Of a DNA stretch of 64,000 bases, positions 1 through 64,000 are shown piece by piece. The notes below the pieces were generated by a model. The model was not told where the DNA came from. It saw only the letters and a list, made by a program, of their open reading frames with translations, and ran no database searches. Made by a program: the position numbers and the translations under genes. Numbering within the stretch: the stretch's first letter is position 1; every line of letters starts with the position of its first letter. The DNA is from Entoloma clypeatum (lineage: Eukaryota; Basidiomycota; Agaricomycetes; Agaricales; Entolomataceae), in contig OY751488.1 of the NCBI GenBank assembly GCA_963565915.1, positions 372,001 to 436,000 on the forward strand. Reading direction: 5' to 3'.

Positions 1-390
1 TGATTATGACATTGACTATAGTACGGCCCAGCAGACAAATGTACAACCCAGTTACTTAGTGAGCTACCATGCCAACATGTCCTCTATAGCGCAATCAATT
101 TGCGCTTATTTGTACGTGCAGGGTGCTTGTCAGCCTCGTACTGTCCCCAGACAGTGGTGACTTGGTGAGGTTGGGCCAGAGCTGAGCGAGAGTTCTGGCT
201 GGTGTTGAGAATAAGAACAAACAAGCCTAATATAACTGGTTGAGGCACAAGATCAACCAGTACCACCTCAACCCCAAATCATCACATGAGGACAAGGGGG
301 TTGCAGGACCCGAATCCTGAACCTGACGTGGGTGGGGGGGGGGGGTCTAGGTGGTCGAAAAAAAAAAGTTGACACCCCCCAGATCAACGA
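1..390. other. Unassigned flank with G homopolymer
   Basis: I recognise no gene, RNA or element end here. The one notable feature is a long run of G near 327-345, followed after a short spacer by a run of A near 359-367. A similar G-run/A-run pair recurs near 7962-8005, on the far side of the gene that Gypsy-1A interrupts. The stretch probably contains upstream sequence of the PHD-finger gene that becomes open at about 391, but I cannot define a start codon, promoter or 5' exon. Confidence 0.4.
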
Positions 391-667
391 TTGATAGGGT
401 TCAAATACAGCTCAAATAAGGCAGTCCTCAGTCCATTTGTCATTTTGTTGACCAGAAAGAAGCCTGAGGATCCCTTTGGGACCTTGCCGGAAGTACCAAA
501 CCCGATCTCAACTTGCCCATCCGCTGCCACTCTGCCGCCTACAAGTATAACACCTTTCCCCGACATTTCTTTCCCAACAATCACAAGTCCTCCGGCCCTC
601 GCTGCCCTGGCGCCCACCCCTCAACATGCCCCAGCTGCCAGTACGGGTGTGGTTCTCGCAACAGATG
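391..667 (+). pseudogene. PHD-finger protein gene, 5' part, split by Gypsy-1A
   Basis: An open frame rich in Pro, Ala, Thr and Ser (about residues 25-85) runs into the left end of Gypsy-1A. If the element and one copy of its AGATG target duplication are removed, the frame continues in register at 7560. There it reads into a basic Arg/Lys/Ser/Gly linker and then a Cys-rich PHD-type finger. No ATG marks the beginning, so the true 5' end is probably an upstream exon. The function is unknown; the Pro-rich N-terminus plus PHD finger suggests a chromatin- or transposon-associated protein, which is inference. Confidence 0.55.
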
Positions 668-1068
668 TGTTATGCTTAACAAACCGTTCCAAGGTTCGGG
701 CAGAGTATGCAGGAAGTGGAAAGGCGAAGAGCAATGTGATTGCTAAATCTAAGGAACCTACTACAGTACAAGAGGTTTATATAGGTACTGACTATAGGCG
801 GTAGCGGATGAGTCAGTACTGCGGAAGGCAGTGCGCATGAGTAAGGCGACTGCGGAAGGCTATGTATGATAAGTAAGCTGACTGCGGAAGCGAGTCAACG
901 TGGGAATGAAGTATACTAAAGGGGCTGACGAAGTAAAGGTAGTGAGTCAGACTGTGAATCGAAGGTTGCGAAAGTAAACATTAGACATAGTAAGTTCATA
1001 AGAGGGCGCCGCATTGGGCCGATAAGTAAAAATGATGACGTCGTCCGCATACCGTAGAGTCCGTAACA
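668..1068 (-). repeat. 3' LTR of Gypsy-1A
   Basis: A 401-bp repeat, nearly identical to 7154-7554. It is bounded by the short inverted ends TGTTA/TAACA. On the internal side (1069-1085) lies a purine-rich tract in element sense, GGAGAGGGGAACA, which is the expected polypurine tract. Confidence 0.95.
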
Positions 1069-1102
1069 TGTTCCCCTCTCCAAGCTCTGTGTCCTCACAG
1101 AG

Positions 1103-1474
1103 TCATTGTCCCCATCCCTCATTGTTGCTGGGATCGGACCAGTTCGGACTCTCCTTGAGGCTCCAATCGTATATCAATTCCTCGTTGATGGCTACAGCGA
1201 GTTCAAGACCCTTGATGGCCAGCTGAATACGTTGATTTTCAATGACGAGGGTGCTGGTGTAATTTCTGAGGATTTGTTTCTCTTCGGGAGTCGGGGCGAC
1301 GGGGAGGTTGGACAACGAATGAAGTCGGATATTCATCTGGCGATGAAGGAGGTCGGCAAGGGAAGTTTCGAGGGCATGGATTTGGTCTCTCATGGAGAGC
1401 GCTTCGTTCATAAGGGCGGCGATGGCGGGGTTGATGTCGGTGGTGGAAGTAGAGGTAACGATGGTGTTTGACAT
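1103..1474 (-). CDS. Gypsy-1 ORF3, extra protein downstream of pol
   Basis: An ORF of about 123 codons begins at an ATG 0.2 kb after the end of pol and stops just before the polypurine tract. The protein starts MSNTIVTSTSTTDINP, is rich in Thr/Ser at the N-terminus, and then has a long, probably helical, region with heptad-like Leu/Ile/Met spacing. It ends in an acidic, Trp-containing tail. An open frame also extends upstream of this ATG to 1645 without another ATG. The same ORF occurs at the same place in Gypsy-1B and 1C, so it is a family trait. I do not recognise the family. Position after integrase resembles the env slot, but no signal peptide or membrane segment is evident in the part starting at the ATG. 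Confidence 0.7.
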   Translation of the reverse strand: MSNTIVTSTSTTDINPAIAALMNEALSMRDQIHALETSLADLLHRQMNIRLHSLSNLPVAPTPEEKQILRNYTSTLVIENQRIQLAIKGLELAVAINEELIYDWSLKESPNWSDPSNNEGWGQ

Positions 1475-1671
1475 GGCGGCGAGGATGGTTGAGAGATAGA
1501 AGAAGAACGGGGTGGCGATATTGGGCAGGGAAGAGACTAGAGCGGAGAACTCGGTGTGTGGTTGACTGATGAGGTCGATACTGCCATGGGTTTCGAGAGC
1601 TTGTCTTTTATCGTGGACGAGACGGGTTCTGCCGATGGAAATCACGGATCAAATCTTGAGCGTTCTGCACA

Positions 1672-4600
1672 TTAGCTCGAGGTTCCGTAGGGTGACAACA
1701 GGGTCTCGTTGAACACAGGGTGAATCATTTTCCAAGTCTTCGGAAGATCAAGAAGGTACGCGCTAGCCCCTTTCTTCTCTAGGACTTTGAATGGTCCATG
1801 TCGGAGTGCGTTGAGTTTCTTCGAGGGACGGTTAGTCCTGATGTTAGTCCCTTCCAGCCACACCTTGTCTCCAATGCGGTAGTCCCAAGACAGACTTCAT
1901 CGTGTATCAACTATCTTTTTCATCTGATCCTGTGCTTGTTTCAGTGCTGCGTTGGCTTCTTCTCGTGCCTGGGTGAGTTTTTTCAAGAAGTCGTTGGCAG
2001 CCGGATTGGTATCTTCCAATACAAGCTCTCCCTTCCAAGGGTGTAAGCCATAGTTGAGATAGAATGGTGTGTGCTTCGTCGCCTGATGTTCTTTGTCATT
2101 GTACTGGAGGGCTGGTTTCTTCTTCTGGATAGCGTACTTCGGGGTTTCGTAGGGTGACAACAGGGTCTCATTGAACACAGGGTGAATCATTTTCCAAGTC
2201 TTCGGAAGATCAAGAAGGTACGCACTAGCTCCTTTCTTCTCTAGGACTTTGAATGGTCCATGTCGGAGTGCATCAAGTTTCTTTGAGGGGCGATCGGTCC
2301 TGATGTTAGTCCCTTCCAGCCACACCTTGTCTCCGATGCGATAGTTCTGAGACGGACTCCATTGTGTATCAACTGTCTTCTTCATCTGGTCCTGTGCTTG
2401 TTTTAGTGCTGCATTGGCTTCTTCTCGTGCCTGTTTGAGTTTTTTCAAGAAGTCGTTGGCAGCCGGATTGGTGTCTTCCAACACAAGTTCTCTCTTCCAA
2501 GGGTGTAAGCCATAGTTGAGATAGAATGGTGTGTGCTTCGTCGCCTGATGTTCTTTGTCATTGTACTGGAATTCAGCGATTGCGATCCATTCAGCCCAAT
2601 CATCTTGCAGATGGTTAACGAACTTTCGTAAGAATGCTTCTGTTTCCTGATGCGATCGTTCGGCCTGTCCATCGGTCTGTGGATGGTATGCGGTGGACAG
2701 GTTCCTTTTGATTCCTAGCATGCGGCAAAGTATCTCCATGAACTTCGCGGCGAACTGTGGTCCTCTGTCACTGATGATCTTTTTGGGGATCCCATGAAGC
2801 TTCCATATTTGATCCCGATAGATCTTGGCTAATCCTTCAGCCGATAATTCCACAGTTGTCGGAATGAGATGGAGCATCTTCGAATGTCTGTCTGTGATGA
2901 CCAGAATCGCATTCTTTCCATCGGACTCTGGTATCGGTCCCACAACATCAATCCCTATGTCTTCCCATGGATGACTTGGTGCTGCATGGGGATGTAGCGG
3001 AGCATGCCGTTTCTGTCTGTTGATCTTGTTGCGTTGACAGGTGTCACAACCTTTTACATATTTCTTCACATCATGCAGGATAGTAGGCCACCAGTAGGTA
3101 CGAGTGAGAAGTTCATGCGTCCGATATTGTCCTGGATGTCCAGCCACTGGTGCATCGTGTGATTCAAACATCAGTTCTTGACGCAGTTGTGGGTCTGGTG
3201 GAACATAGACTTGTTCGCCTGCATATGTGATGCCGTTTTCCTGTTGATACCAATCAGGATTCTTCTTTAGACCCTGGGCTACTTCTGTCTCCATGCGGTT
3301 TGAACCCTTGATGCGTGCAATCCACGGATTTTCAATGGTCGTGATGTTTCCAATCTTGATGGAATCAGATGTTTCACCCCCTTCAAAGAATTGTTCCTCC
3401 GTGAACATCTCCATTTGTATCACATCTTCTGATTCCAATCGTTTCAAGAATAGTCCCTCCTTGAGCATTTGGTCACTGCCTTGTGGTTCGAGTTCCGTTT
3501 CATACCAGGGTAAGCGCGATAGGATATCCGCTTTTGCATTTGTCTTGCCAGGCACATGCCGTAATTCGAAGTCATAATCTTGTAACTTCATCTTCCAACG
3601 CCTTTGTCGTTGATTTAGGTCCTGAGGACGGCAGAAATACTCCAGGTTCTTGTGATCAGTTAAGATCTCAAAGCATTCCCTGGCTTCGAGTAGATAGTGT
3701 CTCCAATCTTTCAGTGCTTCCATGACTGCCAAAAGCTCTTTGTCGTATATCTCATAATTTTGTTCGACCGCGGACATGGTCCGCGACAAGAACACGATAG
3801 GATGCCATTTGTTGTCCTGTTTTTGAGAGAGTACAGCCCCAATTGCATAGCCCGATGCATCGGTTTCGACCCTGAACTGTCCATCTGGTTTTGGTAATGC
3901 CAAGACTCGTGCCGATGTGATCGCCTGTATGAGACCTTCAAATGCTTTTTGTTCCGTTGGTCCCCAAGTAAATGCAGTGCCATCTGTAAGCGCAGTAAGT
4001 GGTTTCGTGATGTTTGAGTATCCTTCAATGAAGCGCCGGTAGAAGTTGGCAAACCCAAGGAACTTCTGGACTTCCTTTCTTTGATGTGGGTGCTCACCAG
4101 TTTCGGATTGTATCCACCTTCTCAGTTTCCATCTCAACACGTCCTTCACCAACAACATATCCCAATATGGGGCATTTCGTTACTTCCCAGAAACACTTTT
4201 TCTCCTTTAGGAACAAGTCATTGTCCGATAGGATCTGCAGAATTTCTTCGGTGTTTCGCGCGAGTTCTTCCTTGGTTTTACCAATAACCACAATGTCATC
4301 CATGTAGATCACGCAGATGCGTCGGCGGATCTGGTCCCAGAATAGACTAGCCATCATCCGAGAGAACGTTCCCGGGGAGTTGCAAAGGCCGAAAAACATA
4401 ACCAATGGTTCGAACAACCCTCGACTGGTGAGGAAGGCGGCCTTCCATTCATCGCCTTCCTTAATCCGGACGTTGTTGTAACCCCACATGATGTCCATCT
4501 TATTGAAGTAGACTGCATCTTTCAGCACGTCCAAGAGGTCGGAGATGCGTGGGAGTGGGAACTTGTCTTTGACCGTAAATTTGTTAACCATGCGGTAGTC

Positions 4601-5503
4601 TTGTACCAATCGTTTGGAACCATCCTTCTTGTTTATGAAGAAACAAGGAGAGGCATAAGGGGATTTGGATGGGCGGATCTTTCCAGTTGCTAGACCCTCG
4701 TCGATGAAAGCGTCCAATTCTTCTTGTTCCTTTTGTGTCATGGGATATGTATTTCCCCCTAGTTCCTTTGGTGCATCCGGTGTAAGTTCGATACCATGGT
4801 CCCATTCCCTTTCCTTTGGGATCTTATCAAAGTTCTCCTTCTCGAAGAGGTGAGCAAACCGATCAATGTATGAGGGTCATTTGGTTGTGGGAGGTGGTGT
4901 GGGAGTGACAGCTTCCAATATAGGGTCTCCAGGCTTCCATTTCTGATCCGACTTCTTGGGTGCGTCTTTGTCGCGTACCTCAACCATGCGGACCCGGTGT
5001 TTGCGACCATCAAGATTAACCTTGAAATCCGAATGTTTGGTTCGGCATGTTGTTGGGCACCGGTTGAACGTTACAGCGCCGGTTATCCAATTGATCGTAG
5101 GGTTGTGGTGTACCAACCAGTCATGTCCCAAGAGCATGTCGGTTCTCCCAATGTCCAGTACCATCGCTTCCATGGTTTCCTGATGTGTTCCCAAATCCAG
5201 CTTGACTTCGGCAAGTTGATTCGCTTTTTGTTGTCGATTTGGTGATCCATCCGCATTTAGAATTGCTATGGGTGGTATTCCTCGCGTGGGGAGGTTCTGT
5301 TCGCGTACTATTCTGGGATGGATGCATGTGCGTTCACATCCGCTATCAACCTCAGGTCGAATGACCTTTGGTCCTCGTCGTGTTTTGAGCTGAGCTAACA
5401 GCCTGATCTCTCATCGTTTCGGAGGTTTGTCTCCCTTCACAATCTTAGTCGACGCAGCGGCTCGCTTGGCAGGGATGACATAGGTTCTATTGTCTGCAGT
5501 CAT
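1672..5503 (-). pseudogene. Gypsy-1A pol (protease-RT-RNase H-integrase), broken
   Basis: In element sense the frame starts at the ATG at 5503 and encodes an aspartic protease around Asp-Ser-Gly-Cys, then RT with YMDD near 4300, RNase H, a His/Cys zinc-binding domain (HPGQ...CDTCQ) and the integrase core. Comparison with Gypsy-1C shows CGA-to-TGA stops at about 5413, 4879, 4107 and 1892 and one extra base near 4080. After the first integrase tail a block of about 460 bp (the tail from the motif YNDKEHQATK onward) is repeated. The reading frame then ends at 1672 without the chromodomain. Confidence 0.9.
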
Positions 5504-5553
5504 ACAAGGCAAGCAAGTCCGTTTAATAGATAGGGGTTGCGACTTAGCGTCGT

Positions 5554-6744
5554 TTAATCAGACCCTTCGGGAAAATCCTTCTCATCAGCTTCTAAGATTG
5601 TGGTTTCATCATTCTCGGCATCTTCTTCAGACACCTTCCTAACCCTTCCGGAGTTCTTCTTCGGCTTGCGGCAGTTGCGCGCAATATGGCCTTCTTGGTC
5701 ACAGTTGAAACACTTGCGACCATCTTTCTTCTTTGGAGCGCTGCAGTCCTTCGCGAGGTGACCGAAGCGTTGACAGTTGTAGCAACGGGCTACCCCTGCC
5801 TTGTCGATCTCCATGGCTTTGCCCTGACCACCATAAGTGGTACCCGATCTGGTGCGCATGTCGCCACCTCGGATGACCAGTGCATGTCCTTCCATCTGTC
5901 GTCCCTTGTTTCGGATCTCCTTTGCGTACTCGGTGTATGTCTTGCCATCACTAGCCACTTGTTCAGAGATTCTGCGGTTGACGTTCTTTTCTAGAATGTA
6001 TTTCCCAGTTTCTTTGCCAAGGTTTGACAGCTTCAAGAGCTCTTCGAATTCGTCCAAGAATTCATCAACGGTGCGTTTCTCTTGTCTCAGAACTTCGAGT
6101 CTTGCTTTGGCAGCAACCGATTTGTTGGCGATGGAGAATCGTGTGGCGATATCATCGGAGAAGCCTAGCCAGGTGATGTTCTCGTTGTCAACAGCAAGAG
6201 CGTCTAACTTGTTACTGGCCCAGTGCTTGCCGGACCCTTCCATCATGCGGGATAGCACTGCAAGAATCTTCTGATCATCTGTGAGGCTCTTCTGGAACCT
6301 GATGTATAGTTTGGTGGCTTTCCACCACTCATCAAAGGTGTGTCTGTCCTTGAACATCCCAGGATCCTTGATGATCTTGGATGTATCCATTGTTTGTACT
6401 GCCGGAGCTTCTGCCATGTCTAGAGTCTGCGGAGGAGAAGAGGAGTCGGATTGGTGGGATGAAGATGGGGTTCGGGATACAGGTAAGGGTTGAAAATGAG
6501 TCCCTGTTCTAGGCATCTGTTCGATATCTGACTGCGCGGAGTCAAAAGCAAATTCGTCAGGGGACTCGTCGGCGGAATCAGTGGCAAAACGTTTGGGGTA
6601 TTTCCTCTGTAGATCTCTAAGGAATCTCTGTTCCTGCGCGTCTGTTGGTTGCGAGAAGGGGTCAAGTCTCTCGTTTTGTGCCCAACAGTTGTACTCGATC
6701 TGTTGCTCGCTGGTGGTGAAGTGGGCGTAGATCTGTTCTTTCAA
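5554..6744 (-). CDS. Gypsy-1A gag (capsid-nucleocapsid)
   Basis: A 396-codon open frame. The first ATG in a good gag context starts MAEAPAVQTMDTSK; the frame is open farther upstream and overlaps the leader ORF in a different frame. It contains a retrotransposon-gag capsid region (FDEWWKATKLYIRFQ onward) and two CCHC knuckles, CYNCQRFGHLAKDC and CFNCDQEGHIARNC. An acidic tail follows. The product packages element RNA into virus-like particles. This ORF is intact although the adjacent pol is not, so 1A may still supply Gag. Confidence 0.9.
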   Translation of the reverse strand: MKEQIYAHFTTSEQQIEYNCWAQNERLDPFSQPTDAQEQRFLRDLQRKYPKRFATDSADESPDEFAFDSAQSDIEQMPRTGTHFQPLPVSRTPSSSHQSDSSSPPQTLDMAEAPAVQTMDTSKIIKDPGMFKDRHTFDEWWKATKLYIRFQKSLTDDQKILAVLSRMMEGSGKHWASNKLDALAVDNENITWLGFSDDIATRFSIANKSVAAKARLEVLRQEKRTVDEFLDEFEELLKLSNLGKETGKYILEKNVNRRISEQVASDGKTYTEYAKEIRNKGRQMEGHALVIRGGDMRTRSGTTYGGQGKAMEIDKAGVARCYNCQRFGHLAKDCSAPKKKDGRKCFNCDQEGHIARNCRKPKKNSGRVRKVSEEDAENDETTILEADEKDFPEGSD

Positions 6745-7004
6745 GTAAGATGTGATGATGTGGCTCTGGGACGTCTCGATGTGAGCGTCCTAATCAATCT
6801 TCTGATAACGGTTGTCTGGACACCAATAAACTCTCTGATCTCTGTGATCCGACCTGTCTGAGGTCCTTCTTGAACGCGAAAACTTTCGAGTTCGTTCTGT
6901 CGGGCGTTGTAACGCGCGATCTGGTGTTGTCGAGCAAGATGGATGCTCTCTGCTATCTCGCCGTGGGGGCGATGCTCGTCGTTGTCTAGTTCTTCGCCAA
7001 GCAC
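6741..7004 (-). CDS. Gypsy-1A leader ORF (gag N-terminal part), truncated
   Basis: An 87-codon frame overlaps the start of the gag frame and lies one base out of register with it. In Gypsy-1C the same frame is 148 codons long and begins earlier. Here a deletion of about 55 bp in the leader removed the N-terminus (junction near 7063). The protein is rich in Glu, Arg and Gln and looks helical. It may be the N-terminal part of Gag, joined by a -1 shift, or a separate small ORF; the sequence does not decide between these. Confidence 0.5.
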   Translation of the reverse strand: MLGEELDNDEHRPHGEIAESIHLARQHQIARYNARQNELESFRVQEGPQTGRITEIREFIGVQTTVIRRLIRTLTSRRPRATSSHLT

Positions 7005-7140
7005 CTGTTGTAAGATGCGACGGATCTCCGATTCGATGTACTGCTGGATGAGTGTAAAATCGATATGGTGAAGTCTTCAAAGAAGTGCGACGTCTTGACT
7101 CGTCTGGTAGTTGCTCTCTTTGCTCTGGGCGAACCTAACG

Positions 7141-7151
7141 AGATTTAGCAA
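7141..7151 (-). promoter_or_regulatory. Self-priming site of Gypsy-1A
   Basis: In element sense TTGCTAAATCT lies two bases after the 5' LTR. It is the exact 11-base complement of AGATTTAGCAA inside the LTR (7226-7236), which lies about 33 bases after the start of the TATATAAA box, where the transcript should begin. This is the geometry of Tf1/sushi-group elements, whose RNA 5' end folds back to prime reverse transcription instead of a tRNA. Confidence 0.7.
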
Positions 7152-7153
7152 CT

Positions 7154-7554
7154 TGTTATGCTTAACAAACCGTTCCAAGGTTCGGGCAGAGTATGCAGGA
7201 AGTGGAAAGGCGAAGAGCAATGTGATTGCTAAATCTAAGGAACCTACTACAGTACAAGAGGTTTATATAGGTACTGACTATAGGCGGTAGCGGATGAGTC
7301 AGTACTGCGGAAGGCAGTGCGCATGAGTAAGGCGACTGCGGAAGGCTATGTATGATAAGTAAGCTGACTGCGGAAGCGAGTCAACGTGGGAATGAAGTAT
7401 ACTAAAGGGGCTGACGAAGTAAAGGTAGTGAGTCAGACTGTGAATCGAAGGTTGCGAAAGTAAACATTAGACATAGTAAGTTCATAAGAGGGCGCCGCGT
7501 TGGGCCGATAAGTAAAAATTATGACGTCGTCCGCATACCGTAGAGTCCGTAACA
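7154..7554 (-). repeat. 5' LTR of Gypsy-1A
   Basis: A 401-bp repeat that differs from 668-1068 at about two positions. It contains the TATATAAA box and the predicted RNA start. It is followed by the AGATG target duplication at 7555-7559. Confidence 0.95.
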
Positions 7555-7559
7555 AGATG

Positions 7560-7887
7560 ATGTTTTGCAACTGCCGGGCGAAACCGTGATCAGGACCGGC
7601 AGGCGTTCAGGTCGAACGAGGAAATCCAAAGCTATCAACCTGAACAGATGTATTTGTGAGACGGAGATCACAGATGCATAGATTAAAATGGGACTTAATG
7701 TGATGGATTGTCGGGTGCCAGGGTGCGAGACAGTATGGGTGAGTGCAGTGTTTTGAGAGTCGCTTTCGTGGCCGGCCTGACTGTAAAAAATGCCCAGTTT
7801 CATAAGCAATGTTTGGGCTATGAGTTTGCACTGAAGGGTTGGTGTTGCGATAGTTGTAAGCCAAACGTCAGTCGGCGCTATGTCTAG
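7560..7887 (+). pseudogene. PHD-finger protein gene, 3' part
   Basis: This continues the frame of 391-667 after excision of Gypsy-1A. A basic linker leads to Cys-x-Cys, then Cys-x4-Cys (CRVPGC). A 59-bp intron (7739-7797, GTGAGT...CAG, with a CTGAC branch-like site) is followed by FHKQC and CCDSC. Together these form a C4HC3 PHD-type zinc finger near the C-terminus. The frame ends with TAG at 7885-7887. One in-frame TAG at 7679-7681, probably a CAG-to-TAG change, breaks it independently of the insertion. PHD fingers commonly bind histone tails; nothing more specific can be said. Confidence 0.6.
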
Positions 7888-8517
7888 ATGTCTCACTCGC
7901 ATATGTTTTGATGTCATGCAATATTACATACGTGAGCACTACATACCATAATAGGAAGGTGGGGGTGGGGGGGGGGGGGGGTCATCTGAGACCCAAAAAA
8001 AAAAGTTCGACGTCAGGTCCTTCATTCGCGTCCCGCCACCCCCTTGCACGAGGATGCCCTTGAACGAAATGATGCAGTCGCAGGACTTGATACCATTCCT
8101 CTTGTTTGTATTCGACGGTGAGCCCAGGCTGATCATCGTGCTCCTGACTGACTTGCTCTGTCATGTGATGAAATTATCAAGGTTCTCGACATGGACCCGA
8201 TTTCTAATGCTTGACCTGGTATTTTTGTCTATTTCCCGAGATCTGACATTGTAACATATAATTCGATTGACCCGACTAGCCGTAATTTTGCTAGAGATCT
8301 TTTTAATGCTTAATCTTTTGTCGCCGTCCGAGAGTGTCACAAATGTGGGGACGTGAGTTGAGCTTGGATATCCGCTACCTTATACAGAAAGGAAGAAGGC
8401 GAAAAGGAATAACCGTCAACTCTATATCGTAAAAGGAGAACAAGGAGCGATTTGGTAACGATGCTGGGATGCGGAGAAGAGGGGGGGGCAAGTACAACTG
8501 AAATATCTCCCGGTGAG
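7888..8517. other. Unassigned intergenic sequence with poly-G and poly-A runs
   Basis: No convincing gene is visible. A G-run near 7962-7981 is followed within 20 bases by a run of ten A. A short minus-strand ORF at 7982-8164 is open but has no recognisable domain and reads into the homopolymers. The part 8280-8517 is the 3' flank of the minus-strand coiled-coil ORF. Confidence 0.35.
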
Positions 8518-9012
8518 TCAGTCGTCTGGGAGAGGGGAACCAACCATGTCCTGAAGTACTGCAAGCTTTCTTTGCAGATGGGCGATGTACAGGCGGCAAT
8601 GAGAAGCCACCTTGCAAGCGTGTCGATAATGAGCGGATATTCTATCCAGCTGCTGCGCATGCTCGTCGACAAACCTCTCCGCAGTGCTGCGCTGGGTACA
8701 CATGGCGTCGATCTGATTCAGGAGATGGTCAATCTCGGCAAGGAGCTGCTCCTGATCCATATCCTCAGGGGGAGTCACAAAAACCAAAGTCTCATCGGAC
8801 CCATGTTTGGAAGGCAGGGGAAGAGTACACGATGAGGACGATGGAGAACCGTGAGGAGAATGTTGGCGGACGGAGGAACCGCGGTGGGAGTGTTGGCTGA
8901 CTGATGAGCCGCGAGGAGAATGATGATTGTGTGGGGCATCACCAGGAGAGCGTTGGCTAGATGGGAAACAGGGAGGAGAGTGTTTGCGGACAAAAACAAC
9001 CTCATCCCCGAG
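8518..9012 (-). CDS. Hypothetical protein with His/Ser-rich decapeptide repeats and coiled coil
   Basis: The minus-strand frame is open from about 9012 to the stop at 8518, about 164 codons. Its first third has five degenerate repeats of roughly ten residues (30 bp) with a core like QHSPHGSSV. After a Ser-rich linker comes an acidic, probably helical coiled-coil region (MDQEQLLAEIDHLLNQIDAM and on) with Leu/Ile heptads. There is no in-frame ATG at the upstream end and a stop lies just before it, so either an exon junction or a truncation sits near 9013. I do not recognise the family. Confidence 0.45.
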   Translation of the reverse strand, partial: LGDEVVFVRKHSPPCFPSSQRSPGDAPHNHHSPRGSSVSQHSHRGSSVRQHSPHGSPSSSSCTLPLPSKHGSDETLVFVTPPEDMDQEQLLAEIDHLLNQIDAMCTQRSTAERFVDEHAQQLDRISAHYRHACKVASHCRLYIAHLQRKLAVLQDMVGSPLPDD

Positions 9013-9574
9013 TTAGATTTGGTTAACAGATTAAAAACTGTAACGCCCCCACCTTGTTTGTGCTTCTCCGGAATATTCTGGAGAAAACGCGGTCAGCAAG
9101 AGACGGCATGACGGAGGCAAGAACATGCATGCATGCACATGACCGGAACATTAAGCCTGCCCTGAACAATAGGCATAGCGCCCGAGGAAGGACTGCACAG
9201 CCTCACTCACATACGAACAAGCACAGCGCAGGCTCCAATATTTTGCACGTGCGAAAGATAAGGTTTCGCAAGCAAGAAAGGGATTTCCCCTTTACAGTCG
9301 GCTATCATTGAAGGGTCAAATTCAACCTCCGAAGTGACGCTCAGGATGCACATCAACATTATTTTTTTTCACGGCGTGACCCGTTGACATATTTGACACC
9401 GACGGCAGTTATCGGAGCATCAAAATTGATAACCGACTGTACCTGTATTTTTTACAGGAGAGGCCTATTGATATGAAAATAGCAGGCTCCTAAACCATCC
9501 CCTCGACAAGCTTCAACACGTTCGCTATGCTATATATGTATTACCTCATTGTTTGGTTCACCCTTAACTACAAA
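9013..9574. other. Unassigned sequence, possible solo LTR
   Basis: No gene is evident. The stretch starts near TGTAACGCC (9039) and contains a TATA-like TATATATG near 9531, which is reminiscent of an LTR. I found no matching second copy and no clear target duplication, so this remains a guess. Confidence 0.2.
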
Positions 9575-9614
9575 CAAACCTGAAAACGGGAACAAGCTTG
9601 TGAGGACCCCGTGC

Positions 9615-11088
9615 CACCGCTTCTCTTTCTGCAACCACCACCATCGATTGTGTTTCGTAGAGTAGTCTGCGATCTACGTCGTTTTGTTGGTTGTAGCCTA
9701 TTGTCTTTACATAGTTCTTCCATCGTGAGTGTTTTACGCAGCGATCCGCATCGATCTTGGTATTGACCCTCATCGCTGTCGTCCTGGGCGCTCAGTGTGC
9801 TCCGACGGTTACTTTGGCTCTCTCTCGACTTTCTTGAGGTGTTTCAGGGCTCGCCTAGCGTGCTCCGCCTCTCAATTCTCATTCTCTCTCCGCCTTCGAT
9901 ATCGTCTCTGTCTTGAGCGCTCAGCGTGCTCCGGAGTCCGTTGGCCACAGCCCACGTGTTTGCTGCGTTTTTCGTCGACTCACCACCCTCTCTCTATGGC
10001 GCCTCGTAACAAGGGCAAGAAACCCATCCCGCAACCTAAGGCCGCCTTTCGTGCCTTCTGGGACCCTCCTGCCAAGGACCGCGACCTCGAGCTCCACCAA
10101 ATCAGCTATGTTTTGAGGTTCTGGCGGATTCTGTTTTCTATGTCCCGCCCCCCAAGGGCCCCAATGTCCGGATCCACGGCACCCCAACAGGTCTGTTCCA
10201 CCCAAATGGCACGCCTGTTATCTACACTAAGAAGAACAACCGCCGACACAACAGACGCCGTCCTTCTCGTTCCCTGCACCCATTGCCACCGAAACCGGCC
10301 TCTGGTCTGATCCCCCTCCCTCCTCCTCATGACCTCTCCGGGCTTGGTCCTAAACCCACCATGCAACACCACCCTCGAGTCCCGACCCCTCTCTGGGCCG
10401 GATCCAACTTCGTCCAGACTGCTGGCGCTACAACGTCAGGGGCCTCCCAACGAAACCCCATTCCCCCTCCCGTGCCTCTTCCGTGTTCACCCTTCGGCGG
10501 TGTCCCCCTTTCCTGCCACGGCCCCCCTCCGTCTCACCCCCAGCCGCACATTCCGCGGCCCCCCTCCTTTGGTCCCCCTCCTATAGGACCCCAATCCCCA
10601 GGGCTGAATTTCCGTCGTGGATTCCTCTTCCCCCCAATGTGTCAATGGCCGGGCCGTCCACCTTTCCCCTTTCCCGCCTGCCTGAACCCTTCAAGGTCGC
10701 CCTCCCTATCATTAGATGGGTTGCGGGCGGCATCCCGTCGATTACGTTCCAAACGTTTTCGGCGCCGTCTCAGTTCTGATTCATCTATCTTTTCTCTCTT
10801 GTCTATTTGATTCTTTATATTTCTTGTAGTGCTCTCTTTTATATATATTCTCCTCCCTTCGTTTATGTTCATACAACACCAACAACACCTACTTATGGCT
10901 TTGCGTATATCTTCTCCCCGCTCAGCGGATAGCACATGGGCCGTGCATGGACCACCGTGTGGGGCCTTACTTTCCATGACTCTAGTCAGTAGTTTTTCAA
11001 ATGTACTTAGTACGACCGGACTGCGTCAGGGAGCCGGAATATAAATCATTGGTTTAAAAATAAAAAATAAATAAAAATAAATAAAAAA
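9615..11088 (+). mobile_element. LINE-1: short LINE derivative with ORF1-like protein only
   Basis: The 1.47-kb insert is flanked by a 13-bp duplication GAGGACCCCGTGC (9602-9614 and 11089-11101). It ends in a TAAAAA-rich tail. Its 3' UTR (10930-11060) resembles that of LINE-2 (34918-35030), including CACATGGGCC, GGGGCCTTACTTT and a GACTGCG motif. There is no endonuclease or RT, so it must have used the enzymes of a complete LINE. It landed inside ORF1 of LINE-2. Confidence 0.8.
9996..10810 (+). pseudogene. LINE-1 ORF1-like Pro-rich protein, frameshifted
   Basis: The ATG at 9996 begins a basic N-terminus (MAPRNKGKKPIPQPK). Near 10115 the coding frame shifts; the other frame continues through ADSVFYVPPPKGPNVRIHG and a basic KKNNRRHNRRRPSRS segment into a very Pro-rich region, and ends at 10810. 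The Pro-rich tail plus basic patch fits an RNA-binding ORF1-type protein, but no zinc knuckle is present. Either an indel broke the ORF or a short intron lies at the shift. Confidence 0.45.
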
Positions 11089-11101
11089 GAGGACCCCGTG
11101 C

Positions 11102-12260
11102 AAGGAAGACACCTGCAGAAACTTGTGGCCAAGCTGGCACAACAAAGAAGACCCCTATTGCACAGCAGAAGAGGTCTTCGACTACCAAAGGTGGCAACCG
11201 ACACCACATTTTCATCTCAACCTCTGACTGGTCGTTGATCAGAAATCCACCCAGAGCTCATGTGGCGGCGTCAGCCACTTTGCAAAAGATTAACTCTCCT
11301 CTGTCTCTAGACCCTGCATACCAATGCAATGAGGGTCTATACATGAAAACGAACTCTTCCACTGGCCAGTTTCAAGCCAACAGTGACAAGTTATATGCCA
11401 TCAGGAACACTATTGTTCCCATCATCAAGAAAGGAGCCATTGTAAGGGTCTTCTTACCTACGTTGAAATCATTCATGAAAATCACAAATGTCCCTCGTGT
11501 TATTCATGACCACCCTGTCAATCCAGAGTACCTTCACCTCGAGATTGCCAAACATGCAAGAGAAGTGCTCGGACTTGATGTTCAATTAACCTCCACTCCC
11601 CGCATTTCTGTTTACTCAAAAACATGAGACTCATGTGTGGTCTACTTTGATGTCTCGGACATGCAGAGTGGTGCTGTTCTTAATCAACTCATCAAGGCCT
11701 CCATCGACTGTGGTCGTGGCAGGCCTTCATCTATCCATCAAGCGGACAAACACATTGGCGTGCTGCTTTGCCACAACTGCTTCGAGTGGGGCCACCAGAT
11801 CTGTAGCAACGGAACAGGTTGTCCCTCTCGAGCTCAACTCTGCTCAGCCTGCAACGGGCCTCATCATGTTGATAACCACTGGGCTGTAGCCCCCTGCTGT
11901 TGCAGGGTGCCTAAAGCCAACCCATCTATTGCCCCCACTCCTGAAGGGGACCCCTGCCCTTATGCTGCTCGCTGCCGCAATTGCAGTCAGGATCATCAGT
12001 CTGACTCCACTATTTGTCACTTCTGAAAACACCGTTTCAACAAATCGTACTTTGAGAAAACATATGCCAAGCATGAAGTGAAGCGTACCACCACCAAAGC
12101 GGCCAAGGCTGCCAAACCCTCATCGACTGTTGCTAGGGTGCCCACTAGCAACAAGTTCGAAGTTCTTGACAGTAGTGATATGGAGGAAGACATTCCCCTA
12201 TCCCAGCAAGTACCCGCAACTAGTGGGGCCGGCCCTTCCATTGGCGTTGCTCATGGTTGA
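11102..12260 (+). pseudogene. LINE-2 ORF1 (RNA-binding protein with zinc knuckles)
   Basis: The frame runs from the junction with LINE-1 to TGA at 12258-12260, interrupted by in-frame TGA codons near 11625 and 12025. The second of these probably replaces a Trp codon. Three Cys/His knuckles are visible between about 11767 and 12020: CHNCFEWGHQICSNGTGC, CSACNGPHHVDNH and CRNCSQDHQSDSTIC. A Lys/Ala-rich tail follows. This layout matches ORF1 of Tad1/I-type fungal LINEs, which binds the element RNA. Its last eight bases overlap the ORF2 start, ATGGTTGA. Confidence 0.8.
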
Positions 12261-12696
12261 TACATCCATTGATGCACCCGACGTAAGGAGGCTGGCCTCC
12301 CTTAAGTTATGTTCTCATAATGTCCGAAGGAGTTATGCTATCATTGACACTTACCTTGACAGATGCAAGGACAATGTCGACATTTTATTCTTCCAGGAAC
12401 CCACAAAGCTTCTTGTTCATCATACGGTGTTCATGACTGACAAAGACGGTACACCTATTTACTCTCACCTGAACCACCCTGGCTGGAAGTGTTTGGAACC
12501 CCCCTCTAACATAGAACCTGCTGTTCCCCTACGTATTGTCACATATACTAACGCTTGTATCTCTCATCTACAACCTACCTTTTTTCCTATCTTTGATATT
12601 TCTACTGACATTCAAATTTTATCCCTCTTCCCCTCTCCTCAATGTCAGGTTTTCTTTATTAACATATACTCTGATGGCCATGATAGCGCTGCTATT
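12253..12696 (+). pseudogene. LINE-2 ORF2, endonuclease N-terminal half
   Basis: ORF2 starts at the ATG at 12253, overlapping the end of ORF1. The peptide has LKLCSHNVRRS, then DILFFQEP, which are the Asn and Gln-Glu motifs of the apurinic-type (APE) endonuclease that nicks the target site. It breaks at CTATT, the target duplication of the Copia element. The frame resumes at 28845. Confidence 0.85.
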
Positions 12697-13101
12697 TGTA
12701 GATATAAGGCTCAGATGTCTGTGATGTAAGACAACTGATTGTATTCAAGTACCTGTAGATATAAGGCTACGAGGTACTTGAGTAAGAGGATATAAAGGAA
12801 GTAAAATAAACTATGCTCACCTCAGATGTCTGTGATGTAAGACAACTGAGGTGCTCATAGATAAGGTTTGGTGTATATATACATGGGATCACAAATGGGA
12901 TCATAACTGTATAGTAGGTACCTAAGGAATATGATATTGTATCATAAGGAAAATAAACAACAGACTGAAAGAGTAGAATTTGAAAAGGGAGAATTGGACT
13001 TGTTGACTCACAACGGTGAGATTGATGGGCACACCGAAAACATCCATAAAAGGTAATTGTAGTTTGGGTCTTGATGGGGACGATAAGCCGAAGCTCTAAC
13101 A
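12697..13101 (-). repeat. 3' LTR of Copia
   Basis: A 405-bp repeat matching 28435-28839. In element sense a purine tract CCAGGGGGAG abuts it on the inner side (13102-13111), as expected for a polypurine tract. The LTR contains internal short repeats of TGTAGATATAAGGCT and CTCAGATGTCTGTGATGTAA. Confidence 0.95.
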
Positions 13102-13124
13102 CTCCCCCTGGCTCGACGGACCCA

Positions 13125-14841
13125 TCAGGCGCTGCATAGCCAGAGGCCAATGCATGCCCGTCGGTGAGCCTCGCGTCTGAGCAGCTTGGTGAAGATGTTG
13201 GCGAGGTTTTCAGAGGAGGGGATATGACGGATGGTGATTTTCCTGTCTTCGACAAGGTCGCAGATGAAATGGTGTCGGATGTCAATATGCTTTACACAAG
13301 CATTCCCCTTTGTGTTCTTGGTGAGCGAGATGGTGTTTGTATTGTTGTTGTAGAGTAGGGCAGGTTTGGCCTGGGGAAACCCACCTTGTCCATGGAGGAG
13401 TACATCCACTCCATTTGTTTTCCAGCCTTTGACGTTGCCATATACTCGGCCTCAGTTGTTGAGAGGGTGATGGTCAGTTGGTATTGGGATCCCCACGATG
13501 TTGGGCTGCCGGCCTGCATGAAGACTTGACCAGCGCATGAGCGACGTGTATCGAGGTCGCCACCGTAATCTGCGTTGATGTACCTGATTGGGGCGATGTT
13601 GGTGTGACCTTCCCTGCCGTAGATGATCCTGAAGTCCAGGGTCCCCTTGATGTACCACAAGACATGCATCAGGGCGACCCAATGCGCTGTATCTTGCTGA
13701 GGGTTGATACGGCGTAGGAAAGGTCAGGGCGGGTCGCGATCTGTGCATACATAACTGAGCTGAGGGCTTTACGGTAGGGTTTTTCTGCCATGAAGTGTTG
13801 ATCTTCGTCTGTGGTGGGAGCTTGTTCCTTTGTGAGGGTGGTTCTGAGGGCAATCAGTGTTGCCGTGGGGTTGCAGTCGGCCATCCCAAAACACTCGAGT
13901 ATGCATTCGAGGTACATGCATTGGGAGATACTGATTGTCCCTGCCTCCATGTCCCTCTCAATCTTTATTTCTAGTACGAGGCTAGCATCCCCTAGGTCCT
14001 TCATCTCGTATCTGTGTCCCAGTTCCACCTTCGCCCTCGCAGCCTCTTCCTTGGATGATGAAACATGGGTCGTGTCGTCTGTGTAGGTGCTCGTGATCAT
14101 TGTCTCACCATTTTTGTGGCGGAATTGTACTGAGGGGTCTGCCTGGGACCGAACATATCCCAGCTCCCTCATGTCCTTGTCCAGGGTCTCCCACCAGTTG
14201 GCCTCCCCATCCATTGTCCTATATAGCGACCTCTCCAGTAACCCCACCTTTCCCTCGACCTTCGCACCATCCGGGAGCTCAATGTGTATGGTAGCTTGGG
14301 GTCTCACATTCAGGTAGGCTGCGACATAGTCAATCTGCCATGCTTCCATGGTGTTTGCGGCAGCAATGGTGAAGTTTATCTGGAGGGATTTATATCGGAT
14401 GACCAAGGCGTAGGATTCAAAGAAGTCCACACCAGGGATTTGGGTGAAACCCTTTGCAACGAGTTGGGCTTTGCGGGTAATGAGTTTCCCATCGCCGTTG
14501 AACTTGTTGGCAAAAGTCCAGCAGGTTTTGACCAGGCAGACATCCAGTGGGGGATCAATGCCTTTCCAGACTCCATATGTCCTCATAACTTTGAGTTCCT
14601 TCTCGATGGGGGCGAGCCAGAGGTCTGGGCGGATCATGGCCTTGGTGTAGGAGCCGGGGAGCCAGTTGTTACCAGGTTCAGGGAGTGTGGCGGGCACGGC
14701 GGGCATTGTAGTTGCATCAATGGTGGGTCCGTCATTGTCGTTGTTATCATTGTAGAGATACGTGTCAGGGCCATCAATGTTGATGAGGTTGACGCCAGTT
14801 GCTCCTAGTTCACCATCTGCCCATGCTTTTCCTGTGGTGTA
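13125..14841 (-). pseudogene. Copia RT-RNase H region
   Basis: In element sense the frame enters from the Gypsy-1B junction (14841) with a low-complexity Asn/Asp linker. Then comes the Copia reverse transcriptase: WLAPIEKELKVM, LVAKGFTQIPGVDFFESYA, the catalytic block as YTDD near 14065, and a thumb region. The frame shifts near 13669. RNase H follows with STTEAEYMA near 13450 and a C-terminal ENLANIFTKLL motif typical of the family, ending at 13125. The YTDD instead of the usual YVDD, plus two frameshifts, make it inactive. Confidence 0.9.
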
Positions 14842-15232
14842 TGTTACGGACTCTACGGTATGAGGACCACGTCATATCTTTTACTTATCGGCCCGACTCG
14901 GCGCCCTCTTATGAACTCACTATGTCTAATATCTACTTTCGCAACCTTCGATTCCCAGTCTGACTCATTACATTACTTTGTCATCCCCTTTAGTATACTT
15001 CGCTCCCGTGCTGACTCGCTTTCTGCAGTCAGCTTACTCACTGTACATAGCCTTCCGCAGTCGCCTTACTCATGCGCACTGCCTTCCGCAGTACTGACTC
15101 ATCCGCTACCGCCTATAGTCAATACCTATTATACTGTAGTATATTCCTTAGATTTAGCAATCACATTGCTCTTCGCCTTTCCACTTCCTGCATACTCTGC
15201 CCGAACCTTGGAACAGTTTGTTAAGCATAACA
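14842..15232 (+). repeat. 5' LTR of Gypsy-1B
   Basis: A 391-bp LTR. It lacks a 10-bp block including the TATAAA region that is present in the 3' LTR (compare 15125-15135 with 22545-22562), so its promoter is probably weakened. Other differences from the 3' LTR are about three transitions, all at CpG sites. Confidence 0.95.
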
Positions 15233-15234
15233 AG

Positions 15235-15245
15235 TTGGTAAATCT
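15235..15245 (+). promoter_or_regulatory. Self-priming site of Gypsy-1B (outer leader)
   Basis: TTGGTAAATCT just after the 5' LTR matches the LTR segment AGATTTAGCAA with one mismatch. The inner leader copy at 15698-15708 has the perfect complement TTGCTAAATCT. Confidence 0.6.
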
Positions 15246-15291
15246 CCTTAGGTTCGCCCAGAGCGAAGAGAGCAACTACCAGACGAGTCAA

Positions 15292-15549
15292 GATGTCGCG
15301 CTTCTTTGAAAACTTCACCAGTAACCAATTCGCCTCACCAGAAGCCCGACAGGAGGAGCTAAGTCCTCGAGACAGTATCAATTTTACACTCATCCAGCAG
15401 TACATCGAATCGGAGATCCGTCGCATCTTACAACAGGTGCTTGGCGAAGAACTTCATTCCCGCATTGACTCGCTTCCGCAGTCAGCTTACTTATCGTACA
15501 TAGCCTTCCGCAGTCGCCTTACTCATGCGCACTGCCTTCCGCAGTACTG
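15292..15549 (+). CDS. Gypsy-1B leader ORF (outer copy), runs into partial LTR
   Basis: The ATG at 15292 starts MSRFFENFTSNQFASPEARQ, the same N-terminus as the leader ORF of Gypsy-1C. After about 54 residues the frame crosses into the partial LTR and ends 31 codons later. It is the upstream part of the leader ORF, cut by the leader/LTR duplication. Whether it is translated is unknown. Confidence 0.4.
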
Positions 15550-15695
15550 ACTCATCCGCTACCGCCTATAGTCAGTACCTATATAAACCTCTTGTACTGT
15601 AGTAGGTTCCTTAGATTTAGCAATCACATTGCTCTTCGCCTTTCCACTTCCTGCATACTCTGCCCGAACCTTGGAACGGTTTGTTAAGCATAACA
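15451..15695 (+). repeat. Partial LTR inside Gypsy-1B leader
   Basis: The last 245 bp of an LTR of the 1A subtype, with TATATAAA and RNA start, is joined to leader sequence at a 3-bp microhomology ACT. A second copy of the leader follows. An identical junction occurs in Gypsy-1C (60213-60457). It gives the element a second internal promoter. Confidence 0.9.
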
Positions 15696-15844
15696 AGTTG
15701 CTAAATCTCGTTAGGTTCGCCCAGAGCAAAGAGAGCAACTACCAGACGAGTCAAGACGTCGCACTTCTTTGAAGACTTCACCATATCGATTTTACACTCA
15801 TCCAGCAGTACATCGAATCGGAGATCCGTCGCATCTTACAACAG

Positions 15845-16108
15845 GTGCTTGGCGAAGAACTAGACAACGACGAGCATCGCCCCCACGGCGAGATAGCAGA
15901 GAGCATCCATCTTGCTCGACAACACCAGATCGCGCGTTACAACGCCCGACAGAACGAACTCGAAAGTTTTCGCGTTCAAGAAGGACCTCAGACAGGTCGG
16001 ATCACAGAGATCAGAGAGTTTATTGGTGTCCAGACAACCGTTATCAGAAGATTGATTAGGACGCTCACATCGAGACGTCCCAGAGCCACATCATCACATC
16101 TTACTTGA
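15845..16108 (+). CDS. Gypsy-1B leader ORF (inner copy), truncated
   Basis: An 87-codon frame identical to the one in Gypsy-1A, preceded by the same leader deletion of about 55 bp near 15783. It overlaps the gag frame by about 48 bases, one base out of register. No slippery heptamer is evident in the overlap. Confidence 0.45.
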   Translation: MLGEELDNDEHRPHGEIAESIHLARQHQIARYNARQNELESFRVQEGPQTGRITEIREFIGVQTTVIRRLIRTLTSRRPRATSSHLT

Positions 16109-17295
16109 AAGAACAGATCTACGCCCACTTCACCACCAGCGAGCAACAGATCGAGTACAACTGTTGGGCACAAAACGAGAGACTTGACCCCTTCTCGCAA
16201 CCAACAGACGCGCAGGAACAGAGATTCCTTAGAGATCTACAGAGGAAATACCCCAAACGTTTTGCCACTGATTCCGCCGACGAGTCCCCTGACGAATTTG
16301 CTTTTGACTCCGCGCAGTCAGATATCGAACAGATGCCTAGAACAGGGACTCATTTTCAACCCTTACCTGTATCCCGAACCCCATCTTCATCCCACCAATC
16401 CGACTCCTCTTCTCCTCCGCAGACTCTAGACATGGCAGAAGCTCCGGCAGTACAAACAATGGATACATCCAAGATCATCAAGGATCCTGGGATGTTCAAG
16501 GACAGACACACCTTTGATGAGTGGTGGAAAGCCACCAAACTATACATCAGGTTCCAGAAGAGCCTCACAGATGATCAGAAGATTCTTGCGGTGCTATCCC
16601 GCATGATGGAAGGGTCCGGCAAGCACTGGGCCAGTAACAAGTTAGACGCTCTTGCTGTTGACAACGAGAACATCACCTGGCTAGGCTTCTCCGATGATAT
16701 CGCCACACGATTCTCCATCGCCAACAAATCGGTTGCTGCCAAAGCAAGACTCGAAGTTCTGAGACAAGAGAAACGCACCGTTGATGAATTCTTGGACGAA
16801 TTCGAAGAGCTCTTGAAGCTGTCAAACCTTGGCAAAGAAACTGGGAAATACATTCTAGAAAAGAACGTCAACCGCAGAATCTCTGAACAAGTGGCTAGTG
16901 ATGGCAAGACATACACCGAGTACGCAAAGGAGATCCGAAACAAGGGACGACAGATGGAAGGACATGCACTGGTCATCCGAGGTGGCGACATGCGCACCAG
17001 ATCGGGTACCACTTATGGTGGTCAGGGCAAAGCCATGGAGATCGACAAGGCAGGGGTAGCCCGTTGCTACAACTGTCAACGCTTCGGTCACCTCGCGAAG
17101 GACTGCAGCGCTCCAAAGAAGAAAGATGGTCGCAAGTGTTTCAACTGTGACCAAGAAGGCCATATTGCGCGCAACTGCCGCAAGCCGAAGAAGAACTCCG
17201 GAAGGGTTAGGAAGGTGTCTGAAGAAGATGCCGAGAATGATGAAACCACAATCTTAGAAGCTGATGAGAAGGATTTTCCCGAAGGGTCTGATTAA
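16105..17295 (+). CDS. Gypsy-1B gag
   Basis: A 396-codon open frame, the same protein as the gag of Gypsy-1A. The likely capsid start is MAEAPAVQ at 16432, although the frame is open from 16060. Two CCHC knuckles lie at about 17062-17185. It is intact. Confidence 0.9.
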   Translation: MKEQIYAHFTTSEQQIEYNCWAQNERLDPFSQPTDAQEQRFLRDLQRKYPKRFATDSADESPDEFAFDSAQSDIEQMPRTGTHFQPLPVSRTPSSSHQSDSSSPPQTLDMAEAPAVQTMDTSKIIKDPGMFKDRHTFDEWWKATKLYIRFQKSLTDDQKILAVLSRMMEGSGKHWASNKLDALAVDNENITWLGFSDDIATRFSIANKSVAAKARLEVLRQEKRTVDEFLDEFEELLKLSNLGKETGKYILEKNVNRRISEQVASDGKTYTEYAKEIRNKGRQMEGHALVIRGGDMRTRSGTTYGGQGKAMEIDKAGVARCYNCQRFGHLAKDCSAPKKKDGRKCFNCDQEGHIARNCRKPKKNSGRVRKVSEEDAENDETTILEADEKDFPEGSD

Positions 17296-17345
17296 ACGAC
17301 GCTAAGTCGCAACCCCTATCTATTAAACGGACTTGCTTGCCTTGT

Positions 17346-20300
17346 ATGACTGCAGACAATAGAACCTATGTCATCCCTGCCAAGCGAGCCGCTGCGTCGA
17401 CTAAGATTGTGAAGGGAGACAAACCTCCGAAACGATGAGAGATCAGGCTGTTAGCTCAGCTCAAAACACGACGAGGACCAAAGGTCATTCGACCTGAGGT
17501 TGATAGCGGATGTGAACGCACATGCATCCATCCCAGAATAGTACGCGAACAGAACCTCCCCACGCGAGGAATACCACCCATAGCAATTCTAAATGCGGAT
17601 GGATCACCAAATCGACAACAAAAAGCGAATCAACTTGCCGAAGTCAAGCTGGATTTGGGAACACATCAGGAAACCATGGAAGCGATGGTACTGGACATTG
17701 GGAGAACCGACATGCTCTTGGGACATGACTGGTTGGTACACCACAACCCTACGATCAATTGGATAACCGGCGCTGTAACGTTCAACCGGTGCCCAACAAC
17801 ATGCCGAACCAAACATTCGGATTTCAAGGTTAATCTTGATGGTCGCAAACACCGGGTCCGCATGGTTGAGGTACGCGACAAAGACGCACCCAAGAAGTCG
17901 GATCAGAAATGGAAGCCTGGAGACCCTATATTGGAAGCTGTCACTCCCACACCACCTCCCACAACCAAATGACCCTCATACATTGATCGGTTTGCTCACC
18001 TCTTCGAGAAGGAGAACTTTGATAAGATCCCAAAGGAAAGGGAATGGGACCATGGTATCGAACTTACACCGGATGCACCAAAGGAACTAGGGGGAAATAC
18101 ATATCCCATGACACAAAAGGAACAAGAAGAATTGGACGCTTTCATCGACGAGGGTCTAGCAACTGGAAAGATCCGCCCATCCAAATCCCCTTATGCCTCT
18201 CCTTGTTTCTTCATAAACAAGAAGGATGGTTCCAAACGATTGGTACAAGACTACCGCATGGTTAACAAATTTACGGTCAAAGACAAGTTCCCACTCCCAC
18301 GCATCTCCGACCTCTTGGACGTGCTGAAAGATGCAGTCTACTTCAATAAGATGGACATCATGTGGGGTTACAACAACGTCCGGATTAAGGAAGGCGATGA
18401 ATGGAAGGCCGCCTTCCTCACCAGTCGAGGGTTGTTCGAACCATTGGTTATGTTTTTCGGCCTTTGCAACTCCCCGGGAACGTTCTCTCGGATGATGGCT
18501 AGTCTATTCTGGGACCAGATCCGCCGACGCATCTGCGTGATCTACATGGATGACATTGTGGTTATTGGTAAAACCAAGGAAGAACTCGCGCGAAACACCG
18601 AAGAAATTCTGCAGATCCTATCGGACAATGACTTGTTCCTAAAGGAGAAAAAGTGTTTCTGGGAAGTAACGAAATGCCCCATATTGGGATATGTTGTTGG
18701 TGAAGGACGTGTTGAGATGGAAACTGAGAAGGTGGATACAATCCGAAACTGGTGAGCACCCACATCAAAGAAAGGAAGTCCAGAAGTTCCTTGGGTTTGC
18801 CAACTTCTACCGGCGCTTCATTGAAGGATACTCAAACATCACGAAACCACTTACTGCGCTTACAGATGGCACTGCATTTACTTGGGGACCAACGGAACAA
18901 AAAGCATTTGAAGGTCTCATACAGGCGATCACATCGGCACGAGTCTTGGCATTACCAAAACCAGATGGACAGTTCAGGGTCGAAACCGATGCATCGGGCT
19001 ATGCAATTGGGGCTGTACTCTCTCAAAAACAGGACAACAAATGGCATCCTATCGTGTTCTTGTCGCGGACCATGTCCGCGGTCGAACAAAATTATGAGAT
19101 ATACGACAAAGAGCTTTTGGCAGTCATGGAAGCACTGAAAGATTGGAGACACTATCTACTCGAAGCCAGGGAATGCTTTGAGATCTTAACTGATCACAAG
19201 AACCTGGAGTATTTCTGCCGTCCTCAGGACCTAAATCAACGACAAAGGCGTTGGAAGATGAAGTTACAAGATTATGACTTCGAATTACGGCATGTGCCTG
19301 GCAAGACAAATGCAAAAGCGGATATCCTATCGCGCTTACCCTGGTATGAAACGGAACTCGAACCACAAGGCAGTGACCAAATGCTCAAGGAGGGACTATT
19401 CTTGAAACGATTGGAATCAGAAGATGTGATACAAATGGAGATGTTCACGGAGGAACAATTCTTTGAAGGGGGTGAAACATCTGATTCCATCAAGATTGGA
19501 AACATCACGACCATTGAAAATCCGTGGATTGCACGCATCAAGGGTTCAAACCGCATGGAGACAGAAGTAGCCCAGGGTCTAAAGAAGAATCCTGATTGGT
19601 ATCAACAGGAAAACGGCATCACATATGCAGGCGAACAAGTCTATGTTCCACCAGACCCACAACTGCGTCAAGAACTGATGTTTGAATCACACGATGCACC
19701 AGTGGCTGGACATCCAGGACAATATCGGACGCATGAACTTCTCACTCGTACCTACTGGTGGCCTACTATCCTGCATGATGTGAAGAAATATGTAAAAGGT
19801 TGTGACACCTGTCAACGCAACAAGATCAACAGACAGAAACGGCATGCTCCGCTACATCCCCATGCAGCACCAAGTCATCCATGGGAAGACATAGGGATTG
19901 ATGTTGTGGGACCGATACCAGAGTCCGATGGAAAGAATGCGATTCTGGTCATCACAGACAGACATTCGAAGATGCTCCATCTCATTCCGACAACTGTGGA
20001 ATTATCGGCTGAAGGATTAGCCAAGATCTATCGGGATCAAATATGGAAGCTTCATGGGATCCCCAAAAAGATCATCAGTGACAGAGGACCACAGTTCGCC
20101 GCGAAGTTCATGGAGATACTTTGCCGCATGCTAGGAATCAAAAGGAACCTGTCCACCGCATACCATCCACAGACCGATGGACAGGCCGAACGATCGCATC
20201 AGGAAACAGAAGCATTCTTACGAAAGTTCGTTAACCATCTGCAAGATGATTGGGCTGAATGGATCGCAATCGCTGAATTCCAGTACAATGACAAAGAACA

Positions 20301-21177
20301 TCAGGCGACGAAGCACACACCATTCTATCTCAACTATGGCTTACACCCTTGGAAGAGAGAACTTGTGTTGGAAGACACCAATCCGGCTGCCAACGACTTC
20401 TTGAAAAAACTCAAACAGGCACGAGAAGAAGCCAATGCAGCACTAAAACAAGCACAGGACCAGATGAAGAAGACAGTTGATACACAATGGAGTCCGTCTC
20501 AGAACTATCGCATCGGAGACAAGGTGTGGCTGGAAGGGACTAACATCAGGACCGATCGCCCCTCAAAGAAACTTGATGCACTCCGACATGGACCATTCAA
20601 AGTCCTAGAGAAGAAAGGAGCTAGTGCGTACCTTCTTGATCTTCCGAAGACTTGGAAAATGATTCACCCTGTGTTCAATGAGACCCTGTTGTCACCCTAC
20701 GAAACCCCGAAGTACGCTATCCAGAAGAAGAAACCAGCCCTCCAGTACAATGACAAAGAACATCAGGCGACGAAGCACACACCATTCTATCTCAACTATG
20801 GCTTACACCCTTGGAAGGGAGAGCTTGTATTGGAAGATACCAATCCGGCTGCCAACGACTTCTTGAAAAAACTCACCCAGGCACGAGAAGAAGCCAACGC
20901 AGCACTGAAACAAGCACAGGATCAGATGAAAAAGACAGTTGATACACGATGAAGTCTGTCTTGGGACTACCGCATTGGAGACAAGGTGTGGCTGGAAGGG
21001 ACTAACATCAGGACTAACCGTCCCTCGAAGAAACTCAACGCACTCCGACATGGACCATTCAAAGTCCTAGAGAAGAAAGGGGCTAGCGCGTACCTTCTTG
21101 ATCTTCCGAAGACTTGGAAAATGATTCACCCTGTGTTCAACGAGACCCTGTTGTCACCCTACAGAACCTCGAGCTAA
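17346..21177 (+). pseudogene. Gypsy-1B pol, broken in the same places as 1A
   Basis: From the ATG at 17346 the order is protease (VDSGCERTC), RT (YMDD near 18546), RNase H (TDASGYAIGAVL), integrase zinc domain and core. In-frame TGA codons occur at about 17436, 17971, 18753 and 20950, with a frameshift near 18775. The 20281-20740 block is repeated at 20741-21170. Every one of these defects is shared with Gypsy-1A and none is present in Gypsy-1C. The frame ends at 21177 without a chromodomain. Confidence 0.9.
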
Positions 21178-21374
21178 TGTGCAGAACGCTCAAGATTTGA
21201 TCCGTGATTTCCATCGGCAGAACCCGTCTCGTCCACGATAAAAGACAAGCTCTCGAAACCCATGGCAGTATCGACCTCATCAGTCAACCACACACCGAGT
21301 TCTCCGCTCTAGTCTCTTCCCTGCCCAATATCGCCACCCCGTTCTTCTTCTATCTCTCAACCATCCTCGCCGCC

Positions 21375-21488
21375 ATGTCAAACACCATCGTCACCTCCAC
21401 CTCCACCACCGACATCAACCCCGCCATCGCCGCTCTTATGAACGAAGCACTCTCCATGAGAGACCAAATTCATGCCCTCGAAACTTAA
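21375..21488 (+). pseudogene. Truncated ORF3 at the chimera junction
   Basis: The ORF3 start (MSNTIVTST...) runs for about 36 codons. Near 21486 the sequence switches abruptly to the chromodomain end of a pol gene. This marks the template-switch point in Gypsy-1B. Confidence 0.8.
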
Positions 21489-21723
21489 GTACGCTATCCA
21501 GAAGAAGAAACCAGCCCCTGATCCGATCATCGTCGAAGGACGAGAGGAGTACCACGTGTCTACAATCCTAGACTCTCGAAAGTTCCGCAGAAAGATCCAG
21601 TACCTCGTCCAGTGGGAAGGATATGGACCAGAAGAGAACACATGGGAACCTCAAACTAATGTTCAGAACGCTCAAGATTTGATCCGTGATTTCCATCGGC
21701 AGAACCCGTCTCGTCCACAATAA
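21487..21723 (+). pseudogene. Detached chromodomain of Gypsy-1 pol
   Basis: The fragment begins at KYAIQKKKPAPDPI and contains EYHVSTILDSRKFRRKIQYL and VQWEGYGPEENTWEP, a clear chromodomain. In Gypsy-1C the same sequence is the C-terminus of Pol, where it presumably directs integration to marked chromatin. Here it lies behind a truncated ORF3 and cannot be fused to the integrase. Confidence 0.9.
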
Positions 21724-21856
21724 AAGACGAATTCTCAAAATCCATGGCAGTATTGACCTCATCAGTCAACCACACACCGAGTTCCCCGCTCTAGTCTTCT
21801 CCCTGCCCAATATAGCCACCCCATTCTTCTTTTACCTTTCAACCATCCTCACCGCC

Positions 21857-22228
21857 ATGTCAAACACCATCGTCACCTCCACCTCCACCACCGACATCAA
21901 CCCCGCCATCGCCGCTCTTATGAACGAAGCACTCTCCATGAGAGACCAAATTCATGCCCTCGAAACTTCCCTCGCCGATCTCCTTCATCGCCAGATGAAT
22001 ATCCGACTCCATTCGTTGTCCAATCTCCCCGTCGCCCCGACTCCCGAAGAGAAACAAATCCTCGGGAATTACACCAGCACCCTCATCATCGAGAATCGAC
22101 GCATTCGGCTGGCCATCAAAGGCCTTGAACTCGCCGTAGCCATCAACGAGGAGTTGATATATGATTGGAGCCTCAAGGAAAGTCCGAACTGGTCCGATCC
22201 CGGCAACAATGAGGGATGGGGACAGTGA
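21857..22228 (+). CDS. Gypsy-1B ORF3, complete
   Basis: A 123-codon ORF starting MSNTIVTST at 21857 and ending in an acidic Trp-containing tail (NNEGWGQ). It is nearly identical to the ORF3 of Gypsy-1C and lies between the chromodomain and the polypurine tract (22246-22262). Confidence 0.7.
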   Translation: MSNTIVTSTSTTDINPAIAALMNEALSMRDQIHALETSLADLLHRQMNIRLHSLSNLPVAPTPEEKQILGNYTSTLIIENRRIRLAIKGLELAVAINEELIYDWSLKESPNWSDPGNNEGWGQ

Positions 22229-22262
22229 CTCTGTGAGGACACAGAGCTTGGAGAGGGGAACA

Positions 22263-22663
22263 TGTTACGGACTCTACGGTATGAGGACCACGTCATATCT
22301 TTTACTTATCGGCCCGACTCGGCGCCCTCTTACGAACTCACTATGTCTAATATCTACTTTCGCAACCTTCGATTCCCAGTCTGACTCATTACATTACTTT
22401 GTCATCCCCTTTAGTATACTTCGCTCCCGCGCTGACTCGCTTTCCGCAGTCAGCTTACTCACTGTACATAGCCTTCCGCAGTCGCCTTACTCATGCGCAC
22501 TGCCTTCCGCAGTACTGACTCATCCGCTACCGCCTATAGTCAATACCTATATAAACCTCTTATACTGTAGTATATTCCTTAGATTTAGCAATCACATTGC
22601 TCTTCGCCTTTCCACTTCCTGCATACTCTGCCCGAACCTTGGAACAGTTTGTTAAGCATAACA
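22263..22663 (+). repeat. 3' LTR of Gypsy-1B
   Basis: A complete 401-bp LTR with an intact TATATAAA at about 22548, preceded by GGAGAGGGGAACA. It is followed by the target duplication GTGTA. Confidence 0.95.
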
Positions 22664-23398
22664 GTGTAGGCGTCTTCGACAGCCTGTTCAGAGGCAACCG
22701 ATTCAGTGCCGGCCTTGGTGGGCCTGGCATTCCATATTGAGCGGCATAAAGCAGGCTTGGGCGCTTTTGCGGGGATTGGCATTGTCGGTGGGTTGACAAT
22801 TGGTGGAGCAGTCGCGTGGGCTGGAACCAGTCCATTCGGGGTATTGGTTGGAGAGGTGACGAGCTTGTCGAGGGTAACACAGTCAATCTGGTCAATCTCC
22901 CCCTTGCTTGGCATGATCAGCACCATGGGAAGGGTCTTGTGCCCTGTGCCCTCCTCAAATATGATGTCCCTGGATCGGAAGGTCGTCTCATCTGGTGCCA
23001 GGACTCATATGGCGTGGTGTCAGGGCAGCGCGCAGTGGGGATGAAGTCTTTGAGGTAGACGACAGTTGTGGCCAGTTCACACTACATTGATGGTGGGAAT
23101 TGAATGGTTGTCATGTGTGTTTTCCCATTATGCAATCCTTGCATTGGCCGGGTTGGCGCTCATACATTGTGATGTCCATTCCGTCGATGATTTCTTTGCG
23201 GCACATCCTCTCGAGCATGTTGTAGTTGACGTGTCCCAGTCTTCTGTGCCAGGTGTCGACGTCTGTCGGTTTGGTGTGGGAGCATATGACAAACATGAGT
23301 ACTGTGTCTCTCACCTCAGATGCGGTGTTGGCAGTTTTGGTGATGTGGGCCGTGTGGGACTTCGAGTTGATGGGGCCTGTCGGTGGGTGTAATTCCAC
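22664..23398 (-). pseudogene. Copia GAG-pre-integrase and integrase C-terminal remnant
   Basis: In element sense, VELHPPTGPI follows the junction with the 23406-25253 insert. The GAG-pre-integrase domain comes next: DTWHRRLGHVNYNMLERM and CKDCIMGKHT supply the zinc-binding His/Cys. The integrase catalytic core is missing: from about 23110 the sequence jumps to the downstream segment (CPDTTPYESWH, then a Pro/Ala-rich linker). The region ends at the GTGTA duplication and continues in frame at 14841. Confidence 0.85.
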
Positions 23399-23405
23399 TT
23401 TGTAC

Positions 23406-25253
23406 GAGCCCTAGACGTAGTATTGATATATCAAACAATTGTAACTACAGCTCAAGCATGATACATCATGAGTTGTCATTATAGGTCTGATATATCACGG
23501 CCTCTGATATATCATATATCAGCTCTAGCTTCATCACACGCTGTCATCTTGACAGTTGCTTCTCAAGATTACGATCTTGGTCCCATCAAGGGATTTCTTG
23601 GCATCTATTTTTGTCGTGGTTGATGGGTGCGCGGCCTGCTGCCTGCGCAGCGCCACTCTATAATATGTTTCTCTGCAAAAGACATAAAAAAGAAAGACAT
23701 ATTTCTGGCTGGTTCTTGTCAACTCACAGGATCTATAGCTAGAACAGTTCTTCCCTCAAGTTCCCTGTACTATCCATCCTGACAGCCTTATCAACAAAAC
23801 TTCCCAAAAAAACATAAATGGAAACATATTCCATTTTATGTGCATCAGAGCTCAGCTCGTCATACAGATTGGGGTATATATATATATATTTGCAAGATTT
23901 TTACACTTCAAGATACATTCAAGTAAGAATACAATGCAGCAAAAAACATCAAGATTGAGGAATGATAATGACAACCATAGTACTAGTAGATATGCAAGTT
24001 TGATTATAAGTTGAGATTCGGGCTGTTTCTTGCACCTTCGTCTGACCTTTTCATTTCTTGGATGTACAGCTTCGGGGGTGTCTTATTCAAAACAATACCA
24101 TTTACTAAGTACATTCCCATTGTATCTAAGAAAACCGTCGAGCAGAGCATGTAGCGCGAGTCAAATATGTTTTTTCGCCACACACTTTACCGGTGTCACG
24201 TGATGGTGGACAGGGCGAGACGGACGGGACGACCCACCAGCCTCCACTCGTCGCCTCTCACGCCCAACTGCCGTCCCCCAACGTGCCCAACGGCCGTCCG
24301 TCGTGCCCCATGGCCGCCTCTCGTGCACAACGCCCGTCCTTAACGCACAACGCCCGTCCCTAACGCCCAACGGCGTCCCTCGTGCACAACGCCCATCCCT
24401 CATGCCCAACTACCGTCCCTCGCTCCCCCAACATGCCCAACGGCCGTCCCTCGTGCCCCATGGCCGCCTCTCGTGCCCAACGCACGTCCTTAACCCACAA
24501 CGGCCGTCCCTAACGCCCAACGGCGTCCCTCATGCACAACGGCCATCCCTAACGCCCAACGGCGTCCCTCATGCACAACGGCCGTCCCTCACGCCCAACT
24601 ACCATCCCTCGCTCCCCCAACGTGCCCAACGGCCGTCCCTCGTGCCCAGCGCCCGTCCTTAACGCACAACGGCCGTCCCTCACGCCCAACTGCCGTCCCT
24701 CGCTCCCAACGTGCCCAACGGCCGTCCCTCGTGCTCAGCGGCCCTGTCAACCACCTGGGGACACGAAAGCGAGGCTGAGACAAGGCGAGACGGATGGAAC
24801 AAGGTGAGTGACAGGGGATCAAGGGGTTGGACTAATGAGAGATGCGGCGGGACGGGGACGGGATGAGAGATGCAACGGGACACAGGATGGGAGACGCGGC
24901 GGGGCATATGGAGACCCACAGCTTTTCTGTACCCTCCCCCACACCCATTACTATGCAGAAATAATTATAATATATTTTATGATCTCATATGTTCGGAATA
25001 ACATGAGTCCTACAAGAATGACTCGGAGGACGGGATCGAGATTGGGAAGGAATATGAATAACTATGCTGACAAATTAAAAAGGGAATGCTGCATGCCGAC
25101 TCCCGATTGAGGGCCTAGTCCTAGCACTACATGTTGGGAGGCTAGGATATATTGAGGGTCTCAATATATCACCATCTGTAAGTAGCACTCACCATGTATC
25201 ATGCCTGACCTGTAACCACAGAATTCAATATATTGCACCTACTGACTAGGTTG
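23406..25253. mobile_element. Non-autonomous TIR-like element with minisatellite, inside Copia
   Basis: The insert is flanked by a TTTGTAC direct repeat (23399-23405 and 25254-25260). With the insert and one repeat removed, the Copia frame reads on through MYKVELHPP. The ends are imperfect inverted repeats built on CCTAGACGTAG and CCTAGTCAGTAG. Subterminal parts have several GATATATCA-like short palindromes. No transposase is present. The centre is a minisatellite (24237-24760). Confidence 0.65.
24237..24760 (+). repeat. Minisatellite, about 20-bp unit
   Basis: Roughly 25 degenerate copies of a unit like TGCCCAACGGCCGTCCCTCG. Variants change the bases after GCCCAACG and the last few bases. 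The array is open in one frame only by periodicity and is not likely to be coding. Confidence 0.9.
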
Positions 25254-25260
25254 TTTGTAC

Positions 25261-26040
25261 ATGGTGCTGACACCCTTCCCAGACATGAATGGTGTTCCTG
25301 AGGGGTTCAGGAATGTGACACCCTCTCCACCGAAGACGCTAAAGCATCTGGCCCTGTTGAGGTGGCCGATGGAAATGAGGTTGTGGGAGAGATCGGGACA
25401 GTGGTATGCCTTCTCGAAAGTGAGTGTGATAATTTGTCCATTGTAGATGACTCTCTTGATAATGCTCCCTGTCCCCAGTATTGTGAATTCTCCTCCTTTC
25501 GTCGCTGTCTTCCGACTTCACTTTGTATGGTTTGTAGGTTGTAAAGTCGGATGCGCATGTGAAACAATGGTCGCTGGCAGCCAAGTCTGCATAGGTGATG
25601 ATGCTGGGGTCAACGGTGCGCCCTTGCATCTGGGTCATGAAGGCGTAGAATTCACTGCTGCCGCCGTAGGCAATCGACAACTGCTGCAGGATGAGGGTGA
25701 CGTTTGCAGATGGTTTGGGCTGCGACATTGGTGAGTTCACATTCGTCTGCCCTCCCTTCTTCTTCCACCAGTCAGGGTATTGACCCTCCATTCTCCCTCC
25801 AGGTTTGAAGCACCTGTCGATTGTGTGGCCTGTATGGCGGCACACTGGGTTTGAGCAGACGAGATCGGAGTGTTGGCAGTGTGTTGTGGCGGGTGCCTGG
25901 ACAGCTTGTGGTGTTGGTTTGTGGTCCGCACACGAGTATGGCATCGTGGTGGTATAGTTTGACGATAACCTCTGTGGATGTTGTAAGGGAGAATAAGGTT
26001 GATATGAAGATGTTCCACTCCTTGGGCATGGACGCGAGCA
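25261..26040 (-). pseudogene. Copia gag C-terminal part, zinc knuckle and protease
   Basis: In element sense, after the hAT-type insert the frame resumes with LASMPKEWNIFISTL (UBN2-type gag). It then shifts frame to a zinc knuckle VCRHTGHTIDRCFKPGG followed by WWKKKGG, a pattern common in basidiomycete Copia gag. The protease site is seen as TYADLAASDHCF near 25590, where the catalytic Asp-Ser-Gly context is degraded. At least two frameshifts occur. Confidence 0.85.
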
Positions 26041-26289
26041 CGATGATGTAGTGATTGAAAGTCCGGTCCCATCCAGTTTTTGACTTTAAAAAAAGCGAAC
26101 CGCAGACTGGACCGGTGTCACCAGTCTCTGAACTTGGTTGAAAACGAGACTGAACCGGTGCAAGACCGGTCGCACCGGTTCCGTTTATTCGAGACTCACA
26201 AACCTGGACCGGTTTAAACCAGTCTGGACTGCCTTATATACAATAAAATAATACGAAAACCAAATCCTACATTATATAGCAAAGGCGAA

Positions 26290-26615
26290 AGACGGCCGTT
26301 GGGTGCGAAGACGGCAGTTGGGGCACAAAGGGCGGGAGTTGGGGTGACTGGCGGCCGTTGCACGTGAGAGGCGGGGGAAAAGATGGGGATTGGAGGGTGT
26401 GGGGGTCGAGAAATGGCAGTTGGGTGGAAAGCGGCCGTTGGGCGCGGTTGGACACTGTTGGACGCGAGAGGGGGCCGTTGGGCATGAGGGACGGCCATTG
26501 GGCATGATTGGACGCGAGAGGGGGCCGTTGTGCATGAGGGACGGCCATTGTGCACTCGATGGGGCTGTTGGGCAGGAGAGACGGCCATTGGGCACGAGGG
26601 GCAGCCATTGGGGGG
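26290..26615 (-). repeat. Minisatellite, GCCCAACGGCC type
   Basis: Degenerate units reading GGGCCGTTGGGCATGAGGGA and similar on the plus strand. This is the reverse complement of the unit at 24237-24760. About 16 units. Confidence 0.85.
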
Positions 26616-27498
26616 GGGGAAGTGGCTGGATGGAGTGAAGGTGGGAGATAAAAAAAGTGTAGGAACGTTCGGCTGGCTGTCTACTTATGTATGATTCGAC
26701 TTTCAGCAATTTCCAAGAGTGCTTGGCATCAATGCCGAGCGATGTGCATTGTCGAAACTTGCGTTGTCAATGCCCAATCCGTGGCACTACAGATCCTATA
26801 AATAGTTCTAAACCTATGTAGAGATGCTTAGAAACCTATAGGAAGTATATTTACAGTTATATACATTAGCTATGTAGGTAGAGAGTCTGTATTCCAAAAT
26901 AATGCATCAAAACACACTGTAAATCATGATCAACAGTCCATCATGGGTTCCCCCAAACACAAAAACAAGTATTTTCTTACTTCCTCCTTTTCACAACCAC
27001 TTTGCACTACATGTAATGTTTATTTACTATTGAACTATTGTATGTGAACCTATTGAGACCATTCAAATAAATGTCCAGGACTCAATAAGGTGAATATGGG
27101 CAAGTTCTATGATAGCACTTCAAACTATTATTAGATTATGAGGAAGGGGCCGCGTGCGCCCGTGCGATGCATTTTGCGCATTGTTTACTATTATTTGGTC
27201 ATGAGCATCGCACCTCTATAACTTACAATCCGTGGCCTAATTCGATGAAATAAATACATATTTGATGATACAGAATGCACTCCTACTTAATTCATATAGT
27301 AGATGACTTTACCTGTTCCTGTGTAGACATAATAACCAGATGTGCGATGTTTTTTGGACATTTGTTTACATGTATTTGACATGTTTGATGCGCACATGTT
27401 GCACATCATCCAACGTTGAACAGACACCCTATTTAGGATGTGGGAAAGTGGTGTCGAGTGAAGGTATGTGGAGTCATTGTGAGCAAAGAAAAAGAACA

Positions 27499-27575
27499 GT
27501 TCTGTGGCTCAGTTGGTTAAGTTGTTACAATAATTGTTCTGTACTATAGAGTTCCAGAGGTCAAGTCTCCCTAGT
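27499..27575 (+). ncRNA. tRNA-like remnant in hAT-type element
   Basis: TGGCTCAGTTGG (27505-27516) is a good A box. GGTCAAGTCTCC (27559-27570) is one base short of a T-arm/B-box consensus. The spacing is about right for a tRNA, but the acceptor and anticodon stems do not pair well. It may be a decayed tRNA or SINE head captured by the element. Confidence 0.3.
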
Positions 27576-27837
27576 TGTAATATTTTGTACTCAACCGTTT
27601 CGGAACATTGCTTTCAAATCCCTTGGATCATTCCATGGAAAAAGACTGGTTTAAACCGGTTCGAACCGGTCTTTGGCCGGTCTTTCAAAATCTCAATTCG
27701 AAGAGAACCAAGGACCGGTTGTGATCCGAAACCTTAAAGACCGAGACCACCAGTTCAGTCTTTCACCAGTTTGGTTCGGTCCAGTCTCAGTCTAAATTCA
27801 CCTTCGAAGGACTGGACTTCAAAACACTACGATGATG

Positions 27838-28328
27838 TGGAAATCACCATCAGTAATCTTTCTGCCCTGGTCCGTTGTCTTTGCCCAAGCCTCCCATAAC
27901 ATTTTGATGTGGGCGCCGAGGTCAGTACCATCGGTGTGTTGTAAACTACAGAGGCAATAATCAGTGTTGATCAAGCCCATGTCCGTCTTGAGGTCTTGGC
28001 CATTGGTGAAGGACTTCCATGCATCTGCGGTGGTACCGTCCATTTTGACGCTGAGTCTGATGGTGTTAGTGACGTTCAGAGTGACAAGGCCGAGTGCGTA
28101 GGCATCTCGCTCCTCCTCGGTGGGAGTCATGGATCCCCAGAACACTGTCAGTTTTGGTGTAATTCTGGGGTCTGATGGGGGCGGGGGTTGTATTATTGTG
28201 CCAAGGAAGTACCCTTCGCATCTGCGTGCCTTGGCTGTGTTCATGATGGTGGATTTGAATGGGGGCCAGTTCGACCCGTTGAACTTGTCCTCTGGTGGGA
28301 GTAAGAACAATGGGGGCTGGGAGGACAT
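27838..28328 (-). pseudogene. Copia gag N-terminal part
   Basis: The ATG at 28328 starts MSSQPPLFLLPPEDKFNGSNW, the typical start of Copia gag where the Leu-rich segment precedes FNGSNW. It continues through a UBN2/gag domain with DAWKSFTNGQD and LWEAWAKTTDQ to GDFHIIV, where the hAT-type element has landed. After the insert it continues at 26040. Confidence 0.85.
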
Positions 28329-28417
28329 TGGTGGGTAAAGTTTGTTGTTGGTTCAGGGTTTGGTGGTTCAGTTTCAGGGTGGTTAAACAGTGTGCAGTTT
28401 GTCTGTTCAGTAGTGTG

Positions 28418-28434
28418 GGTCGGGGCCCATAACC
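28418..28434 (-). promoter_or_regulatory. Copia primer-binding site
   Basis: In element sense GGTTATGGGCCCC directly follows the 5' LTR. It is complementary to GGGCCCATAACC, which resembles the anticodon region (CAT) of initiator tRNA-Met. Drosophila copia is known to use such an internal half-tRNA primer, so the same mode is inferred here. Confidence 0.6.
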
Positions 28435-28839
28435 TGTAGATATAAGACTCAGATGTCTGTGATATAAGACAACTGATTGTATTCAAGTATTTGTAGATAT
28501 AAGGCTACAAGGTACTTGAGTAAGAGGATATAAAGGAAGTAAAATAAACTATGCTCACCTCAGATGTCTGTGATGTAAGACAACTGAGGTGCTCATAGAT
28601 AAGGTACGGTGTATATATACATGGGATCATGAATGGAATCATAACTGTATAGTAGGTACCTAAGGAATATGATATTGTATCATAAGGAAAATAAACAACA
28701 GACCGAAAGAGTAGAATTTGAAAAGGGAGAATTGGACTTGTTGACTCACAACGGTGAGATTGATGGGCACACCGAAAACGTCCATAAAAGATTATCGTAG
28801 TTTGGGTCTTGATGGAGACGATAAGCCGAAGCTCTAACA
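28435..28839 (-). repeat. 5' LTR of Copia
   Basis: A 405-bp LTR pairing with 12697-13101, followed by the CTATT target duplication. Confidence 0.95.
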
Positions 28840-29236
28840 CTATTCACTGGCTCTCTGATAACTTACATCTCCTCCCTTCTCCCATAGTTTATCTAGGCAG
28901 GGACTTCAACTGCCCGTCTTCGTTATGGGATCAGTCTGTTACTAGTACTTCTGAAGTATCTAAAGACCTTCTACATATTGCTACATCTCTAGGACTTTCC
29001 TGGAGCAGTTCCAACACAGACTCGCATACTCGGCTTCCTGACCATCCACATCAGAAACTGTCAACTATTGACCTCATATTTCTTCAGGCTGATTGTTCTG
29101 TGGGGTGTGAGCGAGCAATCATTCATGAAGAAATGGACAGCTCAGACCACACTCCCCTCTTTGTCAACCTCAGACATGTCCTCTTCAAGTTCCACACTCC
29201 AAGATCGCTACCTCTCTCCAAACCTGATGTTGTACT
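28840..29236 (+). pseudogene. LINE-2 ORF2, endonuclease C-terminal half
   Basis: The frame from 12696 resumes with HWLSDNLHL. It contains the catalytic-type motif YLGRDFNCP and the terminal DSSDHTPLFV, which are the Asp-Phe-Asn and Ser-Asp-His blocks of APE-type LINE endonucleases. It ends at the hAT-type insertion with the duplication GTTGTACT. Confidence 0.85.
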
Positions 29237-31671
29237 TAGTGTTCGAAGGTTCAGTCTACATAGACCTGAACCGGACTGAACTGAACTGAAAAATAGACCA
29301 CGTTGGACTGAACTGTGGTCTAAGGTCTATACATTTTAGAAAATTTAGACTGCAGTTCAGTCTAGATTTTTTTTTCGACTTAGACCGCAAAAACACTGGT
29401 CTAAACAGGTCTAGACCGGTCTTTTTGCCCTTTGGGATACACCTCCAAGCCCCCCCTAATATTCTACAATTTTTGGAGATTTTTCAGTAATCTGCATAAT
29501 ATTCTAGATATTTATAGTCCAATTTTATTGGTCTAAGGCTTGTTTTGAAGCTACAACTGAGTGGAATACATTTCTAGCTTGTATATAAACTCTTTCTCAG
29601 AGTCACAAAGGTTAAGAATTGAGTGAAACATGGTGAAAACATGGTGAAAACATAGCTAAAACATATGATTACAGTGTTATTTTTTTGTATCTGTGTTTAC
29701 AGTGCTATTTTTGTTGTATCTGTACTATTATTACTGTGTTATTTTTGTTATATCTGTGTGCCTCTCATTGCGGAGCGAGCAATGGGTGGATGCGTCGATT
29801 CGACGTTGGATGATGCGCGACATGCGCGCATCAAATGTGTCAAATATATGTAAACAAACTCAAAAAATATCGCATTTCTCCTTAATATGGCTACACAGGA
29901 GGAAGTAAGCTTACAGACTATATCAATTATGTACCAGAGTATCATATGTCAGTAAATATGTATTTATTTTATGAACTTTCGCCACGGATTTGAGCATATA
30001 GCGATGCGACGCTTTACACCAAACAACAGTAAACAATGTGCAAATGCATCGCGCAGGCGTGCGCGGTGCCTTCCTCATGATCTAATAATATTTTGAAGTG
30101 ATAGAACTCATTGATATATATGTATTCACCTTCTGAAACACCTTGTATAATTTTTAGATCTCTAGATAAGATAGAAATGATGAAATGTGCATATTTCAGT
30201 AAAAGTGTTATATCTCCATAATGAATGCACCAAATTTGAAAAACAGATGTGCTGTGAGGTCCCCTGAATGAGGAGAATCCAAAGCTGAAACAAAATTTTT
30301 TGGTCAAATTTTCGACCTATTTTGCTTATATTCACCTTATCAAGTCCTTGAATTTTATTTGAATGGTCTGAATAGGTGTACATGCCATGTTTCAATAGTA
30401 TATGTACAGTATATGTAGACTAAAGTGGTTGTGGAAAGGAGGAAGTAAGGAAATTTTGTTTTTTGTGTTTGAGGAAACCCATGATGCACTGTTGCATCAT
30501 GATTTTGACTATGTTTGATGTATAATTTTGGAATACAGGCTCACTACTATACATAGTTCATGTATCCAACTGTATATTTACTTCTTATAGGTTCCTACAC
30601 ATCTCTACATAAGTTAGCAAATACATCTGCGGCCTGTGATGCCACAGTTTGGGCATTGAGGCCTTGAGTTTCATTGATGCTCATCACTCGGCATCGACTG
30701 CCAAGCACTTTCGGCAATTGCCGAAACTCGAACCATAATTCGACAGACAGCCAACGAAACGTTCCCACACTTCTTTTATCCCCCCACCTCCACTCCACCT
30801 GGCTCCACTTCCGCCCAATGGCCACTACCGCTGCCCAACGGCCCCTTCTAATGCCCAACGGCCTCCCTTTGTGCCCAACGCCCCCCTCTAATGCCCCTTC
30901 ATGCCCAACGGCCCCCTCGCGTGCCCAACGGCCCCTACTAGCGCCCAACGGGCCCCTCTAGCGCCCAACGGCCTCCCTTCGTGCCCAACGCCCCCCTCTA
31001 ATGCCCCTTCATGCCCAACGGCCGCCCATCATGCCCAATGGCCCCCTCTACCGCCCAACGGCCTCCCTCCGCGCCCAACGCCCCCTCTTGTGCCCAACGG
31101 CACCCTTTAACGCCCAATGCCCCCTCTTGTGCCCAATGGCGCCCTTTAACGCCCAGCGCCCTCCCTTCGTGCCGAACGGCTGCCCATCATGCCTAACAGC
31201 CGCCTCTAACGCCCAAGGTCCCCCTCGCGTGCGCAATGGCCGCCCCTCATGCCCAACTGCCACGAGTCGTGCCCAACGGCCCGTGCTAGCGCGCAACGGC
31301 CCTCTCTAACGCCCAACGGCACCTTCTCGCGCCCAACACTCCCCACTCACGTGCCACGGCCCACTCTCATGTCCAGCGGCCTCCTCTCACGACCAACGGC
31401 CTCGACTCATGCCCAACGGCCCCCCCACTCACGTCCAACGGCGTCGTCTCGCACCCAACATGCATTTTAAAATTATTAGTGTATTACCGTAGTTACGACC
31501 GGTTCAGACCAGTTTGGACCGGTCCGGTCCAAGCAAAATAACATGCCGAGACCGGTTCCCCCCGGTTCGGTCTCGGTCTATAGTATTTCTGAGTAATTGA
31601 AAGACCGGTCCGGTCTCGGTCCACCCATTTTTGGGGCAAAAAACCGAACCGAACCGAACCCTCAAACACTA
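29237..31671. mobile_element. Non-autonomous hAT-type element with long minisatellite
   Basis: The element is 2,435 bp with ends TAGTGTTCGAAGGTTCAG and, inverted, TAGTGTTTGAGGGTTCGG. The target duplication is GTTGTACT/GTCGTACT (29229-29236 and 31672-31679, one mismatch). The interior has family blocks shared with 26049-27829, in inverted order, and the perfect palindrome TCGGCAATTGCCGA at about 30711. No transposase is visible. Confidence 0.85.
30815..31455 (+). repeat. Minisatellite, GCCCAACGGCC type
   Basis: About 32 degenerate units of GCCCAACGGCCCCCTCTAGC type, some with inserted or missing bases. It is the longest array of this kind in the window. Confidence 0.9.
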
Positions 31672-34277
31672 GTCGTACTTGCGTACATTAAGGATATCAC
31701 AAAGGCTTTCACAGACATCTCAGACGATTTTGAATTGGATGAAGATGTAGAAATGGCTGCCCTTGAGGACACCCACTCTCGCACTTGCAGGGTTTGCAAC
31801 TCACACCTCCATGGTTGGTGGAATGAGACCTGCAACCTAGCACAGAATCTTTATATGGAAACACGGGACAAGGAAGACTACAGAAACTTCTGCGCCGTCA
31901 TCTGAGATGCAAAATGAGAATTCTTTGACACTCGGATCAAAGAAATAGCCATCAATCAACGCAACCCATGGTCTCTCATGAGTCGGCACAAACCCCACCA
32001 CACTGATCCTATGGTTAACCTTAGAGACAACAACGGCAACCTCGTATCTTCCTCAGATGAAGCATTTCAACTATTTGACGAAGCTTTCACAAAGCTCCAG
32101 CCATCAATTCCGACTTAAGAATCCTTAACGAGATTCCCCAATACCCTACCCGCGACTGGCTTCCCATAACTGGTCCCAAAATCCTCAATCTCATCACAAA
32201 ATGTAGTAACATGTCAGCCCCAGGACCTGACCATGTCACCTGGAATTATCTCAAGTTCATCTTGATCACCCCCAAAGCTCTCGACGGCCTTGTTACACTT
32301 GCCAATGCCTGCATTACCCATGCATGCTGGTCTAGCACCTTCAAAATCTTTGTTACAGTCATCATTCCCAAACCTGGCAAACCGTCTTACGACAAGCCAA
32401 AATCCTTCCAACTGATTGTTCTTCTTAACATGGTCGCCAAGATTATTGAAAGTCATCGCTGACCGAATGCAATTTGATGTCGCGAAATATGATCTAGTCC
32501 ACCACAACCAATTTGGCGGCCTATGATATCGATCCACAACTGATGTCGGCAGCATCATCACACACTGGGTTCACAATGGATGGAAGAAGAAACACAACAC
32601 TGGCGTGATTGCCTTTGATGTGGCTCAGTTCTTTCTGTTCTTGAATCACGAATTTTTGCTAGGAACACTACAGCAGCTGGGTTTTTCAGCTGCCTTGAGT
32701 AAGTTCTTTGATTCATATCTCAAGGAACACTTTTTACTTGGCGCCGGCAATAAAAATCTTCTACGGCAGGAACTATGTGATGCCTGGGGTAGATCTCCTC
32801 TCCTTTGTTGATGATGGTGTCATTATCTCCACCTAGTGAATGACAGCAACCCTCCCCTTGTTCCTCCAGTCACCTGGTGATACCTGGGATTCTTCTTTGA
32901 TAGGAAACTCACCTTCAAAGCTCACCGCGACTTTTATGCTAAGAAAGCTCTCACTTCAATCCCAAAGCTTCTTGGCAACTCTGTTCAAGGCATCAACCCG
33001 TGACAGAAAAGACTTCTATATGTATCATGTGTCGTCCCCATCCTTACGTATGGATGCCACCTTTGGCTATTCCATGGAGCGTGCTTGAAAGGCGCCTTCA
33101 AACAGATGAACTCTGTTCAATATTGCGCTGCCAGGTGGATTACTGGAGCATTCCCCACCATCAGGAGGTACTCAGGCTATAGCTGGTCTGATGCCCATCC
33201 AGAACCATGGTATCAAGCTTGTTCACTGATCTCATATCCATGCTGCACAACTTCTTATCAACCACCCCGTCTTCTGCGAGCTTAGCGCCGTTGCTGTAGA
33301 AGGCACCCAAAGCCCTATAGTAGAAATGACAAAAGTTGCTACCAAGGTGCACATCCAAAGATCTGATTACACTGATGACAAATGTCACCCTGGCAACCAC
33401 ATCACTGACCTCTACTCGGACCTTATCATCTGGGACGCCCCCACTGTTCGCATTTAAGATCAACTTGCTCACAGACATCATTTATATGCCATCTATGAGA
33501 AGGCTATAGAAGAAAGAGATGAAGTAGCCATCTCTATCACATCCCATGCCAGTACAGGCCGAGCCTTGGCTATTGCCTCGGCTCTCGGAGGAAGAAGAAG
33601 AAGAATATCTTACCAGACAAGACACCAGTAGAAGCCTCGGCCCAGAGTCCCTTGTTGTTGCCACTCACATTGCCCTCACCAAAGCCATGAGCAAAGCCCC
33701 GCACATCACCAAAATCACATGGAATGTTAGCAGTGTACACCTCACATTCAATATCCGCACTCCCCATGCTGGCCATCGGACCTCCTGCAACATTTCCTGA
33801 CTTCTCCGCCCCTTCTTTGAAGCTGGCAGAGTCATCTCCATCCACTTAAACTTACCAAACTCCAAGGACTGCAGTGCAGTCTTCCTTGGGCCTGCCCTTA
33901 ACCAGGCCAGGCAATACCATCCTCAACAGGGAATGGAGCCCCTTCAGTTTCATCAAACTTCACACAGACCGCTGCCACTACAATGGCAGTGGACTCCTGG
34001 CGATCCCAATTTGCCCATGCAGAATTCTGCAGCTGATCTTTCATCTCTCTAACCACGAGCAGCAAAAATAAACCTCTCCAGCCTTTCCATGTCAATGGCG
34101 GGCCTTGGCTTCAATCTTTGGCAGACAGTAACAATGCCTTATTCGCCCGCTTCACCAGAGCTACCCTTGGCCACACACCCATCAGAGCCTACCACCTTCA
34201 CTTCAACATTATGGGACCTCACGCCTGTGCATGTGATGATCATACCTTGGAGACTGCAGACCACCTCCACTATTGGT
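31672..34277 (+). pseudogene. LINE-2 ORF2, reverse transcriptase and downstream domain
   Basis: The coding frame changes several times. Recognisable RT blocks are SAPGPDHVTWNYLKF (near 32215), VIIPKPGKPSYDKPKSFQLI (near 32362), GVIAFDVAQFFLFLNHEFLL (near 32603), and FVDD in LLSFVDDGVIIS (near 32805). A thumb-like segment with FDRKLTFKAHRDFYAKKAL follows. The later part (33480-34060) resembles an RNase H region with SHASTGRALAIASAL. At least six frameshifts or stops are present. Confidence 0.85.
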
Positions 34278-34601
34278 TAAACCGGCCACAGTTCGGTTTG
34301 GTTCAGGTTCAGCCCCTTTTCTCCTGAACCCGAACCCGAACATTATGTTCGGGTCCACCTCTGGCCAAACCTGGACCTCTATTGGAGGTTCAAGCACCAT
34401 TAAAGTGGCCATTTTAATAATAAAAATCATATTTATGAGTGAAAAATAAGGAAGACTGTGTTTTATCTCTGATATCAAGGTTCATGTTACTACCCAAAAG
34501 GTTCAGGTTCACATCCAGCTGAACCCGAACCCCAAACCCTGGGTTCGGTTCAAGTTCAAACCAGGTTCAGGAGGTTCACGAACCGAACCGTGGCCAGTTT
34601 A
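34278..34601. mobile_element. 324-bp MITE in LINE-2
   Basis: Inverted ends TAAACCGGCCACAGTTCGG and TAAACTGGCCACGGTTCGG lie inside an 8-bp duplication CTATTGGT/CCATTGGT (34270-34277 and 34602-34609). Removing it restores the LINE frame DHLHYWCPLF. The interior is AT-rich with GAACC-rich palindromic arms. It is hAT-like by duplication length, but its ends differ from the TAGTG family. Confidence 0.8.
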
Positions 34602-35061
34602 CCATTGGTGCCCTCTTTTCAACTGCACCAACTCCTCCAACTGACACTACAACATTGACTCCTTCCTGGGGATGCTAGCCAACGCTCCCCAGATGTTTGC
34701 ATTTCCCCTGCCTGAAGTACTGGCAGCTTGCACACTGTAGATAGATTTTCTTTTCTTTTAACGGTCTCTTTATATATAACAGACTCTGGCTTGGCCTTCG
34801 GGCATAGTCCTGCAGATTAGTTTTATATATGAGTGTTGTTCTGGCAGACTTGATCCGTGAGTGACCCTTACATCATAGTTACAATCGCGCAACAACATCG
34901 TCCACGCCTTTTACTGTCACATGGGCCATGCTCTCAGTCGTGAGCGGGGCCTTACTTTAGCATTTTGTAGTTTCTCTTTGTATTCTGTACAAGACCAGAC
35001 TGCGCTAGGGCGCTGGTATGTAAATCAGGGTTTTTAAAAAAAAATAAAAAATTTAAAAAAA
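34602..35061 (+). pseudogene. LINE-2 ORF2 C-terminus, 3' UTR and A-rich tail
   Basis: The end of ORF2 includes a Cys/His motif (from CDDHTLETADHLH before the MITE to CPLFNC after it), typical of LINE C-termini. From about 34740 the 3' UTR follows. It shares blocks with the LINE-1 3' UTR and ends in AAAAAAAAATAAAAAATTT at about 35034-35061. Confidence 0.75.
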
Positions 35062-36421
35062 GAGGGGCTGGCAACAACAATGCTTCTTGATCTTTAACCA
35101 CCATCATCAATTTCCTTGATCTCGCTTTTGCTGGTTATTATCCATCTTCTGGGGTATCTATGAGTATTTGTGGATACTGTGAACATCTGATTTCATCAAA
35201 ACCTCCTCTGGTTCATCAAGCCGTCCCCATCGTACACCACAGCATTTGACACTGTGTTGAACGATGGCAACCAATTCCCCCACAACCCAAGGCAGTGGTC
35301 AAGCCCGTGCTCCCACATCCATCTGTTCTGCTTGTGTTGATGCTCTTAACCTGGATCTTCCCCTGCTAAACATCCCGCCTACCCTAAAACAACTGATCTA
35401 CCTGACCTCTCGCACCTCAATTCACACCTCTTGGAACCAGTGTCCCCAGTCACTGACAACCCAAAGATTGAAAAAGTTCTAAAAAGGCAGAAGATATGCA
35501 AGTCTGCCCTAGGCTCCACCTCTCCCAAGGGCACATCAGGTAGTAGGTGGGCCGATCAAGCTCAAATGGCTGTTGACGAGAATCTCCCAGATCTCCCATT
35601 CAGCATATATCCCACCACTGTTGAACCCCTTGAGGCGTTCAGCAGAGACACTGCTGGCTTTAGTGCCAAGACTCATGGCTGACATGTTCATGAGAACACC
35701 AGCCTTGCTCATTACCAGAAACTCCCTGAATATGTAATTGATGATCCAACTGAGGACTTAGTACCAGATCAGCTCTCCTTGAACTTGGCAGGTGACAGCA
35801 GGGCGAATTTGTCCGCCATGTGCCAGGCACTCCTCACTATTGGAGAGACCATTGACTATGGCCTCGCATCAGGTGGCTCCATCACCAGGCTCGATGCCTG
35901 TACCCTTTCTGCTGCCATTATCTTGCTAATCCAACACATCCTCATCTGTGGCATCACACATGATGCCATTACAAATAACGAAGTCCTTCACAAGGAATTT
36001 GTCAGCCTCTTCACCCTCATCAGCACCAATCTCAGTTATGAGTTCAGCTCTGATGGCCGTCTCGTCAACAAATCCCCTCCTTGCCAAGACCATAAAGATA
36101 AAGGTAAGGCAACCTCCCCTCCTCACATTGACAACACTATTCCTGGGGACAGCTTTGCAGCCTCCTCAACAAGTTTGTCTGGCGCAGTTTGTTTCAAAAA
36201 AGCCTGTGCAAGCTTCCTACCTCGCGCCTGAAACCTCTGCCAAAAGCGTCATCAGCCACTCGGGTAAACCCCATCAAGAACCCCAGACCCCCTCCACCTG
36301 TCAAGTGTGTGACAAGGCTATCCATTACCCCACGGGATCAGCGTCAATTGGCGCCAATCATGTTATCTTATGCTGGCATGGCCAAGAGTGGAGCATGTGT
36401 CAACCCCTTGGGGAAGACACC
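35062..36421 (+). mobile_element. LINE-3: 5' part of a third LINE
   Basis: The sequence directly after the LINE-2 tail resembles the LINE-1 5' UTR (GCTTCT...AACCACCAxCATC). It leads into an ORF1-like gene. It is cut at 36422 by a TAGTGATGAGC MITE, and nothing LINE-like continues on the other side. So LINE-3 stands head-to-tail behind LINE-2 and is truncated. Confidence 0.55.
35264..36421 (+). pseudogene. LINE-3 ORF1-like gene, N-terminal part
   Basis: The ATG at 35264 (MATNSPTTQGSGQARAP) is followed by a frameshift near 35430. The main frame runs from 35431 to 36231 with one in-frame TGA at 35680. Near 36190 another frame carries a Pro-rich, basic segment (NPRPPPPVKCVTRL) ending in AKSGACVNPLGKTP, which resembles the start of LINE-2 ORF1 (RKTPAETCGQAG). 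This suggests it is the region missing from LINE-2. No zinc knuckle is reached before the break. Confidence 0.5.
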
Positions 36422-36873
36422 TAGTGATGAGCAGGGGTAATCCTAGGGTAAAATTTTCATACCCTTCACCCTTACCCTCCAAACACCCTACCCTTGACCA
36501 AGGGTAGGGGTTTTGTCAAGGGTACAAATTCCATACCCTTACCCTACCCTTACCCCTATCCTTGACAAAAACCTAGGGTTTTTTCACTTTTTGCTGCTAG
36601 TATTGAGTGTTTGAGACTGGAAAAGTCAATAATACAATGCATTTGAAGTGTTTACTGTCTATTGTATCTCATTGAATAGAGACATGTTAACAATATATGT
36701 TATATTGAGAGAATAATATTATAGATCATAGATTTTAATTATTACTGCACTTTACCCTTACCCTTGCTCAGGGGTAGGGGTTTTGTCAAGGATGCAAATT
36801 TTATACCCTTACCCTACCCTTACCCCTACCCTTGTCAAAACCCTAGAGTTTTCAGTACCCCTGCTCATCACTA
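36422..36873. mobile_element. 452-bp MITE, TAGTGATGAGCAGGGGTA ends
   Basis: Near-perfect 18-bp inverted ends TAGTGATGAGCAGGGGTA. The interior is rich in ACCCTTACCCTACCC-type repeats on both arms around an AT-rich core. Flanks AAGACACC and TTCCCCAT do not match, so there is no target duplication; it probably lies at a recombination breakpoint between LINE-3 and a Copia remnant. Confidence 0.75.
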
Positions 36874-37012
36874 TTCCCCATGATCTTCGCGCCGTCCGGG
36901 GGCTCGATATGGACGGTAGCCTGTGGCTTCGCGTTTAAGTATGCCACAACATAGTTGACTTGCCAAGCCTCCATGCCGTTTGCGGCAGCAATGGTGAGGT
37001 TCATTCAGAGTG
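36874..37012 (-). pseudogene. Copia RT remnant, piece A
   Basis: The sequence aligns by eye with 14263-14370 of the Copia RT (KxxGAKI.PPDGxxxIEL and the NAVGMEAWQVNYVVAYLN-type block in element sense). It comes from a different, older copy. Its continuation appears to be piece B at 48605-48988. Confidence 0.75.
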
Positions 37013-37088
37013 CATCAGGAAAAAATTCACATGACTATGGAGTGCTACTGATGTTTGGTAGCCAGCATAGCCTCGTAGACAAGTCCCC

Positions 37089-37240
37089 ATTATGTAGAGC
37101 TCCATAGTTCTCCATACCATCCTGCCAAACTATGATAGCTCTCTGTAGTTCTCCATACCCTCCTGCAAAACTATGATAGCTCTCTGTAGTTCTCCATACC
37201 CCCCTGCCAAGCTATGGTAGCTCTCCGTAGCTCTCCATAT
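37089..37240. repeat. Short tandem repeat, about 46 bp, three copies
   Basis: Three consecutive units share AACTATGATAGCTCTCTGTA followed by GTTCTCCATACC. The third is more diverged (AGCTATGGTAGCTCTCCGTA). Confidence 0.8.
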
Positions 37241-37414
37241 CAACAGCTACGAGAGGTATGAGCACTACTGACAGGCAGTGGTCACATGGTATGATATGCA
37301 GAAGAATGTCAAAATCAAATATATTCCAGATTTACAAGAATACAAGATTATATAGATCAATATAATAATGTCTCTCAAGCCTTCAATGCAGAAAAAGAAA
37401 CAAGCAGGGGCAGT

Positions 37415-37930
37415 CCTTGGACGTGAGGAGCAGCCGTTGGGCACGAGGGATGGTCGTTGGACACGAGAGGCAGCACCGTTGGGGGCAGGGACAGTTGTTG
37501 GGGCAAGGGTCGGTTGTTGGACACAAGAGACAGTTGTTGGATGCGAGACGCAGCGCCGTTGGGTTAGGGGGTGGTCATTGGGGCGAGGGACAGTTGTTGG
37601 ACGTGAGGGACAGTCATTGGATGCGAGGGACGGTCATTGGATGCAAGAGGCAGTGCTGTTGGACACAAGAGACAGTTGTTGGATGCAAGAGGCAGCACTG
37701 TTGGGGGAAGGGACAGTTGTTAGGGCAAGGGGTGGTCGTTGGACACAAGGGACAGTCATTGGACGCGAGAGGCAGCACCGTTGGGGGGCAAGAGGCGGCC
37801 ATTCAGCGTGAAGTGGTGGCTGTTGGGTCAGACTGGGGGCCATTGGGCGCGGGAGGAGGGTGTTGGGGGCAAGAGGTGTCTGTTGGGGCAGTAGACGGCC
37901 ATTAGGCGGCATTGGGGGTGAGAGGCTGTT
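37415..37930 (-). repeat. Minisatellite, GCCCAACGGCC type, diverged
   Basis: Plus-strand units such as CAGCCGTTGGGCACGAGGGA grade into ACAGTTGTTGGACACAAGAG. The array is more decayed than the others, mainly by C-to-T and G-to-A changes. About 26 units. Confidence 0.8.
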
Positions 37931-38295
37931 GCTGAGCAGGCTGCCCTGTTGCTCCGTGGCCCCAGTGGATCACCGAATCTTGCATGGTGCTAGTGTTGCC
38001 GCAGCTTGGGCTTGGAGCTGGCTCAAGCCCGAGCCAAGCCATCCCAGAGCCGAAGCCAAGCTGAAGCCAAGCCGAACCTGGCTATCAAGGGCCCAGCATA
38101 TCAAAGGGTAGCTGAGCTGCTGCTTGGCTCTGAAGCCGGCTCAAGCCAAGCCCTGAACATGAATTTTTGGGGAACTTAGGATGTGGACGGGGGGCTGCGG
38201 GGCACCAGAACCCATTCAGTTCTCTCTTTCGTAACGGTTTGTACATATTTTTGAGTGTAGATGTTAAAATAGGGGTAAAATATAGTGGTTAATCA

Positions 38296-40845
38296 TTATC
38301 TGAGAGCTTGCCTCCAACAAATTTCCATGCACTGAGTATACAACTTTTTCCTCTCCTGCACTACATAAACCATCGCAAGGTGTTCGGCAGGGAGATGTAC
38401 TTCAAGCCCTGTCCCCATGGGCACGGGGCTGTCGATGTGATCAATGACTTCAACAAGTGCCACGGCCTGTGAGCCACTGTGGGTATGACACATCCGGAGC
38501 GTGAACTTCCCAATGTGCTCCCCCCGAAGAATGACGAGTAGAGTGTCGGTCCATTTTACATCCGGGTGGACAATGGAGACCCAACTCGGCTCTAGAATGT
38601 GGGTTTGTCGGTTGGCACAATAGATGATTTTGGGCTCTGCAAGGTGCATCGAGCCAGAAACAAAGACCTTGATGTTGTTGAACTGGCTGCCTGGTACCCT
38701 TGCTTGTACTTTGACATCTCGAAGCCGGAGATCGAGAAGGATATGCTGAGGGATGGTGAGGACTGGTTCTGGTGGTGCAGGAGGAGGAGTCGCACACATA
38801 GGATCTGGAGTCCAGGATGAAGGATCCCATGCGGGCGACATTGACGAGGAATCAAATGGGCTGGGCATGTGGGTGGCACCACCGTCAGGTCTGATTCTAC
38901 TGTGTTTGGCAGCACAGAAATGGGGTACGCGGTCCCGGGGACGCGGGTCAAACATGGGAGACACTGGCCGCTGGAACTTGAACAGCTCTTTCATGGATCT
39001 AGATAATGAATGTTAGCACTAATAGACATACATCAGCTCAAAAATGTTCTCGACTTCAACAACATCATCGTAGTCAAAGACCGCCCTCTTATATGGTGCA
39101 TTCGCATCGTAGTTCTCGAACTGAATTTCAACTCTGAGGCCACTTGGCGTATCTTGATTGATGAGGACGTTAACAACGTGCGCGCGTTGGCCTTTACGCG
39201 GATGCCCCCTCTTCATAACCATGACCTGCACGCCTCTGCAAGGCATTGGATCTCGCTGGTTCAACACGGCGGAAAGTGCCAAGTCGTCGTTCGAAGTGAT
39301 GGTATAGGGCGTGGTGTGGGGTCAAGCGCAAGCGCGGCGCTGTTTCTATGGACAACGAATGACTGAGCTGGACGTGAGTGAGCCATTAGTTGCACTGGGA
39401 AGAGTCACATACCTCCATGGCAGGATGGGGGTCGGTACCACAAGCTTTCCCAGAGCTTTCAAGGATCCAGACATCGGTTTCGGTGAACTTTTCTACCCAC
39501 CCCATATGGCCTCCATGCACCCCTCCAACTACTCTGACAAAATCCCCGACTGTGAGAGCCTTACGAACGTCATACCACGGAACCCTCAGAAGTCCCTCGC
39601 CACTGACAAGCTCGATCTCAAGGAAATCCGGCTGGATCTCGTTGACACGCGCTAACTTCCCATAGTGTGGGTGTTCTACAACCTCCACCAGCTCGCCGGG
39701 GGAGAAACACCATTCAAGGGGGTTGGGGAATTTCGCGTCACACATCGCGGGGTGCCCACTCATGAGAAAATGACTGTGAATTTTTGTAGAAATGAAAACG
39801 GCGGAGGGTGACACAGAATATGCATCCAAGTCCATTGCCACCAGCCCGTGCTCGAAAGTGCACCCATGGAACTTGTATGTAGCCGCACCCATCTGAGTGG
39901 GCGTCATACCGTAGGCCTTCGCGACGTCAGATGGATTGAAAAGGGCGGGGTCAGGACGGGGGGTTGAGCGCAGTCGTTTTGCAGGTTTTTTGGATGAGAG
40001 GTCGCGCGGAGGCTGGAGGCGGGGCACTAGGAGGAGCTGCAGCCCGCCCCAGTGCTTCAGCTTCCTAACATACCCTAGATCATCTTTGTACCAGCCCTTT
40101 TTGACCTGTACCCACTGCCCGACTCTGAACCTCAGCTCTCGGTCCTTTGGTAAATGGAGTGTCCCCACGCGAGCCTCAGGTGGGATGAAGGTAATGATTG
40201 GTTCACCTTGCCTGGTCATAAGCCCGGGGGTAAGCCGCAGAAAGCGGACGAGGTCTGGATTCATGTCGCCTTTGATGAATATTGAGCCATGGAGTGGGCC
40301 GCATGTATAGGCGCCCGACATCACCTCAGCCCTCTCCCCGACCAGCTGGAAGAGCACATACACTGCGTCTTCTTCGAAACCTGGCTAGAAGATCATGAGA
40401 AACATCCTGTAAAAGGTTGCATGAGAGACTTACCCAACATTTAACCTGCCAGATGGGTTTGTTGTCCCCCCGTGGCTGTACCCACAACTGGTAGGCGAGA
40501 GTGTCTGTGATGTCCTCTGGGAACTCATCTTTGCATCCAGTGGTAGTCCGTGAACGCAACCCTCCGATCTCGTGGGCACGTTGGCGCGCGTGCTCATAAA
40601 CCACGTCCTAGTCGATCTCATCAGCCAGGCCACCTTGTTCATCCCATCAGCGAGTTCCAGCAGGAGGAACCTCGTTGATATCGTCAATGAACCCTTGGAA
40701 GGCATGTCAGACGACCAAGGAGTGACCAATGTTACTTACCACTGCCCTCTTCCTCCTCCTCCTCCTCATCATCATCACCATCATCTACCTGCGCCTCTGC
40801 ATCAATGAAAGGGTTATTGTAGCGATCGGTGGTCTGTGAAACCAT
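38296..40845 (-). pseudogene. Spt5-like NGN/KOW protein gene inside the hAT transposon
   Basis: A start is likely at the ATG at 40845 (MVSQTTDRYNNPFIDAEA), followed by an Asp/Glu-rich run near 40775. After an intron (GTAAGTAACA...) comes a region with VVYEHARQRAHEIGGL. An NGN-type domain spans about 40520-40210 (QLWVQPRGDNKPIWQVK, an intron, then EEDAVYVLFQLVGERAEVMS and GPLHGSIFIKGD). KOW motifs follow: VGQWVQVKKGWYKDDLGYV, SPGELVEVVEHPHYGKLARV, VGDFVRVVGGVHGGHMGWV and KGQRAHVVNVL. Near 38860 a SPAWDPSSWTPDP stretch resembles the Spt5 C-terminal repeats. The order matches Spt5, the elongation factor bound to RNA polymerase II. Stops near 40653 and 40610 look like C-to-T changes. It is shorter than a usual Spt5 of about 1,000 residues. 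Confidence 0.8.
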
Positions 40846-41146
40846 CCATAAGGCTGCGCATGTTCTCGGTCAATCAAGTAAACGTACCCAGCGACAACTC
40901 ATGTTACACCAGGCTCTCTGTAATAACCATCAGTCGATGCTTGCAAAGTCTCATCTATAACATTGAAGATGGAAGCTGCACTCCCGCCACACCTCCAAGC
41001 GCCCTCGACACATCATTTGCTTGTTGCATTCAATTTCTCTTTCTCCCTTTTATACTCAAGGCATCGCCTTTATATGCCCTGTAGTCGGGACTTCTTGTAT
41101 TCTAACAAGTGCTACCAACATACTACTTACACCACCACAACTTACC

Positions 41147-41493
41147 GTGAGGATGGGGAGGGGAGATGGAGGTACGAGAGAAGGAGGGAAAGCTTACACA
41201 ATCATGTGGTGGGTTGTTGATAGTGGTCATGCACTCACAACACCGGGTCGGGATTCAGAAGCAGGCACATAACCTCCATGTGCCTGCTTCTGAATCCCGA
41301 CCCGGTGTTGTGAGTGCATGACCACTATCAACAACCCACCACATGATTGTGTAAGCTTTCCCTCCTTCTATGTGCCTGCTTCTGAATCCCGACCCGGTGT
41401 TGTGAGTGCATGACCACTATCAACAACCCACCACATGATTGTGTAAGCTTTCCCTCCTTCTCTCGTACCTCCATCTCCCCTCCCCATCCTCAC
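41147..41493. repeat. Large inverted repeat with a third direct arm
   Basis: Arm 1 (41147-41270) is the reverse complement of arm 3 (41370-41493). Arm 2 (41278-41369) is a shorter copy in the orientation of arm 3. Arms 1 and 2 are separated by only seven bases (AACCTCC), giving a near-perfect hairpin of about 92 bp. It lies between the divergent Spt5-like and transposase genes. Confidence 0.9.
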
Positions 41494-42584
41494 TCCCTGG
41501 ACCTCCCGTTCTCCCGCTACTGTAGATAGTGTATATTATGTAGATCGTTGTGTAGTAATATCATTGGGATGTGTTTAGTACGACATATGACCCTGAAGAT
41601 AGTAATATCGAAGTCGGCGAGACCAATAGCGACCAGCGGGGGGATCCGTTGGATCTCGGGGGCAGCCAGTCGCTGGGCGGCTGGGAGGGGGCGGTCATGC
41701 CCAGCAGAACCTCGAGGCGGACTGAGGCCAAACTCATCCTTGATAGGCCAACATCGTGCGTTGCATGCATTGATCGCTCCCCACTCCTGGCTCACTCATA
41801 TCCCATCCTATAGATCCCAATACTCAGCGAGGGTAGTGATCACCCTGTCCCAGTTCGAACACGACACCACATTCAGGAGGCCCGATTAGCACGGTGAGAC
41901 CAACCGAGAAAGGTTGAAGCCGGTAAGAGGTACTGTTGGTAGAGATCCGAGTGATGGTGAGCATGTTCTCTTCCTGTCTGCCCCGGCAAAGGCTTACTGT
42001 CATTTGTGGAATGTAGTCCTGAGTCACATTAACTTTCTACGCAATAACACTGGTAATACGAAGAATATGCAACTCAAGAACGCGAGGGGATCCAGTTGAC
42101 GCAAGGCGAGGTATCCAACCTGCCTAATCTCCATTGGAACAACAAGGGGCCCCTATCGCACAGAAAGATTCAACCGACACAAGGTATTTACCACTCTTAA
42201 TCTCCAACATTCCCCTTACATTCCCGTATCAGTTTCATTCCAATTTTGGGAAGTAGCATGGCCCGGTCATCAATTCCAGTCTCTAGCAGCGCCACTGGTG
42301 ACTGCCATCGGAAAGCGAGGCCATTTTCATTGGTGCCCTACATGTATGTACGTCAAGCAGACCTCATAGTTTACATGTTGCCTTCAATAAATCCCACATT
42401 GAAGCTGGTGGGGAAGTAATCTCATGAATGAGGAGTGCCAAGGACAGCCCAGATTAGTATGTCAGCTAACTTAGTACCAGCATCCTCTCTATTCATTGAC
42501 CCTTGAGCCTATGAGCATCTGCAAAGGACACATGGTGTAGTGACCGTTACTCTAGCCCCATAAAAGCTGCATGATATCGTAACT
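41494..42584. other. Intergenic region between Spt5-like gene and transposase
   Basis: No credible ORF. The stretch probably contains the transposase promoter and 5' UTR. I see no repeats here apart from the tail of the inverted repeat. Parts such as 41620-41720 are GC-rich, unlike the AT-rich neighbours. Confidence 0.4.
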
Positions 42585-45463
42585 ATGGTTCAGGTTATAC
42601 CACCCCACCTCCCCTCAATGGTTCGCTCCAGAAATACTGCTGCTGCTGCCCGCCGCCGTGTTGAAAGTCCCAGCGAGTTTTTCGACTTTACGGGGCTCGA
42701 TGACACCTCCAGCACCGGAGCGCTGGGTCCATCCGCCACCGGAACACCAGGTTCGTCCACCACTGGAACACCAATCCCATCCAACACCAGGACACGAAGC
42801 TCCAGCCCATCCATTGGGGTCTCACCGCTTCCGGAAACCACCAAGCAGAGAGGGGTGAAAGATATTGCCATATTTTTCGTTGTTGAACTTGTTGGCAGGG
42901 TGAAGAAGTGGGTGTGCAAGTTGTGCAAGTATGTATCCCCCTTCAACCTCGTCCCACAGGACTAACCATATCTCTAGGAGAGACAGGAGAATGGATGTTA
43001 TATACCAGTACGCGATGTCGACTAGCACCAGCGGCACCCACCATCACCTCACTCAATACCATCACAACGAATACTTGGCTGCCTGCGAGAAAAATAAGTG
43101 GATTGAATATCTTAAGAAGCTCACGGCATATGATGCTGGTCCAACCGCCGCCGGGCCCATGGCAGCCCGCATTCCTTTCTCCCAACAGGAATTTGTCAAT
43201 CACCTCGTGAGGTTTATCATCGCCGACGACCAGGTGTGTTCATTCTCCCTAGGCCATTCCATTCCATATGCTGATCAATCCCTCCAGTCCATCAATGTTA
43301 TCAAATGCCCTGAATTCCGGAAACTCCTTCTGCTTCTCCAGGAAGAACTGCAGGATGCGGACATTCCCCACCATACGAAGATCTGCAACGAGATCTTCAC
43401 GGCTTGGTCAGAGCGTTTTGCGGAGCTTAAGGTAGAACTTCGTGTGAGTAATGTCCCTTCACTTCCGACTCTATTTTCTCAGCCCATTCCCACAGGAAGC
43501 CCTTGGACACGTCAGCTTCACAGCTAACATGTGGTCTAGCCAAACACGCTACCCTTATTTTGCAGTTACTGCCCACTGGGTCTCGCGGAACCCCCAGACC
43601 AAGGCCTTGCAGCTGAGCAGCGCACTGATAGTGTTTCATCATGTCTGAGGAAAGCACAGTGGGGAGTGTCTAGCTAGGATTGTGATGAATATACTCAACT
43701 GGGCGCGGATTGCAGACAAGGTGATGATCATTGTTCTTCGTGACTGTCGTAAACCCATCTCACACCTGTGATGTATAGGGAGGACATTGGACATTGGATA
43801 ACGCAGGAATCAACGACACGTTTATGGCTTGCCTCAAAGACCTCTACTCTGAACGCGGGGTCCCTTTTGATGCAGAGGATAACCGCATCATGTGCATCGC
43901 GCATGTTATCAACATTGCGACTCAGCATGTCATTGAGAAGTCGACTTCGCTTAGGTATTTGGACGACCCAGATGTCTTTGACACCCTCCCTGAGAGGACC
44001 GGGAGGACCCGCGACATCATCACTCTATCCAGGAACACCGTCCGCGCTATTCGTGTGTCGGGGCAGAGAATCAACCGTTTTGAGCAGATTATTGATACTG
44101 GTAACAAGGAGGGGTGGTTCACGAATTGAGAGAGTATTGTATTTATTCTCCCAAAGCGCCAGCTCCTCCGTGATGTCAGGTCACGCTGGGACTCCGTCTG
44201 TCTAATGATCAGGAGATTCCTTGAGAACTGCCAGGTAGGCCTTTTGCTTCCCTTTCATCCGTCTTGTTTCTCATCTCACAATATAGCCAATTGATTATTT
44301 TTTTACCAATCCCCTCAACAAAGATCTCGTGCATCTTGCATGCTTGGGATAGAGTGGATTGAACTTGGGAACTTCTTGAAAATACTCTCGGTAGGTTTAT
44401 ATATTGTGGTTGCGTCCCCTTTCTAAACCCTGTTTAGGTTCCTCATGCCATTCAACAAAGGATGTCTGGACATAAGTTGCCGACACTTGCCGCAACGATG
44501 CCAATGTTTGAGATGCTCATGACCCGATGGGAGGAGATTGGCGATACATGCCCACACCTCAAGCCATATACAGATGTTGGCCTGCAATGGACCAGCAAAT
44601 ACTACTGCTGGATGGATCAGACCTCGGCATATGTCGTCGCCTTGTGTAAGTTGTGTTTCCTTCACCACATTAATTGGCACTAAAAAGGACCTAGTTTTAG
44701 ACCCGACGATCTGTGACAGATGGATTTGGAAGCACTGGGGTGAAACCTACACCGAGAAAGCATTTCAGACAATCAAGGACTTGGTGCATTTGATCTACAG
44801 AGTCCAGATGTAACATACTAAAATTCTATGATGAAGATGGCGAAATATCGCGAAAAACTGGTGGAGGCCACACCAATGTCGAACACTGCATCAGCTCCCC
44901 TCCAATCTGAACTCTATGACGTGGCGGCCGACTACAGCCTATGTGATATGCTCGACTTTGACAACTCGGCACCACCAACAACAGGTCCTATAACAGTTGA
45001 GGAGGAATTCACCAACTATGTCGCGGAGCTCTCACCGCGTGGTACAGAACTTCTTAAATTCTGGGATGTATGTATGATCTCTCATGGTACAAATATCAAA
45101 TATTGATGTCCAATCCAGTTGGATGGAGGGAAACACTTCCCGTCTCTCTACCTCATCGCGCTCAACTACCTGGCTATTCAGGCTTCTGCTGTCCCCTGCG
45201 AACACATATTTTCAAGTGCTGCTGAAACTGACACGAAGCGCCGTAATCGGATCCATCCGTCGCTAATGGAGGCCTTGCAAATCCTCAAGTTCATGTTGAA
45301 GCGGGACAGGTTGGACTTCAGTGAGGGGTTAGTTACTGAGGAGAGCGATATGATACTGCTGCCTGGGGATGCACCTGACCACCTTCAGCAACTGGCCATG
45401 GGGGGCAAAGATTTCGACCTTGACCCCTTAATTCAAGACATTGACGCGACCTGTTTGATTTAA
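42585..45463 (+). pseudogene. hAT transposase
   Basis: The ATG at 42585 starts a Ser/Thr/Pro-rich N-terminus. A BED-type zinc finger (WVCKLCK, a 49-bp intron, then THHHLTQYHHNEYL) follows. Further exons, separated by introns of about 50 bp, encode FTANMWSSQTRYPYFAVTAH and HWTLDNAGINDTFMACL, the RNase H-like blocks of hAT enzymes. The C-terminal dimerisation domain has FPSLYLIALNYLAIQASAVP and CEHIFSSAAETDTKRRNRI. Probable stops (TGA near 43647 and 44128) indicate a decayed gene. It would bind the TAGTGTTGCC ends and cut out the element; 8-bp duplications are the hAT hallmark. Confidence 0.85.
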
Positions 45464-45602
45464 TATTTACGTAGCTTATGGTATTCATAATGCTCGGAGT
45501 GTGTCTTGCCACCTTGTGATTCCAGATTACTGTCGACAGGATCTCATGCCAACACGGCCCAACAGCAAGCCATCTTAGTGGGGCCCCCCACTATTGCGAA
45601 GA

Positions 45603-46127
45603 TCAGTCTGCTTTCTGCACCAGGGTGTAGAAACACATGACGAGTGTGTGTGCAGCATGTGCCATCCACTTTGGCAAGTTGGTCTCACCGATGCTGGGCT
45701 CAGACGTCCCCCCAGGTAGGATGCGGAATGCGTCACAGCCAAGAGTGACGGGACGGTCTCGCGCACCGCAGGAAGGAGATGGGCTGGCTGATGGTGCGAG
45801 GGCTGGAGGAAATGTGGGAGAACCCAGAGGACAACGTGAGCCTGGCTGCCATGTTGGAGACAACAGAGTCAAGCAGTTTGGCGGTGACAGAGAGAGACTC
45901 TGGGGAAGCGTTGAGGGTGACGATGACCTGCTGAACCTCGAGGGGGATGACGTGCGGGTTCTTGTGGGTCCACACATGTTCATGGACAGGAATACAGTCG
46001 CTGTGTTGGAGGAGCACATGGATGGGCTGAACAGGTGTAAATGTCGTTGAAGAAAAGAGCGATGAGTGCTTGATTGGTTAGGACACAACCACGCAGCGCT
46101 GTGGTGGCTTTTTTCATTTTTAAACAT
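45603..46127 (-). CDS. Hypothetical protein in hAT transposon
   Basis: Minus-strand frames between 46127 and 45603 are open, and a second frame (46017-45733) has ordinary protein-like composition (VIPLEVQQVIVTLNASPESL, then SVTAKLLDSVVSNMAARLTL). The coding signal seems to move between the two frames near 45760, through an intron or a frameshift. I recognise no domain. It lies convergent to the transposase, just inside the right end. Confidence 0.3.
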   Translation of the reverse strand: MFKNEKSHHSAAWLCPNQSSTHRSFLQRHLHLFSPSMCSSNTATVFLSMNMCGPTRTRTSSPSRFSRSSSPSTLPQSLSLSPPNCLTLLSPTWQPGSRCPLGSPTFPPALAPSASPSPSCGARDRPVTLGCDAFRILPGGTSEPSIGETNLPKWMAHAAHTLVMCFYTLVQKAD

Positions 46128-46634
46128 AGTTCTAGCTACGTATAAGCTGGTCTGCCATTGGTATTATGAATATTCTTTTAATACATTGAACCGAAAACAT
46201 GGGAAAACTCACTCCAACACACCCCATAAGGACAGCCTTGGAGCCAGCTCGAAGCCGCTTCCAAGCGCACATGAGCCAAAATCCTCAGTTCGGCTGATTA
46301 TCGGAGCCGAGCACATCAAAAGCCTTGGCTTTTGGAGCCAAGCCGAGCCAAGCCGAGCCGCGGCAACACTACATGGTGCTGTAGGGGGTGTGGGAGATGG
46401 ACATCATGTCGTAGGAGAGAAGATGGAGAGACAGAGTGGGCAGAGGGCAAGCGTGTTCGGTAACCATGGAAACCTGAAGAACAAACTTTAAACCCGGTGA
46501 GATCCAGTGGAGATTAAAATGACTTAGCAAAAATCACTTCATTGACGATTGCCGACTCATCGCCAGAAGGTAAAAATCTTATGTTTCTCACTAAGTGCAG
46601 CATGAAATTAGGAAGATCCGCATAATTCCATATA

Positions 46635-48412
46635 TAGTGTTTCAAAGTTCAGTTCAGTTCAGTTTTTTACCCCAAAAAAGATGAACCAAGGACCAGCACC
46701 ACCAGTTCAGGTTCAAAATTTTGGAGAAACCAGACTGGACCACAAAAAACTGGTTCACTTTTTTCTCCGAGGTTTTCAAACCGTGGTTTAAACCGGTTTA
46801 AACTGGTCACGTGTGCATCAAATGATCAAATACATGTAAACAAACCCCAAAAACATCACACCCACTCCATTTTGTGACTACATGGCAATAGGGAAGGTGA
46901 TGTACTTATTCAATTAGCTAGGAGGGTGTTATATGTACCTCAGTATATATATATATTTAGATCATGAAATTATACCACGGATTCAACAATACAGAGGCCC
47001 GCACACTATGGCAAACAATAGTAAACAATGGCCAAAAAACATCGCACAGGCGCGGGCGCCTTCTTCCTCATCCTAAAATAATATTCTGTTGTGGTGAATA
47101 TGTTCCCTATGTATGTCCCCATAAGATACAAGTTCCTGTAATGCCAAGACTAGCCTGAATAAGTTTTAAATAGTTGAATAGGCATTTTTCACAAAAATGC
47201 CTATATCTTGACAACCACTCCACCAAAATACAAAAATGGTGGTGTCCCAAAGTCGCCTCAATGAGGCGGACAAAATGAGCATTGGTCAATTTTTGACCAA
47301 TTTTCCTCATATTGACTGAGTTGCACTATGTATCATGAACACTGCATTCATAATTTTGTATGATTTTATGGTACTGATTCCACCTTGTTAAAATATCATT
47401 TTTTAGCTAGATATAGGAACATGTAAGTCTCTACTACTATTCTACTACGATAAAGAACAGCTAGAGTGCCCCATCTGAGCACAACACATGTTGATATTGA
47501 CACGCACGAGGACACGCATCCTTCGGCTTTTGGTTCCAGACACGCTCAGCAATTGCCGAGCACTGCACCACAAATAGTGGGGCCTCTGAAATGGGCTTTC
47601 CCACACTCTTTCCCCCCCCGCCTTTCTCAACCATGCCACCTTTGCCCCACTTGCCCCCAACAGTCGCCTCTCGTGCCCACCGGCCGCCCTTCGCCCGCAA
47701 CGGCTGCCTTGAGTACACAATGGTCGCCTCCCGTGCCCAATGGCCAGCCTTTGCCCACAAATGGCCACCTCACATTGCCCCAATGGCCACCTCACATTGC
47801 CCCAATGACCGCCTCTCATGCCCAATGGCCGCCCTTCGCGCCCAACGGTTGCTCTTTGCCCCAACGGCTGCCCTTTTCCCACAAACGGGTGCTTCGTGTC
47901 TCCAACGGTCGCCTCTCATGCCCACCGGCCGCCCTTCACCTGCAATGGCTGCCTCGAGTCCACAACGGTTGCCTTTCGTGCCCAATGGCTGCCCTTCGCG
48001 CCCAATGGCCACCCTTTGCCCACAAACAGCTGCCTTGCGTCCCCAACAGTTGCCTCTCGTGCCCAACAGCTGCCCTTTGCCCCAACGGGCCTCGCGAGCC
48101 CAACGGCTGTGTACGCACGCATGCTGATGTGTGTGTGTCTTGTATATTTTTTTCTGTTCTTTGTATTTATGTAGTTGTTACTGTGAAAAATGTGAGGAAA
48201 ATCTAACATCCTGCTACCTGCCTATACCCCAGTTTCAAACTGGTTTAAACTGGTTTTTGCCAGTTCTGGCACTTTTGCTGAGTGGCGAAAACCAGAACCG
48301 GTTGGCATTCAAAATGGGCCGAACCAGAACTGCCGGTTCCGTTCCATTTTGGTTCAGTTCAGTCCGGTTTTGGTCTATTTTTCGGTCCTTGAGACCGAAC
48401 TTTGAAACACTA
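46635..48412. mobile_element. Non-autonomous hAT-type element with minisatellite
   Basis: The element is 1,778 bp. Ends TAGTGTTTCAAAGTTCAG and, inverted, TAGTGTTTCAAAGTTCGG are bounded by a perfect 8-bp duplication TCCATATA (46627-46634 and 48413-48420). The interior has the shared block ACATGTAAACAAAC near 46836, CATCGCACAGGCGCGGGCGC near 47040, a half-decayed TCGGCAATTGCCGA near 47547, and a minisatellite. Confidence 0.9.
47640..48115 (+). repeat. Minisatellite, GCCCAACGGCC type
   Basis: About 20 units of CTCGTGCCCAACGGCTGCC type, with spacing of 19-24 bp. It is interrupted by a local tandem copy (CACCTCACATTGCCCCAATG twice). Confidence 0.85.
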
Positions 48413-48604
48413 TCCATATACAGGCCAAGTTAGGTGGCCCACCAAAAAATGGTGATCTATGGAGAGATACAGAACCCTTAGCATGTGTTATCAAATGCTA
48501 CCACAGCTACTGTGGTCTACAGAGTGATGGTGACAAGTAGTGACAAGTATCAGAGCTACGGGACTCCAGGTGGGTGACCTGTAGCCAAAGACATTTTCCT
48601 GATG

Positions 48605-48988
48605 TGACTCGTATCGGATAGTGTTTGAAAGTCCAGTCCAGTCCAGTTTTTGACCCCTAAAACAAGTGAACCTAGAACCTGAACCTATGCATAGGTTCAG
48701 TCCAGTTTGTGACCAGTTCATAGGTTTAAACCTGTGAAACTGGACTGAACCAGGCTGAAGTTCAACTATTTTGAAGGAGGAAAGACTGGACCAGTGGCAA
48801 AGTCCAGTCCAGTTCAGGTCTCAAACCAAATTTTAGGACTGGACTTCAAAACACTAGTATCGGACGATGGAGGCGTAGGACTTGAAAAAGTTGACGCCGG
48901 GGATCTGGGTGAAACCCTTTGCTATGAGTCTAGCTTTGCAGGTGACCAGTTCACCTTTGCCATCATATTTGTTGGCAAACGTCCAACT
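48605..48988 (-). pseudogene. Copia RT remnant, piece B (with MITE inside)
   Basis: This aligns with 14388-14525 of the Copia RT: GTATCGGACGATGG, then the segment for GFTQIPGVNFFKSYASIV-type sequence, then FANKYDGKGEL-type sequence. It directly continues piece A. A 238-bp MITE (48619-48856) interrupts it. It ends where a TAGTGAAGAGC end begins. Confidence 0.75.
48619..48856. mobile_element. 238-bp hAT-type MITE
   Basis: The ends are TAGTGTTTGAAAGTCCAGTC and, inverted, TAGTGTTTTGAAGTCCAGTC, with perfect 8-bp duplication GTATCGGA (48611-48618 and 48857-48864). It has the same ends as 26049-27829 but only the palindromic arms, with no minisatellite. It is the minimal form of that family. Confidence 0.95.
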
Positions 48989-49276
48989 TAGTGAAGAGCA
49001 AGGGTATGAAATACCCTAGGGTTTTATCAAGGGTAAGGGTAGGGATTTCGGACCCTTCGAAAACCTGTACCCGTGACACGGGTATCACAGGTTTGATCAT
49101 GTGGTCACGTGCACCATGAGTGTTTGTTAATCACTGATCAACAAACACTTTTACTTTTTACTCTCGTTCCAACGCCCATGTGGAAACCTGTGACGGGACC
49201 CAAACGCCCAACGGCCGCCTCTTGACTGCCGCCCCTCGCCTTCAAGGACTGCCCCTCGCGCCAACGACTGCCCAAC
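48989..49276. other. Fragment of TAGTGAAGAGC MITE and minisatellite remnant
   Basis: TAGTGAAGAGCAAGGGTA at 48989 matches one end of the 36422-36873 MITE. The partner end is absent. From about 49080 there is a short palindrome (GTTTGTTAATCACTGATCAACAAAC). Units of GCCCAACGGCCGCC follow from 49204, into which the next element inserted. Confidence 0.5.
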
Positions 49277-49499
49277 TAGTGTTTGAGGGTTCGGTTCGGT
49301 TCGGTTTTTTGCCTCCGAGGGGCATAGACCGAGACCAAGACCGGTCTTCATATATGACAAAAGGGCAAAAAACCGGACCGGACCACTCAGGACCGGTCCA
49401 TCGGACCCATGGACGGTGGACCGAACCGGTCTGGACCAGTCTAAACCAGTTTGGTGGGTTGATTAATTATACATCGTGGCTAAATATATATACGTATGG

Positions 49500-49780
49500 G
49501 AGTGGTAGCTGTTGGGCATGAACAGAGGCTGTTCGACACGTTGGGCTTGAGTCGGCGCTGTTGGGCGCAATTTGGCGGCTTTGGGCGTGAGTCGAGGCCG
49601 TGGGGCGCAAGTGGAGGCCGTTGGGCACAGGAGGGGCCGTTGGGCGTGGGTGGAGGCATTGGGCGTGAACGGAGGCCGTTGTCCACGAAAGTAGGCCATT
49701 GGGCGCTAGAGGGGGCAATAGCGGGCCATTGGCCACAAGTGGTGGTCGTTAGCCATGAGTGGTGGGCGTTGGGGGGAGGT
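49500..49780 (-). repeat. Minisatellite, left array
   Basis: Plus-strand units of the form GAGGCCGTTGGGCACAGGAG, about 14 copies. They are oriented opposite to the array at 50325-50680 in the same element. Confidence 0.85.
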
Positions 49781-50324
49781 GGTGGCCATATGGAGTGGAG
49801 GTGGGGGATAAAAAGAACTGTGGGAACGTTTTGCTGGCCGTCGACTTATGGTTCAACTTTCGGCAATTGCCGAGGTGCTCGGCAGTCAATGCCGAGCGAG
49901 TGTGTCGTTGAAACTTGCGGCCTCAATGCCCAAACCATGGCATCACAGGCCTCAAATATACTTATTAACTGATTTAGGGATGTTTATAAACCTATAAGAA
50001 GTATATATACAGTTAGATACATGAGCCATGTATGGTAGAGAGTCTGGGCAGCAAATTGATGTATCAAATCACATTGTAAATCATGATAAACAGTGCATCA
50101 TGAGTTACCTCAAACACAAAAAACATCATTTCCTCACTTTCTCCTTTCCACAACCCCTTTAAACTACATGTAGTAAATATATACTTTTTAAGTGTGTTTA
50201 TATTTAGTTGACACATTTGATGCACGCCTGATGCACGTCCAAACGAGGGCAGGCTATTTGCCCTTATTTGCTTTGGCTGCTTTCTGGGCCAAACAAACCC
50301 TTTGCCCAGTTCACCATCTAACTT

Positions 50325-50680
50325 TCATGCCCACTCTTTCCCAACGGCCCTTTCTGGCGCCCAACGGCCTCAACTTGTGCCCAACGCCCCTCTCTAGCAC
50401 CCAACAGCCCCCTCTAGCACCCAACGGCGTCCTTTCGTGCCCAACGGCGTCCTTTCACGCCCAACGGCGTTCCTTCGCCCCCAATGGCCTCCACCCACAT
50501 CCAACGGCCCCTCCTGTGCCCAACGGCCCCCTCTAGCGCCCAATAGTGTCCTTTCATGCCCAATGGCCTCCCTTCACCTCCAACGGCCTCCACTCATGCC
50601 CAATGGCCTCCACCCATGCCCAACAGCCTCCACTCGCGCCCAACGGCCCCCACTCGCGCCCAACGGCCCATCCTCACGTC
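50325..50680 (+). repeat. Minisatellite, right array
   Basis: Units such as GCCCAACGGCCTCCACTCGC, about 18 copies, often alternating two variants. Confidence 0.85.
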
Positions 50681-50884
50681 CTGTAAATACATATGTAGAC
50701 CCTGTATTAGCACCCAAAAGACTGGTCTTTTACAGGTCTTCAAAAAAAAAAATTTTGTCAAGACCAAAGACCAGGGCTGTCCCAATTTAGCAAGACCGAG
50801 ACCGCGGTCTTGGTCTATTTTGGTTCATTTTTCGGTTCAGTCTGGTCTGGTTCCAGTCCTATTGGACTGAACCTTGAAACACTA

Positions 50885-51731
50885 TGCCCAATGGCCGCCC
50901 CTCATATTCAACAGCCGCCCTTGTGTTCAATGGCTGCCCCTCGCGCCAACGACTGCCCAACGGCCATCATTCATGCCCAACTGCTGCCCCTCATCAGCAG
51001 AACTGTACAAACCATGACTGGCTATCCCTCGCGATACATAGCTTCTCAACTTGTTTGACCATACCTTCAATACACTAGGATGATTTCATGACATACTTTT
51101 GGCTTCATTGAAATGTTTTAACAATGTTGCCAGGTGTCAGGAAGTAAGTGGGAAGTTTGTAGTTATACCCACATCTTTGGTGCAAGATTGTATTCAATGC
51201 CCAATGATGTAGCAAATTGGTGTCAAACAACATTTTGCTTAGCATTGCAGAGTATGTATGTAGCTCGAAAGATGTCCCAGCATTGCACACTTGGATAGAT
51301 ACCAAACACGCTTACAAAAGATGCCATGAGGTTATGAAAACAGTATTATTCAGCCTATGAGAAATACAGGTGACGACGAATACATAGCAAAAGTCAGCAC
51401 AAGATGCAAGTGAGCCTAGAAAAAGAACAACAGAGACCAGATAAAAGCCGAGTTGCACAAGGATCCAAGTGAGTGCAAGAGAGCATGCCAAAAGTGAGCG
51501 GAAGAGAGCATGTCAAGATAGCAAAAGAGCACATCGAGATTTGGTCAAGATAGCAAAAGCGCCAATGGAAATAGCGAGAGCACGTGTCGAGAACACCTTG
51601 AAGCCAAGTGGAGAGACATGTTGAGGGGGGGAGGCTGAGTAGAAGAATAGATGAGGACGAAGATGACTTGAAGGGAGATTTAATGGGCTAAGAAAAAAAC
51701 AAACCTGAGCGAGATTGTACACCTCCGATTC
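50885..51731. other. Minisatellite remnant and unassigned sequence
   Basis: From 50885 to about 50990 GCCCAACGGCC-type units continue the array interrupted by the previous element. From 51000 to 51731 no convincing ORF, repeat or element end is found. The tract 51360-51640 is A/G-rich on the plus strand. It is the 3' flank of the minus-strand acidic ORF. Confidence 0.4.
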
Positions 51732-51990
51732 CTAGTCCTCCTCAAATTTGCAGTTGCATTCTTTGTCTGGGCCACATACAGAGCATTCTTCATCACTGCC
51801 AGAGTCGTCATTGTCGTCCTTACGGGGCTTGTTGACCTTGCTGCCATCACTGTCACTGTCACTGTCGGAATCGGAGCTGCTATCGGTATCATTGTCCCAA
51901 TGCTGAGACTGTTTCTTGCTGGCCGTTTGAGAAATGACAGAGACAGCGGATAGAGGGTGGGTTTGGATGGGCGATGTGGCAGGTGACTGT
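51732..51990 (-). pseudogene. Acidic Ser/Asp-rich protein, C-terminal part
   Basis: The minus-strand frame encodes a Ser/Asp run (DSSSDSDSDSDSDGS), a basic patch (KVNKPRKDD) and a Cys-containing acidic C-terminus (EECSVCGPDKECNCKFEED). Composition and the long SD repeat make this strand, not the plus strand, the likely coding one. Upstream it runs directly into the gag start of Gypsy-2, so the N-terminal part is lost or displaced. I do not recognise a family. Confidence 0.45.
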
Positions 51991-51995
51991 AAATC

Positions 51996-53099
51996 ATGGC
52001 CGAAGGCACCAATGCCCAATTCGACGAAGAATTTGAACAACACCACGCACCATCACCCTTACCTCCGTTACCGCAGTTCAATCACCCCCCCCCACAAAAC
52101 AACAACCGTGGAAGGAAATTAGAAGTCGCCGCAGATCCCGGCAAATACAATGGATCCAAAGCAATGTTCACAGTATGGTGGACTAAGATGCTCGCATGGC
52201 TCAGGGTCAAGCAAGAACTATTCAATGGAGAAGAAGAAGTGTGTATTGCAGTGTGGTCGCGTTTGGATGGTCCCATGGCAGGAGTCTATGGGGAAACCCG
52301 TTTGAATCAATGTATGGAATCGGAAGACTGGCCAACGTACCGAGAGCTAGTCGGCGAAATCACAACAAGGTTTCGTCCCACCACTGAGATTGAATGGGCC
52401 CGATCCAAAATCGAGAGCTTTAAGCAAGGTTCAATGAAGACCGATGATTGGATTATGCAATTCGGGACCCTGGTGATCAAGGGCAAGATCGAGGAAAGGC
52501 ATGGTGTAACCCTTTTGGAAAGGAACACCAAGGAATCTATCATGCAACAACTCTTCCAGCAAGGGAGGAGAAAGTCCACGGTGCAGGGCACCTGTGAAGA
52601 CATTTTGGCAATCGGCAGAGTGGAAGAGACTTTCGCAGCAAGACCAGGCATGAGGACTGGCAATAACTTTGGACAACAACGTAACACATGGGGCAATCCG
52701 CCCGCATATGGACAACAGCAGCAGCAACAACAGAGGCCCTTTGGGCAACAACAGAACGGGGGGTACCATCCTCAACAACAAAACAGTCAACAACAACAAC
52801 AGCAGCAACCACGACGGGATCCAAATGCAATGGACGTCAATAGGAACCAGAGACGCGCTCCTGGGAATTGTTACAACTGCGGCGGACAGGGGCATTTTGC
52901 CCGAGATTGCAGATGGCTGCAGCGTAGGGTACAAGCGGCAATGATCGAACAGATCGACGAACATGAGGAGGAGGAAATTTTGAGACAGATCAACGCGAGG
53001 CGTCAAGCGCGCCAAGCTAATAATGGACAGCAGGGCCAACCGGCTCAGAACAACGGACAAGCTGCAGCGCAGCAGGATTTTGTAAACGTCAACCAGTAA
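51996..53099 (+). CDS. Gypsy-2 gag
   Basis: The ATG at 51996 (MAEGTNAQFDEEFEQHH) opens a 367-codon intact frame. A capsid-type region spans about residues 55-200 (AMFTVWWTKMLAWLRVKQEL, then WPTYRELVGEITTRFRP). A Gln/Asn/Pro-rich spacer with long Gln runs follows (about 235-280). One CCHC knuckle, CYNCGGQGHFARDC, lies near residue 293. A Gln/Ala/Asn-rich tail ends at TAA 53097-53099. pol overlaps in the -1 frame. Confidence 0.9.
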   Translation: MAEGTNAQFDEEFEQHHAPSPLPPLPQFNHPPPQNNNRGRKLEVAADPGKYNGSKAMFTVWWTKMLAWLRVKQELFNGEEEVCIAVWSRLDGPMAGVYGETRLNQCMESEDWPTYRELVGEITTRFRPTTEIEWARSKIESFKQGSMKTDDWIMQFGTLVIKGKIEERHGVTLLERNTKESIMQQLFQQGRRKSTVQGTCEDILAIGRVEETFAARPGMRTGNNFGQQRNTWGNPPAYGQQQQQQQRPFGQQQNGGYHPQQQNSQQQQQQQPRRDPNAMDVNRNQRRAPGNCYNCGGQGHFARDCRWLQRRVQAAMIEQIDEHEEEEILRQINARRQARQANNGQQGQPAQNNGQAAAQQDFVNVNQ

Positions 53100-53967
53100 T
53101 TCCCCCGCTGGCTCTGACAAATCGATATGAACAATTGCCTATAGACTCTCACATACATAAAGACACTGTAAATTCTCGGTTTCAAAAGCTTACGGACACA
53201 GCAGTTACATACAATAAAATACTATTGGACAAACCCAAAAAGGTAAAAACCCAAAAAAATAGCACAGATGAATCGGACTTAGATACGCTTGTAAACTATA
53301 TCATTGGGGAGCCCTCGGCAACAAGGCTTGGTTTGTCCCCTACGGATGAATGCTTAATTCCCTGTTGCGAAGAATCACATAATTTAACTAGGCAAACGGA
53401 CTCTATGGGGGAACCATCTTTTATTCGATCCGCTTCTTTGGAAAAGGAGCTCATGATGAAAATCACGCTGGAAACATTGCAGGACAAACGCACATTTGAT
53501 GTTGAAGCATTATTAGACTCAGGGGCGACAGGGATGTTTATAGATCTGGACTTCGCCAAAAGAAACAACATTAAATTAAGGGAACTACCTTTCCCCATTC
53601 GGGTCTACAACGTTGATGGCATGCTTAACCAAGGAGGTTCGATCACGCATGAAGCAGTCATGGCTATGATCACGCATGAAGCAGTCATGGCTATGCGGTA
53701 TAAAGGACACATGGAGATAGCAGTGTTTGAAGCATGCAACCTAGGAAAAGCTAAAATTATTGTTGGACATACTTGGCTGAAACGTCATAATCCAGAAATC
53801 AATTGGGAAAAAGCGGAAATTAAATTATCAAGATGTCCAGAAGAATGTGGCATGTGTCGAACATGTTACTTAAATAAAACTGCAAGGACCAGATGGGGTG
53901 GAAGAATGGAAGAAGTAGTAGAAGGAAATAAGGGAGAAACGGAGGAGGAAGTAATCCACATGCTCAG
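53096..53967 (+). pseudogene. Gypsy-2 pol, protease part
   Basis: The frame lies at -1 relative to gag and is open before the gag stop, which suggests -1 frameshifting. The protease active site is LLDSGATGMFIDLDFAKRNN near 53515. A short in-register duplication, ITHEAVMAM twice (53641-53695), is unusual. A CxxC-type segment, CGMCRTC, follows. The frame is cut at CTCAG by Gypsy-1C and continues at 61082. Confidence 0.85.
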
Positions 53968-54368
53968 TGTTATGCTTAACAAACCGTTCCAAGGTTCGGG
54001 CAGAGTATGCAGGAAGTGGAAAGGCGAAGAGCAATGTGATTGCTAAATCTAAGGAATCTACTAGAGTACAAGAGGTTTATATAGGTACTGACTATAGGCG
54101 GTAGCGGATGAGTCAGTACTGCGGAAAGCAGTGCGCATGAGTAAGGCGACTGCGGAAAGCTATGTACAGTGAGTAAGCTGACTGCAGAAAGTGAGTCAGC
54201 GCGGGAGCGAAGTATACTAAAGGGGATGACGAAGTAATGTAACGAGTCAGACTGGGAATCGAAGGTTGCGAAAGTAGATATTAGACATAGTGAGTTCGTA
54301 AGAGGGCGCCGAGTCGGGCCGATAAATAAAAGATATGATGTGGTCCTCATACCGTAGAGTCCGTAACA
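53968..54368 (-). repeat. 3' LTR of Gypsy-1C
   Basis: A 401-bp LTR. A purine-rich tract in element sense (54369-54385) precedes it. Confidence 0.95.
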
Positions 54369-54402
54369 TGTTCCCCTCTCCAAGCTCTGTGTCCTCACAG
54401 AG

Positions 54403-54774
54403 TCACTGTCCCCATCCTTCATTGTTGCCGGGATCGGACCAGTTCGGACTTTCCTTGAGGCTCCAATCATATATCAACTCCTCGTTGATGGCTACGGCGA
54501 GTTCAAGGCCTTTGATGGCCAGCCGAATGCGTCGATTCTCGATGATGAGGGTGCTGGTGTAATTCCCGAGGATTTGTTTCTCTTCGGAAGTCGGGGCGAC
54601 GGGGAGATTGGACAATGAATGGAGTCGGATATTCATCTGGCGATGAAGGAGATCGGCGAGGGAAGTTTCAAGGGCATGGATTTGGTCTCTCATGGAGAGC
54701 GCTTCGTTCATAAGAGCGGCGATGGCGGGGTTGATGTCGGTGGTGGAGGTGGAGGTGACGATGGTGTTTGACAT
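54403..54774 (-). CDS. Gypsy-1C ORF3
   Basis: A 123-codon ORF from the ATG at 54774. It is nearly identical to ORF3 of 1B and close to that of 1A. The frame is open upstream to 54945, overlapping the end of pol by 38 bases, but without an ATG. Conserved length and position in three independent copies argue for function. The family is not recognised; the helix-rich composition suggests oligomerisation. Confidence 0.75.
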   Translation of the reverse strand: MSNTIVTSTSTTDINPAIAALMNEALSMRDQIHALETSLADLLHRQMNIRLHSLSNLPVAPTSEEKQILGNYTSTLIIENRRIRLAIKGLELAVAINEELIYDWSLKESPNWSDPGNNEGWGQ

Positions 54775-54907
54775 GGCGGTGAGGATGGTTGAAAAGTAAA
54801 AGAAGAATGGGATGGCTATATTGGGCGGGGAGAAGACTAGAGCGGGGAACTCGGTGTGTGGTTGACTGATGAGGTCGATACTGCCATGGGTTTTGAGAAC
54901 TCGTCTT

Positions 54908-57900
54908 TTATTGTGGACGAGACGGGTTCTGCCGATGGAAATCACGGATCAAATCTTGAGCGTTCTGAACATCAGTTTGAGGTTCCCATGTGTTCTCTTC
55001 TGGTCCATATCCTTCCCACTGGACGAGGTACTGGATCTTTCTGCGGAACTTTCGAGAGTCTAGGATTGTAGACACGTGGTACTCCTCTCGTCCTTCGACG
55101 ATGATCGGATCAGGGGCTGGTTTCTTCTTCTGGATAGCGTACTTCGGGGTTTCGTAGGGTGACAACAGGGTCTCGTTGAACACAGGGTGAATCATTTTCC
55201 AAGTCTTCGGAAGATCAAGAAGGTACGCGCTAGCCCCTTTCTTCTCTAGGACTTTAAATGGTCCATGTCGGAGTGCATCAAGTTTCTTTGAGGGGCGATC
55301 GGTCCTGATGTTAGTCCCTTCCAGCCACACCTTGTCTCCAATGCGGTAGTCCCGAGATGGACTTCGCCGTGTGTCAGCTGTCTTCTTCATCTGATCCTGT
55401 GCTTGTTTCAGCGCAGCATTGGCTTCTTCTCGTGCCTGTTTAAGTTTCTTCAAGAAATCGTTGGCAGCCGGATTAGTATCTTCTAACACGAGCTCTCCCT
55501 TCCACCGATGTAAACCATAGTTGAGGTAGAATGGTGTGTGCTTCGTTGCCTGATGTTCTTTGTCATTGTACTGGAACTCTGCGATTGCGATCCATTCAGC
55601 CCAATCATCTTGCAGATGGTTAACGAAGTTTTGTAAGAACGCTTCTGTTTCCTGATGCGATCGCTCGGCCTGTCCATCAGTCTGTGGATGGTATGCGGTG
55701 GACAGGTTCCTTTTGATTCCTAGCATACGGCAAAGTATCTCCATGAACTTCGCGGCGAACTGTGGTCCTCTGTCACTGATGATCTTTTTGGGGATCCCAT
55801 GAAGCTTCCATATTTGATCCCGATAGATCTTGGCTAATCCTTCAGCCGATAATTCCACGGTTGTCGGAATGAGATGGAGCATCTTCGAATGTCTGTCTGT
55901 GATGACCAGAATCGCATTCTTTCCATCGGACTCTGGTATCGGTCCCACAACATCAATTCCTATGTCTTCCCATGGATGACTTGGTGCTGCATGGGGATGT
56001 AGCGGCGCATGCCGTTTCTGTCTGTTGATCTTGTTACGTTGACAGGTGTCACAACCTTTTACGTACTTCTTCACGTCATGCAGGATAGTAGGCCACCAGT
56101 AGGTACGAGTGAGAAGTTCATGCGTTCGATACTGTCCCGGATGTCCAGCCACTGGTGTATCATGCGATTCAAACATTAATTCTTGACGCAGTTGTGGGTC
56201 TGGTGGAACATAGACTCGTTCACCTGCATATGTGATGCCGTTTTCCTGTTGATACCAATGAGGATTCTTCTTTAGACCCTGGGCTACTTCTGTCTCCATG
56301 CGGTTTGAACCCTTGATGCGTGCGATCCACGGATTTTCGATGGTCGTGACATTTCCAATCTTGATGGAATCAGATGTTTCACCCCCTTCAAAGAATTGTT
56401 CCTCCATGAACATCTCCATTTGTACCACATCTTCTGATTCCAATCGTTTCAAGAATAGTCCCTCCTTGAGCATTTGGTCACTGTCTTGCGGTTCGAGTTC
56501 CGTTTCATACCAGGGTAAGCGCGACAGAATGTCCGCTTTTGCATTTGTCTTGCCAGGCACATGCCGTAATTTGAAGTCATAATCTTGTAACTTCATCTTC
56601 CAGCGCCTTTGTCGTTGATTTAGGTCCTGAGGACGGCGGAAATACTCCAGGTTCTTGTGATCGGTTAAGATCTCAAAGCGTTCCCTGGCTTCGAGTAGAT
56701 AGTGTCTCCAATCCTTCAGTGCTTCCATGACTGCCAAGAGCTCTTTGTCGTATATCTCGTAATTTTGTTCGGCCGCGGACATGGTCCGCGACAAGAACAC
56801 GATAGGGTGCCATTTGTCGTCCTGTTTTTGAGAGAGTATAGCCCCAATTGCATAGCCCGATGCATCGGTTTCTACCCGGAATTGTCCATCTGGTTTTGGT
56901 AATGCCAAGACTGGTGCTGACTTGATCGCCTGTATGAGCCCTTCAAATGCTTTTTGTTCCGTTGGTCCCCAAGTAAATGCAGTGCCGCCTGTGAGCGCGG
57001 TGAGTGGTTTTGCGATGTTTGAGTACCCTTCAATGAAACGTCGATAGAAGTTAGCAAACCCAAGGAACTTCTGAACTTCCTTTTTTGATGTAGGTGCTCG
57101 CCAGTTTCGGATTGTATCCACCTTCTCGGTTTCCATCTCGACACGTCCTTCACCAACGACATATCCCAATATGGGGCATTTCGTTACTTCCCAGAAACAC
57201 TTCTTCTCCTTCAGGAACAAGTCATTGTCCGATAGGATCTGCAGAATTTCTTCAGTGTTTCGCGCGAGTTCTTCCTTTGTTTTACCAATAACCACAATGT
57301 CATCCATGTAGATCACGCAGATGCGTCGGCGGATCTGGTCTCGGAATAGACTAGCCATCATCCGAGAGAATGTTCCCGGGGAGTTGCAAAGGCCGAAAAA
57401 CATGACCAATGGTTCGAACAATCCTCGACTGGTGAGGAAGGCAGCCTTCCATTCATCGCCTTCCTTAATCCGGACGTTGTTGTAACCCCACATGATGTCC
57501 ATCTTGTTGAAGTAGACTGCATCTTTCAGCACGTCTAAGAGGTCGGAGATGCGTGGGAGTGGGAACTTGTCTTTGACCGTAAATTTGTTGACCATGCGGT
57601 AGTCTTGTACCAATCGTTTGGAACCATCCTTCTTGTTGATGAAGAAACAAGGAGAGGCATAAGGGGATTTGGACAGGCGGATCTTTCCAGTTGCTAGGCC
57701 TTTGTCAATGAACGCGTCCAATTCTTCTTGTTCCTTTTGTGTCATGGGATATGTATTTCCCCCTAGTTCCTTTGGTGCGTCTGGTGTAAGTTCGATACCA
57801 TGGTCCCATTCTCTTTCCTTTGGGATCTTATCGAAGTTCTCCTTCTCAAAGAGGTGAGCAAACTGATCAACATATGAGGGTCGTTTGGTTGTGGGAGGTG

Positions 57901-58507
57901 GTGTGGGAGTGACAGCTTCCAAGATAGGGTCTCCAGGTTTCCATTTCTGATTCGACTTCTTTGGTGCATCTTTGTCGCGTACTTTGACCATGCGAACCCG
58001 GTGTTTGCGACCATCAAGGTTAACCCTGAAATCTGAATGTTTGGTTCGGCATGTAGTTGGACACCGGTTGAACGTTACAGCGCCGGTTGTCCAATTGATC
58101 GTAGGGTTGTGGTGTACCAACCAGTCATGTCCCAAGAGCATGTCGGTTCTCCCAATGTCCAGTACCATCGCTTCCATGGTTTCCTGATGTGTTCCCAAAT
58201 CCAGCTTGACTTCGGCAAGTTGGTTCGCTTTTTGTTGTCGATTTGGTGATCCATCCGCATTTAGAATTGCTATGGGCGGTATTCCTCGCGTGGGGAGGTT
58301 CTGTTCACGTACTATTCTGGGATGGATGCATGTGCGTTCACATCCGCTATCAACCTCAGGTCGAATGTCCTTTGGTCCTCGTCGTGTTTTGAGCTGAGCT
58401 AACAGCCTGATCTCTCGTCGTTTCGGAGGTTTATCTCCCTTCACAATCTTAGTCGACGCAGCGGCTCGCTTGGCAGGGATGACATAGGTTCTATTGTCTG
58501 CAGTCAT
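54908..58507 (-). CDS. Gypsy-1C pol (PR-RT-RNase H-IN-chromodomain)
   Basis: The ATG at 58507 (MTADNRTYVIPAKRAAA) starts a continuous Pol of about 1,199 residues. Protease: VDSGCERTC near residue 53. RT: FINKKDGSKRLVQDYRMVN, FGLCNSPGTFSRMM and YMDDIVV near residue 400. RNase H: ETDASGYAIGAIL and a DxxxLSRL end. Integrase: HPGQYRTHELL with CDTCQ, then DVVGP and SDRGPQFAAKF of the D,D-35-E core. Chromodomain: the last about 70 residues, with EYHVSTILDSR and VQWEGYGPEENTWEP. gag ends 51 bases upstream in another frame. Confidence 0.95.
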   Translation of the reverse strand: MTADNRTYVIPAKRAAASTKIVKGDKPPKRREIRLLAQLKTRRGPKDIRPEVDSGCERTCIHPRIVREQNLPTRGIPPIAILNADGSPNRQQKANQLAEVKLDLGTHQETMEAMVLDIGRTDMLLGHDWLVHHNPTINWTTGAVTFNRCPTTCRTKHSDFRVNLDGRKHRVRMVKVRDKDAPKKSNQKWKPGDPILEAVTPTPPPTTKRPSYVDQFAHLFEKENFDKIPKEREWDHGIELTPDAPKELGGNTYPMTQKEQEELDAFIDKGLATGKIRLSKSPYASPCFFINKKDGSKRLVQDYRMVNKFTVKDKFPLPRISDLLDVLKDAVYFNKMDIMWGYNNVRIKEGDEWKAAFLTSRGLFEPLVMFFGLCNSPGTFSRMMASLFRDQIRRRICVIYMDDIVVIGKTKEELARNTEEILQILSDNDLFLKEKKCFWEVTKCPILGYVVGEGRVEMETEKVDTIRNWRAPTSKKEVQKFLGFANFYRRFIEGYSNIAKPLTALTGGTAFTWGPTEQKAFEGLIQAIKSAPVLALPKPDGQFRVETDASGYAIGAILSQKQDDKWHPIVFLSRTMSAAEQNYEIYDKELLAVMEALKDWRHYLLEARERFEILTDHKNLEYFRRPQDLNQRQRRWKMKLQDYDFKLRHVPGKTNAKADILSRLPWYETELEPQDSDQMLKEGLFLKRLESEDVVQMEMFMEEQFFEGGETSDSIKIGNVTTIENPWIARIKGSNRMETEVAQGLKKNPHWYQQENGITYAGERVYVPPDPQLRQELMFESHDTPVAGHPGQYRTHELLTRTYWWPTILHDVKKYVKGCDTCQRNKINRQKRHAPLHPHAAPSHPWEDIGIDVVGPIPESDGKNAILVITDRHSKMLHLIPTTVELSAEGLAKIYRDQIWKLHGIPKKIISDRGPQFAAKFMEILCRMLGIKRNLSTAYHPQTDGQAERSHQETEAFLQNFVNHLQDDWAEWIAIAEFQYNDKEHQATKHTPFYLNYGLHRWKGELVLEDTNPAANDFLKKLKQAREEANAALKQAQDQMKKTADTRRSPSRDYRIGDKVWLEGTNIRTDRPSKKLDALRHGPFKVLEKKGASAYLLDLPKTWKMIHPVFNETLLSPYETPKYAIQKKKPAPDPIIVEGREEYHVSTILDSRKFRRKIQYLVQWEGYGPEENTWEPQTDVQNAQDLIRDFHRQNPSRPQ

Positions 58508-58557
58508 ACAAGGCAAGCAAGTCCGTTTAATAGATAGGGGTCGCGACTTAGCGTCGT

Positions 58558-59748
58558 TTAATCAGACCCTTCGGGAAAATCCTTCTCATCGGCTTCTAAG
58601 ATTGTGGTTTCGTCTTTCTCGGCATCTTCTTCAGACACCTTCCTAACCCTTCCGGAGTTCTTCTTCGGCTTGCGGCAGTTGCGCGCAATATGGCCTTCTT
58701 GGTCACAGTTGAAACACTTGCGACCATCTTTCTTCTTTGGAGCGCTGCAGTCCTTAGCGAGGTGACCGAAGCGTTGACAGTTGTAGCAACGGGCTACCCC
58801 TGCTTTGTCGATCTCCATGGCTTTGCCCTGACCACCATAAGTGGTACCCGATCCGGTGCGCATGTCGCCACCTCGGATGACCAGTGCATGTCCTTCCATC
58901 TGTCGTCCCTTGTTTCGGATCTCCTTTGCGTACTCGGTGTATGTCTTGCCATCACTAGCCACTTGTTCAGAGATTCTGCGGTTGACGTTCTTTTCTAGAA
59001 TGTATTTCCCAGTTTCTTTGCCAAGGTTTGACAGCTTCAAGAGCTCTTCGAATTCGTCCAAGAATTCATCAACGGTGCGTTTCTCTTGTCTCAGAACTTC
59101 GAGTCTTGATTTGGCAGCAACCGATTTGTTGGCGATGGAGAATCGTGTGGCGATATCATCGGAGAAGCCTAGCCAGGTGATGTTCTCGTTGTCAACAGCA
59201 AGAGCGTCTAACTTGTTACTGGCCCAGTGCCTGCCGGACCCTTCCATCATGCGGGATAGCACCGCAAGAATCTTCTGATCGTCTGTGAGGCTCTTCTGGA
59301 ACCTGATGTATAGTTTGGTGGCTTTCCACCACTCGTCAAAGGTGTGTCTGTCCTTGAACATCCCAGGATCCTTGATGATCTTGGCTGTATCCATTGTTTG
59401 CACTGCTGGAGCTTCTGCCATGTTTAGAGTCTGCGGAGGAGAAGAGGAGTTGGATTGTTGGGATGAAGATGGGGTTCGGGATATAGGTAAGGGTTGAAAA
59501 TGAGTCCTTGTTCTAGGCGTCTGTTCGATGTCTGACTGCGCGGAGTCAAAAGCAAATTCGTCAGGGGACTCGTCGGCGGAATCGGTGGCAAAATGTTCGG
59601 GGTATTTCCTCTGTAGATCTCTAAGGAATCTCTGTTCCTGCGCATCTGTTGGTTGCGAGAAGGGGTCAAGTCTCTCGTTTTGTGCCCAACAGTTGTACTC
59701 GATCTGTTGCTCGCCGGTGGTGAAGTGGGCGTAGATCTGTTCTTTCAA
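58558..59748 (-). CDS. Gypsy-1C gag
   Basis: A 396-codon intact frame with a capsid region after MAEAPAVQTMDTAK and two CCHC knuckles. It differs from the 1A/1B copies at scattered residues. It overlaps the leader ORF by a few codons out of frame. Confidence 0.9.
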   Translation of the reverse strand: MKEQIYAHFTTGEQQIEYNCWAQNERLDPFSQPTDAQEQRFLRDLQRKYPEHFATDSADESPDEFAFDSAQSDIEQTPRTRTHFQPLPISRTPSSSQQSNSSSPPQTLNMAEAPAVQTMDTAKIIKDPGMFKDRHTFDEWWKATKLYIRFQKSLTDDQKILAVLSRMMEGSGRHWASNKLDALAVDNENITWLGFSDDIATRFSIANKSVAAKSRLEVLRQEKRTVDEFLDEFEELLKLSNLGKETGKYILEKNVNRRISEQVASDGKTYTEYAKEIRNKGRQMEGHALVIRGGDMRTGSGTTYGGQGKAMEIDKAGVARCYNCQRFGHLAKDCSAPKKKDGRKCFNCDQEGHIARNCRKPKKNSGRVRKVSEEDAEKDETTILEADEKDFPEGSD

Positions 59749-60191
59749 GTAAGATGTGATGATGTGGCTCTGGGACGTCTCAATGTGAGCGTCCTAATCA
59801 ATCTTCTGATAACGGTTGTCTGGACACCGATAAACTCTCTGATCTCTGTGATCCGACCTGTCTGAGGTCCTTCTTGAACGTGAAAGCTTTCGAGTTCGTT
59901 CTGTCTGGTGTTGTAACGCGCGATCTGGTGTTGTCGAGCAAGATGGATGCTCTCTGCTATCTCGCCGTGGGGGCGATGCTCGTCGTTGTCTAGTTCTTCG
60001 TCAAGCACCTGTTGTAAGATGCGACGGATCTCCGATTCGATGTACTGCTGGATGAGTGTAAAATCGATACTGTCTCGAGGACTTAGCTCCTCCTGTCGGG
60101 CTTCTGGTGAGGCGAATGGGTTACTGGTGAAGTCTTCAAAGAAGCGCGACGTCTTGACTTGTCTGGTAGTTGCTCTCTTCGCTCTGGGCAA
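59745..60191 (-). CDS. Gypsy-1C leader ORF (gag N-terminal part)
   Basis: The frame is open for 148 codons but has no ATG. In the outer leader copy the corresponding position is ATG (MSRFFEDFTSNPFASPEARQ); here it is ACG. The content is charged and probably helical (ESEIRRILQQVL, then IAESIHLARQHQIARYN). It ends where gag, one base out of register, is open. It is probably the authentic N-terminus of Gag in the family, reached by frameshift, or an independent ORF0. Confidence 0.5.
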   Translation of the reverse strand: MPRAKRATTRQVKTSRFFEDFTSNPFASPEARQEELSPRDSIDFTLIQQYIESEIRRILQQVLDEELDNDEHRPHGEIAESIHLARQHQIARYNTRQNELESFHVQEGPQTGRITEIREFIGVQTTVIRRLIRTLTLRRPRATSSHLT

Positions 60192-60212
60192 ACCTAACGA
60201 GATTTAGCAACT

Positions 60213-60457
60213 TGTTATGCTTAACAAACCGTTCCAAGGTTCTGGCAGAGTATGCAGGAAGTGGAAAGGCGAAGAGCAATGTGATTGCTAAATCTAAGGA
60301 ACCTACTACAGTACAAGAGGTTTATATAGGTACTGACTATAGGCGGTAGCGGATGAGTCAGTACTGCGGAAGGCAGTGCGCATGAGTAAGGCGACTGCGG
60401 AAGGCTATGTACGATAAGTAAGCTGACTGCGGAAGCGAGTCAACGCGGGAATGAAGT
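60213..60457 (-). repeat. Partial LTR between duplicated leaders of Gypsy-1C
   Basis: 245 bp, the same length and the same AGT/ACT microhomology junction as 15451-15695 in Gypsy-1B. It includes TATATAAA and the predicted RNA start, so it could act as an internal promoter. A self-priming site (60200-60210) follows it. Confidence 0.9.
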
Positions 60458-60615
60458 TCTTCGCCAAGCACCTGTTGTAAGATGCGACGGATCTCCGATT
60501 CGATGTACTGCTGGATGAGTGTAAAATCGATACTGTCTCGAGGACTTAGCTCCTCCTGTCGGGCTTCTGGTGAGGCGAATGGGTTACTGGTGAAGTCTTC
60601 AAAGAAGCGCGACAT
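60358..60615 (-). CDS. Gypsy-1C leader ORF (outer copy), runs into partial LTR
   Basis: The ATG at 60615 begins MSRFFEDFTSNPFASPEARQ. After about 54 residues it crosses into LTR sequence and ends. It is the counterpart of 15292-15549 in Gypsy-1B. Confidence 0.4.
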   Translation of the reverse strand: MSRFFEDFTSNPFASPEARQEELSPRDSIDFTLIQQYIESEIRRILQQVLGEELHSRVDSLPQSAYLSYIAFRSRLTHAHCLPQY

Positions 60616-60662
60616 CTTGACTTGTCTGGTAGTTGCTCTCTTCGCTCTGGGCGAACCTAACG

Positions 60663-60673
60663 AGATTTAGCAA
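60663..60673 (-). promoter_or_regulatory. Self-priming site of Gypsy-1C
   Basis: TTGCTAAATCT in element sense, two bases from the 5' LTR. It is complementary to AGATTTAGCAA within the LTR at 60748-60758. Confidence 0.7.
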
Positions 60674-60675
60674 CT

Positions 60676-61076
60676 TGTTATGCTTAACAAACCGTTCCAA
60701 GGTTCGGGCAGAGTATGCAGGAAGTGGAAAGGCGAAGAGCAATGTGATTGCTAAATCTAAGGAATCTACTAGAGTACAAGAGGTTTATATAGGTACTGAC
60801 TATAGGCGGTAGCGGATGAGTCAGTACTACGGAAAGCAGTGCGCATGAGTAAGGCGACTGCGGAAAGCTATGTACAGTGAGTAAGCTGACTGCGGAAAGC
60901 GAGTCAGCGCGGGAGCGAAGTATACTAAAGGGGATGACGAAGTAATGTAACGAGTCAGACTGGGAATCGAAGGTTGCGAAAGTAGATATTAGACATAGTG
61001 AGTTCGTAAGAGGGCGCCGAGTCGGGCCGATAAATAAAAGATATGACGTGGTCCTCATACCGTAGGGTCCGTAACA
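60676..61076 (-). repeat. 5' LTR of Gypsy-1C
   Basis: A 401-bp LTR with TATA box and RNA start. It is followed by the CTCAG duplication. Confidence 0.95.
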
Positions 61077-61081
61077 CTCAG

Positions 61082-64000
61082 GGCAGCTAAGGGAGAACCC
61101 TCAGATGAAGTACCGGCAGAACAGGTTGTCCCCCGGAAATATCACAAATATCTATCAGTCTTTGAAAAGAAAGCATCGGAGAGATTACCAATCAGGAAAC
61201 CATGGGATCACGCTATAGACTTAAAACCGGATTTTGTACCAAAAAAGGCCAAAGTCTATCCCCTGTCACTGGATGAAAGGAAAGAAGTATCCAAATTTGT
61301 AAACGATCAATTACGCAAAGGATATATTCGACCTACCAAGTCACCACAAACTTCGCCAGTATTCTTTATACCCAAAAAAGACGGCAAGAAATGAATGGTA
61401 CAGGATTACCGACACATTAACAGCTGGACTGTTCGCAATAATTATCCACTCCCGTTGATTCCGGAATTGATCGATAAATTAAAGGGAAAGAAAAGGTTTA
61501 CCAAAATGGACCTCAGATGGGGGTATAACAATGTACGCATCAAAGAAGGAGACAAGTGGAAAGCGGCATTTACAACCCCAGATGGAGCCTTCGAACCAAC
61601 AGTTATGTTCTTCGGATTAAATAATTCCCCAAGCACGTTTCAAACTATGATGAACGACATATTTAGAGACTTGATTGATCAAGGAGACGTAGTTATCTAT
61701 ATTGATGATATATTGGTAGCAACTGAAGGAGAAAAAGGACACAGTGAAATTGTGGAGGAAATTCTAAAAAGGTTATGGGAAAACAACTTATTCTTAAAAC
61801 CGGGAAAATGTTTCTTTGACAGAGACGAAATAGAGTTCTTAGGGTTAATTATTGGGAAAGACGGAATTCGAATGGATCCTTCAAAAGTAGACGCCATCAA
61901 ACAATGGCCAAGACCAACAAAAGTCAAAGAAGTCCAGTCGTTTCTAGGATTGGCCAATTTCTATCGAAGATTTGTCAAAGACTTCTCTAAAGTGGCAGGG
62001 CCATTACATAAATTAACAAGAAAAGAAACAATCTGGAATTGGAAAGAGGAACAGAAGGAAGCATTTGATATGCTAAAGAAATTATTTACGGAAGCACCTA
62101 TATTAGTATCTCCCGATCCGGATCAGAAGTTGAGAGTAGAATCAGATGCATCGGACTTTGCTACAGGAGCAATTCTATCTATGGAATGTGAGGATGAGAA
62201 ATGGAGGCCATGTGCCTTTCTATCTAAAGGATTGAATGACGTGGAACGAAATTACGATGTACACGATAAAGAAATGCTAGGCATAATTCGAGCGCTGGAA
62301 GCATGGAGACACCACCTTGAAGGAGCCAAACATGAGGCCGAGATCTGGACCGATCATAAAAACCTCGAGTACTTCATGCAGGGATGAAAGCTTAATCGCA
62401 GACAAGCACACTGGGTGTTGTATCTAACATGTTTCAATTTCAAATTAATACACAAGGCTGGCACCTCAATGGGAAAGGCGGATGCTCTTTCGAGAAGGGT
62501 CGATCATAGAAAGGGGGTGGAAAATGACAATGAAGACGTAACATTATTAAAACCCGAATACTTCCACTTGCGAGCAATGGATCGAGGTCACATACTTATT
62601 GATGGACAAGAAAGTAAACTATTAAAACGCATCAGGGATGCCAAGGAGTTTGATGAACAAATGTTGAAAGCAGTGGAAGAGTTAAAAAAAACAAATACCA
62701 AAACATTGCACGCAGATGAATGGCACGAAGAGCAGGGACTCTGGTTACATAGAGGAAAGGTTTATGTTCTGAAAAGTCAGGAACTCAGGGAGGAAATAAT
62801 TAAATTACACCACGACAACCCAGTTGCAGGACACCCAGGGCAGTGGAAGACCCTGGAATTGGTTACACATAATTATTGGTGGCCTAGTATTACAAACATG
62901 GTCAAAGCATACATTGAGGGCTGCGACAGATGTCAATGATCAAAAAACGTGCCTCAACCGCTAGCCGGTAAATTAAAAGCAAACACGGAACATGCAGGAC
63001 CATGGAAACATGTTACAGCAGATTTTACTGTAGGACTCCCAGAAGCTCAGGGGCACAACACAGTATTAGTCGTGGCTTGCAGATCGACAAAGCAATCACA
63101 CTTTATCAAAACATGCAATGAAGTCTCAGCAGAAGGATTAGCTAAACTATATTGGGACGAAGTCTGGAAACTTCATGGACTGCCGGAATCGTTAATGTCA
63201 GACCGAGGACCACAATTTGCGGCAATATTTATGAAGGAACTAGATAAAATATTGGGGATCACAACTAAATTATCAACGGCATATCATCCGCAAACAGACG
63301 GACAGACGGAACACATCAACCAGGAGTTGGAGCAATATCTAAGATCATTTATTTCCCATCAGCAAACAGATTGGCCCGAATGGATGGCAACCGCGGAGTT
63401 CGCCTATAATAATAAAATTCACATGGCAACTCAGTTTTCGCTGTTCTATGTAAATTATGGGTTTAACCCTAGGATGGGCGTAGAACCTCGGAGGGCAGAA
63501 AAGTCAGAACTGGGAAAAGAATTTGCAGAGCGAATGAAGAAGATTCATGAGGAGGCAGAAGCGGCGCTAGTAAAAGCACGAGAAGAGATGGAATGGTATG
63601 TGAACCTGAAACAGGGTGATGCACCAGTTTACAAAGTTGGCGACAAAGTTTGGTTATCGACTAAAGACCTGAAGTTGAACCGACCCTTAAAGAAACTTGC
63701 CAAATGATGGATCGGACCCTATACCATAACCAAAATCATTTCGTCACACGCTGTAGAACTTAAATTACCAAAAACTTGGAAAATCCACCCGGTTATCAAT
63801 GTATCACGGATCCGGTTATTTAAAGAACCACTATTTAAATCACAAAGAGTGCAAGCACCAAATCCCATAGTTATCAATGGCGAAGATGTCACTAAAGTTA
63901 TTGACTCAATGTTGAAGAGAGGAAAGCTGGAATATTTAGTGCAATGGGAGGGTCTGACTCAGGACCACAACACATAGGAACCCAAGGATCACCTGGAACA
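61082..64000 (+). pseudogene. Gypsy-2 pol, RT-RNase H-integrase-chromodomain
   Basis: One frame runs from the Gypsy-1C junction to the window end, broken by stops at about 61394, 62385, 62937 and 63706 (TGA) and 63975 (TAG). [12 protein letters not shown] then VQDYRHINSWTV, FFGLNNSPSTFQTMM and YIDDILVA near 61698. RNase H: ESDASDFATGAIL. Integrase: HPGQWKTLELVTHNYWWPSI with CDRCQ, VTADFTVGLP, SDRGPQFAAIF. The chromodomain begins near 63880 (KLEYLVQWEGLTQDH) and is cut by the window end. Four stops fit CGA-to-TGA and one TGG-to-TAG. Confidence 0.9.

What the first reader, a model, noticed from the sequence alone, without database searches (positions are those of the whole stretch)
37991..46371. 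hAT transposon carrying an Spt5-like NGN/KOW gene
Clear TIRs (TAGTGTTGCCGC) and a perfect 8-bp duplication CATGGTGC enclose both a hAT transposase and a multi-exon gene with an acidic N-terminus, NGN-like domain, several KOW motifs and a Spt5-CTR-like tail. Spt5 is a core transcription elongation factor. A mobile copy could be captured cargo, or a transposon-encoded factor that helps transcription of the element or interferes with host silencing. I know of no described hAT with such cargo.
Basis: partly seen in the sequence, partly recalled or inferred. Interest (0 to 1): 0.88.

Follow-up and report, generated by a model that had tools for sequence, protein, structure and literature searches.

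The report
hAT transposon with own Spt5 gene
A family of fungal jumping genes carries, next to its transposase, its own version of Spt5, the protein that helps RNA polymerase keep transcribing, and selection seems to have kept the two genes together, which suggests that the element brings its own transcription helper.

Summary
Window 37991-46371 is a hAT element: 12-bp TIRs, perfect 8-bp TSD CATGGTGC, a hAT transposase (+) and a divergent Spt5-like gene (-). It is not a one-off capture. The same 60-Mb genome has 53 merged Spt5-like loci of this type; 26 have a related hAT transposase within 20 kb, 25 of them divergent (1.7 expected at random); 0 of 28 less related hAT loci do. Ten elements read end to end (nine chosen by me) all carry parts of both genes; 5 of 10 have perfect, different TSDs. 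The two genes co-diverge (r = 0.96, 42 pairs). Between subfamilies I and II the Spt5-like core shows purifying selection (pN/pS 0.39-0.41; neutral 0.88-0.89; 0 of 500 simulations). It keeps NGN, KOW and a CTR-like motif. Homologues occur in Laccaria, Cyclocybe, Panaeolus, Pholiota and Tricholoma, in a clade apart from host Spt5. Most likely it is an element-dedicated Pol II elongation factor; that function is inferred. The window copy is decayed. Nine paper searches showed no such hAT.

The parts
37983..37990 (.). target-site duplication CATGGTGC, left copy
   Evidence: exact
37991..38002 (+). left TIR TAGTGTTGCCGC (Spt5 side), followed by AGCC/GGCT-rich subterminal sequence
   Evidence: exact
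38296..39012 (-). ORF (238 aa) holding the CTR-like motif and the C-terminal domain, 3' part of the Spt5-like gene
   Evidence: the homologous part of L063 matches all 10 elements read, only 42 aa of it in L067
38299..38739 (-). C-terminal domain after the CTR-like motif, conserved in the clade; relation to the host Spt5 C-terminal region inconclusive; no Pfam match
38803..38838 (-). CTR-like motif SPAWDPSSWTPD
   Evidence: host Spt5 has TPAWN...RTPNPYA repeats
39019..39321 (-). ORF (100 aa), colinear with a KOW5-like stretch of the relatives; itself without a Pfam match
   Evidence: P0038 and P0046 have sub-threshold KOW5 there (19.7 and 25.7 bits, cut-off 27)
39386..40384 (-). 332-aa ORF: most of the NGN domain, KOW1-linker, KOW2-KOW3
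40430..40697 (-). upstream exon with the first NGN strand (PIWQVKCWV); two in-frame stops in this copy (40647-40649, 40608-40610)
   Evidence: homologous exon in L063 (compared by eye)
40735..40845 (-). probable first exon: acidic N-terminus (DDGDDDEEEEEEE)
   Evidence: compared by eye with L063 and host
40846..42617 (.). 1.77-kb region between the two divergent genes; holds an inverted repeat with 125-nt arms (41147-41271 / 41369-41493), 100% complementary
42618..45463 (+). hAT transposase gene (several exons, borders approximate; in-frame stop at 44127-44129; first presumed catalytic Asp is Asn here)
45131..45295 (+). hAT C-terminal dimerisation domain PF05699, with AVPCEHIFSS
46360..46371 (-). 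right TIR (transposase side)
   Evidence: exact
46372..46379 (.). target-site duplication CATGGTGC, right copy
   Evidence: exact

Best explanation
This is one decayed copy of an old two-gene hAT transposon family in the genome of a fungus that is probably agaricalean (its nearest named protein relatives are). One gene is the transposase; the other, transcribed divergently, encodes a dedicated, fast-evolving Spt5 paralogue (acidic N-terminus, NGN, KOW array, one or a few CTR-like S/T-P-A/T-W-D/N-P motifs, extra C-terminal domain). Shown: the element structure, its recurrence with independent TSDs, co-divergence of the two genes, purifying selection on the Spt5-like core between subfamilies I and II, Spt5 sequence and fold. 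Inferred: the protein joins RNA polymerase II through its NGN, probably with host Spt4 (one Spt4 locus was found in the genome), is phosphorylated at the CTR-like motif, and helps Pol II elongate through the element or through its silenced chromatin, so that transposase is made; a eukaryotic analogue of specialised NusG paralogues such as RfaH and of element-encoded anti-silencing factors. Which step it serves is not known.
For: Structure and TSDs. 26 of 53 Spt5-like loci have a related hAT within 20 kb, 25 divergent, against 1.7 on average and 7 at most in 2000 random placements; 0 of 28 less related hAT loci. 10 of 10 elements read carry both genes or remnants. Identities of transposase and Spt5-like protein correlate 0.96 over 42 pairs (pairs are not independent), and both trees separate I, II and the single III element. 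pN/pS between subfamilies I and II 0.39 and 0.41 against 0.89 and 0.88 neutral, 0 of 500 each. Sequence and fold are Spt5. CTR-like motif in copies of subfamilies I, II, III and in Laccaria, Cyclocybe and Pholiota proteins. One Spt4 locus. All sampled copies (I-IV) cluster with Agaricales proteins, UFBoot 100 for the 25-sequence split, host and plant Spt5 outside.
Against: No expression, binding or mobility data. 27 of 53 Spt5-like loci have no related hAT within 20 kb. Of the 30 Spt5-query loci held with 1.5-kb flanks only 10 show a TIR-like site with at most 1 mismatch, one of them (L020) doubtful; in subfamily III the TIR would lie beyond that flank. L025's similarity to element L065 stops before the TIR and no TIR was found in the next kilobase. 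Of 8 within-subfamily pairs 4 are indistinguishable from neutral, as expected after insertion but no support. 4 of the 10 elements have no or only 6/8 TSD match. Pol II- or Spt4-contact residues were not tested. Linkage to hAT in other species could not be examined. The C-terminal domain's link to host Spt5 was not significant. Of the six NGN-positive loci, only two lie in elements that I read.
Confidence: 0.55

Rival explanations
1. Passive passenger: an Spt5 paralogue was captured once by an ancestral hAT element and rides along without serving it.
For: 27 of 53 Spt5-like loci lie without a nearby related hAT; a derivative without either gene has also moved (L076, TSD TCGCTTCC), so the gene is not needed in cis; four of eight recent pairs evolve near neutrality.
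Against: Purifying selection between subfamilies I and II, co-divergence across three subfamilies, retention of NGN, KOW and CTR-like motif in order.
Confidence: 0.12
2. Interference with host defence: the Spt5-like protein acts in trans as a decoy or partial substitute on Pol II and uncouples co-transcriptional silencing (the reverse of what the plant Spt5-like KTF1/RDM3 does).
For: P0038 also matches plant RNA-directed DNA methylation 3 (E 2e-7); many differences between copies are CpG transitions (for example 21 of 50 between L001 and L004), as methylation-linked decay would give; fungal DNA transposons carry other epigenetic modifiers (TET/JBP, PMC12730594).
Against: No AGO-hook or other silencing motif was sought; the plant match covers residues 30-165, the NGN-KOW1 part that other Spt5 chains match too; nothing shows an effect on silencing.
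Confidence: 0.2
3. Transposition accessory: the protein binds element DNA or RNA or the transposase and aids excision, integration or targeting rather than transcription.
For: Some transposons need a second protein (recalled: Spm TnpA, Mutator MURB); KOW domains bind nucleic acid (recalled).
Against: The Spt5 order including NGN and the CTR-like motif is kept, which points to Pol II.
Confidence: 0.1
4. Coincidence: two unrelated elements nested, or a host gene hit by a hAT insertion.
For: The window is rich in retroelement-like ORFs, and some pairs lie 10-40 kb apart, so inserted sequence exists.
Against: Divergent pairing in 25 of 26 neighbouring loci, matching ends and TSDs, co-divergence.
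Confidence: 0.01

Closest known systems
TET/JBP-bearing fungal DNA transposons, including hAT7 of Puccinia (Kojima 2025, PMC12730594; abstract, section list and passages seen)
   Same: Fungal DNA transposons, one lineage of them hAT, with a second gene for an epigenetic enzyme thought to help the element escape silencing.
   Different: Cargo is a dioxygenase, not Spt5; hAT7 makes 7-bp TSDs, here 8 bp; main text has 0 occurrences of KOW, Spt5 or NusG.
Specialised NusG paralogues such as RfaH (PMC7593976, PMC6391919; starts of abstracts in a search listing only)
   Same: A second NusG/Spt5 family protein dedicated to a few targets beside the housekeeping one.
   Different: Bacterial; the recruitment signal here, if any, is unknown.
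VANC anti-silencing proteins of Arabidopsis VANDAL elements (PMC5735166, PMC10398659; starts of abstracts in a search listing only)
   Same: Transposon-encoded protein that counteracts silencing of its own family.
   Different: Sequence-specific anti-silencing proteins, not elongation factors; homology not tested.
Host Spt5 (C10:3766401, locus L070)
   Same: NGN, KOW, CTR repeats.
   Different: 22% identity over the core; outside the clade; several long CTR repeats.
Plant Spt5-like KTF1/RDM3 (PDB 8hyj_W; function recalled)
   Same: A second Spt5 of eukaryotes tied to transposon silencing.
   Different: Host gene of plants; matches only by the NGN-KOW1 part.

Membership tests
hAT superfamily | 8-bp TSD and short TIRs | tested here: met
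   perfect TSD in 5 of 10 elements, 7/8 in one, 6/8 in one, no match in three; TIR within 1 mismatch at both ends in 10 of 10, nine of which I chose by their TIRs
hAT superfamily | hAT dimerisation domain PF05699 | tested here: met
   E 7e-9, 35.8 bits, cut-off 21.4
hAT superfamily | three catalytic acidic residues | tested here: met
   patterns A-D-L/M-WSS, WT-V/L-DN and PCE (assignment to the triad recalled) all found in L061, L063, L064, L065, L069; Asn at the first in the window copy and L062; first or second pattern not found in L066, L067, L068
hAT superfamily | cut-and-paste mobility | not testable with these tools
   only insertion footprints seen
Spt5/NusG family | NGN domain | tested here: met
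   PF03439 above cut-off in 6 loci of this type and in P0038, P0042, P0043, P0045, P0046; below it in L063's main exon (17.8 of 22.4 bits) and not listed for the window copy, both lacking the first strand
Spt5/NusG family | KOW domains | tested here: met
   above cut-off in L063 (KOW, KOW4, KOW5), P0025 (KOW, KOW2) and L025 (KOW); window copy 21.2 bits, just below 22.3; fold matches 4ytl, 4ytk
Eukaryotic Spt5 | C-terminal repeat (CTR) | tested here: inconclusive
   CTR-like motif in 22 of 41 sequences scanned, host L070 and paralogue L071 among them, four copies seen twice, many held loci ending before this part; mostly one unit, so a motif rather than a repeat
Eukaryotic Spt5 | C-terminal KOW6-KOW7 region | tested here: inconclusive
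   hhalign against the host tail E 0.054, prob 0.5; against L071 no match
Eukaryotic Spt5 | binds Spt4 and Pol II | not testable with these tools
   one Spt4 locus in the genome
Host Spt5 orthologue | groups with the host's own gene | tested here: not met
   22% identity; UFBoot 100 for the clade without the host gene
TET/JBP-bearing hAT7 | 7-bp TSD | tested here: not met
   8-bp TSDs here
TET/JBP-bearing hAT7 | TET/JBP gene in the element | not tested
   no dedicated search; ten ORFs of the window element scanned with Pfam listed no such family

The most novel reading that the evidence does not exclude
A transposon lineage of Agaricales has long carried a private copy of the universal elongation factor Spt5, which replaces host Spt5 on the element's own Pol II and lets it be transcribed through silenced chromatin: a transposon counterpart, in eukaryotes, of RfaH.
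Probability: 0.35. Interest if true: 0.92.

Novelty: new variant of a known kind. Interest (0 to 1): 0.8.

Why it matters
Transposons with accessory genes are known, but a core Pol II elongation factor kept by selection inside a cut-and-paste element would be a new kind of weapon in the contest between elements and silencing. It offers a natural, fast-evolving series of Spt5 variants for asking which parts of Spt5 matter for transcription through heterochromatin, and it may explain some Spt5/KOW-like gene predictions in mushroom genomes as transposon genes.

Tried and rejected
Two scans of IMG/VR with the Spt5-like protein or profile gave no relative. The TIR pattern with up to 2 mismatches is close to noise (121/114 against 86/102 for the reversed control), so I used only sites with 0 or 1 mismatch; that list was cut short. 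Of 9 paper searches none showed a hAT with Spt5. I judged by the titles and starts of abstracts listed: 20 of 21, 20 of 24, 17 of 17, 7 of 7, 10 of 22, 12 of 14, 15 of 4,633, 12 of 27, 10 of 16. I looked inside only PMC13289920 (passages) and PMC12730594 (passages, abstract and section list). The library lacks most subscription papers, and Repbase was not searched. The fold of P0025 was too poor to use (pLDDT 51.5). C-terminal domain against host tail: not significant. Mobile Spt5-only elements: L025 checked, no TIR in the extra kilobase, unresolved. L071 (C2:40730) is a separate Spt5 paralogue, not followed further. In one search neighbouring hits were merged by distance and the host and L071 loci left out (55 loci, 53); some loci may be two pieces of one element. 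'Less related hAT' means under 50% identity to the window's C-terminal exon. The nine elements were picked as TIR pairs 5-9 kb apart next to a transposase hit, so 10 of 10 is not an unbiased rate; two of them (L067, L069) had no Spt5 hit beforehand. The support values printed on the rerooted tree were shifted by one node along the path to the root; one search reads them from the splits, and only those are used.
Full report
What is there. The window holds a hAT-type insertion, 37991-46371, with exact 12-bp TIRs and an exact 8-bp TSD. On the plus strand lies a multi-exon hAT transposase (PF05699, E 7e-9). On the minus strand, divergently, lies a multi-exon gene whose 332-aa main exon matches Spt5 of solved elongation complexes (E 1.4e-9). 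An AlphaFold2 model of it (pLDDT 81.9) gives mostly Pol II complexes as best PDB matches (16 of the first 23 titles name RNA polymerase II; whole-model TM-scores are low) and fits KOW2-KOW3 and KOW1-linker1 of Spt5 as single domains (TMt 0.84, 0.80). Upstream exons give an acidic N-terminus and the first NGN strand; downstream ORFs a stretch colinear with KOW5, a CTR-like motif (SPAWDPSSWTPD) and a C-terminal domain. Exon borders are by eye. This copy is decayed: stops in both genes and Asn in place of the first presumed catalytic Asp.

It is a family. Searching the same genome (60 Mb, 20 contigs) with the Spt5-like exon gave 79 matches, with the transposase end 66; further queries added to these. 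Merged, and without the host Spt5 and one other paralogue, there are 53 Spt5-like loci; 26 have a related transposase within 20 kb, 25 divergent and one tandem; random placement gives 1.7 on average and 7 at most in 2000 trials. Seen from the transposase, 24 of 47 related hAT loci have an Spt5-like locus within 20 kb, while 0 of 28 less related hAT loci do. The other 27 Spt5-like loci lack a related transposase within 20 kb. Of the 30 Spt5-query loci held with 1.5-kb flanks, 10 show a TIR-like site with at most one mismatch, one of them doubtful; I could not read the rest further.

Ends and target sites. I read ten elements end to end: the window and nine chosen TIR pairs. TIRs are within one mismatch at both ends of all ten. 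TSDs: perfect in five (window, L061, L062, L065, L069), 7/8 in L068, 6/8 in L066, none in L063, L064, L067. All ten contain both genes or remnants; L067 keeps only 42 aa of the Spt5-like gene, L069 its 3' part. A 1.1-kb derivative without either gene, with ends about 90% like those of L065, also has a perfect TSD (L076).

Selection and age. Between subfamilies I, II and III identity is 33-55% for the Spt5-like protein and 46-55% for the transposase; the two correlate 0.96 over 42 pairs of elements, and both trees separate the same groups, III being one element. In a simulation that keeps the kinds of change, CpG changes included, pN/pS between subfamilies I and II is 0.39 and 0.41 in two pairs against 0.89 and 0.88 expected, 0 of 500 each. 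Of eight pairs within subfamilies four are below neutrality (2 to 12 of 500 simulations as low) and four are not (128 to 263 of 500), as expected of copies that decay after insertion.

Elsewhere. Protein searches found relatives in metagenomes and in named Agaricales: Laccaria amethystina, Cyclocybe aegerita, Panaeolus papilionaceus, Pholiota molesta, Tricholoma matsutake, Phlegmacium glaucopus. In a tree of 34 sequences these, some metagenome proteins and the sampled copies of groups I-IV form a split of 25 with support 100; the host Spt5, the plant Spt5, L071 and the Mycena protein lie outside (tree, supports). Within it, subfamilies I and II with P0001-P0005 have support 100; many other inner nodes are weak (39-66). 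Whether the genes of other species lie in hAT elements could not be examined.

How it may work. Retention of NGN, KOW and a CTR-like motif points to Pol II; a single Spt4 locus suggests that it would use host Spt4. I favour a dedicated elongation factor for the element, perhaps against silencing; this is inference. Rivals are given with their confidence.

Novelty. In nine paper searches the records listed, not all that matched, showed no hAT with an Spt5 gene. The nearest published case seen is TET/JBP-bearing fungal transposons (PMC12730594), whose main text does not mention KOW, Spt5 or NusG.

Noticed in passing
window 41147-41271 and 41369-41493: Inverted repeat with 125-nt arms, 100% complementary, plus a 92-nt direct repeat (99%), in the region between the two genes; could give hairpin RNA or be a recent rearrangement.
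   Followed up: partly
window 1363-7398 and 15451-21486: Two retroelement copies (gag-pol like by eye) in inverted orientation, 99.8% identical over 6.0 kb; a third at 55114-60069 is 96% identical over 5.0 kb.
   Followed up: partly
L071 (C2:40730-41740): A further divergent Spt5 paralogue with NGN, KOW and a CTR-like motif; partial matches at 77% elsewhere; groups with metagenome protein P0028.
   Followed up: partly
C6:848455 (L026), C13:927265, C6:224912: Divergent Spt5-like loci with NGN above cut-off and no related hAT within 20 kb; whether the three belong together, or sit in another element type, was not tested.
   Followed up: no
C15:2460778, C12:4324981 (L025, L023): Close copies (97% protein identity) of the subfamily III Spt5-like gene without a related transposase within 20 kb.
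   Followed up: partly
P0035, Mycena leptocephala: 596-aa NGN/KOW protein outside the 25-sequence clade, possibly another Spt5 paralogue line.
   Followed up: no
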